This document shows positions 1-64,000 of a DNA stretch of 64,000 nt, piece after piece. This DNA is from Cornus controversa. Its lineage: Eukaryota; Streptophyta; Magnoliopsida; Cornales; Cornaceae. The position numbers and the translations under genes are program-made. The notes beneath the pieces are model-generated. The model ran no database searches, was not told the DNA's origin, and saw only the letters and a program-made list of their open reading frames with translations. Where the stretch lies: the NCBI GenBank assembly GCA_026545225.1, contig CM048845.1, positions 56,086,033 to 56,150,032 of the forward strand, given 5' to 3'. Numbering within the stretch: position 1 is the first letter of the stretch; every line of letters begins with the position of its first letter.

Positions 1-1060
1 ATCACAGAAGACCCATCATCATGAGGCACCCAAATAGTTGCTGGAGCAACATATGCAACACCCGAAAGCCAAACAAAGTCCTATCTAGCCTACACAGCTA
101 GCTACACTTATTTCACCAATCTTAAACAACCAAACTCGAACTCACTTCAACCATGAAACTCTACTACCATTGCACAACAAACCACCATTAAAACAGGCCA
201 CCAAGCCATGCGCATAGGCAACCAACCAAACAGGCCACTGCCATCACCAAGAAGAACCATTTGGGGCCACCATGACCAGTCCACCAAGCCACCGGAGAAA
301 CCCAATAGCCACCTCTAATGACTAGCAAGCTACCACATTCAGCCAGCCATCAACCACCAAAAGCACCACCCATGAAGTTTTAATACACCAGCCACTATGG
401 AAGCTTAAAGCACCCGCACAACTAACCTTCAGTCGCTGTCCATAGCTACCGTGAAGACCCAAGTTCCATCTCCGACCACCAACCCCAGCCATGAACCCAC
501 AAGCTATCCGCAAGACCTCGCCACAACAAAGCCATCTCCAGCTTCCATGGCTGCCGAAAATAACAGCCCACAAGGCCCACGTCATGAGCCACCAACTCAC
601 CGGAATTGCCATTAAAACCTGCCAAAACACTACCTCACACAGTCGCTAACCATCGCAAGCTTCACTGCCAACCCATAGTTGTCGCACCTACACCATCCTC
701 AGCCCCCATAACACCATCATGACAACCACCATGAAGACCCAGTAGACCCTCCAGCCACCATGGCCTCCATAAACCACCATAAAACCCGCTGCCACTATCA
801 CCACCATGGCCCTTAGCCATCACCACCACGTGAACTACAACAGACCCACCATGGGCCACCTTCCTCGGCTGAAACAGCCGCACACAACCACCTTGCACCA
901 CCAGCCGACAACCCCAAGCCACTGGACCACCCTCTTTCTCTCGGCTACCCCTTTTCTCTCTCTAAAACTTTTTTTTTTCTCGCTCCAGGGTTTTCTCTCT
1001 ATGCGTAACCCTATTCCCTTCTATCTCTTTCATATTTTTTTAAAAATTCTAATAAAACAC
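1..1060. other. CCACC-rich low-complexity DNA, no gene recognised
   Basis: The stretch is strongly skewed on the plus strand toward CCACCA, CCACCATG and AACCA words. Open frames on both strands here are products of that skew: the minus-strand ones are almost entirely Gly, Trp, Val and Leu, with no recognisable domain. It ends in a pyrimidine-rich run (CTCTCTC and TTTTTTTT) near 930-1,020. A similar CCACC-rich patch recurs at 11,290-11,390. It may be decayed LTR or leader sequence of an unrecognised element. Confidence 0.4.
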
Positions 1061-1800
1061 TAAAATAATAATAAAAATAAGAATAAGAATAATAATAATA
1101 AATATACATTTAGCCCATAATAAAATATACCCTTAACCCAACTCCTAAACAATTATACTTCAGTTCAAACTCAATACTCCAACCCAAACTCTCCCTAACT
1201 CAATTCGAAAAAGAATTTAAAAAAAAATAGGAAATACAAAAGTATGGTCCAACCTAAAAATAAATAAAATAAAATAACCTAAATTATTTAGCATTTAAAA
1301 CACTCAATAACAATTTAAACAAGTAAAACATTTAACATTTAAAACACTCAATCAACTATTTAAACAATTAGAAAAAAAAAATCAAACTAAAATTACGTAA
1401 TCTCAAAATCAGTGGGAATTACAGAGAGATGAGAGAAAATCAGATTTTTGTGTGAATTAAATGATTTAATTCTCTTTATAATTTCTCTCTTTGCAACTAG
1501 TTCCCTCTCTTTCTTTTAATCAACTTCTTATTACTACTAACTCTCTACTAATCACATATTAACATTCTCTCTTCCCAACTTATCTTTTAAACTCCTCAAT
1601 TATGTACATACGCCCTTATAAGTTTTTACAAGACTCATACGAGTCATCCGGGTCGCCCAACCCTTCCCAGGTCCCACACCCGAACTAAAAAATTCTTGAA
1701 AACGTCACGCCATACACAAAATAGATTTTTAAATCAATTTCTCATGCTTTTATGACAATTAAAACACAATTAAAAATTAAAAGAAATTCCAAGGCTTTAC
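1061..1800. other. AT-rich intergenic stretch with TAA-type simple repeat
   Basis: AT-rich DNA with an imperfect AATAAT/AATAAG simple repeat at about 1,066-1,105. No coding frame or RNA gene is visible. The part near 1,600-1,700 (phrases such as CATCCGGGTCGCCCAACCC) reads like degraded LTR sequence, but no ends or target-site duplication could be found. Confidence 0.4.
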
Positions 1801-1803
1801 AAC

Positions 1804-2174
1804 ATGAATGTGGTGAAAATATGGATGTTAAGATGGATGTTAGGAGTAATTAGAAAAGATAAGATTAACAATCAAAGAATTAAGGAGAGACTAGGCGTGG
1901 TGCTTATTAGTGAGAAAATAAGAGAGCGTCAACTTACGTGGTATGGATACATTCAACACCGACTTATAGATGCTCCTATAAGAAGAGGGAGATTGATTTG
2001 CATAGAGGGTAAAAGAAAAAGAGGTCGACCAAAACTAACATAGAATGAAGTAATAAGAAATGATTGCAAAAAATTAAATTTAGTAGAAAATATGACATGA
2101 TAGAAAAGAGGGAAAACATAGAATCCATGTGGTCGAACCCGCTTGTACAGGATAAAGGCAAAAATAATGATGAT
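1804..2174 (+). pseudogene. RTE-type LINE 3' tail, copy 1 (decayed)
   Basis: The frame at 1,804-2,043 translates to a stretch with the order MLRWMLG, then LISEKIRERQLTWYGYIQ, then DAPIRR, then KRKRGRPKL. This is the usual order in the C-terminal tail of plant RTE-clade non-LTR reverse transcriptases, just after the RT domain (I/L-R-W-x-G-H-x-x-R-R then GKRxRGRPKxTW). A TAG replaces the expected Trp codon after the RGRPK motif, and the catalytic RT core is absent, so this is a 5'-truncated dead copy, as is common for LINEs. About 270 bp of it is repeated directly downstream. Confidence 0.7.
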
Positions 2175-2450
2175 GTCCTATTAGCGAGAAAATAAGAGAG
2201 TGTCGGCTTAGGTGGTATAGGTACATTTAACGCCGACCTATAGATGCTTCTATGAGAAGAGGAAGATTGATTTGCATAGAGTGTAAGAGAAAAAGAGGTC
2301 AACCAAAAATAACATGGAATAAAGTAATAAGAAATGATTGCAAAAAATTAAATTTAGTAGAAAATATGACATGATAGAAAAGAGGAAAAAAAGAGAATTT
2401 ATGTGGTTGACCTTGTTTGTATGGGATAAAAACAAAAATAATAATGATGA
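2175..2450 (+). pseudogene. RTE-type LINE 3' tail, tandem copy 2 (decayed)
   Basis: This is a direct repeat of the preceding LINE tail with a period of about 274 bp: the marker GATTGATTTGCATAGAG lies at 1,991 and again at 2,265. It carries its own stop codons and small differences. In this copy the RGQPK motif is followed by an intact Trp codon (ACATGG), where copy 1 has TAG. It could be a local tandem duplication or two adjacent insertions; the even period and shared flank favour duplication. Confidence 0.6.
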
Positions 2451-2727
2451 TATACATAAAAAAAACATATTTAAATATACTTGGTGGGGTCGCCCCCTCC
2501 CTATACAAAGTTTAACCAGAAATGTTCTTAAATTGATGATATTGCATATCCACTCTATTCAATTATCACAAAACAATTGTACCATATTTCTATTTGAGAT
2601 GAGGTATTTGGCAAACTATTCCATAGTTGAGGGAAATAAGTTTCAATCGAGGAGACGATTTACAGAACTTGTATAGTGCATGGAGTTTTTTGCAATTAAC
2701 TATGATTTGATGTTTAATATAATCTAA
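2451..2727. other. Short spacer outside the Helitron 3' end
   Basis: No gene is seen. The last base before the Helitron (A2727) is the complement of the T that must follow a Helitron 3' end, so 2,727 belongs to the presumed A|T target dinucleotide. Confidence 0.4.
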
Positions 2728-2755
2728 CTAGGCGTATTGCCCGTGCCTACGGCAC
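2728..2755 (-). other. Helitron 3' terminus: hairpin plus CTAG
   Basis: The stem is GTGCC (2,743-2,747) and GGCAC (2,751-2,755) with a 3-base loop; an 11-base spacer follows and then CTAG at 2,728-2,731. Helitron 3' ends have a GC-rich hairpin 10-12 bases before a CTRR end, where rolling-circle transposition is thought to stop. The next base outside is T on the element strand. Confidence 0.8.
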
Positions 2756-3194
2756 TATAAAAAAAAATTTATTGGATTGAAATAAAAACTAATTTTATAT
2801 CATCAACGTGTCAATAAACAAATATTTACAAAACACTATTTGCATTAGCTACTATTTACAAAAAATACAATGACCACGCATCTCCTTCTCTACTTCTTCC
2901 AAGATGAAGCATAAATTTTCTTCACTACCGAGAAGAATATCTTTGCATCAATATGAATGTACTTCGCCTTCAAAAAAGGGCTATATACAACAATCTACAA
3001 AATAATAACACAAAATGAATTGATATATTATATTAACATTATGTAAAAAATAATCATTTAGAGTAAACATAAAATTGAATTACCTCATTACATCCCCAAT
3101 TGCGTAGTGAAGATGAATTGATATATCAGACTTTTCTTGCAGCAGCATCCCAGTCCTACAAAGTTATATTGGATAACACACTTTGATTAGAACA

Positions 3195-5373
3195 CTATAA
3201 TAAAACTTTTGGGTACACAATATTTGTTGTAGAATGTAGACTGTCGTCTGGAAGAAGGATACTTATACGCTCAGAACTGGTGCATCTAGACAGTGCAACA
3301 TATAACTGCCCATGACTAAATACTGGTGTGCGCAAATCAACCCCAACAAATTGAACAAACTGTCCTTGAGATTTATTAATGGTCATTGCATAGGCCAGTC
3401 GAACAGGAAATTGACGTCTTGTCATTTTAATGGGCATTTCTGAAGAGGATGGAGTCAAGGATATTCTTGGAATAAAGACAAAATTATCACATTTATCTCC
3501 CGTCAGAATCTGTGCTTCAATTACGCGATGTGCACACTTGACAACCATCAGTCGTGTGCCATTGCATAGGCCATCCTTGGGCGCAATGTTCCTCAACAAC
3601 ATAATCAGGCATCCTACTTTCAAATTCAGCTCAAAGGGTGGTAACCCTGAAGGATCTAATGAATTTAAAATTTCATTAGGATATCAATTAGTAATGGTTC
3701 GATCTGCTAACTCATCTTCCAATATTTTTCAGCTATAAAATAAGTAATCGTCTCCCCAAGAAATATATTTAATGCAACACTATTGATAGTACTAACATCA
3801 TCATTTCGGGCAAAAAGAATTGTACGCTCATTTAAAAAATTTGGTGAAACTGTATTCGCAACACTCAACCCTGGATAAACTGCACATAGTAAGTCATCTA
3901 AATTCCTGCACTTTCGTATTGTCTGCGGAAGTTCTATATTTTCTTGTGGGTTTGATCCAATCTAAACAAAAAAATAAAATTGTTAAGGTGGGATGTCAAA
4001 AAATAACACGCTACTAAAATTATTACAACTTGTATGTTTTCAGAAATATTACCTCCGTCAAGAAATTTGAAAAGTCCGCATTTGCAGTGTCTGTGCTATT
4101 TAGTCGCATGTTCAAATTCAAAATTAGAACGTGTACCTGATTCCAGAGTCTGGAGCGTCTCAAAGTTGCGCCCACAATTTCCTCACGGATGCTCTGTTGT
4201 ACTGAAATCTCCGCCAAGAACAACAGTAATACCCCCAAATGGCTTCTCATTATCGCAAATATCCTAAAGAGTGCGATCAATAGCTTCCACACAATACCTG
4301 TGTTGCATAGGGACTTCATCCCAAATTATTAGTTTTGCTTCCCTAAACAACTCTGCATACAACGATTGTTTTGTAAACCCACAAATTGAATTTTCTAACA
4401 CATTTAGTGGAATGCAAAACGTAGAATGTGCAGTACGACCCCCTACCAATAACAGAAAAGTAATACCAGATGAAACAACAGTGATAATAATGAGTCCAAG
4501 GCTGCGACATTTTGTTGCAATTGTATTATACAAAAATGTCTTTCCTGTTCCAGCACCATCACTTAAGAAAAATGTTGTCCCTTCATTTTTGAGAACTGAA
4601 GAAGTAATTTCACTATAAGCAGCACATTGTCCATCATTAAGGCGGTCAACATTAAATTGAACATCTGATTGTTGTGCCTCGACTTGAAATTGATAATGTT
4701 CCCAGATAAATCTGTTTCCAACTATCGTACTCCAATTGCCAGTCGGCAGTGGCATTGGTGGAAAGTTAGTTAAACTCTTACCAGATTCCTTTAGTAGCTG
4801 ATTCAGAAGATACAAACCATAATCCGTGATTTGAGACTCAATTGGATTGGGAATCGCAAAGTCTTTAGAAATTATGCAAGCAAGATCATCACACATATGC
4901 ATTGAAAATTTATTCCATAACACATGCGGTTGTAGTGGGGAGCAGTGTGTCAAAATAACACAGAACAAACTTCTCAACTGACGTCTATTTTTTATGGTTG
5001 CTGCTTCATCAAGGCATTGCACCCATTCTTCATCGTCTTCCAGAAGTCCCCTTTCAACACATGCAGATTTGAATGTTTCGTGCAATATATTGTTGACGGT
5101 CTTTAAACATTCAAAGGATCGCGGTCCTTTAACAACACTAAGTAGAAAACACAAGTAAAATCTCTCACCTTCATTGGGGTTAGCAAAGTACATTCTACCA
5201 ATTGCAAATCTCCTCTGTCTTTTTGTCCACTTCTTTTCTTGAATGTGCCATACATAATGTTGGGAAAATTCTTGATAAGTAAATGCGCGGGCATCTACAT
5301 TGGTAGCACAGCACGCAAAAAAATCAGTAAGAGTTGACACTTCAGCCTTAGCCCGTTCCATGATCTTATGCAT
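3195..5373 (-). pseudogene. Helitron Pif1-family helicase domain (broken)
   Basis: The helicase half of a Helitron RepHel protein, which would unwind DNA during rolling-circle transposition in the nucleus. The 4,264-5,373 part is one open frame of 369 codons with Walker [12 protein letters not shown] near residue 274 and Walker [10 protein letters not shown] near its end. The chain then shifts frame near 4,264-4,319 and continues as REEIVGATLRRS and RLNSTDTANADFSNFL. After a scrambled stretch (about 3,625-4,020) it resumes at 3,195-3,623 with the late Pif1 motifs TINKSQGQ and GQLYVALSR. Motif order matches Pif1 family helicases. At least one frameshift plus stops between 3,625 and 4,020 make it a pseudogene, unless part of that gap is an intron. 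Confidence 0.85.
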
Positions 5374-6063
5374 TTAATCAGCTTCATTGTAAACAACTTG
5401 ATGTTTGCCAGGTAAATGAAGTTGTAATCTCACAACATTTGGAAGTTCCTCGTGCATCAGATTGCCAAATATTCGCCAAGCAGCTTCTGTCGGCCCGATG
5501 TACCTTGCATCAAGGTATTATTGAATCTCATCTACGTCGCCTAAAATCATTGTCGTGCGATCATGACCCTTGTAAATATACTTGTGAATATATTTTACAC
5601 ATCTCAATCCTGTACAAACTTCCACATTGATATGACAGTTGAACATTCTGGACAAATACGGATTATATGGCACAACATCTCTATTATCAACATCATGTCC
5701 CCTCACAGAATAAACGCGACCATCATTACGTCGTCGATATAGCGGGTAACCATCTTAGTCCATACTTGTTTCTTCTGAAAACTGTTTAGGGTACCTCTTA
5801 GTGCATTTACCATTTTCCATACACGATGCGTGTGGATTTCGAGTACCACACGGTCCATGAACCATACAACTCTTGATAGTTTCAAAAAGTGTGGGATCTT
5901 CATTTGGATATGGAAATTCAGATGACACAATTTTATCCACCTGAGCACATGTTCGAATTTTGCTTCGACCTTCAAGGAATATAAGTAAATGCATGTGCGG
6001 CAACCCCTATTTTTGAAATTCAATTGGGAAGACATAACCAACTTTTTTGCCAAACACCTTCTT
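5374..6063 (-). pseudogene. Helitron Rep (HUH endonuclease) domain, broken by stops
   Basis: The Rep part of the RepHel protein, which nicks and joins single strands at the element ends. The frame is continuous with the helicase part but carries stop codons. The two-histidine motif reads GLPHMHLLIFLEG, and the codon just before it, usually a basic residue in the family, is TAG. Next come GPCG...NPHASCM and CTKRYPK, then the two-tyrosine region YIHKYIYKGHD, which fits the Rep catalytic tyrosine motif. Further stops fall after the FSEETSMD and GDVDEIQ segments and before the MHKIM start of the helicase part. The active residues are still recognisable, so the copy probably died fairly recently. 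Confidence 0.85.
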
Positions 6064-7528
6064 ATTATCTAACTCCATCATTAGAGCGTGTTGCTTCAAT
6101 TCAAAAACACGGGCAACTAAATCAGGACGATCAGTGGCCTATTGATGTGGTAATAAAGCTGAAGTAATTTCATGCTAGTTAGGATTTGCAGTCATTGTAA
6201 GGAAGAAATTTGGATGTTGATTGTACCGAGTAATTGCCATTGAATCTTGAAAGATCTCAAACATATGTCTTGGACTACCCCTGAATGAAGAAGGCAAAAC
6301 TATTTGTTGCCCAACTTGATGTGGTTCAAATCCATCTACAGAAATATCTGTCAGACCCTGGTAGAGTTCCTGACAAAGTTTAGGCTGATTTAACTTATAG
6401 TATGTCAGTTGATTTTACTCAGTAGCGGCCCAAGCATCTACAATGAACTCCTGAAATAATTTTCCGCCTCTTAAAATGGTTGAGTACTCAGAAGAACGTT
6501 CAAACAAACGATAAGCATAAAATTGTAACTGGGTAAGTCTATTAGTTGTATATCTCCCATCTAGGATGTTCCACTGTTTTAACTCAGGTTCTCATCCAAG
6601 GTCACCGTAAGGAAATAACAAAACATAATGCAAAGGCAAATAAGCAGGGTGACATTCACTAATTCGCATCAATTCATTATTTCCTTTCAAGCGCACAACA
6701 ATATCTCTCATTCCACTAACTTGAGTTCCATCTCCTGGCAATATAACTGCAACCTCATTTGCTGTCAGTAGATTATACCTTCGTCGATCTGCTGTTGAAG
6801 ATGGAGAGTAATGAAGATAGGCCAGTATATTTTGGTTTGCTGAATTCAATTGCTCTAGTATTGCAAATGCTTGGCGGAATTTTTTTGAAAATGCGTTATA
6901 CTGCAACAAATTTTTTTGAATATCTTCGAGAACATCCCTCCTCAGATGCAAATTTTTATGACTACGAATGTCTAAAGCCGCTTCAGGGTCATAAATGTAC
7001 AACTGAGCATAACTTGCTTCCTGTCCTGATTGGGGTAAAAGCGTCCCTGTACGATGTCGCAGTTCTCCATGAATGGTGAATGATGTTGGACCCCTGCCAC
7101 TAAGAACTCTGTCATCCATTTGAACACCCAAACTTATAAATGCATTAGCTGCATTATATTCCCGAGTATAACGACGAAACGATTTTGATTTATCATCATC
7201 ACCGTTGTATAATGATGCAAGTTCTGGAGGGGGTGTAAGCAGGGCCGGTAATTAAATCTTTCCTTGCAGACAACATGTTCCAAAAAGAGGATGCCCGCAA
7301 GATGAGTTTTTTTAATTTTTCATCCATCTAGTGTAAGGCTTTACAATAAGGACATGCTACATTCATGTTAGCCAAAGAATGTCGACTAATATTATGTTTA
7401 GACCGAACATTGACCGTTGCATTGGCACATGTGTTTTCTAATTCATCACTCAGATGATCATTTTGAATGATATTTGATCCATTTAATTCCTGATCTAAGA
7501 ACATACGCCGAGGCCGACGCCGAGGCAA
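6064..7528 (-). pseudogene. Helitron-like N-terminal domain (broken)
   Basis: The segment upstream of the Rep domain in plant Helitron proteins. At 7,328-7,528 a zinc-knuckle-like end reads VACPYCKALH, the usual CPxCxALHW signature, but with a stop where Trp is expected. After a frame change it continues at 6,592-7,131 with TFRIHGEL-like residues (TSFTIHGELRHRTGTLLP), QLYIYDPEAAL and HPAYLPLHYVLLFPYGD, all typical of the Helitron-like N-terminal domain. Stop codons follow at about 6,590, 6,416, 6,178 and 6,139, with homology continuing between them. From 7,131 down to 4,264 the reading frame is the same, so the damage here is mainly nonsense mutations. Confidence 0.8.
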
Positions 7529-7591
7529 ACCAGGAAAAAATCTTGGTTGTACCAGAGGGCGTTCATTTCTCTCTCTCTCTCTTCATAAACG

Positions 7592-8535
7592 TTAGGCAAT
7601 TGCAGCTTTTGATGGAGGAGCATGTTCCAAAATTTGCTGATTTAGATTAGTAGTAAGAAACACTTGACTAAGATTTCTAGGAGAAAGATCAAAAGACACT
7701 TCTAATTGAGGTGATGCTTGCATATTAGATGTCACATTTGCCACTGTTATCGGAGTTCTTTGTAGAGGAATAATAGAATGCAACTGATGAGGTGTTGATA
7801 TGGTAGTTCCAAAAGATAGCACCACAGAATGTGCAAACGCAGCTTTTGAGACATTAGGAATAGGTTCCTATAAGATGTCAATTAATTGTTAAAATAATTG
7901 TAAACGTTGGTTTTAGCATTCTATACTAAATATTTTTAAAAAGTAACAATATGATAATTACATAAATTAAATATAACATAAGCAAAAGGTCCCTAAAAGA
8001 TGGTAATTGTTAAAAATGCATAAAATAAAATAAAATAATATTTACACGTGTATAGTAAACAAAACAAAATTAATGATAAAAAACACACCCCCACTTTTTC
8101 CTTTCCCTTGCGCGAAGTGCAAGCCTCTGAATGTTTCCTGGCCACCTAAAAATTATTAAAAAACTGAGTATGGAAAAAAAAAGTTAATTAAAATTATAAC
8201 AAATAAAGAAATGTAATGAGTGGACTCACCTTCACAGCTCTAATGATATTAAGCTCATGTTCATCATGAATAACAATAGAATAATTTCTTTTTTTCAAGA
8301 AATTAACCTACATATTAAATCCAATGAATTCTTAAAAATAAGATAAGATATAGATGTTAAAAAATAAATAAACAAATAAAATTCTTACTGTGCACTCGAC
8401 ATCATGATTCACCTGATATAGAAAAAATTTAAAAATCAGACATAGAAAATGATAAGTCTAAAAGGAATCTATAAAATTTTATAAAGAAATTAACTTACAT
8501 TGCCAAATATGGTGAAATTATCCACTGGTGTACCA
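7592..8535 (-). other. Chain of five presumed phase-0 exons upstream of the Helitron protein
   Basis: Hand-read splice sites give five minus-strand exons: 8,499-8,535, 8,389-8,412, 8,230-8,307, 8,089-8,145 and 7,867 down to 7,592. Each is bounded by AG before and GT after, the 24, 78 and 57 nt exons are multiples of three, and the joined frame stays open. Parts of the reading are VNHDVECT, NYSIVIHDEHELNIIRAVK and ARKHSEACTSRKGKEK, then a Ser/Thr/Pro/Gln-rich run to a stop at 7,592. I do not recognise the protein. It may be the 5' part of the Helitron gene or a captured host gene fragment. Confidence 0.45.
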
Positions 8536-8539
8536 CTAA

Positions 8540-11490
8540 TAAATAGAGAGGAAAAATAATGTCCAATGAATAAAGTTAGTTTAATAAATGGAGAAATAAA
8601 CTTAATTTTGACATTGTTACTATTCAATTAAATAAAAAGATACATGAAAGTTAATTAAAGTTATAAGTTCAAATTATAAGTATAGATAAATCCATTAAAT
8701 AAAAATAAAAAGAGACAAAGAAAGCAAATTAAAGCTAAAAGCACCATTCGTAACCAAAGAAAAAAAATAGATGATTAATTAAAATCTATTGGTCAAAAAT
8801 AGACATAAATAGATGATTAATTAAAATCTATTGGTAAAAAATAGACATTTGCATGGTTTTATATTTTTCACATAACATTGAGCCCAATCCCATGAAACTA
8901 TGTCATTCCAAATGTAATTAATTACCAAATGTAAATAAAAAGGATCCTTCTTTCCTTCTATTCGTGTCATGTTTTGTCATAACTATTATAACATTATTTT
9001 CATATTTTCACATCCATTTAAAATATTCATTTAAACATCCAAAGTCTTTTTGCTATTGTCCGGTGAGTTTAACATTTATAATATTCTATTTACACCAATT
9101 TATACGAATAATTAAGACAATCAAACATCAAGACTCTTTAATTGAAATTTTTTTTTTTGCAAGTAAAAAAATAAGGCATGTTAGTACGCTGCTCGACAGA
9201 TGTACTTATATTTTCATTAAGCTCCGAAAACAAGCTACAATAGTAAATGTGAGTTTTTGATAATTGAAATGATGAAGCAAAATTCCTTTTTTCTTTGTCT
9301 CTCAAATTACTGTAAAGGGGTTACGGCCCATAAGCCTAATCAACACAAATCTTTTCCATGCCTTTAACCCTTTATAAGCAGTTCATGAACAATATTGAAA
9401 TTTACTAATTTCATGTATTCACTTTTACACATCAAAAGAGTACAAATTCTAAAAAGAAAATTAACAATAGGTTAGGATTCATCAAATTTAATCTCATTAC
9501 AAAGAGTTGGTTTTTCAATCCATATAGCTTAGTTAATGATGAAATAAGGTCAGCCTCTTAAAATTTTTGTGAAAAATATTGTCTTTTTTTCCTTGACAAA
9601 AAATTCAATATATGGGAACTTGAACTCTCACTTTCCACTTGGAGAGGTAGAAGAGATACCATTAGATTTCAACCTTAGGTGCAATATTATTTTCTTATTT
9701 ATGATAGAGTAATTAGTTTACAAACATGGAAACAACATAATGCATGAATGATTAATGTAGCTAGTTCCACTTACTCTTCTTTTGTAATGTGTTTTGTGTT
9801 TGTATAAAAAAACTTGTCATGTGTTCCATGAACCATAGTATCTTGATCCCACTAAACTGTTTAGGTTGAGTTTGCATCATCCAAGCAGACAATTAAGTAT
9901 GTGCATCAATTATAACTTAACCCAAATTTACTTAATCAGTGTATTTATCATTCTATTCTTTCCATATTGATTCCCATTTACTTGCTTTTCATTGAATTGA
10001 AAACCTTTTAAATTCATTACCATATTTCCCAAAGCTCTTGACATGACCCGGTCAACACTAAACATGTTCAATAGCATTATTCTTATCCTTGAAGGTGATT
10101 CCATGTAAATATCCATCAACAATTTTAACCAATTACTAATGTATTCTTAATATCCAGACTCTCAAATACAATTAGTGAGAGTACGAAATTTCTTAAGATA
10201 TATATTAATATTAAATTTAGGTCTCAATAAAATTTCATAACTTCACCCATTTTTCGTACTCTGCAATTACATGTGCTAAAAACAAACTTTTTTTTTTTAA
10301 TTTTATTTTGATTAAGCCACCTAAACATCATCTAAAATCTATAATTTAAGAACAATTAAGTTTATTATGCTAAAATATAATACTCTGAACAGACTGGACT
10401 CAGCAAGTGGACCACAGTGATTTTCGGTGTTTGAGTTCTGCCACACGGAGGCTCGCTCGCTCTCTCCCACTCTCCACCGTCTTTCAGACATTTTTAAGTT
10501 TTTCTAACTCTAATTAATCACACACAAAGCCAAAAGATCCGAATTAAACAGTAAAGGGAAGAAAATGCTTTTAATGCATGAATGATTAAATTTCTTGAAT
10601 TCAAGTACACAATTCGATTGGCTCTTTGGCAATTCTATTATTTTTTTTTAACAAAAAAGGAATGACGATATATGGAATGGAATTTGACATCATTTTCCAA
10701 ATGGATTGGATTAATTACAAATGACAAAAAATATTATTTTGAAATCTCATAAAAACACATTTCATGATATTTAACAATTACAAAAGAATATTAAATTTTT
10801 AATTAGACAACTCTACCTCTATTAAGAATCTCAAATTCCAATCTGTTCCAAATACATAGATGAGATTTTATTCCAAACGCTTTTATTTTATTTTTTAGTT
10901 ACACATGAATTTAGTTATTTTTGTGTTTTAGGACCTGATTAACATAAACCTACTAAAAATAACATATACATTCGAGCAATTAATATTGTTCTATCAAGAA
11001 AATTGAAAACTTGAGATAAAATCTTAAATAGTGGAACTCAAAAAGGAAAACACCAAGTTACAAAGAAAACAGGTAATTGATCAACAATCCTTCTAATGCT
11101 AAACCAGTGGATCAATTAAGAAGCAAGAAAAGTTTTTGACTCAGGCAGAGAATGAACCTCATAACCCATTTTGAGGGCATGCTCCAAGCAAAGAGGCACC
11201 AAAATGATGAAATATAGGAAAATATTTTCAAACAAATGATGGAACAGATTTTCAATATAATTTGGAATGAATAGTTGAAGGGAAATATCCACCCATTTCC
11301 TCCATTCTATCCACCAACACCAAGCAAACCCACTGCCAAACAAAATCAACAACCCACCACCTCCATGCAAGCCAAAAACAACTACCAACCATGACAAACC
11401 CATCAAAAAGATAATTCATCAAAAAGAATTATTCATCTATCATATTTTTTCTTGAACACATCAAAAAGATAATTCATCTATCATGTCTAA
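8540..11490. other. AT-rich Helitron interior without a recognised gene
   Basis: Mostly AT-rich DNA. A 64-codon minus-strand frame at 9,928-10,122 is open but unrecognised. A GC-richer patch at 10,400-10,490 and a CCACC-rich patch at 11,290-11,390 stand out from the background and could be fragments carried by the Helitron. No transposase or replication protein A domain could be read here. Confidence 0.35.
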
Positions 11491-11494
11491 AATT

Positions 11495-11890
11495 TTAATT
11501 AGGTAAAAATAAAAATAACATACTCTCAAATAACGTCCAGCTATAACCATACCTTGGTTGAAAAATGACAGTCGGTGGGGACACTGTAGTTGGAGTGGGA
11601 GAAGATCGAGTGGGCGCAGTGGTCACCGGAGCTGGTGTGTGTCGGAGGGATGGTGGAGGCTCGGGAGTTGCAGCGGCAGGGGATCTCATAGCCACAGCGC
11701 TGACCTGATGTGGTGTGTGCCGGAAGGAGGGAGCTCGCGTGCGAGAGAGAGAAAAAAAAGAGAGTGAGAGAAAAAGAAGAGGATGTGTGACACAGAGCAT
11801 AAGAGCAAAAGAAGGGGATAGAGTGAGAGAGAAGGAATGTAGAGTTGCAGTTGGATAAATATATCTATTTATACAAATATAATTATACAT
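11495..11890 (-). other. First-exon-like segment inside the Helitron
   Basis: A minus-strand open stretch rich in Ser, Pro, Thr and Arg (SPAAATPEPPPSLRHTPAP and similar) runs to a plausible 5' splice site, CAACCAAG then GTATGG, near 11,551. Upstream it has a CT-rich leader. The composition is GC-richer than its surroundings. This looks like the first exon and leader of a gene, either the Helitron's own or a captured piece. No domain is recognised and the coding status is uncertain. Confidence 0.3.
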
Positions 11891-12349
11891 ATTTTTTTCC
11901 CCTCCCTTTTCTCACTCGTGCTTGCCAGCCCACACTATCCCACATTTTTTCCCTCTCTTTTTTTACTTTTGCTTGCCAGCCAACAATATGTAACCAGATT
12001 AACCATATTAAGTCCATACACAACCAACAACCAACAAACCAGATTACAACCAACTAACCAGATAAAATATACACAACCAACTAATAAATAAAATAAAAAA
12101 ATAAAATAATAATAAAAAAATTAATATACACAACCAAGCTAAGCAACCAGCAAGAATGAATCCAAATAATATAGACAACCAAGTTACGCAACCAACAAGA
12201 ATGAATCCATACAATATATAACCCATCCCTACGGCACACACCAAATTATACACACACAACCTAAAATCAGAGAAGCAAGCGACGTGGGGAAGAAAGGGAT
12301 GAACCCCTACAATGAACCTCACAATAAATTATAACAAAAATTGAGACTC

Positions 12350-12665
12350 ACCTTTACAACAGGAGATCTAAATCGACGTGACAGCGCCGCCGTCGTCGTA
12401 GACCGTCCAACGGCCTCGACAGCGCCGCCCCACGGATATCTCCAGCGATCCAGCGACCCACCCCTCTGGCAGTCCAACGGCTGTGACAGCGCCGTTCAGC
12501 GGCCGCGACAGCGTCGCCGCCGTCGTCGTCAGTGGCGGATCCCAGCGGCATCGTCCGTCGTCGTCTCGACATCATCCGTCGTCGCGACATCATCCGTCGT
12601 CGTCGCTTCGTCCAGTTTGATAGAGATAGAGAGAGATGAGAGTCCAGTTTGATCGCTCCAATTTG
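12350..12665 (-). other. GC-rich exon-like segment (GACGACG repeats) inside the Helitron
   Basis: A strikingly GC-rich island in AT-rich DNA made of GACGACG, CGACAGCGCCG and CATCGTCCGTCGTCG words. On the minus strand it gives an Arg/Asp-rich frame that stops just before a good 5' splice site (GTAAAG then GTGAGTC at about 12,351). It is probably untranslated or degenerate. Because it sits about 0.5 kb inside the proposed Helitron 5' end, it may be the leader exon of the Helitron transcript. Confidence 0.35.
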
Positions 12666-12770
12666 ATCGCTCCAGTTTGATAGAGATAGAGAGAGATGAG
12701 AGTCCGGATAGGAGATAGAGAGAGATGAGAGATAGAGATAGAGATAGAGAAAGAGAGAGAAAAGAATAAA
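12615..12770. repeat. GAGATA/GAGAGAT simple repeat with duplicated TCCAGTTTGAT words
   Basis: A purine-rich microsatellite (AGATAGAGATAGAGA and AGAGAGATGAGAG) interrupted by three copies of a CCA(A/G)TTTGAT word. On the minus strand it is a CT-rich leader, typical of plant 5' untranslated sequence, and lies between the exon-like island and the proposed Helitron 5' end. Confidence 0.7.
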
Positions 12771-12820
12771 AATATAGGTTAGTGGGTTGGATTAATCAGG
12801 GCCATTGATAGGGATATATA

Positions 12821-13146
12821 GTTAGTGGGTTGTTTTTACACCGTAGATAGTGATATATATTTTGCATCGTTGGATGAATTTTTTAAGCATTTGTGACCCT
12901 TAGATGATAAATTTATTTTGGGGGGAAAATTCAAAATCAATGCTGAAATGTTATATAGATGTGAAAATATTATTTCATATATAGTTAGTGGGTTGTTTTT
13001 ACACCGTAGATAGTGATATATATTTTGCATCGTTGGATGAATTTTTTAAGCATTTGTGACCCTTAGATGATAAATTTATTTTGGGGGGAAAAATTCAAAA
13101 TCAATGCTGAAATGTTATATAGATGTGAAAATATTATTTCATATAT
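12821..13146. repeat. 163-bp tandem duplication carrying the Helitron 5' terminus
   Basis: Two head-to-tail copies (12,821-12,983 and 12,984-13,146) are identical by eye apart from one extra A in a homopolymer run of the second copy. Each contains the minus-strand sequence TCTATATAACATTTC (starting at 12,959 and at 13,123) that I take as the Helitron 5' end. Near-identity means the duplication is recent. Confidence 0.85.
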
Positions 13147-13159
13147 TTTTTTTCTTTTT

Positions 13160-13708
13160 GTTTTTGGTCATTGTTTTCCTTTTTCATTTCTTTTCTCACA
13201 AAGTTAAAACTACATAGAAGTTAATTTTGCGAGACCCCATGATTTGAATGACTAGATTTTCTAAGCTTGATATGTAAAAAGCGTTGAGCATGATGAGCGC
13301 GAGTAGTGATTAGTCAATATTTGAACTCACACAGTTGTGTACCATATATACATGACCGTTATTCCGTTAAATTAAACTTTGAAATCGCTTCAGAGAAACG
13401 CGTCTGCTAACGGGGAAAAGCAAAATATCAGAAATTGCAAGGAAACAAACCCTTCTCTTGCTTGTTAAACCCCAAGAATAAGATTGTCGGTCGTGTTTTT
13501 GTCCTCCAAAACCTTAGCTCTTGCTGGGTTTTAATTTTCTCGAAACCCTAATTCGAAATTCCACCAGGTCTGTTACATTCCAATTCTCTCTCTATATTAT
13601 ATATATATATAGTGGTGTACAAGCCCTAATTTCAAGAAGCATTTGAAAATTCGAGGAACATATATTGTTGAAGTAAGAAAGAGAAGAAGTCAGGGATGTG
13701 AAGAAAAG
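13160..13708 (+). promoter_or_regulatory. Promoter and leader of the kinase gene
   Basis: The region upstream of the kinase holds a telo-box (AAACCCTAA, 13,543-13,551), a motif common near plant transcription starts, a CT-rich tract and a TATATATATATA run around 13,597-13,611. A start-stop uORF (ATG TGA) lies at 13,696-13,701, 8 bases before the chosen start codon. Because the proposed Helitron end is only about 600 bp upstream of the start codon, the Helitron may sit within the original promoter. The transcription start cannot be fixed from sequence alone. Confidence 0.4.
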
Positions 13709-14986
13709 ATGAAGAGGAACCAAGAACATGAGCTTCAGGAGAAGGTTGAGCAGAAGAGTGTGTGTAAACTTGGAGATGGAGTGGCATGGTTCAGAGGTGC
13801 AATGATAGGCAAAGGAAGTTACGGGTCAGTTTATTTTGCGAATTTGAAGAAACCCAGATTGCGATATAGCTATTTGCCATCGGTTATTGCTGTGAAATCT
13901 GTTGAGATCTCTGTTTCGGGTTCAATCCAGAAGGAGAGAGAGGTTTTGAGTAATATCCAATGTTGCCCTTATATTATTCGATGCTTTGGAGATGAGATTA
14001 CTATGAGTGAGAACGGTGAGATGGTGTATAATTTGTTGTTGGAGTTTGGTTCTGGAGGAACCCTAGCTGGTTTGATTAAGAAATCGAGCAGTTGTGGGTT
14101 AGCTGAATCCGATGTTAAGGGTTATACGAGGTCCATTCTTCGAGGGCTTAATCGTGTTCATGAGTGTGGTTATGTTCACTGTGATATTAAGCCTGAGAAC
14201 ATACTACTTGTGCCTATTACTACAGGTGGTTTTACCAAATTGAAGGCGAAGATTGGTGATTTTGGGTTGGCGAAGAGGGTGGAAAAGAACAAGAAGAGAA
14301 AGTTGGATCCTTACTTGAGAGGCACTCCTATATATTTGTCCCCTGAAGCTGCGGTTGATAACATACAAGAGCCTCCCTCCGATATTTGGGCTCTTGGCTG
14401 TATTGTGCTTGAGATGTTAACAGGGAAGCTGCCATGGGATACAAAACAAGATCAGGATGCCGAGTCCCTTCTACGTCAGATTGGTAAAGGGCGAAAATTG
14501 CCTACAATTCCAAGTGAGATATCAAAAGAGGGGAAGGATTTCTTGAAGGGTTGTTTTGTGCGGAAGGTCATGTTTAGATTGACAGCTGATATGCTATTGA
14601 ACCACCCATTTCTAGAAGGATTAGTTGATGATGATGGAGAAGTTGAAGAAGGGGACGAGGTCTTTGATGTGGATGAGGTTGGCTTGTCATTTCCGTTCTC
14701 TGAGAATGATGATGAGCTCAGTTCTCACACCTTCTCTGATGATTGGAGCTTCATATCTGAAGGGGAATCCTTGTATTCTTTGTCAGAAGAAGATGTAGAG
14801 GAGATGGATAATGAAGTGGTTTCTTATTTTGCTGAAGAAGAAACGTCAGAAGTTCAAAAAAAGGTGGACATTACAAAGTCCAGCAATGCTCCCGGAATTG
14901 ATGATATAACAAAAACATCTATACAGGTTTCATCAAACAAAATGCAGCAGTGTCCAATTTCATTTACCATTCCTGCTGGAGTATAG
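13709..14986 (+). CDS. MAPKKK-type Ser/Thr protein kinase, single exon
   Basis: A complete 425-residue protein kinase in one exon, in the style of the plant MEKK-like group that includes MAPKKK17 to 21, which phosphorylate MAP kinase kinases in stress and hormone signalling. Residues: WFRG then glycine loop IGKGSYGSVY (33-42), catalytic-pocket Lys in IAVKSV (63), catalytic loop HCDIKPEN (157-164), DFG (184-186), GTPIYLSPE (205-213) and SDIWALGC (224-231). The HRD Arg is Cys, as in this group (a non-RD kinase). The APE motif reads SPE. After the kinase domain (about 1-305) comes an acidic, Asp/Glu/Ser-rich tail. I chose ATG 13,709 because the open frame further upstream (to 13,643) begins without an ATG, and the kinase fold starts shortly after this Met. 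No introns, stops or frameshifts are seen. The exact orthologue is uncertain. Confidence 0.9.
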   Translation: MKRNQEHELQEKVEQKSVCKLGDGVAWFRGAMIGKGSYGSVYFANLKKPRLRYSYLPSVIAVKSVEISVSGSIQKEREVLSNIQCCPYIIRCFGDEITMSENGEMVYNLLLEFGSGGTLAGLIKKSSSCGLAESDVKGYTRSILRGLNRVHECGYVHCDIKPENILLVPITTGGFTKLKAKIGDFGLAKRVEKNKKRKLDPYLRGTPIYLSPEAAVDNIQEPPSDIWALGCIVLEMLTGKLPWDTKQDQDAESLLRQIGKGRKLPTIPSEISKEGKDFLKGCFVRKVMFRLTADMLLNHPFLEGLVDDDGEVEEGDEVFDVDEVGLSFPFSENDDELSSHTFSDDWSFISEGESLYSLSEEDVEEMDNEVVSYFAEEETSEVQKKVDITKSSNAPGIDDITKTSIQVSSNKMQQCPISFTIPAGV

Positions 14987-15574
14987 CACTTATTGTGTTG
15001 GCACATTGAATCACTCTCTTTACAAGTATATTTAGGGATCATTTTGCAAGAGCTTTCTTACTGTACAGATTACGTGTCATGTTAGTTAAAAGTCTAGCAA
15101 TTATGATTCTTTTCAATTGATAATAAACACAGCATTTAAGTTTGTTATAATTGTATTTCTTCCATTTCAAAGGAACCAGGTAGTTAAAATAATTATTGGC
15201 ATGGATATTATAATCGATTGTTACTCTTGAGATACCTATCATACATATGCAGACCAGTAATGTTTAGAATGATTTTTCAAATTTAAGAAAATCTGAAATT
15301 TATCCATCTCGAATTGTCTTAGCTAGCTTCTTTTCCCGAATGGCCAGCATAAGATTGACGAAGATGGTATATGTTATTTGATCTGCTTAATTCCAGAGCT
15401 TTTTAACTATCTAGTTCTACTTCACTTGTTATTGAAGCATTGACTCAATAAATATTAGACACAATCATAGGTGGTACGGACAGCTGGAAGAAAAATGAGT
15501 CTTTGTGCAGTAGATATCCATCCTCAGCTAAAAACCATCATGAATCAAAGTACATATGGCTGTTAATAAACTTA
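14987..15574. other. 3' flank of the kinase gene
   Basis: AT-rich sequence with AATAAA-like words (for example TCAATAAATA near 15,446) that could serve polyadenylation. No further gene or clear repeat boundary is seen before the segmental duplication begins near 15,575. Confidence 0.4.
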
Positions 15575-15759
15575 TGACTCAGACCAATTGTCAGAAACTT
15601 GGTCATCCGATCTCATTCAGTTTCGGTGAACACATGTTAAATTTGGATCTTAAGATTAATACAAGATCTGAAGGCTTCCAAATCCAATAGTTGATTTTAT
15701 CAAGGAAACAAGTAGCAGAGGGCTAATTAAATCTGATTTTAGGTGCTTTACATGGTCTA

Positions 15760-16235
15760 TTGTTTGAAGGCTTAATCACATCATTGTGTGTGGTTATATT
15801 CACTGAAATATAGAACCTGAGAACATTCTACTCTTGCCTGCTACTACTATTAGTACTATATACATGACAAAACAGGAGGTTTGATCATTACTTGAGAGGT
15901 ACCTAGCATATCTGATGCTTGAAACTGTAATTGACAATATACAAGAACCTCCCCCAATATTTGGGCTCTTGGCCTTGTTGCGCATGAGATGCTACTAGCA
16001 AATCCTCTTTGGTATACAAGACAAGATTTGGTGAAGGTCATGAATTGCCTAAAATCCCAAGATACTGAAAGAGGGAAGGATTTGAACAGGGTTGTCTTCT
16101 AAAGAAGGCAAGTACAGAGACACTGCTGAGATGGTATTGAATCAATCATTAGAAGAGGTTTCAGATGCAGACTGTTGTTGTGTGACCGATGACAATGATA
16201 TTGATTTTTGATCAGGTGAATTGAGCATCAAATCT
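15760..16235 (+). pseudogene. MAPKKK-like kinase pseudogene, copy 1
   Basis: Broken pieces of a kinase closely like the intact one at 13,709, at the nucleotide level as well. The order is GLNHIIVCGYIHCNIEPENIL, then VIDNIQEPP, then kinase C-lobe fragments and a trace of the acidic tail. The catalytic-loop Asp is Asn (HCN for HCD) and the following invariant Lys is Glu, so activity was lost. Stops and frameshifts are frequent and the N-lobe is missing. It marks the left part of the duplicated block and probably arose from a local kinase duplication. Confidence 0.8.
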
Positions 16236-16702
16236 GACAAGGATTTGTACCAGTTCACACTTCCCAGTATCCCTGGTAGGCAGAATCAACACTAGGTAAT
16301 TTATTTTTCTTTCTTTTCTTTAATTCAAATGTTTCCATTGTGATACAGTAGCTGCACCATTAATGGGGATGACATTATATGATTTCTTCATTCCATGCAA
16401 ATCTCTGAATTAGCTTTTGTGAATTTATCTCAAGATTTATGTTCAATTCTAGTATGCCTGATTTAGAGCTAGTGATGCTATATAGGTAATTGTTATTATC
16501 ACTAGGAAATTTTAATTTTTTTCTCATTCTGTGATAGTGAAAGAGCAGAGGCACTATAATCCAATCATATCTGTCTTAAATAACGTCACTACTTTCTAAC
16601 GACACTTTTAGGTTAAAACTTGAGATTGTATAATTCAGTTTCCTGAATGCCAAGGTAGAACTTCTCTAAATATAATATACGCCTTTGTATGTTCGTTTTA
16701 GA

Positions 16703-16995
16703 TTGTTAACCACCATTTACTTTTAAGCTTTTAGAGTAGATGGTGGTTAACATGGTATAGAGCAGACAAGGTCCTGTGTTCAAACCTTCACAAAGCCCAA
16801 AGGGCTACATCACTTTTATTGTATTCTCTCTTAGTTTTGTTTACAATGACTACCTTTATTTATTGGTGAAAGAATACAAGTGATAAATATGGAAAATACA
16901 TAGATGGAGGATTTCTAAAATCAATCCCATAAATCACTCTTATAAATCTTCTATCAAGGCTTAAATCACTCCAATAATATATTCTCCAACATAGA
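16703..16995. mobile_element. 293-bp insertion in duplication copy 1, SINE-like or foldback
   Basis: Copy 2 lacks this segment cleanly: GTTCGTTTTAGA joins straight to CATTAGAATTTGG at about 35,576. TAGA occurs at both edges (16,699-16,702 and 16,992-16,995) and may be the target-site duplication. The left end holds a perfect 12-bp inverted repeat, GTTAACCACCAT and ATGGTGGTTAAC (16,705-16,716 and 16,740-16,751). A possible pol III B-box, GTGTTCAAACC (16,776-16,786), follows. This is either a tRNA-derived SINE or a small foldback DNA element. Confidence 0.6.
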
Positions 16996-19900
16996 CATTA
17001 GAATTTGGATATCGAATATCATAATTTTGAAATGGTAATTTAGCATTGTGATTAGTCATGAAAGATTATTTTTTCATAATTGCAAGTACAGATAAAGCAG
17101 ATGGTGTAGGACACTGACAGCAAAAAGTATGGTTCTAGCACTACTTTAAATTGCATATTTGCTTGACATTTTTAAACTCCAACATGATATCACAACAATT
17201 AGTTCAAGAGATCTAAAACAATAAAATTCATCTGTAAGATTCATACTTCTTAACTTTCAAGTGGGAAAATAATGGCCATCTAGAATTTGTTCTTTTGTTT
17301 ATATATATGTTTAAATGCTTAATAATCAAAATATAACTGAAAAAGAAAAGGATAAAGAAAATTTGGGTTAGATCTTAGAGATTTTAATTTTCTCTTCTCC
17401 TCACTAATTTTCTCAACTGTACATAAGTTGCATTTATGTGCCTTAAAGATTTTAAGTTTCTCTTCTCATTAATTTTCTTAACTGTACATAAGTTGCATCC
17501 ATGTGTGGTGAAACGTGTACAGTATAAGGAAGCCAAACAGAGCAGCATTTAAAGACATTGCAAGGTGCCACAGAAAAGCAGGAAGGGACCACTGTCCAAA
17601 TTATTAGCAAAGAAGGTCCACCTTTTATATGTGATGAGGCATTCTCTGCACAAGATATCCTGTGCTTTTTATATTCAGTATTTTGCATTTTGCATAAGAT
17701 CTAATTTAATATCACTTTTTGTGTGTGTTTGGTTTTCTTGTTTGTTTCTTTTTTGTTTTTTTATTTAAGATTTTGTAAATTTTACTTGGCATATGGATTT
17801 TCTTTCCAGATTTAGAGTTAGGGATTTTATTGAATTTTGAATTTTGGAATGAGTATTACACTGTTACTAAATGATCAAATGTTACTTTTACTCAATACAT
17901 ATGAAAATGGATATACCGCAATAATGTTATATGGGTAAATGATACTCGTAGAAACAATTTAAAATTGATAAATTCTTTGTTCTTTTTAAGTAGTAGGATC
18001 AGTAGCAGAAATGGATACGATTGGAGAATATTTTTACATCAGCCTTGTGGGTTCTTCATGGGTCTTAAAGAATCACCAAGTCAATGAATTTTGATACATA
18101 TTGTCACTAGTGATGATTGCTTGGTACAGTGTAAAAGTTCGGTCTGTGAAGCATGATAACTCAATTTCAAGTCCAAGGGAAGCTCTTTATGAAAATAATG
18201 TGAAAGGTCAGGTATGTAGCCAATCTACCCCTCCCAGAACCTTCCATTAACATACACCACATTGGGTAATGGCCTTTTATATTGTCACACTAGTACAGCA
18301 AGGTGACCGAAAATAAGGAAGAATTTTGCAGCTGCCATTCTTGCTATGAAGCATGATATTTTATATAAGGGAAACATACCGTAGTCATGTCTATGTCAGA
18401 TATTGACACTCGGATGCTCGCTAATTAGTTTTATTTCTAACGCTTTCATGATACATTTTAGATACCCGTGTCACGTGTCCAATCCTTTTTATATATTTCA
18501 GGAGCCATTTAACAAGTCTTGAATATTAAAATATAACTTTTTCAAGTATGATATCATTGAATAATTCTTGAGAAAAGTTATGGATGTCTTCAAAAAAGAA
18601 GTATTTAGACATATATCATGACTAATTAGTCCAAAATTTATCCATGCAATATAACTCTCCACTCCCAACTTGTTTCTCATAATTTTTTAGAAGGAAATGT
18701 TAGTAACAATATATATCATGACAAATAATTATTATTTCCAAGTTTATCCATAGATACTTACATATATATATATATTAATTTTATTCATATCTACATTAAT
18801 ATAATATATATGTTGTCATGTTCTTGTTGAGTCTGTAACGTGTCATGTTTGTATCCCGTATCCGTGTCCATTCTTCATAGGTTCTTTGCCAAATTGCTAC
18901 TTGAAACTAAAACAATATGTGGGAAGAAAAAATAAATAAGAAACTGTGATAAGCTTAGTTGACTTAAAAATGTAGGATATTTTCAAAACCAATTATGATG
19001 TTTGTCCTTGTTTAGTCGTATAATTTTTAAAATGCTGGTTTTGTTCTACTGCTACTGAAGTTGATTTTTCTCTCCTAAGCAGTGATCGGACCAATTGTTG
19101 GGCAGTTTCATCAGTTCAACCATTTGCATTTGATCACGACAAGATTCTTAAATCTGATGGCTTTGAGGTACTCACTTAAGAAACCTGTTGTAGTGATATT
19201 GTTTGACACCATAATAACCCTTCCATATAATGACAAGCAATAGACTTAATTCTATCATCTGTTTGAAAGAAACTTCTAAAGAGTGCAATAATTTTAATCA
19301 AAGCTCTGTTTGAATGCTCAAAGTTGAGGAACATGGAAAGGAAGTCTAGATTGCTATGAACATTTCAGACTTGAATGGAAGTTTTCAATGCAAATCAAGA
19401 TTTACAACAATCAACAAATTTTGTTTAGTGGTAGCCACTAAGGATATCAATCATATTTTGAAAGAGGGATCGTTATATTACACTTCCACTTCCTGAAACA
19501 GTGAATGATCAATTGTCTTTTGAGGATCTCAGTGAACCAAGCTTACTTGATATTGGTTGCTATAATGCTATATGGTTTAAGTAGTTAGTGGCATGTAACA
19601 ATATCAAGACAAGTTTGTCTCTCCTCAACCCTTTTGTATGTTGATGTATTGTGTTGTGGACCTCAGAACGGATCACATCTTGGAGTATTTACATTGACAC
19701 TGACTTGGTTTCACTTTCTCATTCCACTTCATTGGATGAAATGGTGCATATAAATGATTTTTGAATGGGATGTTATGACTGAGACATGCATATGCCACAT
19801 TTCCATGAATAAAAGTTAAGTTCTGACTGTTAGAGGCTAAACTGATATGCTTAGATTTTCTGGTTTAGGGTTCTAGCAGGAACTACTTGAGGCTTCTTTT

Positions 19901-22175
19901 TACCATGTGTGGCTAAAATGGCCACATGGAAGCTAAATAATTGTTTTCAGCTGTTGGATTCTGAAACACAATGAGACATTTTTATGCTGCATTTGATGTT
20001 TTAAGGGAAAACAAAAAATTTCTTTGCACGTGAGATGATAAATTGTGGGGTTTGTTTTTGAGAGAACTCACTTTGTGCATAAAATGCCAAAAGCTAAGCT
20101 GGCCTACACTCCTAGCACCATTGATTAACAAGGACCATGCTAGGTAATGCCCTTTTTTTGTGTGAGAAGATAAATTTATGCTATTTAACAGGATATATTT
20201 AAAAGCTACATTTTGATCTTTAAAAATGAAATGCTGCGTATTAACAATGAGAGGCCAATATGATATGTTTGACAGGAAAAAGGATGTGTTTGTGATGGTT
20301 AAAGATAAACTGCTGTTGCATTTTAACCATGAGAAACCAAAATGCTGAAATTTGGCAGCTAGAGGCAACCAAAATGCTGCATCTTGATAGTCAGATACTG
20401 GAGTAAGCGAAAAATGAAGGATAGTCGGATGCTCAGCTGATGCTTTTTGGTAGGGAGATTTAAATATGCTAGTTTTTGGCCTGTTCAGTAAAATGCTTTG
20501 TGTAGGGTGAATAGCATGCTACATTTTGCAAGTAAGATAAATAAATGCTGCATTTTGCATGCACAATTTTATTCATATACTAATGCACATACTATTAATG
20601 TTTTATGATACCACCAGTCTCTCTCTCTCTCTCTCTTTGTGCATGAGTGTGCGTACATATTCAGGCGTGCAGATAAATGGACTCCTAAATATGGAAAAGT
20701 GATACTCCTTGTATTGATGTTGCCAGGCAAGTCTGAAACTATTTCCTTGTCTATTTTCTTTTTTTCTATGGTAGTTCTTTATCATGTTTAGAAATCTAAT
20801 CTATAGTTGTTAAATATAATTATGGGCAATGCAGGAAAGTGACAGATTATAATGAAAATCGGATTCTTTGCAAACTGTCTAATGAAACCGAAACAAAATC
20901 GTGGAATCAAAATAAATGAGGAAACAAACCAAAAGTGATAGCAAAGGTGAGTTATTTTTCCCCCCTCCCAAATAGTCCTTAATGAAGTTTTTAGTTAGAA
21001 TGACAAGTTTTTTAGGCCAGATGGCTTTGATTTTGTTAAGATAAATAAACATTTGAATGTGATATATTTAATACTGTTAAGAGCCTTCCATAGAGTCAAA
21101 TGCAAGGTATTCTTTTCAATTCTAAATTCAATCTTTGTATTTATAACTCATGTTGATTTTGAACAGATCCATCATCCATCATCCATCATTATAAATTCCA
21201 GTTAAATGCACAACAGACACTGTAGTTTCCCTTGTACTTTTTCATTTCCTTTAATTTAACACTAAATTCTTATATCTTAAAATGAAATTCTATTTTTTTG
21301 GGGACAACTAAACGGAAGGGAGAGATTCTGGAATATTTTGGTCAATGCAGATGAAATTCACAAAATTCCGAATTCCTCTCCTTTGATTTGTTCAATAGTC
21401 AAACAGAGCATAACAGAGTAGTTTATAACTTTACTGTTACTAAATCCACTAAGAGGAAGAAACAATATTCATTCACAACTAATTTACTAAAGAAGTATTT
21501 TAGTCATATTTTAAAAGATAAGTTCTTGTATTGTTTTGTTTACCTGTCAATAGTGTTCTCACTATTACTCGAGTCAAATTCAACAAATCAATGCTTCTTC
21601 ACTTTTCATTTTTTTTTATTAATAGCTTGGTTGTCTTTCTGGGTTGGTTCGTAAGTGGTCGGTGCTTTCAATATGTATTATATTGTCTACATTGTGGCAT
21701 ATTCATTTGATTTTGTCTTTTAAAACCTCAGAAACAATCACACTTTGTAAAAAGATTACTCTAATATTGAGATAATCTTATATCCTCATCAGAGCTAGTT
21801 CTTTGGTTCATTGTGAGCAAAACAGAGGATAACAGCAGAAAATGGAATTAGAGAACCACCATTTTGTCCCCAACTGCTGGTAAGATTCTGTTTATTTTCC
21901 TTCTTTTTTTCTTTCTTTTTCATTGTTCATTCTGTAATCAAACTGGTAATCAAAGAAATTTGATATTCAATCATGATTTAGCAATAAAATGAAAAGGCAC
22001 ATTTGATTTTGATTTTTTCTATTCACCATGTTAATGAAGTCTTTGCATAACTTGACATGACCAGTAGGTGGCAAATGAGCCTGTTTATGGACATTCGCCT
22101 GTCTCCTTGAAATTTATCACCGTCTTCGGCTCTTCCTATCCTTTGTATAGACAGCATTTGTTGTGAACTAACACT

Positions 22176-24005
22176 AGTATATTAAAGATTTTAACATGTA
22201 ATAAAAAAAATTTGTTAAATAATTAATCAAGCTTAAACTAATCAACATGTAATAAAAAAAAAATCCGGGGCTCTACACATTTGGCCCCAAAATCAGTGGA
22301 AAAAATTAAATTTCAACTGATCCATCTGCAAGGCCGTTGAACCAATTGAAAGGGGGCAATATGTTTGCACTCAAATTGGGCATTTGGTTCGAAGGACGTG
22401 ACAATGATCCATGCTGAGCCCACGGCCGTAGAATGGAGGAAGATGCAACGTTGGGATGATTAAGTACACTGTGAGTTACTCAGTGCGAAAGTGGTGTGAA
22501 AGGTTTGATCTCAGATGAAAGACCTATAAGGGGGGTGAATAGATCTAGCTTGCTCTTTTGACAATTTTTAGATTATTTTAATTTTACCGAATTAAAATTA
22601 AACCAATCACACAAAGCAGTAAATATAATGCAGTAAAGTAACTAAAGTTAGAGATGACACTGGAATTTTTTACGTGGTAACCTCGAAAGGAAAAACCACG
22701 GAGACTAGCCGTCTAGAGTGAAACAATCCAATATCTCGAAGCAGTGCTACACAAACACTGTCTTAGTCTAACACCCACTACACTCTACCAAGAACTAGTT
22801 GTTGAACACCTTAGTCAGACTCCTACGACTCAATGTTTAGTTGCTGCAAACTCTAATCTTACTACTCAATTCTTACAAACTGATTGCTGGAAGAACACGA
22901 ATGCTCTGCGAACACTCTATCCCCTTCGTACGGATTGAATCACCTTCCTTGCAATCACGAGGATGAAAGGAAACCAAGATCCTGCTATTCTAATCGAGAA
23001 AATATTATCTGTAGAAAAGCTTTGTACTATCAATTAGAGATATGGAACATCACCTTAAAAGCACTTTCGTGTACAAGTGTGTGTTCTCAAATAAAGGAAA
23101 ACAACCAAAAAATCAAGGGTGATTTTTCTGACAAAAACTCACTCAAAAGCTCTAACTGTGAAGAATAATCCATGTTTCTCTAACGTGTATTGAGGTGGAG
23201 AAAATTAGAATTTTTATAGACAAAAGAGTCCAAAAATACAATGGAAAAGTGTTAGAAAACTCCTATTGGACGTCTCAAGAAGTTTAGTTGAAATGAGTTA
23301 AAATCTTATCAAAAACACACTTTCCCGGAGCCAGCAGGACAAGTCCAACTGGTTGGACTTTTTTCCAACTAGTTCTCGGAAACCGAGACCTGTTGGATCA
23401 GTTGGAATTTGAAGACCTGACTTTCCGGGACTAATCGGTTGGAACCCGAATTTCTAGACTTTATTAAAGGGCCAAACGAACTTGAAATTAAGCAAATAAT
23501 ATATCGTTGGAAAGCTTATCGAGTTTAGTTTCTGACCATATAAAGATCATCTCGAAACTCCAAGTGTTGTGTGAGATATTGCAGAAATAAGAAAGGTATG
23601 TCAGAATTTGACTGAAGACAACATCACATGGTGGTATTGTTTCAAGGCCCACTCAACGCAAGGTTTTCAAAACATATTTTGAATCTTGAAAACATTCAAA
23701 GGGCTTGTAGCCCAATGTAATAACCTTCCCATCCTCAAAGAGGAGGGTAGGGGTTCAAGCCCTGGCATGGACAAAAAAGTGTGTGAGTTCCCCAATTAGG
23801 AAAAAAAAAACCTTTTTCAAAAGCAAGTGTACTCACACACTCACTTACCTCCTCTAAGTGATGTTAAAATCTGATCAATAGGTATTGAGCTTGTGTCAAT
23901 CACTTGTTGTTTACCTTTCATAATCGAGACTCAAAGTAAACAAAAAATTACAAACCGATTAATATATTTTGACATCAGAATTTGCCAACACGAAAACTAA
24001 GTTTT
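22176..24005. repeat. Unclassified dispersed-repeat-like region
   Basis: This interval lies between the right edge of duplication copy 1 and the LTR-like segment. It holds the phrase AAGGGGGGTGAATAG, which is common in plant noncoding dispersed repeats, then TTTACGTGGTAACC and a run of paired words around CCAACTGGTTGGACTT (23,335-23,450). Small open frames at 22,744-23,168 look accidental. I could not find matching ends. Confidence 0.4.
23698..23812 (+). mobile_element. tRNA-derived SINE-like unit
   Basis: A pol III A-box-like TAGCCCAATGT at 23,708-23,718 is followed by a strong B-box, GGTTCAAGCCC, at 23,752-23,762. The spacing is that of a tRNA gene, but no tRNA cloverleaf fits. The tail ends in an A10 run at about 23,801-23,810. 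This is the head-plus-A-tail plan of a short plant SINE. Confidence 0.55.
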
Positions 24006-25098
24006 TGACATACACGTCATCAGCCGTAAATGGCTCTAATAAAGCCTCATAACTAACCAGCAACCTCCAAATACAAAAGCCCCTTCTATATCGCTAAGGC
24101 CAACCTTACCTACTTCCATCAAATCAACACATGCTTCGTGCAAGACAAGACAGGCTAAAAAAGGGGGAGATACTCATACCTGATGGCAGAAAGAGGACGT
24201 CCCAAGTTGACACTTCAAGCATGGCGCCCCAAGCCTTAACATCTGGCGCAGCTGCAACCCAAATGTCCCATCTATGTCGGTCTCAAGCATATCCTCACGT
24301 GGGAAATTTTTAGTTGTAACCAACCCCCATCACCACCATCCACGTGGCAATCACCCAACCATCGACCTTGCCTCCCCTCCACTATAAATAGAACTCATTT
24401 ATGAGGGGAAGGAGCTTGCACCAACACAAATTTCATACTTGCGACCTTTGGGCTCCAAGCATAACATACTTAGTTTATTTCAAGTTTCTTCTAGCAATTG
24501 AGCTTTTAGTTTGCTTCAGTACACCTTACATGCTTCATAGTGTAACCAGTAGCTCTAAGTTTCCTTTGCTTGTCTTTCATAAGCATTCATTAGTGTAATC
24601 TTGTACACTTAGTTTAAATTTCGTACTTGTCCAACTTGTAACTCATGATTCAAGGCTCAGTCAATGAACATGATAGATTGTAACTAGGAACTCAACATTT
24701 GTACCTAACAAGGTATGGTAACTGATTGCACTGCTAAAAAGTTAATGAGGAGAAGGTTACTTTTTACTTAAAGGTATTTGTTGTTTACTTTTTAGTTTCT
24801 CCTTTTTACTCTATATTCAACTCACTTCAATACTTAATAGAGTCCTTTAGTTAGGACCGAATTGAACGAACTAGTGAGAGAGTCATAACTGCTCTCAACA
24901 ATCACAAGTTAGATTGGACATACATTAAGGTCATCCATAGCAGTAACTTAAGGAATATTTGTTTGGCTCTTGTAGATCGACTGTAGCCAGCTGTAAATAG
25001 GTAGAAAGTGTTCTGTTGTGAGGAATGACTTGTCACTTGACTGGATCAATGGTATTGATAAAGATCGAGCTGAATAAGCTGAATGAGATCATAAGCTG
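24006..25098 (+). mobile_element. LTR-like segment with a TATA box (element not identified)
   Basis: The region has a promoter-like core, CCACTATAAATAGAAC (TATA at 24,383-24,390), then a T-rich leader, as plant LTRs do. The solo LTR at 25,099 was inserted into it; removing the two solo LTRs joins 24,006-25,098 to 27,616-27,752 and 30,365 onward as older host sequence. No coding region, primer site or second LTR is visible. Confidence 0.35.
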
Positions 25099-27615
25099 TG
25101 TCACGCCCCGAATCTTAAAGACCCAGTACATGAGAAAATAATAATAATAAGAATAATAATAATAATAAACTATACACTTTGCCACAATAACCCAAAAGCT
25201 ATTCATCTATAACCAAAACAAACACAAATGGGTACAAACCAACCCCCGAAGCATATATGTCCTGAAATATACATTGTCCCAAAAGCATATCATCCAAATA
25301 CATTGTATAAAAGCGTACCCAAGATAACACAAAAAGGAAATATTACATATGGCATGCTAATCTATCATTTAGAAGTTCAAAAAAAATCATTATGGTCACA
25401 GCCAAGCTAGGGGTGAGGAGAGTCCTCCATGGCCACGTTTGTTCCTAGAAAAAAAAATATCAACGGGGAGTGAGCTTACAATGCTCAGTAGGAATATGGT
25501 ATGCAGTTAAACTATGTTCCTTTGGGCCTTATAACCATGACATATGCCATACAATACAAAGGACATGCTTCCTAACGTCTAGTCCAAGGGAACTCCTAAA
25601 GGAATCATCCTAGAACTAGCAAGTAAGCAAGATGCAACTATACTACACAGTTAAACATATGCAATATAATGAAATATCATAAACCTTAAGTTGCAACTAC
25701 ACATGGATGCCAACTTGTCAATCAAGATTCGAAATCAACAAATGGGATAACTCGGCATAGATCAACAAACCCCCGGACATACCTACTGCATGCACCGGTA
25801 AATGTTATTTTCGGGCTACTAACCCACAGGGAACAAACCTAGTGGCCACTATAAATGGGGATTTTCACCCCGAAGGCTATACCCTTGCTCAATAGTAACA
25901 GAAACCGAGTATCTCCCAAAATCATCAACCAATTCACGAAGGGGTACACATACTTTAAACATGATTATTAGAATATAGATTCATCAAAAACAAATCACAT
26001 AACCATCACTGTCAATGAATACAATCACTATCCATAAGTCAAAGCCACACACACACTCACACTATGCATGTATAACACACACCATGACTATAAAACTCAA
26101 AGAATTCATAGGTTAAAAGCATAACACACCCCTACCTCAATTTGGAGTGAGAACTCCAAATTTTCCGATTATGAAAACACAACTATTGATGAACTACCTT
26201 CGTGGGAATGCTCCTAATTTCTGTCCAAAAACAGAATTTCCAGCTCGTCACCTCCAACTTCAAAAATTCATAAAAATTTCATTCCTCAAGCAAATTGCAT
26301 GAATCCAAATGCAATTGAAAGTTTAAAGGCTAAACTTTGAAACTATCAATTCACCTTCTCAAAATCCCTCACCATCTAAATCAGTTCTAAGACAAAAGGA
26401 ACCATAAACATTCTGCCCAGAAATGAATTTCCAGCCTGAAGCTCCCAACTTCAAAAATTCATAGAAAAATCATTTTAAAACGAAATTGCATGAAACTAAA
26501 GCCCATTGAAAGCTAAGGGACAATACTTTCATACCATTTATTCACTTTCATAAAGAGAAAAATAATTCAGGTCCGTTTTTGAACAAAACAGTAGCAAAAT
26601 TCTGTTTTCGAAACCAGTTTTCCAACAAGAATAGGTTATCTTCAAAAATTCGCCAAAAATAGAATACTAAATGAAATGACATGAAACCAGAGCCCAAAAT
26701 GAAGCCAAAAGACTAAACTTTCATGCTGTAATTTTTGTTTCATGAGATCCCTTGTGGATCAAATCAGTTTTGATAAAGAATGCAGACCAACTCTGTTTTC
26801 AAAAAACGAAATTTTCAGCAGCAAGCTTCCCATTTCAAAAATTCATATCTACTTCATCTCAAAGCCAAATTGGATGAAACAAATTTCAAATGGAAGCTAA
26901 AAGACCATATTTTCATACTATCAAATCAATTCAACCAAGCTCCTTACAAAAAACTCAATTGAGGGCAGAATATTTACTTCCTAGTCTTGCAACCAATCTA
27001 TAAACATAAAAATCACTTAATATTCCCACACAACCAAAGCTATTGAAAAATAATTACACATACTTTAAATCAAGCAAAAAGTCCCAAATTTCTACCAAAC
27101 CAAAGTCACCAAACAGAAAAGATGAACCGATCAAAATGACAAGGAAGACAAGGGGAACATCTTTGTCTCTTGTGGTTTCTTCCAATTCTCACTCTAAGAG
27201 GCTCAATTTTTAGAGAGAGAAAGTAGATCTAGAGGGGTCAAATGCTCATACGTATAGAGAGAGAGAGAGGGTTGCTAACTGATTTATTTTCCTTTGTCTA
27301 ATCTCATTTAACTTTCTCACAAAAGTCCATATTTGCAACTTGCCCCAACTTTCTTCCAATTTTACAACCCTTCATTTTTCTTCTTAAAATCTTTCATTAC
27401 TATCCCTCCAAAATTACAACTATCATCATCTCCAATTAAGAAGTCCGTGAAATTATTTTCTCGGGTCAACCCACCCGTCCCGAGTCTATATACTCGAAGA
27501 AAATGCACACAATATTTATATATCATAGTTGTGCACACCAAACCTTAAAATGAATTTCATAATTTCACATAGTAAAATAAAATATATAAATAAATAAAAA
27601 TTTCGGGTCTCTACA
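25099..27615 (-). mobile_element. Solo LTR 1 (minus), target duplication AGCTG
   Basis: On the minus strand it starts TGTAGAGACCCG and ends GGGGCGTGACA, the TG...CA ends of an LTR. Both sides carry the same 5-bp AGCTG (25,094-25,098 and 27,616-27,620). No internal region, primer site or partner LTR adjoins it, so it is a solo LTR left by recombination between the two LTRs of a complete element. Its length is 2,517 bp. It is the reverse complement of solo LTR 2 along nearly all its length and also carries the roughly 190-bp internal repeats. Confidence 0.9.
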
Positions 27616-27752
27616 AGCTGGGTGCTAGATGGGAGAAAGAGAAAGCAAGAGTGATTTGGAGAGGGAGGGGGCACCGGAATGAATCCACATGTCACCATGC
27701 CATGGGGTATTTATAGGCCTCAGGCATAGGGCTTTTGACAGTTGTCATCCTA
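27616..27752. other. Spacer between the two inverted solo LTRs
   Basis: 137 bp of older host DNA, including the right copy of the AGCTG duplication at its start and the left copy of the TCCTA duplication at its end. It contains GGTATTTATAGGCC near 27,707, TATA-like, but no gene. Confidence 0.8.
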
Positions 27753-30364
27753 TGTAGAGACCCGAATTTTTTATTTATTTATTTTATTTTATTATGTGAT
27801 AATTATAAAATTCATATTAAGGTTTAGCTGTGCACAATTATGATATATAAATATGGTATGCATTTGCTTCGGGTACATGACTCGGGACGGGTGGGTTGAC
27901 CCAAGAAAAAAATTTCACGGACTTCTTAATTGGAAGTGATGATAGTTGTAATTTTAGAGGGGTAGTAATGAAAGATTTTAAGAAGGGAAATGAGGGGTTG
28001 TAAATTTGGGAAAGAGTTGGGGCAAGTTGTGATTATGGACTTTTTGGGAGAGAGTTAAATGAGGGTTAGACAAAAGGAAAGAAGTATGTTGGCAACTCTC
28101 TCTCTCTCTCTATACGTATAAACATTTTGCTCCCTAGATCCACTTTTTCTCTCTAAAATTGAGGCTCTTAGAGTGAGAATTGGAAGAAATCGCAAGAAGC
28201 AAAGATGTTCCTCTTGTCTTCCTTGTCGTTTTGATCGGTTCATCTTTCCGATTTGGTGACTTTAGTTTGGTGGAAATTTGGGGCTTTTTGCTTGATTTAA
28301 GGTATGTGTAATTAATCTCCAATAGCTTTGATTGTGTAGGAATATTAATTAGGAAGTAAATATTCTGCCCTCAATTATTTTTTTTTATAAGGAGCTTGGT
28401 TCCATTGATTTGATAGCATGAAAATATAGTCTTTTAGCTTCCATTTGAAATTTGTTTCATGCAATTTGGCTTTGAGATAAAGTAGATATGAATTTTTGAA
28501 ATGGGAAGCTTGCTGCTTGAAATTTCGTTTTTTGAAAACAGAATTGGTCTGCCTTCTTTATTAAAACTGATTTGATCCACAAGGGATCTCATGAAACGAA
28601 AATTACAGCATGAAATTTTAGCCTTTTCGCTTCATTTTGGGCTTTGGTTTCATGTCATTTCATTTATTTTTGGCGAATTTTTGAAGAAAACATGTTTTTG
28701 TTGGAAAACTGATTTCTAAAACAGAATTTTGCTACTATTTTGTTCAAAACCGGACCTGAATTATTTTTCTCTTTATGAAAGTGAATAGATGGTATGAAAA
28801 TATTGTCTCTTAGCTTTCAATGGGCTTTGGATTCATGCAATTTCGTTTTAAAATGAATTTTCTATGAATTTTGGAAGTTGGGAGCTTTAGGCTGAAAATT
28901 TCATTTCTGGGCAGAATGTTTATGGTTCCTTTTGTCTTAAAACTGATTTGGATGGTGAAGGATTTTGACAAGATGAATTGATAGTTTCAAAGTTTAGCCT
29001 TTAACTTTCAATTGCATTTGGATTCATGCAATTTGCTTGAGAAATGAATTTTTAATGGATTTTTGAAGTTGGAGGTGACGAGTAAAAATTCTGTTTTTGG
29101 ACAGAAATTAGGAGTGTTCCTACGGAGGTAGTTCATCAATAGTAGTGTTTTCGTAATCGGAAAATTTGGAGTTTTCACTCCAAATTGAGGGAGGGGTGTG
29201 TTATGCTTTTAAGCTGATTCTTTGAGTTTTATAGTCATGGTGTGTGTTATACATGCATAGTGTGAGTTTGTGTGTGGCTTTGATTTATGGATAGTGATTG
29301 TATACATTGACAGTGATGGTTATGTGGTTTGTTTTTGATGAATCTATATTCTAAATATCATGTTTAAATGATGCAATGATGCTTGTTGAGTTGATGTACT
29401 CTTAATGTTATTGTAATGTCTTCATGATGTAAATTGATCAATTTATGATTTTTATAATGCCATAATTGTGAGCATGTCATGATAGTGTTTTGGACTATGG
29501 GACATGAGTTGCATGGTTAGCATGTGTTATGTGCGCGTGTGACATGCTAAATATGATTATTAAAGTATATGTTCTCCTTCGTGAATTGGTTGTTGATTTT
29601 GGGAGATACTCGGTTTCAGTTACTATCGAGCGAGGGTATAGCCTTCAGGGTGAAAATCCCCATTTATTGTGGCCACTAGGTTTGTTCCCTACGGGTTAGT
29701 AGCCCGAAAATAACTATTCTTTTACCGGTGCATTCAGTAGGTATGTCCGGGGGTTATGGATCTATACCGAGTTATCCCATTTGATGATTTCGAATTTTCA
29801 TTTACAAGTTGGCATCCATGTGTATTTGCAACTTGCGGTTTATGTTATTTCATTATATTACATCTTGCTTACTTGCTAGTTCTAGGATGATTCCTTTAGG
29901 AGTTCCCTTGGACTAGACGTTAAGAAGTATGTCCTTTGTATTGTATGACATATGCCATGGTTATGAGGCCCAAAGGAACGTTGATATTATTTTTTTTCAG
30001 GAAAGAGCGATGCTATGGAGGACTCTCCTCACCCCTAGCCTGGTTGTGACCATAATGACATTTTTTGGACTTCTAAACGATAGATTAGCATACCATATGA
30101 AATATATGTATATATATTTTTTGTGTGTTATCTTGGACATGCTTTTAGACAATGTATTTTGGGGATATGCTTTTGGACAATGTATAATTCAGGACGTATA
30201 CTTTGGGGTTGGTTTGTACCAATTTGTGTTTGTTTTGGCTATAGATGAATAGTTTTTGGGTTATTGTGGCAAAGTGTATAGTTTATTATTAGTATTATTG
30301 TTATTATTATTATTATTATTACTATTTTCTCATGCATTGGGTCTTTAAGATTCGGGGCGTGACA
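27753..30364 (+). mobile_element. Solo LTR 2 (plus), target duplication TCCTA
   Basis: It runs from TGTAGAGACCCGAA to GGGGCGTGACA, 2,612 bp, flanked by TCCTA at 27,748-27,752 and 30,365-30,369. The family is the same as solo LTR 1 but inserted in the opposite direction and with its own target site, so the two are independent insertions. A simple TTATTATTA run lies near its right end (30,284-30,325). Open frames inside it are noncoding. Confidence 0.9.
28410..29110 (+). repeat. Four degenerate ~190-bp tandem repeats inside the LTR
   Basis: A unit containing GGTTTCATGCAATTT, TGAATTTTTGAAGTTGGGAG and ACAGAATTTT recurs four times. The CATG(C/T)(A/C)ATTT marker falls at about 28,458, 28,651, 28,834 and 29,025, so periods are 183-193 bp. 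The mirrored array lies in solo LTR 1 at about 26,200-26,960. Copies are quite diverged, so the array is older than either insertion. Confidence 0.7.
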
Positions 30365-31630
30365 TCCTACGTGGCACTTGGCCGCATATCCCTTCCTTCA
30401 CCACCCTTGGTTGTAACCATGAGCCCAAATCCTTGTGTCCTTCGCGGGCTTAGTCATACCCGCAGGAGACGCTGTGATGGTGCCTGCGTGGAGTCACACT
30501 AGCACAGTTTTAGATGCTCATAGCCCGACGAGCCTTCCTCTCAATCCTCCATATCACACTCAACCCACCTTCCCGCCTGGGACCATGACATCATATGCTT
30601 CATTATGACACCATGATCGCCCAGACCATATCACAACCTGTTTCTGTGCCTAAAATGGTCTGTGGGACTCCGTAGCCTCATACTAATTCCAACTCCTCAA
30701 CCTTAGAAGTAGCATCACGACAAGCTACTTTCTATGTTGAACAGGAGAATTAGCATTTTTCCACAAAGTCCCTTTTACAAGAACTACCACTCAGGGTTGT
30801 GGGCTCAAAGCCACACAACGGCCTATTCATCCATGGTTCCTTGTTACCCTCAAGAGTATACCATAGTATTAGTTAGAGGTGTTTACCAAATCATACTCTT
30901 CTTAGGGAGTAGGGTTTAGAAACCCCATCCAACTAGGCAACTACTAGCTATAACATACCCGTTAGAGAGGATTGCCCCCAGTCCCATCACTCCCTGTGTT
31001 TCTGTGCCTTTATTAACCTTCACATATACGGGAGGACCCCTTTTCCGCATGGATGACCCTGCGCGGGCAGGGTCTACCAGCGTATGGGTTATCCACGCGG
31101 GTTGGTGTTCCCCATGTGGATAACCCATACGCGGGAGAGATCTTCTAGCGTATGGGTTTCTTACGTAGGTAAGGCCCCCTTGCATGGATAACCCAACCGC
31201 GGGTAGGTCGTCCCCGCGTACATATTATCCTTTGGCTCAAAAACTTTACTTTCTGCTTTTTTCCTTGGTTTACTTTTTGTAGTCGTGTTGTCAACCCTGG
31301 TTAATACCTTCCTGGTTTCTGCTTTATCCTTCTTTACACCAGCTAAGCTGCAAATTTGGACCAACCAATCCTAGAATGCCTGTAAACCATAAAATTACAA
31401 GTATACCCCCGAGGGCTTGACATTTGTAAAATCAAGTTATTTTATCCATGTGGTAATTCTGCTTAGTTTGCTCCCATTTGACTAGTAGTTACTGAAGTTG
31501 ATCGCTTATCAACTCGAAAAAATGAGGAGATCGAAATAAAGAATGGTATGAATAGTGATTACCAAATTTAATGTTTGTTTATATTGACAAACTAAACCTT
31601 GGTCAAACTCTGTTCATTACTAAACTTAAG
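30365..31630. other. Older host sequence with GC-richer, hairpin-forming part
   Basis: The right continuation of the DNA that received the two solo LTRs. From about 31,030 to 31,215 it is GC-rich and holds several copies of a GGATAACCCA(T/A)ACGCGGG word in both directions, including a perfect 17-bp hairpin. A minus-strand frame here (30,916-31,364) looks like repeat translation, not a gene. Confidence 0.4.
31080..31132. repeat. Perfect 17-bp inverted repeat with 19-base loop
   Basis: GCGTATGGGTTATCCAC at 31,080-31,096 pairs with GTGGATAACCCATACGC at 31,116-31,132 without mismatch. Related single copies lie at 31,148-31,158 and about 31,175-31,190. Function unknown. Confidence 0.85.
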
Positions 31631-31634
31631 GAAA

Positions 31635-33144
31635 TACATGGAAAATTGCTGAGGGAACTAAAATCAACATCTGGAGGGACAAATGAATTCCATTGGAGGC
31701 TCAAAAAGTTCTAGTTAGTGAGGCTGCATTTCAATTGCAACAAGTTTCAAAATTGATTGACATCACTACAAGATCCTGGAAAGAAGACCTGATTAAAGCT
31801 TCATTCACAGATAAGACTGCCTATCATCTAGTTGCTATCGTCACTAAAGACTAACAAAAGAATCAGAATTTTGGGGAATCAAGGTCTATTATTGAGCAAG
31901 GTACATTTTGGAGGAGTATTGGGAAATGTACTACCAAATAAAAGATCAAGCACTTCTTTGTAAATGTTGATGTTGTAAACAATTAGTTGTAGTCTTAACA
32001 ATTAGTTGCAGAAGGTGTGGCAAGAGGCTGTGGAGCATTTGCTGCTAACGTGTCCTCACTCCATCTGAATCTAAAAACTCTCTCCACTTTGGATTGAGGT
32101 ACATTCAGGTCCTTGTAATTCATTTTCTAATTGGTAGTATTTTCTGAATTAGAAGTGGAAAAACTCTGATGAAAAGGGTAATCTTTTGAGCCTATCTTCT
32201 TTATATGCCGGTACATTTGAAAGGAAAAGAGTGATTTCATTTACACTAGAGAAAAATGGGATGATAGAATCATTGTAAGCTCTGCAGTATCTCAATTTAC
32301 TACCATCAAGGACTGAAGCCGACTGGTATCTACTCTACCTTCTACAATAAAAGGTCGAGGGTTCAGGTCCTGTTAAGGACAAAAGTGGCCCCAAAAAAAT
32401 AATTGAATTCTTGGAGGCAATGAGGCAAATATCAAGATATCATTGAGAACCTTAATGTGATCAAAGTCCTTGCTAGGGTTAGGGTTCATATCCAATCCAA
32501 CGAAGACCTTGCTTGTGTGTGTAGATCAATGGGACTTTAGAGAGAGATGAGATCTGTCTGTGTTAGAGAGAGAGGGAGAGGATGTGAAAGTGTGTGAATT
32601 GATGGTTTGAATGATGAGTTATGGGGCTGGAGTTTGGCTGTTTGAGAGTGTCTAAGAGATGAAAACAGCTCCCTATATCACTTTTGACTTCCCCTACTAC
32701 TGTATTCTGCTAGAACTTCCTCTATTTCAAGTGGAATTCCTTGATGAGTTGATACATTTTTAATCTTTCAAGTGTTCCTATTTACTGGGGGGCAAAAAAA
32801 CCTTATCGTGATCAAAAATAAAAGTCGTAAGCACTGGCGTCATCCTGTTTCAGCTTGCATCAAGTGTAATTTTGATGCTTCCTATAATCAATCTTCTGGA
32901 ATATGGGGTGGTGGAGGTGCAGTTTATAGGGGTTCTAGTGGGAAAATTTTAGTTGCTGCAATATTCAAATCCCATTAAGTTGCTGATATAACAGTGTCTT
33001 AGGTAATCTGTCCTTTTAGATTTAGAGCTGGGGTTCAATCAACTTGTTTTGAAGGGGACTCTTTACTGGTGTGTAAAGCAGCCTCGAGATCAAGCTCTTG
33101 TCCACAAATAATTCAAAACATTATGGTTGATTTCTGGTCATGCT
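31635..33144 (+). pseudogene. L1-type LINE remnant, zf-RVT and RNase H-like parts (left piece)
   Basis: Scattered frames follow the plan of the C-terminal third of a plant L1 (LINE) polyprotein. First comes INIWRDKWIP with LIDITTRSWKEDLIKASF and TAYHLV (31,640-31,850), then EAVEHLLLTCPH (about 32,025-32,060), the zf-RVT region. A stretch like FIYTREKWDDRIIVSSAVSQF follows (32,235-32,300), then an RNase H-like domain, CIKCNFDASYNQSS with GGGAVYRGSSGKIL and FEGDSLLVCKAA (32,850-33,080). Stops and frame changes make it dead. The right end of the RNase H domain lies beyond the TRIM insertion. Confidence 0.75.
32305..32405 (+). mobile_element. Possible SINE-like insertion in the LINE remnant
   Basis: A B-box-like GAGGGTTCAGGTCC at about 32,354-32,367 sits after a tRNA-like stretch and is followed by a short A-rich tail (CCCCAAAAAAATAATTG). 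It interrupts LINE-like sequence. Target duplications were not identified, so this call is tentative. Confidence 0.35.
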
Positions 33145-33683
33145 TGTAGTATGTCACTCCAATACATGGTATGATATTGTCCGCTTTGGGCCTAAGCCCG
33201 CACAGTTTTGCTCTTGGGTTTTACCCTAAAAGGCCTCATACCATTTGAAGAGATCACACTACATATCAGCACATACCCTTCTCCACACCCAGTCGATGTG
33301 GGATTGAGCAACCTATACCCTGTCAGTGTGGTAGCTCGCCCAGTGTCTCTTCTTGCACCCGCCCACAAGGGTTACTACAATCTACCCCCTTAAGAGGCCC
33401 GACGTCCTTGTCGGCACACTTCCGGCTGGGTTCAGGCTCTAATACCAATTGTAATACCCGCTCCAACACATGGTATGATGTTGTCCACTTTGGGCCTAAG
33501 CGCCCACGGTTTTGCTCTTGGGTTTTACCCCAAAAGGCCTCATACTATTTGAAGAGAACACACTACATATAAGCACATCCCCTTCTCCACACCTAGGCGA
33601 TGTGGGATTGAGCACCTTGTACCCTGTCAGTGTGGTAGCTTGCCCAGTATCTCTTCTTGCACCCACCCACAAGGGTTACTACA
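33145..33683 (-). mobile_element. TRIM element (539 bp) with two ~235-bp LTRs, target duplication ATGCT
   Basis: A complete terminal-repeat retrotransposon in miniature. LTRs lie at 33,145-33,379 and 33,450-33,683; both begin TGTA and end ACTACA on the plus strand. The 70-bp core read on the minus strand begins next to one LTR with TTGGTATTAGAGCC, matching an initiator-Met tRNA primer site with one change. It ends with a purine-rich AAGGGGGT before the other LTR. ATGCT is duplicated at 33,140-33,144 and 33,684-33,688. It has no coding capacity and needs another element's enzymes. The LTR holds CCCACATCG, a motif of a widespread plant TRIM group. Confidence 0.85.
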
Positions 33684-33868
33684 ATGCTTGAGTGATTTTC
33701 AATCAATCTCATTTCAGCATGTTCATAGGTTTGCCAATCAAGTGACTCACTCTCTTGCCAAGCTAGCTTGGATGGATATTAATAGTTTGAGGGTTTACTT
33801 AATTACTTATACTCATTTAGAGGTGAAAAGACTTGCTGAGAGTGATTGTAATCATTTTTTAAATTAAT
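33684..33868 (+). pseudogene. L1-type LINE RNase H-like remnant (right piece)
   Basis: The C-terminal end of the RNase H-like domain cut by the TRIM: CLSDFQSISFQHVHRFANQVTHSLAKLA, ending in a stop at about 33,865. Without the TRIM and one ATGCT it continues the left piece (IIQNIMVDFWSCL). Confidence 0.75.
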
Positions 33869-34479
33869 TTAGTTTGTTTGCTTGGGGAAAAATAAATAAA
33901 TATAAGTACAAGTATACATCTCAAAAATAAATATCAATTCAGTAGCTTGATATTTTTCTATATAGTCTTAAACTGCATGCAAGCTAAATGAGTAAAATTG
34001 AAGGTGCAACAAATTAACGAGCTTAATGTTTTAATCAAATTTGATTAATCTCACAAATTATATGCCAGTCATTACTAATTAATCTCGGGCCAATATCGAG
34101 AAAATTGTTTGTTTTACTACTATAAATTCAGAATTTAGCAGTTAGGACAACATTTCACAATTCAGTACAAAGGCATTAATATGTGTTCTTTTAACATTTA
34201 AAAGACTAGTAATCTTTTCAGAAACTAGGATTCATTTCTAATTTTGTACTTTTGACATCCGACTTTAACTTAATAATAAGTTTTTCATTCTTAGTCATAA
34301 AAATCAAACCCTTAATCTCACTCTCTCTTCTTTAAAAGTTAGATAAACACTGTCATTTCTTCTTTAAATGTTATATATGCATTCTGATATGGCCTAATAG
34401 AAGTTTGTACCTTCTTTATTGTAATTCTAGTTTTAGTAAAAAATTAATGTCTACAATAAAATCCCCATGCTCAGGTTAA
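33869..34479. other. AT-rich intergenic stretch
   Basis: No coding frame, RNA gene or element end could be supported between the LINE remnant and the second copy of the segmental duplication. Confidence 0.4.
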
Positions 34480-34634
34480 ATGAATCAGACCAATTCTCAG
34501 AAACTTGGTCATCTGATCTCATTCATTTTCAGTGAAGACATGTTTGATTTTTGGCCCTCGTGGCTTAAAAATTTCCACAACTATAAGAACTTCCAAATGT
34601 TTTTTGGTGGAGCACTAACAGAAAATTTCATATG

Positions 34635-35105
34635 GTCTATTGTTTGAGGGCTTAATCACATCATTGTGTGCGGTTATGTTCACTGCAATATAGAACCTGA
34701 GAACATTCTACTCTTGCCTGCTACTACTATTAGTACTATATACATGACAAAACAGGAGGTTTGATCATTACTTGAGAGGTACGTAGCATATCTGATGCTT
34801 GAAGCTGTAATTGACAATATACAAGAACCTGCCCCAATATTTGGACTCTTGGCCTTGTTGTGCATGAGATTCAACTAGCAAATCCTCTTTGGTATAGGAG
34901 ACAAGATTTGGTGAAGGTCATGAATTGCCTAAAATCCCAATTAAGATACTGAAAGAGGGAAAGGATTTGAACAGGGTTGTCTTCTAAAGAAGGAAAGTAC
35001 AGACAGACTGCTGAGATGGTATTGAATAAACCATTAGAAGAGGTTTCAGATGCAGATCATTGTTGTGGAACCGATGACAATGATAATGATTCTTGATCAG
35101 GTGAA
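34635..35105 (+). pseudogene. MAPKKK-like kinase pseudogene, copy 2
   Basis: The duplicate of the fragment at 15,760, with the same defects: CGYVHCNIEPENIL has Asn for the catalytic Asp and Glu for the invariant Lys. Because both copies share these changes, the kinase piece was already dead, or at least altered, before the block was duplicated. Confidence 0.8.
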
Positions 35106-37359
35106 TTGAGCATCAAATCTGACAAGGATGTGTACCAGTTCACTCCATCGACGGCAGAATCGACACTAGGTAATTGCCTTTTCTTTCTTTTCTTTAGTTC
35201 AATTGTTTCCATTGTGATTAACTAATTGGGCCATTAGTGTGGATGACGTTATATGACTTCTTCACTACATGGAAATCCTTGAATTAGCTTTTGTGAATTT
35301 ATCTCAAGATCTATGTTCAAATCTAGTAGGCCTAATTAAGAAATAGTGATGCTATACAGGTAACTGTTATTATGGCTAGGAAATTGTAATTTTTCTCTCA
35401 TTCTGTGCTAGTGAAAGAGCAGAAGCACTATAATCCAATCATATCTATCTTAAATAAAGGCACCACTTTCTAACGGCACTTTTAGGTTAAAACTTGAGAT
35501 TGTATAATTCAGTTTCCTGAATGCCAAGGTAGAACTTCTCTAAATGTAATATACGCCTTTAATTGTTCGTTTTAGACATTAGAATTTGGATTTCGAATAT
35601 CTCAATTTTGTAATGGTAATTTAGCATTGTGGTTTGTCATGAAAGATTCTGTTTTCATAATTACAGGTACAAATAAAGCAGAAGGTGTAGGATGGTGACA
35701 GCAAAAAGAATGGTTCTAACCCTACTTTAAATTGCATATTTGCTTACATTTCTAAACTCCAACATGATATCACCACTATTAGTTCAAGAGATCTAAAACA
35801 GTAAAAGTCATCTGTAAGATTCATACATCTTAACTTTCAAGTTGGAAATAGTGGCCATCTAAAATTTTATATGTGTGTGTGTATATATATATATATATAT
35901 TTAAATGCTTAATAATCAGAAGAAACAGAAAAAGAAAAAGAAAATTTGGGTTAGATCTTGTAGTTTTTAATTTTCCCTTCTCCTCACAATTTTCTTGACT
36001 GTACATAAGTTGCATTTATGTGCCTTAAATATTTTAAGTTTCTCTTCTCCTCACAAATTTTCTTAACTGTACATAAGTTTCATCCATTCATGCTGAAACA
36101 TTTACAGTATAAGGAAGCCAAACAGAGCAGCATTTAAAGACCTTTCAAGGTGCTGCAGAAAAGCAGGGAGGGACCACATCCAAATTATTATCAAAGAAGG
36201 TCTCTTATATGTTTTTTATTTTCAGTTTTTGCATTTTGAATAAGAACTCATTTAATATTGCTTTTCCTGTGTGTTTGGTTTTCTTGTTTTTTATTTATTT
36301 TTATTTAATATTTTGTAAATTTTACTTGGAAAATGAATTTTCTTTCCAGATTTAGAGTTAAGGATTTCTTGAGTTTTGAATTTTGGGAATGAGTATTCCA
36401 CTGTTGCTACATGATCAAGTGTTAGTCTTACTCGATACGTATGAAAATGGATATACCAATAATGTTATATGGGTAAATGGTACTCATAGAGACAGTTTGA
36501 AATTGATAATTTCTTTGTTCTATCAGTAGCATATAAATTGGAAAATATTTTTACATCAGCCTTGTGGGTTCTTATGGGTCTTAAAGAATCACCAAGTCAA
36601 TGAATTTTGATACAAATTGTCAGTAGTGATGATTGCTTGGTACAGTGTAAAAGCTTAGGCTGTGAAGCATGAGAACTCAATTTTGAGTCCAAGGGAAGCT
36701 CTTTATGAAAATAATGTCAAAGGTCAGGTATGTACCCAATCTACCCCTCCCAGAAGCTTCCATTAACAGATACCAAATTGGGTAATGGCATTTTATATTG
36801 TCACACTAGTCAGCATGGATATTTTCTATAAGGAAGAATTTCGCAACCTTTCTTGCTATGAAGCGTGGATATTTTCTATAAGGGGAACATACCCTAGTCA
36901 TGTCTATGTTAGATATCGATACTCCTCGGATACACGTGGATATGTGTCCGATACTTTCCAAATTTATTCATAATTTTAAAATAATAATTTTTATTTCTAA
37001 CACATACCTGATACTTTTCAGATACTCGTGTCACGTGTCCGATACTTCTTATATATTTCAGGAGCCATTTAACAAGTCTTGAATATTAAAATGTAACTTT
37101 TCCATGTCTGATATCATCGTATAATTGTTGAGAAAAGTTATGGACGTCTTCAAAATAGAAGTATTTAGACATATGTCATGACTAATTTAGTCCAAAATTT
37201 ATCCATGTAATATAACTCTCCTCTCTCAATTTGTTTCTCATAATTTTTTAGAAGGAAATGTTAGTGACAATTTATATCATGACAAACAATTATTATTTCT
37301 AAGTTTATCCAAAGAAACATACATAGATATATAAATTTTATACATATTTACATTAATAT

Positions 37360-37550
37360 AATATATATGTTGCCATGTCCTTGCTATATCTGTATCCTAT
37401 GTTTTAAGAATTTGTTGCATCACCATATCCATAATGTGTCGTGTTTGTATCCATTATATATGTTGTTATGTCCTTGCTGTAACTGGATCCTATATTTTAA
37501 GAATTTGTCGTATCACCGTATCCATAATGTGTCGTGTTTGTATCCATATC
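37360..37550 (+). repeat. 93-bp tandem duplication
   Basis: Two copies of a unit containing CTTGCTGTAACTGGATCCT-like sequence, TTTTAAGAATTTGT and ATAATGTGTCGTGTTTG; the last marker starts at about 37,432 and again 93 bases later. The matching part of duplication copy 1 (near 18,800) has a single unit, so the event followed the segmental duplication. Confidence 0.75.
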
Positions 37551-40500
37551 CGTGTCCATTCTTCATAGGTTCTTTGTGAAATTGTTACTTGAAACCAAAA
37601 CTATATATGGGAAGAAAAAATTAATAAGGAATTGTGAAAAGTTTATTTGACTTAAAAATGTAGGATATTTTCAGTAAGTTAGGCCTTGTTTAGTCATGTA
37701 ATTTTTAAAATGGTGGTTTGTTCTACTGCTACTGAAGTTGATTTTTCTCTCCTAAGTAGTGATCGGACCAATTCTTGGACAGTTTCATCAGCTCTCAACC
37801 ATTTACATTTGACGACGACAACTCTTAAATCTGATGGCTTTGAGGTACTCGCTTAAGAAACCTGTTATAGTGATATTTTTTAAAACCATAGTAACACTTC
37901 CATATAATGGGAAGCAATAGACTTAATTCCATGATCTGTTTGTAAGATACAAAAATTTTAAAATTTACTGTTTTATTTCCTTTTTCATTCAATTATATAG
38001 TCCTATATTAATCAAAACTCTGTTTGAATGGACAAAAGTTGAGGAACATGGAAAGGAAGTCTAGATTGCTATGAGCATTTCAGACTTGAATGGAAGTTTT
38101 CAATGCTTGTATCAAGCTTTACAACCATCGATAAATTTTGTTTAGTGGTAGCCACTAAAGATATCAATCATATTTTAAAAGAGGGATCGTTATATTACAC
38201 TTCCCCTTCCTGAAACAGTGAATGATCAATTGTCTTTTGAGAATCTCAGTGAACCAAGCTTACTTGATATTGGTTGCTGTATGGTTTAAGTAGTTAGGGG
38301 AATGTAACAATATCAAGACAAAATCATCTCTCCTCAACCCTTTTTAATGTTGATAATATTGCGTTGTGGACCTCATAACGGATCACGTCTTGGGGTATTT
38401 ACATCGACAACTTTCTCATTCCACTTCATTGGATGAAATGGTTCATTTAATGAGTTTTGAATGGCATGTTATCTCTAAGACATGCATATGCCACATTTCC
38501 ATGAATAAAAGTTTAAGTTCTGACTGTTGAGGGTAAAATGGTATGCTTAGATTTTCTGGTTAAGGGTTCTGGCAGGAAGCTACTTAAGGCTTCTTTTTGA
38601 CCATGTGTGGCTAAAATGGCCACATGGAAGCTGTAGGATTTTGAAATGCTCCCATTTGGGAATGAGACACTTTTATGCTGCATTTGGTGTTTTAAGGGAA
38701 AACAAAAAATTTCTTTGCATTGGGTGGTTTGTTTTTTAGAGCAGCCACTTGTGCAAAAAAAGCCAAAACCTAAGCCGGCTTGTACTCCTAGCACCATCGA
38801 TTAACAAGAACCACACTAGGTAATGCTGTTTTTTGTGTGAGAAGATAAATTGATGCTATTTAACAGGAGTTTTTTAAAAGCTACATTTTGATCATTAAAA
38901 ATGAAATGCTGCATATTAACAATAAGAAGCCATGGGAAACCAAAATGTCGAAATTGACAGGAAAAAGGTTGTGTTTGTGATGGTAAAGATAAACTGCTGT
39001 TGCATTTTAACCATGAGAAACCAAAATACCGAAATTTGGCAGCTAGAGGCCAACCAAAATGATGCATCTTGATAGTCAGATGCTGGAGTAAGCAAAAAAG
39101 GAAGGATAGTTGGATGCTAAACTGATGTTTTTGGCCTGTTCAGTAAAATGCTTTGAGTAGGGTGAGTAACATGCTACATTTTGTAAGTAAGTTAAATAAA
39201 CGCTGCATTTCCGTGTACAATTTTATTCCTATACTGATGCACATACTATGAATGTTTTATGATACCACCAGTCTTTCTCTCTCTTCTCTCTCTCTCTGTG
39301 TGTTTGTGCACGAGTGTGCGCACATATTCAGGCATGCAGATAAATGGACTCCTGAATATGGAAAAGTGATACCACATGCATCAATGTTACCAGATAAGTT
39401 TGAAACTATTTTCTTGCCTTTTTTTCCTGTGGTAGTTCTTTATCATGTTTAAAAATCTAATCTATGGCTGTTAAATATAATTATGGGCAATGCAGGAAAG
39501 TGACAACAGATTATAATGAAAGTGTGAGGCACGGATTCTTCGCAAACTGTCTTATGAAACCAAAACAAAACCGACAGTGAAAGCAAAGGTGAGTTGTTTT
39601 TTTCCCTTCCCAAATAGTCCTTAATGAAGTTTTTTAGTTAAAATGCCAAGATTTTTAGGCTTCGATTTTGTTATGATAAATAAACATTTAAATGTGATAT
39701 ATTTAATACTGTTAAGAGCCTTCCATAGAGTCAAATGCAAGCAGTTCCTTTCAATTCTAAATGCAATCTTTGCATTTATAACTCTTGTTGATTTTGAACA
39801 TATCCATTATCCATCATTACAAACTCCAGTCAAATGCACAACAGACACTGTAGTTTCCCTTGTACTTTTTCATTTCCTTTAATTTAACACTAGAATCTTA
39901 GATCATAAACTGAAGTTCTATTTTTGGGGACAAGATAAAAGGAAGGGAGAGATTCTGGAATATTATGGTCATTGCAGATGGAATTCACAAAATTCAAAAT
40001 TTCCTCTCCTCTGATTTGTCGAAAACCAAACAGAGCATAAAGAGTAGTTTATAAACTTCTACTAACAATATTCATCTACTACTAAAGAAGTTATGAAGTA
40101 TTTTAGTCATAACAGAGTAGTTCTTATACTGTATTGTTTACTTGTCAATAGTGCTCTCTGAGTTTTAGGAATGATATCCACTATTCCTCCGGTCAAATTC
40201 AACAAATCAATGCTTCTTCGCTTTTCTTTTTTTATTTTATTTTATTAATAGCTTGGTTGTCTTTATGGTTTGGTTCGTAAGTGGTCAGTGATTTCAATAC
40301 ATATTATATTGTCTACATTTGTGGCATATGTATTCAATCTTGATTTGGCAATAAAATGACAGGGTACATTTGATTTTGTTCCTTTTCTTTCTTTTTTCTC
40401 CTTCTTTTTCATTATTCATTTTGCAATCAAACAAATTTGGTATTCAATCATGATTTAGCAATAAAATGACAAGGCAGATTTGAGATTTTGTATGTTCACT

Positions 40501-40650
40501 ATGCTAATGAAGTCTTTGCATGGCTTGACATGACCAGAAGGTGGCAAGTGAGCCGGTTTATGGACAGCCTATCCCCTTGAAATTTATCACCGTCTTTGAA
40601 TCTTCCTATGTTTTTTGTATGGACAGAATTTGTTAGGAACTAATACTGTT

Positions 40651-41134
40651 ATGAACAACAGCAGTGAACAAAGCACAATCACGAAACACGACACAAAATA
40701 AAACAAGCACAAGACACAGAATACAAGAATTTACGTGGTTCGGCAATGTGCCTACATTCACGATGAAGATTCGGCGAAAATTTTCACTATGCGAAAATTA
40801 GGAGATTATAAGTTTCAACTCCTAACATTAGCTCTTGCTCTCTCATTCTCTTTCTGTGTTTTCAGTGGTTTTTCTCATTTTTCACTCAAAACCCTTAGAT
40901 GCCCTTATATATCATGCTACAAGAGAGTCCTAATCCGGGTCCAAAACCTGCAAGTGAAAAACAGTTCATAAATTTTTTCCTGAATGCTGACTTTTTTATG
41001 TCAAAACTGTTGCAACCCGGGCTAAAACAAAATTCGAGCCACAACATAATAAATACCGTTACACTAGTATATCTGAGAGAAGCTACTTTCCGAAAAAATA
41101 TATTAAAGAGAAACTTGAAAATTCTCAAAGGGAC
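40651..41134. other. Repeat-like DNA containing the copia target site
   Basis: It contains AATTTACGTGGTTCGGCAATG and ATTCACG words often found in plant noncoding repeats, followed by GAAGATTCGGCG. It ends in GGGAC (41,130-41,134), the left copy of the copia target duplication. No gene. Confidence 0.4.
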
Positions 41135-41346
41135 AGTTGAAGTTGATCTAATTTGAGTTAGGGTTTATGAGAGGAGAAGAAGAAGAAGAAGAAGAAGAAA
41201 AGAAGGAGAAGAGAATTCTTAGTATTATTGTATATCATCTCAGACCACATACAAAACCCTTATATTCTCTTCACTAATAGAGAAAATTAGTAAGAAGACA
41301 AAAACACCCTTAATACAATAAGCCCAATAACCCGAACTCTCTAACA
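41135..41346 (-). repeat. Copia 3' LTR
   Basis: 212 bp; on the element strand it starts TGTTAGAGAG and holds a GAA/CTT microsatellite near the far end. It is next to the polypurine tract CAGCTTGAGGGGGAG (41,347-41,362). The outer edge is AGTTGAAG on the plus strand, giving an element end of CAACT and not the usual CA if the 5-bp GGGAC duplication is exact. Confidence 0.9.
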
Positions 41347-41353
41347 CTCCCCC

Positions 41354-44300
41354 TCAAGCTGGAGCATACAGATTAAACATGCCCAGCTTGACACACAATC
41401 TCTGAAAGGCACCACGAGCTAATGGCTTCGTAAAAATATCCCCCAGCTGATCTTCAGAACAAATATAGGGGGTAACAATGTGCTTTTGCATCAACAAATC
41501 ACGAATAAAATGACAATCAACCTCGATATGCTTGGTGCGCTCGTGGAAAACAGGATTACTAGCAATAAAAATAGCGGCTTGGTTATCACAGTGCATAGGC
41601 ATAGGAGCAGGAACCACAACACCCATCTCCTGAAGAAGAGAGCGAACCCACAGCATCTCAGAAGCAGTGTGAGCCATAGCATGATACTCAGCCTCAGCAC
41701 TAGAACGAGCAACAACAGTTTGCTTTTTACTGCGCCAAGTAACAAGATTACCACAAACAAACGTGCAATAACCAGATGTAGAACGCCTATCAGAGCGACT
41801 ACCTGCCCAATCAGCATCACTAAAGCCTGTCACGTTGATGGAGGAAGAGGGTTTATACAACAAACCATTCCCAGGGGTACCTTTTAGATACCGCAAAATA
41901 CGACAAAGAGCCTCGAAGTGGGGATGACGAGGAGCATGCATAAACTGACTAACCACACTAACAGCATAGGTGATATCAGGACGAGTAACAGTGAGATAAA
42001 TCAACTTCCCAACCAAACGACGATAGCGTCCAACATCAGTAAATAATTCCCCCTGTTCACCATCCAGTTTCACTGTAGAGTCCATAGGAGTATCAATAAG
42101 TCGAGCACCTAACATACCAGTCTCAGATAAAAGGTCAAGTACATATTTACGTTGAGAGAGAGAGAGACCTTGAGCAAAATGGGCAACTTCAATACCAAGA
42201 AAATAGCGTAAGGCACCCAAATCTTTGGTATGGAACTGTTGACCCAAATGTCTTTTCAAGGCTGCAATACCGATAGAGTCACTACCAGAGATGATAATAT
42301 CATCAACATAAACAATTAACACAATAATGGCAGCAGAAGAGCGACGAATAAAGACAGAATGGTCAGAAGTGGAACGCTGAAAACCAAAAGCAATAACCAC
42401 AACACTGAATCTATCAAACCAAGCACGTGGAGACTGCTTTAGACCGTAAAGAGCCTTGCGCAGCCTACAAACAAGGTGTGTAGAACCAGCAACAACATAA
42501 CCAGGCGGTTGGGCCATGTAAACTTCCTCCTGGAGATCGCCATGAAGAAAGGCATTCTTGATATCAAGCTGATATAAAGGCCAAGAACAACAAACTGCGA
42601 CAGAAAGAAGAACCCGGACGGAATTAAGGCGAGCAACAGGAGAAAAAGTCTCTAAGTAATCCACGCCATACGTCTGTGTATACCCTTTGGCAACCAACCG
42701 TGCCTTAAGGCGCTCTACAGAACCATCAGGAAGATATTTAACAGTGTAGACCCATCGACACCCAACAGTGTGTTTGCCCGAAGGAAGACAAGTAAGTTCC
42801 CAAGTCTGATTCTTGTGAAGGGCACTCATTTCCTCATCCATAGCTTGTTTCCATCCAGGCACAGAGATAGCCTGCTGATACGAGGAGGGAACAGAAATAG
42901 AGGACAAGGTAAAAGCAAAAGTGTGCAAAGATGAAGAAATACGATCATAGGACACAAAGTTAGCAATAGGATGTTGAGTACAACTACGCTTACCACGACG
43001 TAGAGCAATGGGCAAATCATCAGCAGAAGAAGTGAGTAAGGGAGGATCAGGAACCTCTGGTGAAGAAGATGTGGTGTCCGGACCAAAAGAAACAACGGGC
43101 CGAGATCGAGATCGCTGATAAACCTGCAGTGGAGGATTAGACGGCAAGGAGGAATCAGACGGCAAGGAGGAATCAGACGAGGAGGTTAAGGGTAACGGCA
43201 ACTGTGGGGAGGATGAGGAAGGCTCCCCCTGACGAGCAGAGATAAGATCAAGAGACAAACTTTGACTAGAAGATGAAAAAAACATAGTTGATTCAAAAAA
43301 AGTAACATCAGCACTTACATAGTATCGACGGGACTCGGGACTATAACATCGATAGCCCTTTTGAGTATGGGAGTATCCAAGGAAAACACATTTACGAGCA
43401 CGAGGAGACAATTTGTCACGACCAGGATCCAAAACATGAGCAAAAGCGACACAACCAAAAACACGAGGAGTGAGCTGAAAGGGAGAGATACTAGGATATA
43501 GAAGAGAAAAAGGAGTCTGATTACCCACAACAGCAGATGGCATACGGTTGATGAGATAACAAGCAGTAAGAACTGCATCAGCCCAGAACTGTTTGGGTAC
43601 TGACATATTAAATAACAAGGTACGGGCAACATCCAACAGATGGCGATGCTTTCGTTCAGCAACACTATTTTGTTGAGAAGTATGGGCACAACTAGTCTGA
43701 TGAATAATACCACGATCAACACAAAAAGAATCCATGATAGACTGTGTATATTCCAAGGCATTATCAGAGCGAAAATTTTTAATGCGCTTACCAAATTGAG
43801 TAAAAATTTCATTATAAAACTTTGTAACAATACGAGGTAACTCAGACCGTTCTTTCATAAAAAATAACCATGTCATTCGAGAGTAATCATCAACAAAGAT
43901 AACAAAATAAAGAAATCCATTCAAACTAACAGTTCTAGAAGGACCCCAGATGTCTGTGTGGATTACATCAAAAGATTCAGTCTGACGACTATGACTCCGA
44001 CTCGGAAAAGAACTACGGTGATGCTTGCCCAACTGACAAGCCTCACATTCTAAAACAGACACATGACTCAATCCGGGAATAGTTAATCGCAGTTTTGCCA
44101 AGGATGGATGGCCCAAACGAAAATGCCACTGAAGAGGAGAGACTGTAGCACTCAAAGCCGATGACACGACCGTAGAAGGTTCATCAGAATCCAAATAATA
44201 CAAACCGTTTTTCTCATGTCCCGAACCAATCATCTTCTTCATTCGGAGGTCCTGAAATACACAAGCAGTAGGAGAAAAGGTTATAGAACAGTGTAAGGCT

Positions 44301-45586
44301 TTAGTCAATTGACTCACAGAAAGCAAATTAAAAGGAAAATTAGGAACATATAGACTGGACGATAAAGACAATGAATTAGTGGTATGAAGAAAACCTTTTC
44401 CAAGAACAGGCCTAGAAGAACCATCAGCTAGAATAATGTGATGGTTAATAGGTTTTAAAGCAGAAAAAAGAGATGAGTTACCAGATATATGCGTGCTAGC
44501 TCCGGAATCAATGACCCAAGAAGGAGAGGATTGAGCCACACATGTAATATTACTTGAATTGGCTAAGGTAGCAGTAGATGGAAGGGCAGTGGAGGTGGAT
44601 GGAAGAGCAGTTTGTAGTTTCTGAATCAACTCGCTAAGTTGAGTAGTGAGTGCCTCCCGAGAACCAGAATTAGAAGCTACATGTCCACGAGTTGTACTAG
44701 GTTGCAGTGGCTGTGAAATACTTTCAGTGACCTGATGCACATAATCTGGCTTCCCATATTTCATCCAACAGTAAGGTTCAGTATGATTGGTACCACCACA
44801 ATGATCACACTTTCGGTCACCACGTCCACTAGAACGACCGCCACCACGGAAACCACCACGAAAGCCACGACTAGAATTACCACGACCACCACGAAAGCCA
44901 CCACGAGAATTACCACGACCACCGCCACTAGAGACTAAGGCAGACGACTCAGAAGGAGGCACAATGGAATGTTGTCCTAAGGACGACCTCAATAAGCGAG
45001 AATATGCATTAGCAGTAGTGGGCAATTTCTCGCTAGCAAGAATTTGATCTTTAAAGCCACGAAGATCAGAGTCCAAACCAAACAACAATGAAGCAATCAT
45101 AAACTCTTCCCAATGACGCTTCTGTTGTTCTAAATCAGTAGTAAACGGACGATACTGCAATAATTGATCCCACAAATTCTTAAGCATGCTGTAATACTCA
45201 GACAATGATTTTTTGGACTGCCTAAAAGCAAAAATCTTCTCATACAACTCATACACCCGAGAAACATTACTCTGTTGCGAAAATGATTCGGCAAGAGACT
45301 CCCAAATCTTCTTAGAGGAATCACAAAAGGCAACAGTAGAGGCAATATTGGATTCCATTCTATGCCACAACCATCCCATAACAATGGAATCCTCACAAAT
45401 CCAATCCTCATGTTTCTTCGTGTCTGTAGGAAGTTCTTCCGTTAAATACTTAATTTTCTTTCGCCCACGAAGAAAAACTTGCATAGCATGAGCCCAAGCA
45501 AGGTAATTAAGACCATTCAATTTTTCTGAGGTAATCGACCGAGGCATATCATCAGTCTTGATAGGTGGTGGTTGATTATCAGCCAT
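41354..45586 (-). CDS. Copia gag-pol polyprotein (intact)
   Basis: A 1,410-residue polyprotein in one frame carrying the virus-like particle protein and all enzymes for copying and integrating the element. Domains in order: gag with a copia-type core and a CCHC zinc knuckle, CDHCGGTNHTEPYC, near residue 260, after an RGG-rich stretch; aspartic protease WVIDSGAS near 357; integrase with its HHCC region (HPSLAKLR to CEACQLGK) near 490 and HTDIWGP/VDDYSR near 545-565; reverse transcriptase with YVDDIIISG near 1,091; RNase H with DADWAGS near 1,255 and SSAEAEYHAM after it. This integrase-before-RT order defines Ty1/copia. The length is normal, all catalytic motifs are present and no stops occur. 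Start is the first ATG after the leader (45,584-45,586). Confidence 0.95.
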   Translation of the reverse strand: MADNQPPPIKTDDMPRSITSEKLNGLNYLAWAHAMQVFLRGRKKIKYLTEELPTDTKKHEDWICEDSIVMGWLWHRMESNIASTVAFCDSSKKIWESLAESFSQQSNVSRVYELYEKIFAFRQSKKSLSEYYSMLKNLWDQLLQYRPFTTDLEQQKRHWEEFMIASLLFGLDSDLRGFKDQILASEKLPTTANAYSRLLRSSLGQHSIVPPSESSALVSSGGGRGNSRGGFRGGRGNSSRGFRGGFRGGGRSSGRGDRKCDHCGGTNHTEPYCWMKYGKPDYVHQVTESISQPLQPSTTRGHVASNSGSREALTTQLSELIQKLQTALPSTSTALPSTATLANSSNITCVAQSSPSWVIDSGASTHISGNSSLFSALKPINHHIILADGSSRPVLGKGFLHTTNSLSLSSSLYVPNFPFNLLSVSQLTKALHCSITFSPTACVFQDLRMKKMIGSGHEKNGLYYLDSDEPSTVVSSALSATVSPLQWHFRLGHPSLAKLRLTIPGLSHVSVLECEACQLGKHHRSSFPSRSHSRQTESFDVIHTDIWGPSRTVSLNGFLYFVIFVDDYSRMTWLFFMKERSELPRIVTKFYNEIFTQFGKRIKNFRSDNALEYTQSIMDSFCVDRGIIHQTSCAHTSQQNSVAERKHRHLLDVARTLLFNMSVPKQFWADAVLTACYLINRMPSAVVGNQTPFSLLYPSISPFQLTPRVFGCVAFAHVLDPGRDKLSPRARKCVFLGYSHTQKGYRCYSPESRRYYVSADVTFFESTMFFSSSSQSLSLDLISARQGEPSSSSPQLPLPLTSSSDSSLPSDSSLPSNPPLQVYQRSRSRPVVSFGPDTTSSSPEVPDPPLLTSSADDLPIALRRGKRSCTQHPIANFVSYDRISSSLHTFAFTLSSISVPSSYQQAISVPGWKQAMDEEMSALHKNQTWELTCLPSGKHTVGCRWVYTVKYLPDGSVERLKARLVAKGYTQTYGVDYLETFSPVARLNSVRVLLSVAVCCSWPLYQLDIKNAFLHGDLQEEVYMAQPPGYVVAGSTHLVCRLRKALYGLKQSPRAWFDRFSVVVIAFGFQRSTSDHSVFIRRSSAAIIVLIVYVDDIIISGSDSIGIAALKRHLGQQFHTKDLGALRYFLGIEVAHFAQGLSLSQRKYVLDLLSETGMLGARLIDTPMDSTVKLDGEQGELFTDVGRYRRLVGKLIYLTVTRPDITYAVSVVSQFMHAPRHPHFEALCRILRYLKGTPGNGLLYKPSSSINVTGFSDADWAGSRSDRRSTSGYCTFVCGNLVTWRSKKQTVVARSSAEAEYHAMAHTASEMLWVRSLLQEMGVVVPAPMPMHCDNQAAIFIASNPVFHERTKHIEVDCHFIRDLLMQKHIVTPYICSEDQLGDIFTKPLARGAFQRLCVKLGMFNLYAPA

Positions 45587-46233
45587 GATTATGTTTGAAA
45601 TTCAAGAATCAACTCAAGGAGACCAATTTACACAAAAAAATAGTCCGAAAATCCAAAGTTGAACCAGAACTTTGTTACAAGAGAAGAGAACTTTGTTACA
45701 AGAGAAGAAGGGAATCAGATTTGATCTTTAGAAGCAAGTAATCATCAAACCTGGACCTGCCCAACTCCCCACAGCATCTGCAGTAGATATTAAGAGCAAT
45801 ACACAGCAGCACACGCACCAGAGGGCACTTCCACGCTCAGCCGAACCTCCTTTTGGGGCAAAAAAACACTTCAAATTCCTTTAAATCAGCAAACAACCAC
45901 CACACGAGGCCTTACCAGGTCTAGACGACACCCTTAGGAGGGATTCAAACCAACAAAAACCACTGAAAAACCCCCAAATCGCAGATCGACAAAATCGAGA
46001 CCCAAAATCAGAAAAAGTTTCAAAAATTGAAAACACCCACCAATCTGCTTCAAATCAAAAAATAAACACCACCATAATTCGTAAAAAAATCAGGCGAACC
46101 AGAATGTAGGGTTCTTGACCTATAAATGATGACATCATCATGACGTCAGCACCTGTATGCTGACGTCACTCCTCTCTGATGTTGGCCAAGTGAATAGGAA
46201 TGAGTTCTAGGTCTTGATCGAGCTCTGATACCA
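45587..46233 (-). other. Copia leader with primer binding site
   Basis: The untranslated leader between the 5' LTR and gag. The first bases next to the LTR, TGGTATCAGAGCTC (46,220-46,233), match the 3' end of the initiator methionine tRNA, the usual primer of plant copia elements. No frame crosses the leader. Confidence 0.9.
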
Positions 46234-46451
46234 AGTTGAAGTTGATCTAATTTGAGTTAGGGTTTATGAGAGGAGAAGAAGAAGAAGAAGAAGAAGAAGA
46301 AGAAAAGAAGGAGAAGAGAATTCTTAGTATTATTGTATATAATCTCAGACCACATACAAAACCCTTATATTCTCTTCACTAATAGAGAAAAATAGTAAGA
46401 AGACAAAAACACCCTTAATACAATAAGCCCAATAACCCGAACTCTCTAACA
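46234..46451 (-). repeat. Copia 5' LTR
   Basis: 218 bp, the same as the 3' LTR except for two base changes and two extra GAA units. It drives transcription of the element toward lower coordinates. Confidence 0.9.
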
Positions 46452-47107
46452 GGGACATTAGGAGCTGAATAAAGATCAATAAATCTAAAATCTACTCTAT
46501 GAGATGGAAATTTCAAATTGTTACTCATTATGTTCTTGTTTTCTAGTGTCACCAACAAAATTGAAGTGAAAATGACCACTGTGCAAGTTTATAGTAAAAT
46601 ATTTTTGGAATTGTGTGACTGAAGTCAAGAAATTAGAATATGGTTTTAAAGTGATGTGTTCTCCACACAGCATTCATTATTTTTCATTGAGAGTCATTTT
46701 TCAACAAGTGGGTATGATTATACCTAAAAAATTAAGGTATTTGATTTTTCTCTACATGTATAATGTCTTATAAACCTTTGTACACATTCTCGTTGCACAA
46801 ATTAATACAAGTTCCCTTCTGATAGACTAAGGCATGTTTGGATTGAAGGATTTTGGAAGGATAAGGAGAAAAAAAAAAGGAGAGGATAGTGTGTTTTATG
46901 TTTGGGTACTTTAAATGAAGAGAAATGAGAGGATTGAGAGAGATAGTTATCCCTCCTAATCCCTCATATCCTATCCCCAAAAATGAGAAGATTGGGAGGG
47001 AAATGATAGTGAGTTAAGTAGTAATTTCATAATTCCAAAACTGCCCTAAACAATTATACGAAAAAATTGTTATTCCACCCATGTCCCATTAAATATAAAA
47101 TGGGTAT
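46452..47107. other. Intergenic DNA between copia and gypsy elements
   Basis: No coding region. The right half (about 46,830-47,060) begins with GGCATGTTTGGATTG and is rich in GGAGAGGA and CTAATCCCTC words that can pair imperfectly; it resembles a MITE but I could not define the ends. The last five bases (GGTAT, 47,103-47,107) would be the left target duplication of the gypsy element. Confidence 0.4.
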
Positions 47108-48149
47108 TGTAGAGACCACGTCTAATTTTAACCGCTTTTCTTTTTATTCATCAATTTTGTCATAAATGCATTTTAAATGATATTTAGTATGTTATAAATG
47201 TGAAAAACATGTTTGAGAACTTGATTAGAGGTTCTAGGAAGTTTTGGAAAAGGGTTTGGCAATTTTTGAGAATTTGGGGTCGGCGGAGCTTGGGACGCGA
47301 GTCAGGTGGGCACGAGAATCTGAAAAATATTTATTTTTGATTTTGGAACAAATGTTATGTTTAAAGAGTTAAGGAAGTAATTTCGGAGACGTAACTACTT
47401 TCGAAATTAAAAACGGAGGTTGGGACGGTATGTTAAGTGGCTTGGGGGTATTTTGGTCATTTCGTGCCCTAGATATGATAAATATCTAAGGTTGAGAATC
47501 CCAATCATTTGAACATTCGCCCAGCTCTCTCTCTTCTCTTCCATTTCATCTCTCTTTCTTCTTTCTTCATTTCGGAGGCCGTAGGCTTGGATTTGGAAGT
47601 TGTTGGTGAATAACAACTTGTCGTACGGGTCAAGGGCTTTGATTTGAATCGAACAAACGTGAATTTCGACAAGGTAAAACTTTGAGGATTTCTTGAGGAT
47701 TTTCTAGAAAGTCTTCAAATTCTAGGTAGATGTGTTTCTTCCTTCTTATTCATCGATTCTAGAGTTTTGGTGAGTTTGGGAAGGTATTGCTTGAGTTTGG
47801 CATGTATGGGAGAGTGTTAGGGTTTTGTATTGTACTATTCTCTTCCTTACAAATTATACATGTTATGCTATTCATATTGTAGTATATGAAAAATGTGTGG
47901 GTATATATGTTGAATCCATGATAATGTGATTTTATTTTGAAGCATGAAGGATTATATGCATATATAAAATGCATGCCTAGTTTTGAACATATATATGGTT
48001 ATATGTGGTGTATGTGAGACTGGAATGCATGCTAGAAATCAATTGTAGCAAGAATGTGCATTTAAAAATATGAAAAATATGTGCTATGTGTTATACGTGC
48101 TTGATATGCATGTATGAGTAATTATTGGAGAATTGCCCAAGTGAGTCGT

Positions 48150-48414
48150 ACATGGAGTTCAGAGTTGCCCAACCATGTTACGGAAGTGGTAGAAATATCC
48201 ACAAAAGTATGACCTTTGGAGTTGAGCACTCATACTAAGGCTAATGCTTAGAACTTGGAGTTGTCTAAAATATTGTGACCGTCGAAGTTGCCCACTCACA
48301 ATGGCAAGACCAATATATTGCTGGGATTGTATGATTCTTCAGAGTTATCCAAATCATACGGGTGTCATCGGAGTTGTCCAACACCACATGATCGTCGGAT
48401 TTGACCAATCATGT
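48150..48414 (+). repeat. Hairpin array in LTR-A (seven stem-loops, shared loop motif)
   Basis: Seven consecutive inverted repeats, each around a loop near TCGGAGTTGTCCA. Stems (left/right): ACATGG 48,150-155/48,173-178; AGTATGA 48,206-212/48,230-236; TTAGA 48,248-252/48,264-268; ATTGTGA 48,272-278/48,296-302; GTATGATT 48,329-336/48,352-359; GGTGT 48,361-365/48,381-385; ACATGAT 48,386-392/48,408-414. All pair perfectly. Loops are 11-17 bases. Downstream of the presumed TATA box, so probably in the RNA leader. Confidence 0.85.
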
Positions 48415-49262
48415 TTATGTATCGGATTATGACCGAAGAAGATGTAAATATCTTGATGCTTATATGTTTAAACTGTTAAGCATGATGTATGGATTAAATG
48501 CACGTTTATCAAATTGCATTTGTGTTTATTGAACATGAGAATATTAAATATGTCATGTAGTGTAGCTACATCGTGGTTGTATATCATGTAGGTCGGTGTC
48601 TGGTCGATCCCTAGGTGGGTTAGGGCATTCCTACTAAGCTCAGTTATTTGCTCACCCTTCTCTCCTCAAACCTTTTACAGATAAGGTACCGATGACAGAT
48701 GGGACTTGAGTGGCCAAGTGGAATTCCTTATGACTTTTTAGCCTTATTTTGAGTATTATTTCTAATGATATCCATGCCGAGTTGTGGCATGTTGATTTTG
48801 TTAAACTTGTAGATGGAGTTGAGCTACTTGTACTTTTGGACCCTTTTATATGTAATTCATTTGATGTTTATGAATTTGAAAAATTAAATGAATGGTGTAT
48901 GAGATTTAAACCAAATGCATGAAATGTACGATTTATAACATTTCATTTTTTATCTCACTGTTGCATGAATGGAATTGAGGCTTGATAATGTGTTTGAATG
49001 TGGATTTTCTTGTATTGGTAAACACTTATGAGTTTTTCAGGATATGCATTCGAGGGAGTACGATTTATCATAATCTCTATTACGATGCATCGAAATTCGG
49101 CGATGCATCGTAGAACCAACATCAATATATCGTAATAGTGTTGGAAAATTGGGTTAGAAAATAACAGATCTCGCATGATTTTACAAGGCATCTCCGATGC
49201 ATCATAATTTACGATGCATCGTAACTATGATTATGATGTATTGTAATCTATAGGAATGTCAG

Positions 49263-50202
49263 TGAAATGGCCCGCTCCACCTGATGGTATGATATTGTCC
49301 GTTTTGGGCCTGAGCCCGCACAATTTTGCTCTTGGGTTTTACCCCAAAAGGCCTCATACCATTTGGAGAGAACAGACTACATATAAGCACATTCCTTTCT
49401 CCATAACCAGGCGATGTGGGATTGAGCACCTTGTAGCCTGCCAGTGTGGTAGCTCGCCCTGTGTCTCTCGCACCCGCCCACAAAGGTCATCACAATCCAC
49501 CCCTTGGAGGCCTGACGTCTTCATCGGCACACTTCCGGTTGGGTTCGGCTCTGATACCATTTGTAATGGCCCACTCCACCTGATGGTATGATATTGTTCG
49601 CTTTGGGCCTAAGCCTGTACGGTTTTGCTCTTGAGTTTTACCCCAAAAGGCCTCACCTAACAGCCTGCTCCACCTAATGGTATGATATTGTCCGCTTTGT
49701 CCTGAAGCCCGTATTATTTTGTTCGTAGGTTTTACCTTAAAATGCTTCATACCATTTGGAGAGAACACACTACATATAAGCACATCCCCTTCTCCACGCC
49801 CAAGCGATGTGGGATTGAGTAGCCTGTAGCTTGCCAGTGTGGTAGCTCGCCCAGTGTCTCTTGCACCCGCCCACATCACATCTGCCCACAAGGGTCACTA
49901 CAATCCACCACCCTAGGAGGCCCGACGTCCTCGTCGGCACACTTCTGGTTTAGCTCCGGCTTCGATACCATTTGTAACAGTCCGCACCACCTGATGGTAT
50001 GATATTGTTCGCTTTAGGCTTGAGCTCGCACGGCTTTACTGTTGGATTTTACCCCAAAAAGCCTCATACCATTTGGAGAGAACACACTACAAATAAGCAC
50101 ATCCCTTTTTTCACACCCAGGCGGTGGGATTGAGAACCCTGTAGCCTACCAGTGTGGTAGCTTGCCCAGTGTCTCTTGCACCTGCCCACAAGGGTCACCA
50201 CA
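49263..50202 (-). mobile_element. TRIM array (LTR-core-LTR, LTR-core-LTR) within one target duplication
   Basis: Four LTR copies of the TRIM family also seen at 33,145: 49,263-49,494, 49,562-49,655 (cut short), 49,656-49,902 and 49,973-50,202, with cores 49,495-49,561 and 49,903-49,972. On the minus strand each core starts with a match to the initiator-Met primer site (TGGTATCAGAGCC in the first). GTCAG lies at 49,258-49,262 and 50,203-50,207, so a single target duplication bounds the whole array. It entered LTR-A. Confidence 0.8.
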
Positions 50203-50988
50203 GTCAGCAATAAGGCTATGTTTAGACAAGTGTGTGAGGTTAAGTGTGGGGCCTACTGGGGTTAGTTAGTGTTGAGTTGCACATAGATGTACTTATGTGT
50301 ACATAAATAAGCTTCGGCAGTATTTAAAGGGAAGATTGTTCATTAGGGTTTAATGGACGAGTTCACTCTCTAGATTCGGGCTAGGGGACGGAGTCTCTGT
50401 TGACTGGAAAATGGGGCATGACAACTAGGTATCAAAGTATGATATCAGAGTGAGATTGTTGATGTGAGGTGATGATGTAGCGACCATGACCAATTTTGGT
50501 CAGTTTACATTTTATACATCATAATTGTCATCAATGCGTTTTAAATATTTTTAAGCATGTTTTAAGTGTGTGGAAAATGTTTGGGAAGTTGTATTGAGGT
50601 TTTGGGAAGTTTTCGGAACATTTGGAGAAGTTTGACTTTTTGGTTAAATATGGACCTGGGATACGGTTCGGGTGGGCCTGGGAACCCGAAAAATTCTAAA
50701 AAATATGGGAACATGTTTGAGAAGTTGTATTGAAGTTTTGGGAAGTTTTCAGATTATTTGGAAAAGTTTGACTTTTTGGTCAAACAAAGGTCCGGGATGT
50801 GGTCCAGGTGGGCCCGAAAATCCGAAAAATTCTAAAAATTAATTATTTTTGGTTTTAGATCAATTGAAATATTTATAGACTTAAGGAAGTGATTTTAAGG
50901 TGATAGGAGCTTTTGAAATTAAAAACGGAGGTCGGGAGGGTACGTTAAGTGGCATGGGGGCATTTTAGTCATTTGGCGCCCCAGATAT

Positions 50989-50996
50989 TATAAATA
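50989..50996 (+). promoter_or_regulatory. TATA box of LTR-B
   Basis: TATAAATA about 510 bp into the LTR, followed by a CT-rich leader (CTTTCTCTCTCTAATTTC). The LTRs at 58,516 (minus strand, near 61,171-61,179) and 63,382 (TATATAAG near 63,764) have TATA-like boxes at a similar distance from the LTR start. Confidence 0.6.
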
Positions 50997-51793
50997 TCTA
51001 GGGTTGAGAGATCTTAGCCATTTCTCATGCCACTTTCTCTCTCTAATTTCTCCTAACTTCATCCCTCCACCTTTTCTCTACATTTCGGAGTGTTTCGATT
51101 TGGATTCTAGATTTGCCAAAGAAGGAAAGTGCGTTAGAGCTCACCAAGGGCTCCGGTTTGAACTGAATAATCTTGAGTTTTGGCATGGTAGACATCGGTG
51201 GAATTCTTGAAGATTGCTAGGAAAGCCTTCAAATTCGAGGTAAGGATTCTTCTTCTCTCTTAATTGTCAATTCTAGGGTTTCGGGTGAAATGGTGAGGTG
51301 TAGGTCGAGTTTTGCATAGATGAGAGTAGTGAGAGGGATAGGATTTGATATCTTCTCCTTCCTTTGTGTTCTTTCTATGAAAATTTGATATACCTTGTTA
51401 TATGTATAGTATGAGGGGCTAGAATGTGAAATGTGAGAAGTTGGGAGCATGAATACATTTATGCTAAATTTGTGTGCATGTGTGATTATGTGCGATAATG
51501 AACATGTATGTGATTATATGTTGATAATGTAGTGTAAAATGCATGCTAATTATATGTAACAAGTGTATGCATTTAGTGAAACATGAACAATAAGTGCTAA
51601 ATTGGAGATTTGTAGACACGTGTGAATAATATTCAAGTTTTGACATATATGTGGTTATGTGGTGAGAAAAAGCATGCTATATACCTTTAGAACTAGCTCA
51701 TGCTTTTGAGAAGCATGGAAATGACATACTAGACATATAATGTTTAAAATGCATATATGGGGTTCTTGTGAGGGAACAGGAAAAATGGAATGT

Positions 51794-52060
51794 GCATAGA
51801 ATGTCAGAGTTGTCCAACTATGCTGTGTAAGTAACATTATTACCCTATAAGGTATGACTATCAGAGTGGTCCAATCATACCAAGGTTATGGCCTAGAATT
51901 GGATTATATCCATATTTGGTGACTATTGGAGTTGTCCAATCACCTTGAGGCAAACCACAATATTGCCAATGAAGTATGACATTGTCGGAGTTGTTTACGT
52001 CATACGAATGTATCAGAAGTGTCTTAAGTTACATGATTTGTCAGAGCGGTCCAAATCATG
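51794..52060 (+). repeat. Hairpin array in LTR-B (five stem-loops)
   Basis: Stems: GCATAG 51,794-799/51,818-823; GGTATGA 51,851-857/51,875-881; GGTGA 51,918-922/51,940-944; GTATGAC 51,974-980/51,999-52,005; CATGATTT 52,032-039/52,053-060. Loops include TCAGAGTTGTCC, TCAGAGTGGTCC, TTGGAGTTGTCC and TCGGAGTTGT. The order matches LTR-A hairpins 1, 2, 4, 5 and 7, with paired changes such as A-T to G-C in the second. Confidence 0.85.
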
Positions 52061-53664
52061 TTGGGATATTGGATAAGATCCGTAGAGAGAAATTATATAT
52101 TTTTGCTTATGTGATCATATGTTGAGTATGATATATGTTTTAATGCATTTTTCTTAATATGCATTGCTTGAAAGAATATATAAATATTGAAAGTGATATG
52201 TAGTGTAATGGTATACATTCGTATAGGTCAGTGTCGAGTCGGCACCTAGGTGGGCTAGGGTATTCCTATTGAGCCGTTGAGTTGCTCACCCATTTTTTCC
52301 CAAACTATTTTCAAATAAGGCGCCCATGACAAACGGGACTTGAATGACTCAAGTGGAGTATTTTGTAGCATTTTTGCTTCATTTTGGATATTATGGATTT
52401 GGCTACCCATGTCGACTTGTGTTATGAGGAATTATGTTATTTGTAGTCATTTATGAATTCTTAATACTTTTGGACTATGCATATGTAATTCAAACTATGC
52501 TTGTGAACTTTTAAAGACATTCTTATGAAAAGTATGAATGGATCATTCATGTATCTTATAAGGATGATGAATGGGGAATGTATGAATAGAGTGTGACTAT
52601 GGGATTGTATAAAGTGTCAATTTTGAACCAAATAGGTGGGCTTGTGATGTATGGATTTGTGAGATTGTAAATCTCTTTATGGTAATGCATTGTATGGATG
52701 ATTCTAAGGTTTTTAGAAGGTGATGGATGGATAATGGGGGACACATGCCCAAAGTGTCCAATTTTGGATTCATAGATGATATACATGGATTTTTACCACT
52801 TTTATTAGATTTTAATCATGCTTTGGAGTGGATTATGATTGTATATTGTTGTCATGAGCTTTTAGACGTGGAAAATACAAGTTATAGGTATTTTAGAACT
52901 TTCTGTTGCCTAGGCTCTGCAGCAGCCGGCCGAAAGTGTGAGATCCAAAACACTAAAAATCTGGGAACCTATTTCAGACGACTGAAAGAGGGCTTTAGTC
53001 AACTAAAAGCATCCTTTCGGCCGACCGAAGCCACTCTCCAGTCGACCGACAGAATTAGTTTCCAAAAGGTCGACTGAACCCAGGTTTCAACTGACCAAAG
53101 AGTAGTATCAGCTTACCGAAACTGCTCTGGCATGAAATTTTGTGATTTCTGAGATATAAGCGAGCATACATAAGTACATGGACTAATATGGGGCTCATTG
53201 AGGTGATTGGTGATGAGTATATGCACCCATAAGCGTGTGTATATACTTATGCTTCTGCGGTAATTGAGAGAGTGTTTAAGTGAAGTCTTGATGTCAAATA
53301 TGATATCAAAGTGAGATTGGTGTTGGGATCGTTCATGGGGTTGAGTGGGGCGTGACAGATGAGGTGTAACTGAATCACCCTCGATTTTCCAGAGTTGGAA
53401 ATTGGGGTGTGACAACTTGGTATCAGGGCCCTAGGTTTGAATACCTTAGACGATGGGTTGCGATGAGACCATTTGAGTATTTAAGATTAAGGATTTAGAC
53501 TTGAAGTTTATGAATTGCTTACGTGGATCATGACTACTTGCTTACGTCTTTATAACATGCAAATTGTGGAATGACTTAGCATGACGTTAAGTAAGCATGA
53601 GGAGAATTGGTTGGTGATATACATGTGTTGGTTTTAAGTGTCTTCTTGTTATCTATATAGCAAG

Positions 53665-54655
53665 ATGTCACCACGAAGAGCTCGCGAAGGAGCAACTACA
53701 ACTCCTATTGAAGGGGAGCAATTTATGCACGACATGGTTACAACCATATAGTAAATTGCTAAGGAAACACAAGAGGAGACTCAAGCTCAGCCTAGAGCAG
53801 CTCCTAGTAGGATGATGTTGGCATTGAGACATATCAAAAAGCATAATCCGCCATCATGCGCGGGAGGGTCTGACCCTATGATGGCAAAGAACGGGTTGGA
53901 TGATATAGTCAAGCTCCTTATCACAATGGATTGGGAGATATTCCAAGTGTTATTCTTTGAGAAGTATTTTTCGATAACGGTGAAGGACAGCTTTAGTCAA
54001 GAGTTCTATGAATTGCTTCAAGGCACCATGATAGTTATTGAATACGAGACCAAGTTCACATCCTTTGCTCGTTTTGCACAAGAGGTGATCCCTACTAAGG
54101 AACTCAAGGTGAAGAAGTTCATGAGAGGTCTCCGAACTTTCATAAGAGATAGGGTGACAGTTTTGGGTTTGACAAACTATGCCATAGTGGTGGAAAGAGC
54201 ATTGATAGTGAAGAAGGTTAGCAATGAAAATTAAAGAATACGGGATGCTATGAATCAGGCTAAGGGTACTAGAACTTCTTCTGGTAATCAGGGGATAAAG
54301 AGGCACAGGGATAACGTGTCACTTTCCCAAGGGCAACAACAGGCTCGCTCAGCACCATCATCATCTTTGTCTACTGGACCTTCATAGTCTACGATGGGGT
54401 GCTATCACTACCAGCAGTCCAGTCATTACAAATCAGAGTGCCCTCAGAGGCAAGTTATGGCATCTGTGCCAATGATATCGGAACAGGAGTGGACATGCTC
54501 CATTGTAGTCAACCTGGACATGTTAGAACAAACTATCCTCAGAGGCAGGGTACACAGAGTGGTACTAGGTCTCAGCAGAGGACCCTGCAGGCTGCCACAG
54601 TTCAGTCTGGCCATAGGGCGTTGCCACTACCCCAGCTAGCACAGTTAGTTTAGGG
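53665..54655 (+). pseudogene. Gypsy gag (broken)
   Basis: The capsid gene of the element. It starts with ATG 53,665 (MSPRRAREGATTTP), then a gag core with FFEKYFSITVKDSFSQEFYE, EYETKFTSFARFA and KVKKFMRGLRTFIRDRV, typical of plant chromovirus retrotransposon gag. A later region has zinc-knuckle remnants (CYHYQQSSHYKSECP and GQPGHVRTNYP). Stops after MVTTI, after SNEN and before STMGCY, plus frame changes, inactivate it. Confidence 0.85.
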
Positions 54656-54789
54656 TTCTCGAGTAGCGAGAGGGTTTACATCTACTTCTAGTTAGCATTC
54701 AGGATTTCAGGGGGCTGGCCAACATGGTCACCAGACACAGGGCCATGTTTTATGCTTGCTCAGGCAAATGATGTACCAGGACCATCAGT

Positions 54790-55455
54790 GGCCAGATGTA
54801 TTTTTCTAGTTTCTAGCTCTTAGGTTAGGGTGTTGATAAATTCAGGTGCATCTCATTTATTCATATCTGCTGCATTTGATTATGCCTTAGGGCTGGAGGC
54901 GTCATCACTAGAGTCACCGTTGTCCATTGATACGCTTGTTGGGGGTAGAGTTACCCTGGGTAGAGTGTGTCGATCTTGCGAGATAGAGGTTATGGGATGT
55001 CGGCTAGTGTTCGACTTTGTGCTCCTAGACATGACTAGCTTTGATATCATTCTAGGTATGGATTGGCTTTCTATGTTTAGAGCCATGATTGATTGTCTCC
55101 GTAGGAGGGTGACAGTATGCACACCTGAAGGTGACTGCTTCTATTTTGTGGGAGAGCGTGATGATTTCTATATATCATCACTACTTGGTTCCGGTGTTCG
55201 GGATGGGATTGGATGCTTCTTAGCTAGCTTATTAGCTAAGGAGGATGAGGTTATGACACGTGGAGGGTTTCCACCTATGGTGTGTGATTTCTTAGATGTG
55301 TTTTCGGGGGACCTTACAAAGTTACCTCCGATGCGAGATGTAGTGTTTGGCATTGATCTTACTCCCGGTACCACATCCATCTCTATGGCTTCGTCAGAAT
55401 TAAAGGAGTTGAAAGATCAATTGCAAGAGTTGTTAGAGAAGGGGTTTGTATGACC
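54790..55455 (+). pseudogene. Gypsy aspartic protease and start of RT region
   Basis: A 207-codon open stretch begins VLINSGASHLFIS: the usual LIDSGA(S/T)H active site with Asp replaced by Asn, which should abolish protease activity. It continues with FDIILGMDWLSMFRAMIDC, another family hallmark, and ends in the PPMRDVVFGIDLTPGTTSIS and QLQELLEKGFV segment that leads into RT. The stop at 55,451 (TGA) replaces the Arg codon expected there. Confidence 0.85.
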
Positions 55456-56630
55456 TAATATATCACCTTGGGGAACTCCAATCCTCTTTGTTAAGAAGAA
55501 GGACAGATCCTTGCGATTATGCATAGACTACCAAAAATTGAACCAAGCAATGATTAAGAACAAGTATCCTTTTCCATGGATAGATGACTTGTTTGACTAA
55601 CTTAAGGGTTCAACATGCTTTTCAAAGACTGACTAGATGTCGGGGTATTACCAGTTGAGGGTAAAGGATAAGGACATTCTGAAGACAGCTTTTCAGACTA
55701 GATATGGGCACTATGAGTTTCTAGTGATGCCATTTGATTTGATGAACGCACCGGTGGCGTTCATGGACTTAATGAACCGAGTCTTCAGTGTGTACTTAGA
55801 TAGATTTGTGGTGGTATTTGTGGATGATATTCTCGTGTACTTTTCTTCTATGGAAGAACATAAGATTCATTTGAGGACCGTATTACAGATTTTGAGGGAG
55901 AATCGTTTGTACGCCAAATATGAAAGATGTGAATTTTTTCTAACATAAGTGAAGTTCCTTGGACACGTGGTGTTGGAAGGAGGAGTTTTGTGGATCTTTC
56001 TAAGATTGAAGCGGTAATGAATTAGGAATAACCAAAGAACGTATTTAAAATACATAGCTTCTTGGGGCTAGTAGGTTACTACTGGCGTTTTATAAAGGAC
56101 TTTTGAAAGTTAGTGGCGTCGATGATTAAACTTACTCATAAAGGAGTTAAGTTTGTGTGAAAAGATGATTGAGAGCATTCATTTATGGAGTTGAATAGTA
56201 GATTGACTAGTGCTCCAGTGTTGATAATTCTTGAGCGAGGATAGGGTTATGTGATCTACTATGACACTTCAGGGGACGAATTGTGATGTGTATTGATGCA
56301 AACCGAGAAGGTTGTTGCATATGGTTCCCAACAATTAAAGGCACATGAGCAGAATTGTCCGACTCATGACTTGGAGTTAGCAGCGGTAATCTTTGCTTTG
56401 AAAATGTGGATGCATTATTTGTAAAGGGAAATGTTTGAGGTTTTCTCCGATCATAAGAGCTTGAAGTACCTTTTCACACAGAAGGACTTGAACATGAGGC
56501 AAAGGAGGTGTGTGGAGTACATGGAACACTACGATTTTGATCTTCAGTATCACCCGGGTAAAACTAATGTGGTTATCGATGCTTTGAGCAGAAAATCACA
56601 TGGTACTTTGGTAAGCATTGCCATTTGAGA
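55456..56630 (+). pseudogene. Gypsy reverse transcriptase and RNase H (broken)
   Basis: RT motifs in order: [35 protein letters not shown] (then a stop), [34 protein letters not shown] shown here only by its key parts, and the catalytic FVDDILVY near 55,828. RNase H follows, ending in [30 protein letters not shown] and [15 protein letters not shown]. Several stops and at least one frame change separate RT from RNase H. Confidence 0.85.
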
Positions 56631-56639
56631 GTGGAAGAT

Positions 56640-58150
56640 AATGGAAGACATCTCCGAAATGGGATTATACTTCAGTGAGGGTTGTGAACCGACAACTTTG
56701 TTCACTCTTATTGCGCAACCAACTCTAGTGAGTAGAGTGGTTAAGGAGTATAGGCATGATAATGAGATGAAGAGCATTTGCACTCGAATTTTGGGTGGCG
56801 AAGTGGTAAAAAATTGGATTATTCATTCCGATGGATGTTTGAGGTTTAGAGGGAAAGTGGTTGTACCATTGGTTTGTAGGGATGAGGTTCTTAGAGAGTT
56901 TCATAGCTCTAGACTTGTAGTGCATCCCGATGGTACCAAAATGTATCACAACTTGCGTAGACAGTATTGGTGGAAGGGTATAAAGAAGGATGTTGCATAG
57001 TTTGTGGCAAAGTGTCTCACTTGTCAACAAGTGAAGGCTGAGCACCAAAGACCAGCGGGCTTTTTTACAACCATTACTGGTGGCTATGTGGAAGTGGTAA
57101 CATGTCACTTAGACTTTGTGATGAGATTACCGAGGTCGAGGAAGAGTCACGATGCAATTTGGGTCATTGTCGATAGATTGATCAAGGTGGGTCATTTCCT
57201 CCCTATTCGAGTGATCAATGACATAGATACTCTTAGTCGATTATATATTAATCAGATTATGAGACTGCATGGAGTGCCAGTTTCCATTGTATCTGATAGA
57301 GATCTATGATTTACATCACAGTTTTGGCAGAGTTTTCAGGCAGCACTTGATACAGCCCTTCATTTTAGTACCGCTTTTCATCTTTAGATAAATAGTCAGT
57401 CAGAGCATACTATACAGGTTTTATAGGATATGTTTCAGGCGTGTACACTTGATTTTCGAGGTAGTTGGGAGGATCACCTTCCATTGGTGGAGTTTGTATA
57501 CAATAATAGCTATCAAGCTAATATTAAGATGGCTCCATTCGAGGCACTATATGGTAGACCTTGTAGGTCACCCGTTTGTTAGACAAAGGTTAGAGAGACT
57601 ATTGCTTTGGGTCTAGATATAGTCCTAGAAACTACATAAAAGATAAAGGTAATAAAGCAGCGGTTGCTTACCGCTCAGAGTCGTCAAAAAACCTATGTCG
57701 ATAGAAGGCGTTGGCATTTGAGGTGGGAGATCATGTCTTTCTAAAGGTTTCGCCACGAAGATGTTTAATGAGGTTTGAGTGTAGTGGCAATCTAGCGCCA
57801 TGGTTTGTCGGTCCATTCAAGATATTGGATCGTGTGGGTGAGGTTGCATATCGCTTGGCATTGCCACCACAAATGTCAAGTGTGCACAATAATTTTCACG
57901 TTTCAATGTTGAGAAAGTATGAGCTGGATCTTCATATGTATTAGATTGGACAGATCTTGAAGTGGAGAAGGAAGTGTCATATGAGGAGACAGTTTTGGAC
58001 TCTAGGGAGCAAGTGCTTCGAGCTAATACCATTCCATTGGTTAAAGTGCTTTGGAGACATCATAGAGTCGAGGAGGCTACGTCGGAATGGGAACAAGAAG
58101 TCTATTCAAAGTACCCCTAGTTGTTTAGCACTTGAAGTATATTTCTAATT
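56640..58150 (+). pseudogene. Gypsy integrase and chromodomain (broken)
   Basis: The integrase zinc finger region ends in CLTCQQVKAEHQRPAG (about 57,010), and the catalytic core includes DFVMRLPRSRKSHDAIWVIVDRL-like sequence, SIVSDRDL and DHLPLVEFVYNNSYQ. A GPFKILDRVGEVAYRLALP stretch and VHNNFHVSMLRKY (57,820-57,930) are the gypsy C-terminal integrase signature. At about 58,040 another frame reads VKVLWRHHRVEEATSEWE, the chromodomain of chromoviruses, which targets integration to chromatin. Stops and shifts are frequent. Confidence 0.85.
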
Positions 58151-58169
58151 TCGAGGACGAAATTCCTTG

Positions 58170-58182
58170 AAAGTGGGGAGGT
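58170..58182 (+). other. Gypsy polypurine tract
   Basis: AAAGTGGGGAGGT directly before the 3' LTR, the plus-strand primer of the element. The same layout appears on the minus strand at 61,556-61,570 next to the opposite-facing LTR. Confidence 0.8.
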
Positions 58183-58515
58183 TGTAGAGACTGGGTCCAA
58201 TTTTGACCGGTTTTCTTTTATTCATCATTCTTACCATAAATGTATTTTAAATGATGTTTATCATGTTATAAATATAGGAAACATGTTTGGGAACTTGATT
58301 AGAGGTTTTAGAAAAGTTTGAAAAAGTTTAGCAAAATTTGAGAATTTGGGGTCGGTGGGGCCTAGGACGCAGGTCGGCTGGGCCCAGAAATTAAAAAAAA
58401 AATTAAAAAATATTTATTTTTGGTTGTGGACCAAATCAAATGTTTAAAGAGTTCAGGAAACAATATCGGAGCCATAGCCGCTTTCGAAATTGAAAACGGA
58501 GGTCAGGAAGGTACA
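58183..58515 (+). repeat. 3' LTR of the gypsy element, first 333 bp
   Basis: It begins TGTAGAGACTGGG and closely follows the start of LTR-A (shared GGAACTTGATTAGAGG, AGAATTTGGGGTCGG and AAAACGGAGGT). It stops at 58,515 where an opposite-facing LTR was inserted. The rest of this LTR is not visible inside the window. Confidence 0.8.
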
Positions 58516-61500
58516 TGTCATGCTCCAGAATCCGGACCGCCGGGACTCCCCTGGACCGACCCGAATCCCAAGTGTGAGCCCGTTCACTTAACCCCATAAA
58601 TGACCTTAACTACACTCATGCAACGGTATCAAGCTTTGATACCATGTTACCACACCTCGATTTCCAGACTCCTAGAAGAACGGAGGTTAACCCGTCCATT
58701 AAGCCTAATGAACCCTCATTACCCTCAAGTACCGCGGAAGCTTAACTCTATTATTACACATAGGTATGCACAACTCCACCTCATCCAATCCCAATGGGCC
58801 CTGCATCAAATCATATCCCCCTAGTGGGGATTTACTTATCCACACTATCATGAATCACTCACTTCCAAGACTCAACACTTTATGTGTTTGGAATCTGAAA
58901 CTAAGACCTGCACCATTGGATAGAGAATCTAAAATACTCAATTTCAAAAAAATCACACTCAATTCCGAACTAAAACGAAGAAATTATGTTAAATCGAAGT
59001 TTGGATAGATTTTTGAGTTTGCTGTGAATAGTAACTTCGATTGTGTGAAACTGGGGTTTCGATTGTGCGAAAAAAAGTTTGATTGTGCGAAAATTTTACC
59101 TGTTCGGGACCTTGAACCTGCAATATTTTGCACGATAAAATGGGGGTTTTGATTGTGCGAAATTGCCCATGTCTGGACCCCTAAAAATCACCATAATTCA
59201 CCACCACTTCGCACAATCAAAATGGGGGTTTCGATTGTGAGAAATGGGCATTTTGCAAGATCAAAATGCCCTCCATAGGACTTCCAGCAACCCTATACAT
59301 GGTCCATTTGGAGCTCAATCCACATTCAGTCATTCTAGAACCTCTCATACATTATCCATAACATAATTGAAAGGTACCAACATTAATCATATACTCAAAA
59401 TCATATTCATGATTAAATCATACATCGAAATGAATCATTCTCTTTCACAACCATAATCCATTCCTAGTGAAAATATCATCAAATGAATAAAAGCTACCAC
59501 GAGCACTACATAAACAAATTCGTTATCTTTTCATACCTAACAAGCTCATAATCCAATACATATATCAAAAGTACATTTGACCAAATATAACTACAACTCA
59601 AAGAGGAGTCACGTGCCACAAGCCGGCATGGATAGCCACAAAATGTACAATATCCAAAAGATAGCAAATTGCTAATAGAGTTCCATTTGGACACTCAAGT
59701 CCCATCCGTCATCAGTTCCTTATCTGTAAAAGAGTTTAGAATAAAGGGGTGAGCACCACTACAGCTCAGTAGAGATACCCCAACCCTCCTAAGTGCCGAC
59801 TCGACACCAACCTACATGTAATGCATATGAATACACTACATGCCACATCCACAATCTCACAAACAAATCAACAAATGCAATTAAAGAGGTTTGCATATTT
59901 CACGAATCATGTATAACATGTTCAAATATAAAAGCATTAAGGAATATAAATGCACTCTCTCTCTCAGACCTCATCCGATACCCTACATGATTGGCCTGCT
60001 CCAAGGATCATGTAACCTTGGACACATCCGATAACCATCCTATGACTGGGACAACTTCGAAGGGTCATTCTACCATAGCAATATATAGGATTGTCATAGA
60101 GTGAGAGGACAACTCCGAGGCTAACAATTCTTGGACATTCTCCGATAACCTTCCTATGACCAGAACAACTTCGAGGGGTCATTATTTCATAGCAATGTAT
60201 AGGATTATCGTAGGGTGAGAGGATAACTCCGAGGCTCACTAATGTTGGACACACTCCGATCCTAGGCATTAAGCCTTAGTATGGCAGGTCCACTCCGAGG
60301 GCCATACATAGTGGGTAATTATACCACAATTCATAATATGGTTGGGCCACTCCGAAGTCCCGTGTACCTTATTTGCATTATTTTTCCTGTAACCTCCCAC
60401 ATATGTCATATGAATGCATACATGCCTTGCATTTTATTTTCATGCATTGTTCATGCTCAATAATACCAAAAGAAAGTATATGGCATATCTCCCATCACAA
60501 CAAACTACATATAGCATATATATGTACAACACATGCATATTACATCACATATGCATACTATTTCAAAATTATCATACTTTACTCATGTTTCACTCAATGC
60601 ATACGTTTAGTACATAGAAATAGCATGCATTCAACACCCACATATAATCACATATATGACACTTGGCACACATTTTTCACATATACACCAAATTGAGCAC
60701 ATGATGCCTATATACCAATTTATTTCACTCACACACTTCAAACCCACATGCTACAACCAACACAATGGACACAATTGTGAAATAATAGGACTCTAGAGAA
60801 GGAGAAAACATAACTTTCCACACTTCTCACCATCCTAAAGCATGTGAAACATAACCTACACCTCTCCTCTTCACCCGAAACCCTAGAATCGACAATTAGA
60901 AGAGGAGAAGAACCTCTACCTCGAATTTGAAGGCCTTACAAGCACTTCCCGAAAATCCCAGCAATGTCCACCTTGCCGAATCATGACTTTCTTTAGTTCA
61001 AACCGAAGCTCTTGTCATTCCCTATGGATCTCCCTTCTTCGACGGATCACGAATCACACTCGAAGGCCTCCGAAACTTAGAGAGAAGGAAGAGGGAGGAA
61101 GAAGAGAGAGAAAGGAGCCATGACCGGCTGCTGGAACATTAGAGATATGAAATATCTCTTCCACATCTGATATATAAAGTCCCTAGGCCACAAAAAGACC
61201 AAAATGCCCCCGGGCCATTTAACGTACCTTCTCGGGTGCCATTTTTGATTTCGAAACCTCCTACGGTCTCGTAATCACTTCCTCCACTCTCTAAACATTT
61301 CATCTAAGTTATTTCTAAAAATAAATATTTCTGAGAATTTTCTGGATTCTCGGGCCTACTTAAGTCGCACCCTGAGCCCCAATTTGACCAAAAAGTCAAA
61401 CTTCTCTAAATGTCCCGAAAACTTTCAAAAATATCAAATTAACCTTCCAAACATGTTTCCCACTCTTGAAATATCCATAGCATCATTTGAAACGCATCTA

Positions 61501-61555
61501 TAGCGAAAACGATGAAAAATCGGTAAAGAGGCCAAAATTGGTCACGGTCTCTACA
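58516..61555 (-). repeat. Opposite-facing gypsy LTR (LTR-C), probably a 3' LTR
   Basis: On the minus strand it starts TGTAGAGACCGTGACC at 61,555 and ends GGAGCATGACA at 58,516, 3,040 bp. A polypurine tract lies just outside its start, so it is the 3' LTR of an element that extends to the right. It has a TATA box near 61,171-61,179, a hairpin array at 59,984-60,307 and a patch of GATTGTGCGAAA repeats at 59,035-59,250. The left neighbour GTACA (58,511-58,515) would be its target duplication, but the other end is not in view. Confidence 0.8.
59984..60307 (-). repeat. Hairpin array in LTR-C
   Basis: Plus-strand stems: TACATGAT 59,984-991/60,007-014; ATGAC 60,042-046/60,064-068; ATGACC 60,156-161/60,177-182; GTGAG 60,215-219/60,235-239; GTATGGC 60,279-285/60,301-307. 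Loops read, on the element strand, as CTCGGAGTTATCC, CTCGAAGTTGTTC, CTCGGAGTGGACC and similar. A decayed hairpin at 60,101-60,125 (GTGAG with CTAAC) and another near 60,340 fit the same pattern with lost pairing. Confidence 0.8.
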
Positions 61556-63381
61556 ACCTCCCCACCTTCAAGGAATTTCATCCTCAAAATTAGAATACTC
61601 ATGGCATTTCCAAACTATTTTGTACCGAACGTTATTCTCACCAATAATCGTCATTTTCCCTTTCCATCTATTCCAAGTGTTATACTAACTCCTAACACTC
61701 GAATCTAGCTCAATAAGTGCGTCCCAACTGCTTTAAAGCAACATAACTATGGAATGGTTTAGCTAATGTGAGTAGACAACTCCAAGATAGTCACAAGTTG
61801 TATAGATGATTTTGAATGATCAACCCTAGTGGATAATTAACCACTCCCGTGACATGGTTGGGCAACTCCGAAACCCATGTACGGTTCACTTTCACAACCT
61901 AGAGTCCACAGTCTTTGCCTCAAAACCTATCCAGTCCATCTCTATCTCTAATCTAAGGTAATATTCTTGACTAATCATACCAATCCCTCACAGTGATACA
62001 TCCATATCATCTGGGATCATCAATACTCAAAGTCATTCTATCATTGTCAAACATAACTTTCCAATCTGGCATACCATTCCTGGGCTTAGTCTAATATCCT
62101 ATGCATTGTCACAACACAAATCACATCAATCCAATGCACATCACAAGCGCATTCACCAGAAAGGCATATGACAGTGTACTCGCCGATAAAAATCACATAA
62201 ATAGTGTACTTGCCATAGCAAGCCACATAATTCTGCCTAGTCTCATAGACTACAACCTACTAGAATCCAACGCCAAGTCCAGGATCTTACATCCCACTGA
62301 TTTCACAATCTCATTACTCAAGAGAAGAACTATTTCTCATTTTCATCTTTTACACCAAGGAACCAGTTGACAGTTAGAGAGAATCTCTTTCATATTAGCA
62401 CTTCATTTTAGATAACCCTTACCAATGAGAGTTTGAGGTCACCTATAGTAGCCAAACAACAGCCATACAGTGGCTGCAGCCCACTGCATCTACACGTCCA
62501 CTACGTCCACCTCTTCCCTTTCATGACAAGAAACTATCCTCACTTCAGATACCATATGTCAGGATCCTCGTCCATTATTAACTCATCCTTCTCTTAACAT
62601 CATATCCACACTATGATCCAACTACATCAATCATGCACATATCATAACACACCACCGAGGTCAAGGCACATAAGGAGTGCACTTATCAAAACAAATCATC
62701 CAGTCCTGTCCATCTTTGCGGATTACGATCCATTGGCATTTAGTGTCAAGATTAGGGTTTTACATGCCCTTAACTTCACAATCTCATTCCATCCTTTCAC
62801 TCCAAGGAATTATCTAACAGTTAGAAAGAATACCTTTCATATAGAGCTTCACCTCAGATAACCCCTTCCAATGAGATTTTGAGGTCACCTACAGCAGCCA
62901 AACAACAGCCATACAGTGGCCGCAGCCCACTGCGTCTACACGTCCACTGCGTCCACCTCTTTCCTATCATGGAAGAAATTATCCCTACTTCAGACACTAC
63001 ATGTCAGGGTTCTAACCGACTATCAGCTTATCCTTTACTTAACCATCATATTCAACATATGATACAACTTCTCAATTCTTTTCATATAGTCCCAATGTCT
63101 TATTTTCAGACATAACAATCATCAAATGTTCACCGACTCAAAGAATTTGGTCATTTTTGAGTCCACATCCGACTACTTCAATAATCACCTCTTAGACATA
63201 CCCTGTCTAGAATCCCGGTATTACAACACCACCAATACCCTTAGTCAATTAGCTGGTCACAAGTCTTCACTGGTCGTGCAAGATTGCAACGCTACTTTTA
63301 AACCTCTACCAAACTCTCAGTTCAGAAGTCATTAAGGTAATTCATACATTTCCCCACAATCCCAGACTTACACTCTCAAAG
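61556..63381 (-). pseudogene. Internal remnant of the opposite-facing gypsy element
   Basis: It begins, on the element strand, with a polypurine tract ending GAAGGTGGGGAGGT and GAGGATGAAATTCC, the usual gypsy 3' end of the internal region. Beyond that I recognise no protein. Two hairpins of the LTR type lie at 61,767-61,795 and 61,852-61,880, so part of it may be LTR sequence from another copy. A roughly 446-bp tandem duplication covers about 62,110-63,000. Confidence 0.5.
62110..63000. repeat. Tandem duplication, period about 446 bp
   Basis: The block with GAGGTCACCTA, GCCAAACAACAGCCATACAG, GCAGCCCACTGC and CTACACGTCCACT occurs at 62,435 and again at 62,881. Flanking words such as TTCACAATCTCATT, TTTACACCAAGGAA or CACTCCAAGGAATT repeat too. 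Identity is moderate. It lies inside the decayed gypsy internal region. Confidence 0.7.
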
Positions 63382-64000
63382 TGTAGAGACCGAAACCAAA
63401 TTTGACCGATTTTTAAATTTTATTTTCATCATTTTTGCTATGAATGCATTTTGAATGATGTTTTGAGTGTTTCGAGAGTGGAAAACATGTTTGAAAATAT
63501 GTTATGAGGCTTTTGGAATTTTCAGAAGATTTGAAGAAGTTTGACTTTTTGGTCAAACCAGAGCCTGGGATACTGTCCGAGTGGGCCCGAAAATTCAAAG
63601 AATTTTGAAAAATAATTATTTTTGAGATTGGACGTAACAAAATATTTAATGAGTTAAGGAAGTGATTTTGAAGCCGTAGGAGTTTTCAAAATAAAAAACG
63701 AAGCCCGGGAAGGTACGTTAAGTGACTTAGGGGCAAAAGGGTAATTTACTCTTAGTGAGGTGGCCTATATAAGCGTGTATATTGCTGGGGCAAAGGTGAT
63801 ACATACAGATTTCTGCCATGGGAGCTCCTCCTTCTTCCCTAAGCTTTTCCCTTAGTTTTCATCACCTTGTAGTGTGATTTAGGGCTTGTCTCAAGAGAGA
63901 GAGCTTGTCCTCTCTCCTTCCTCTATACGTTGGTGGGTTCTAGGTCTCCCAAATGTGAGTTCTAAAAATTGAGAGTTTCTAAAGTGTGGATTTGGACTTA
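63382..64000 (+). repeat. Start of another gypsy LTR, cut by the window end
   Basis: It begins TGTAGAGACCGAAACC and continues with the shared LTR words GAATGCATTTTGAATGATG, GAAAACATGTTTG, AGTTTGACTTTTTGGTC and GGTACGTTAAGTGACTT. A TATATAAG box stands near 63,764, then a leader with CTCTCTCC. The part that should hold hairpins lies beyond the window. Confidence 0.8.

Follow-up and report, generated by a model that had tools for sequence, protein, structure and literature searches.

Hairpin arrays with a near-constant loop and matched, variable arms in the LTRs of a Cornus controversa retrotransposon: a candidate packaging signal

The LTRs of a retrotransposon lineage of Cornus controversa carry arrays of about six inverted repeats, spaced 27-66 nt apart, in which a near-constant loop is enclosed by arms that differ from unit to unit and nevertheless match each other. 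At the level of sequence, the array architecture, the conservation of the loop, the matching of the arms, their co-divergence between subfamilies, the placement of the array between splice-like sites and the presence of thousands of copies are established. What the arrays do is a more tentative matter: the reading that we prefer, with a probability of only about 0.36, is that, in the unspliced transcript, the leader displays these loops on hairpins, which likely make up a packaging or identity signal with several sites, to be read by the element's own Gag. The window (the whole stretch of DNA that was analysed, 64,000 nucleotides of contig CM048845.1; coordinates below are counted from its first letter) contains three LTRs with such arrays and one remnant.

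LTR-A (47108..50423, + strand; TGTAGAGACC...CATGACA) is recognized by its start motif, with the 3' end placed from the sequence, and is interrupted at about 49,270-50,230 by unrelated repeat DNA, found by repeat comparison. LTR-B (50476..53414, +; TGTAGCGACC...GTGTGACA) is the 5' LTR of an element with a broken gag-protease-RT-integrase region (53755..57309, +), and LTR-C (58516..61555, -) is again recognized by its start motif, its end likewise placed from the sequence. The hallmarks of Ty3/gypsy LTR elements are present (TG...CA ends, a primer binding site and a polypurine tract); the primer binding site (53418..53429, +; TGGTATCAGGGC) reads like a sequence complementary to the 3'-terminal bases of initiator tRNA-Met. 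Pfam matches in four of the six frames tested across 53755..57309, to Retrotrans_gag (PF03732), RVP_2 (PF08284), RVT_1 (PF00078) and Integrase_H2C2 (PF17921), provide, in broken frames, the gag, aspartic protease, RT and integrase domains expected of a Ty3/gypsy LTR retrotransposon, and it is presumably with Ty3/gypsy rather than copia that these domain families place the element. A chromodomain at the C-terminus of the integrase, the mark of a Tekay-like plant chromovirus, was sought in the 55-aa C-terminal piece, where Pfam gave nothing up to E=1.

An earlier note on this DNA had placed three arrays downstream of the LTR TATA box, and perfect stems around the loop motif are found at just these places (the TATA-like box of LTR-B lies at 50989..50997, +). 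The LTR-A array (48150..48414, +) consists of six hairpins with a loop near TCGGAGTTGTCCA, at 48150-48178, 48206-48236, 48272-48302, 48329-48359, 48361-48385 and 48386-48414; the six of LTR-B (51794..52061, +) are at 51794-51823, 51851-51881, 51918-51944, 51974-52005, 52008-52034 and 52031-52061, the fifth and sixth overlapping by common bases; LTR-C (59984..60307, -) has six with perfect stems, at 60307-60279, 60271-60240, 60239-60215, 60182-60156, 60068-60042 and 60014-59984, and part of this array is made up by a 114-nt tandem duplication. A fourth, short array (61767..61880, -), comprising hairpin 1 and a hairpin-3-like unit, is an internal remnant with no LTR around it, upstream of the polypurine tract that precedes LTR-C. 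Loops in the window are mostly 15-18 nt long and closing stems vary from 5 to 10 bp; the exceptional loops of the LTR arrays measure 11 nt (in LTR-B, on a 10-bp stem) and 22 nt (in LTR-C). The paired changes between arrays to which the note had drawn attention are real: ACATGG/CCATGT versus GCATAG/CTATGC, AGTATGA/TCATACT versus GGTATGA/TCATACC, and GTATGATT/AATCATAC versus GTATGAC/GTCATAC. Its description of the stems as perfect is too strong for hairpin 1 of LTR-C.

How far do these arrays stand out from the DNA around them? With up to three mismatches allowed, the window contains 36 occurrences of TCGGAGTTGTCCA, some of them outside arrays, against 12.0 expected, and none of 100 shuffles reached that number. 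A scan that ignores the motif and merely looks for clusters of stems of at least 6 bp finds five in the LTR-A array (six if the stretch runs past the array), compared with a maximum of four in 10 shuffles; LTR-B yields a cluster of four, which the shuffles and two non-array places equal, and the LTR-C array yields no cluster of four at all. The case for the LTR-B and LTR-C arrays depends on stem and loop jointly. A model, R1, matches the arrays of all three LTRs, having been built partly from those same units; Rfam, searched over the whole window at the gathering threshold, gave no match.

The matching of the arms extends beyond the window. In 80 further loci of this 772-Mb genome (the list of 100 exact loop matches on contig C1, short of its last few entries), 238 of 397 motif matches are closed by a perfect stem of 5 bp or longer, compared with 15% of 1814 arm swaps within loci and 19% of random swaps. 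Twenty LTRs chosen without regard to the loop or to pairing (of 24 exact matches to the donor, 20 were used) give the same picture: 64% of 58 units are stemmed, versus 12% of 240 swaps. A second set not chosen by pairing comprises 161 units, for which T1 and A5 of the loop were required. Alignment A1 (58 units that form at least 6 of 8 Watson-Crick pairs and carry both T1 and A5, after removal of two units that seemed to lie off the arrays) was selected by precisely these properties, so neither its pair counts nor its invariant positions count as independent evidence. The 60 loci with at least four clustered matches were combined with the three window arrays, the other 20 loci being dropped, into a set of 63 arrays that underlies the covariation test, branch counts, loop conservation, the H5 tally, the arm comparison and the block permutation; branch counts, arm comparison, block permutation and the out-of-sample score are confined to hairpin classes H1-H6, with H2b excluded. 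Arms match in 64.8% of units when both come from the same locus (n=358), in 48.8% when one is taken from the same hairpin class at another locus, and in 18% when it comes from another class. The out-of-sample pair score (40 loci, with the 20 training loci and the window arrays left out) orders these combinations in the same way: +1.23 bits, -3.03 and -10.9. Unpaired units do exist: class H2b hardly pairs, and 27 of 60 H5 units form at most three of six Watson-Crick pairs.

The loop is the fixed part. T1 and A5 are retained in 99% of 358 units, and loop columns have undergone 0.5-0.8 changes each versus about 9-11 in the outer flanks, figures that overestimate loop conservation because the loci were selected by an exact loop match. 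An inner GGA/TCC pairing within the loop was considered and finds no support: in 76 of 238 cases the base opposite A5 is A or C. Sister LTRs that share the donor have arrays of a related kind whose loops differ in sequence. Three array types occupy one LTR place across sister lineages; in a sister array, of 47-nt period, a single pair tallied by eye from the full unit list is matched in 88 of 93 units (A-T 45, G-C 43, G-T 1, A-C 4). Array units seem to be products of tandem duplication, to judge by this period and by the 114-nt duplication of LTR-C. The earlier note had described neither the sister LTRs with their other loops nor the position of the array inside a predicted leader intron. Viral contigs yielded no relatives, whether by pattern or with a piece of the integrase region, and such arrays were not found described in the literature (titles and abstracts among the matches listed, with few subscription papers).

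Do the arms diverge together? The earlier note had proposed covariation as the check on its structured leader. An R-scape-like test of all pairs with a tree-aware null (our own implementation, 20 null alignments) finds no pair at E<0.05 among the 63 arrays. Branch by branch, 15 compensatory changes were counted on internal branches versus a null of 1.15 +- 1.1 (60 simulations). As strong evidence this count had to be given up: it is inflated because most of the changes belong to a single branch in hairpin 4 and a single branch in hairpin 6, where they look like paired stem shifts (register shifts), and it shrinks to about 4-5 independent events. Block permutation of subfamilies, which replaced it and took only subfamilies with at least three members (41, 44 and 50 of the 63 arrays), equalled the observed co-divergence in 0 of 5000 permutations with five subfamilies, 2 of 5000 with three and 272 of 5000 with two, the last being weak. 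Of the structured RNA leader that the note envisaged, the loop conservation, the varying yet pairing stems and the subfamily co-divergence of the arms hold up; pairing in RNA is the part that does not follow.

The array lies between splice-like sites, and the stretch that these delimit is, judging from sequence signals, probably a leader intron: 47726..48680 (+; GT ... AG) in LTR-A, 51240..52314 (+; donor AG/GTAAGG, with AA at the acceptor position of this copy) in LTR-B, and 59724..60919 (-) in LTR-C. In the 20 of 23 LTRs in which both sites could be located, the donor is AG/GT in 20 and the acceptor AG in 17; no LTR blocks are better conserved among the 23 than the array and the acceptor zone, though these 23 were found through the loop itself. 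The donor 22-mer has 2,376 matches, against six for a control. Exon-exon junctions, the mark of LTR copies made from spliced RNA, were sought at 0-1 mismatch and none was found, an outcome to be expected if spliced RNA is strictly excluded, but equally if splicing does not take place. The reading that we prefer runs as follows: about six hairpins are predicted to fold, by arm pairing in RNA, in the leader of the unspliced transcript; their near-constant loops would be repeated binding sites that mark genomic RNA for packaging, with Gag as the putative reader; the leader intron would be removed from part of the transcripts, and the array would be kept only by RNA that retains the intron and from which a full LTR can be rebuilt. 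Counted against it are the T-richness of the putative intron, barely above that of exon 1 and below that of exon 2, and the short array in the internal region, outside the putative intron. An extension of it, in our view doubtful, is an identity code: the lineage's own loop, present in many copies on interchangeable stems in a removable intron, would let Gag package its own unspliced RNA only. Loop changes among sister lineages would then be code switches, and the other loops of the sister LTRs are what a lineage-specific recognition code would predict.

Position and loop can also be taken as a means of controlling splicing or export from the nucleus: the loops in the intron would be recognized by a host RNA-binding protein, which would leave a share of the RNA unspliced. 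The array between donor-like and acceptor-like sites, its high conservation relative to most of the putative intron and its repeated, near-constant loop all suit this idea; the short internal array lies beyond the putative intron, and the symmetry of GT and AC mismatches gives no pointer to RNA. On balance we consider it unlikely. That symmetry bears on every reading that needs RNA: stem mismatches are G-T in 65 cases and A-C in 61, those on deep branches 6 versus 8 and 6 versus 9, and an excess of G-U, sought in the stems, on deep branches and in the sister array (G-T 1 versus A-C 4), was not found. G-T being no commoner than A-C, there is no sign of RNA wobble tolerance. Nor does minimum free energy reveal any excess stability of the sense strand: in the 44 arrays with at least five motif matches the mean folding z is -0.33 for sense, -1.36 for antisense and -1.17 for the upstream flank, and it is near 0 in the three window arrays. 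In 28 arrays selected for good stems, stem probability is 0.36 (global) and 0.58 (local) for sense, and 0.52 and 0.61 for antisense. Together with the lack of per-pair covariation, these observations weaken the RNA reading.

The same observations (no preference for G-T, ordinary folding energy of the sense RNA, an antisense strand at least its equal in z-score and stem probability) speak for pairing in DNA, as cruciforms or hairpins of single-stranded cDNA, or for chromatin dyad sites such as a first-intron enhancer-like element. The loop, however, is asymmetric, and one dimeric DNA-binding protein should find the same half-site in every repeat, which is not the case: neighbouring arms differ, matching across classes in 18% versus 65% at their own locus. 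A single site of that kind, the simple form of the palindromic protein sites that the earlier note had offered as an alternative, is thus unlikely, and DNA-level action as a whole seems improbable to us. A more unlikely account still makes arm matching mutational: while being reverse-transcribed or replicated, quasi-palindromes would undergo template switching in which one arm serves as the template for the other, and selection would act on the loop motif alone. It would yield Watson-Crick arms with no G-T preference, and paired one-bp stem shifts do change several positions together; on the flank tree, double Watson-Crick changes number 20 at tips and 12 on deep branches, so that selected lineages are not singled out. 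The array tree reverses this (11 deep, 5 tips), its tip count in the branch-wise test (7 versus a null of 3.7 +- 2.1) is not clearly higher, and the constant flanking of the same loops by matched arms is left unexplained.

The packaging reading has partial precedents. The HIV-1 Psi leader also has hairpins beside or after a splice donor, tied to the selection of unspliced RNA, with residues directly after the major splice site aiding that selection, and GGAG within a loop that nucleocapsid can bind tightly (PMC7599994). The arrays differ in having about six hairpins with one loop sequence, different stems and longer loops, and in that Gag/nucleocapsid is only their putative binder; it counts against the packaging reading that substitution of the HIV-1 GGAG loop is described as having no significant effect on packaging (PMC7599994). 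Packaging signals in the form of several stem-loops with a common short loop motif are described for MS2 and STNV (PMC3662417); those are dispersed genome-wide and read by coat protein, whereas the present arrays are compact and fixed in LTR position. Ordinary direct tandem repeats of LTRs share the apparent origin by tandem duplication, but need no matched arms when arms vary among units. BARE, a Ty1/copia element, is a plant case. Like other retrotransposons it must keep spliced RNA out of packaging, and it makes both spliced and unspliced RNAs; its intron, however, is of 104 nt and adjoins the end of gag, and the main text of that paper does not use the term stem-loop (PMC3735527).

The choice of the RNA to be packaged is, according to the same source, fairly little known in LTR retrotransposons other than BARE (PMC3735527). 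A compact, repeated, lineage-specific element, present in thousands of copies and associated with a predicted intron, would be a testable candidate for making that choice. A fixed centre between freely changing, matched arms is in any case unusual, and calls for explanation even if the pairing acts in DNA.

A nest of Ty3/gypsy LTR elements occupies the window from 47,108 to 64,000. The ends of LTR-B (50,476-53,414) are TG...CA; next to it come a tRNA-Met-type primer binding site and, downstream, a region of broken gag, protease, RT and integrase sequence (Pfam). Related LTRs are LTR-A, LTR-C on the minus strand, and another whose start lies at 63,382. An earlier note had claimed that LTR-A, LTR-B and LTR-C each carry an array, i.e., a row of hairpin units with a near-constant loop and variable, matched arms, and all three do. 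A unit consists of an arm, a spacer of mostly 2-4 nt, a 13-nt core close to TCGGAGTTGTCCA, a second spacer of mostly 0-2 nt, and the reverse-complement arm. In the fuller arrays among 80 loci retrieved around exact cores on one contig, units lie at near-fixed offsets (0, 57, 96, 123, 180, 209 and 236 nt); a longer array type has one additional unit. The array is a real LTR element and is probably under selection.

(A short array also lies outside the LTRs, upstream of the polypurine tract, at 61,880-61,767 of the window and in related copies; in L016, L018, L059, L062 and L070, five genome copies that have it, the LTR starts TGTAAGGACC or TGTAACGGCC. The window holds other repeats as well: five copies of a dispersed ~225-nt repeat at 33122-33685 and 49240-50209, partly within LTR-A, 60-92% identical to a reference copy; a large inverted repeat at 25099-30364, a nested series of arms flanking a short centre, with main arm pairs 84-95% complementary; an uninterrupted 1415-aa frame at 41354-45601 (minus) that reads like a Ty1/copia-like polyprotein, near 175-nt repeats at 41172 and 46277 that are 98% identical and look like portions of the LTRs of this putative element; and blocks 15747-21182 and 34627-39817, 18.5-18.9 kb apart and 82-95% identical in matched pieces, likely a segmental duplication.)

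How well do the arms match? Perfect stems of at least 5 bp accompany 238 of the 397 core matches at the 80 loci, as against 15% of within-locus arm swaps (n=1814 combinations) and 19% of random swaps. Among 161 array units chosen irrespective of pairing, pairs 1-5 are Watson-Crick in 58-74%, each with several pair types. Loop-selection bias was removed by picking 20 LTRs by their donor-like site alone: 11 have at least 3 units, and stems of at least 5 bp form in 64% of 58 units versus 12% of 240 swaps. Two hairpin classes do poorly: H2b hardly pairs at all, and pairing is poor in 27 of 60 H5 units. Eight donor-picked LTRs lack this array, and four of these (L121, L123, L125, L126) have RTCACC-/GGTGAY-like arms around a TYGGAGTAGAGAATACTC-like loop; L134 has units with loop TTCTGAAATGGTCTA, and neither type is present in the other three. 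These sister arrays occupy the same LTR place as the main array, and in some a unit's right arm could pair with the next unit's left arm. With up to 3 mismatches allowed, a 21-mer of the TYGGAGTAGAGAATACTC-like loop plus arm matches 3,019 times in the 772-Mb genome, against 19 for a control, and matches often lie 47 nt apart. At one pair of the sister units, a tally by eye of the 93 that show either arm letter gives A-T 45, G-C 43, G-T 1 and A-C 4; as many units are mutual copies, the 88 matched pairs count as a single co-change that has stayed intact.

The loop is tightly conserved: of 358 units, 99% retain T1 and A5, 94% C11, 93% G6 and 92% C12. Position 3, within a CpG, is the most changeable; changes per column are 0.5-0.8 at T1 and A5 versus ~9-11 in the outer flanks. 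Because these loci were found by exact core, conservation is somewhat overstated. Among 23 LTRs, themselves located through the loop, no blocks are better conserved than the array and the acceptor zone. In the 20 of 23 LTRs in which both sites were located, a donor-like AG|GT lies upstream of the array in 20 (partly built in, since the locating motif itself contains GT) and an acceptor-like AG behind a T-run downstream in 17, 831-1196 nt apart. Among matches listed genome-wide, read by eye and not independent as copies, 0 of 76 one-mismatch donor places deviate inside AG|GTAG; the donor 22-mer has 2,376 genome matches versus 6 for its control. T-richness (exon 1, 0.33; intron, 0.35; exon 2, 0.36) lends the intron reading little support. 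The spliced junction has only 3 genome matches, all with 3 mismatches (control also 3); its degenerate form has none at 0 or 1 mismatch and 142 at 2-3 mismatches versus 63 for its control, and among the 100 matches listed several are clearly acceptor or donor sites in unspliced form. This leaves two readings: copies are not made back from spliced RNA, or the predicted intron is no intron.

Of 358 units, 64.8% have own arms that match; the rate falls to 48.8% when arms of the same hairpin class are taken from another locus and to ~18% when they come from other classes. On 221 units from 40 loci outside its training set, a pair score gives own arms +1.23 bits, the same class at another locus -3.03, other classes -10.9 and slid arms -11 to -13. 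With five subfamilies set from flanks, own loci left out, arm fit to the own subfamily is 5.05 versus 4.59 +- 0.10 permuted (0/5000 permutations; 2/5000 with three subfamilies, 272/5000 with two). Significant per-pair covariation, the check proposed in the earlier note, did not emerge: no column pair reached E<0.05 when all were scanned by an R-scape-like method. Branch counting finds 15 compensatory changes on internal branches versus a null of 1.15 +- 1.1, mostly paired stem shifts on single branches, hence ~4-5 independent events. Mutational copying of one arm onto the other is a candidate explanation, if an unlikely one.

Which strand pairs? A structured RNA leader is favoured by the site of the array, downstream of the TATA box as had been claimed, by the asymmetric near-constant loop and, in 28 arrays picked for good stems, by a local stem probability of 0.58. 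Against RNA stand the stem mismatches, G-T (65) being as common as A-C (61), with 6 vs 8 and 6 vs 9 on deep branches, and ordinary sense-strand folding energies; the antisense strand performs no worse in energy or stem probability. A wobble signal could be masked by decay after insertion, which is expected to affect both strands alike. That the RNA strand is the one that pairs is not proven. A rival reading, arm pairing at the DNA level, is rather unlikely. Control of splicing or export by an array lying inside a predicted intron is doubtful to the same degree.

Among the papers listed in literature searches, none describes such arrays in its title or the abstract shown, and the earlier note knew of no published description; the proposed packaging or docking function is unproven. 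Docking of Gag is proposed because, in passages of PMC3735527, retrotransposon packaging has to keep out spliced RNA, which an intron-borne signal would achieve, and because of two likenesses: HIV-1 packaging residues sit directly after the splice donor (passages of PMC7599994), as the array sits inside the predicted intron, and dispersed packaging signals are stem-loops with one common loop motif (passages of PMC3662417), as several hairpins share one here. Tentatively, at a probability of about 0.36, the hairpins would form in the unspliced leader RNA of these elements and present their loops as repeated docking sites, likely for Gag.
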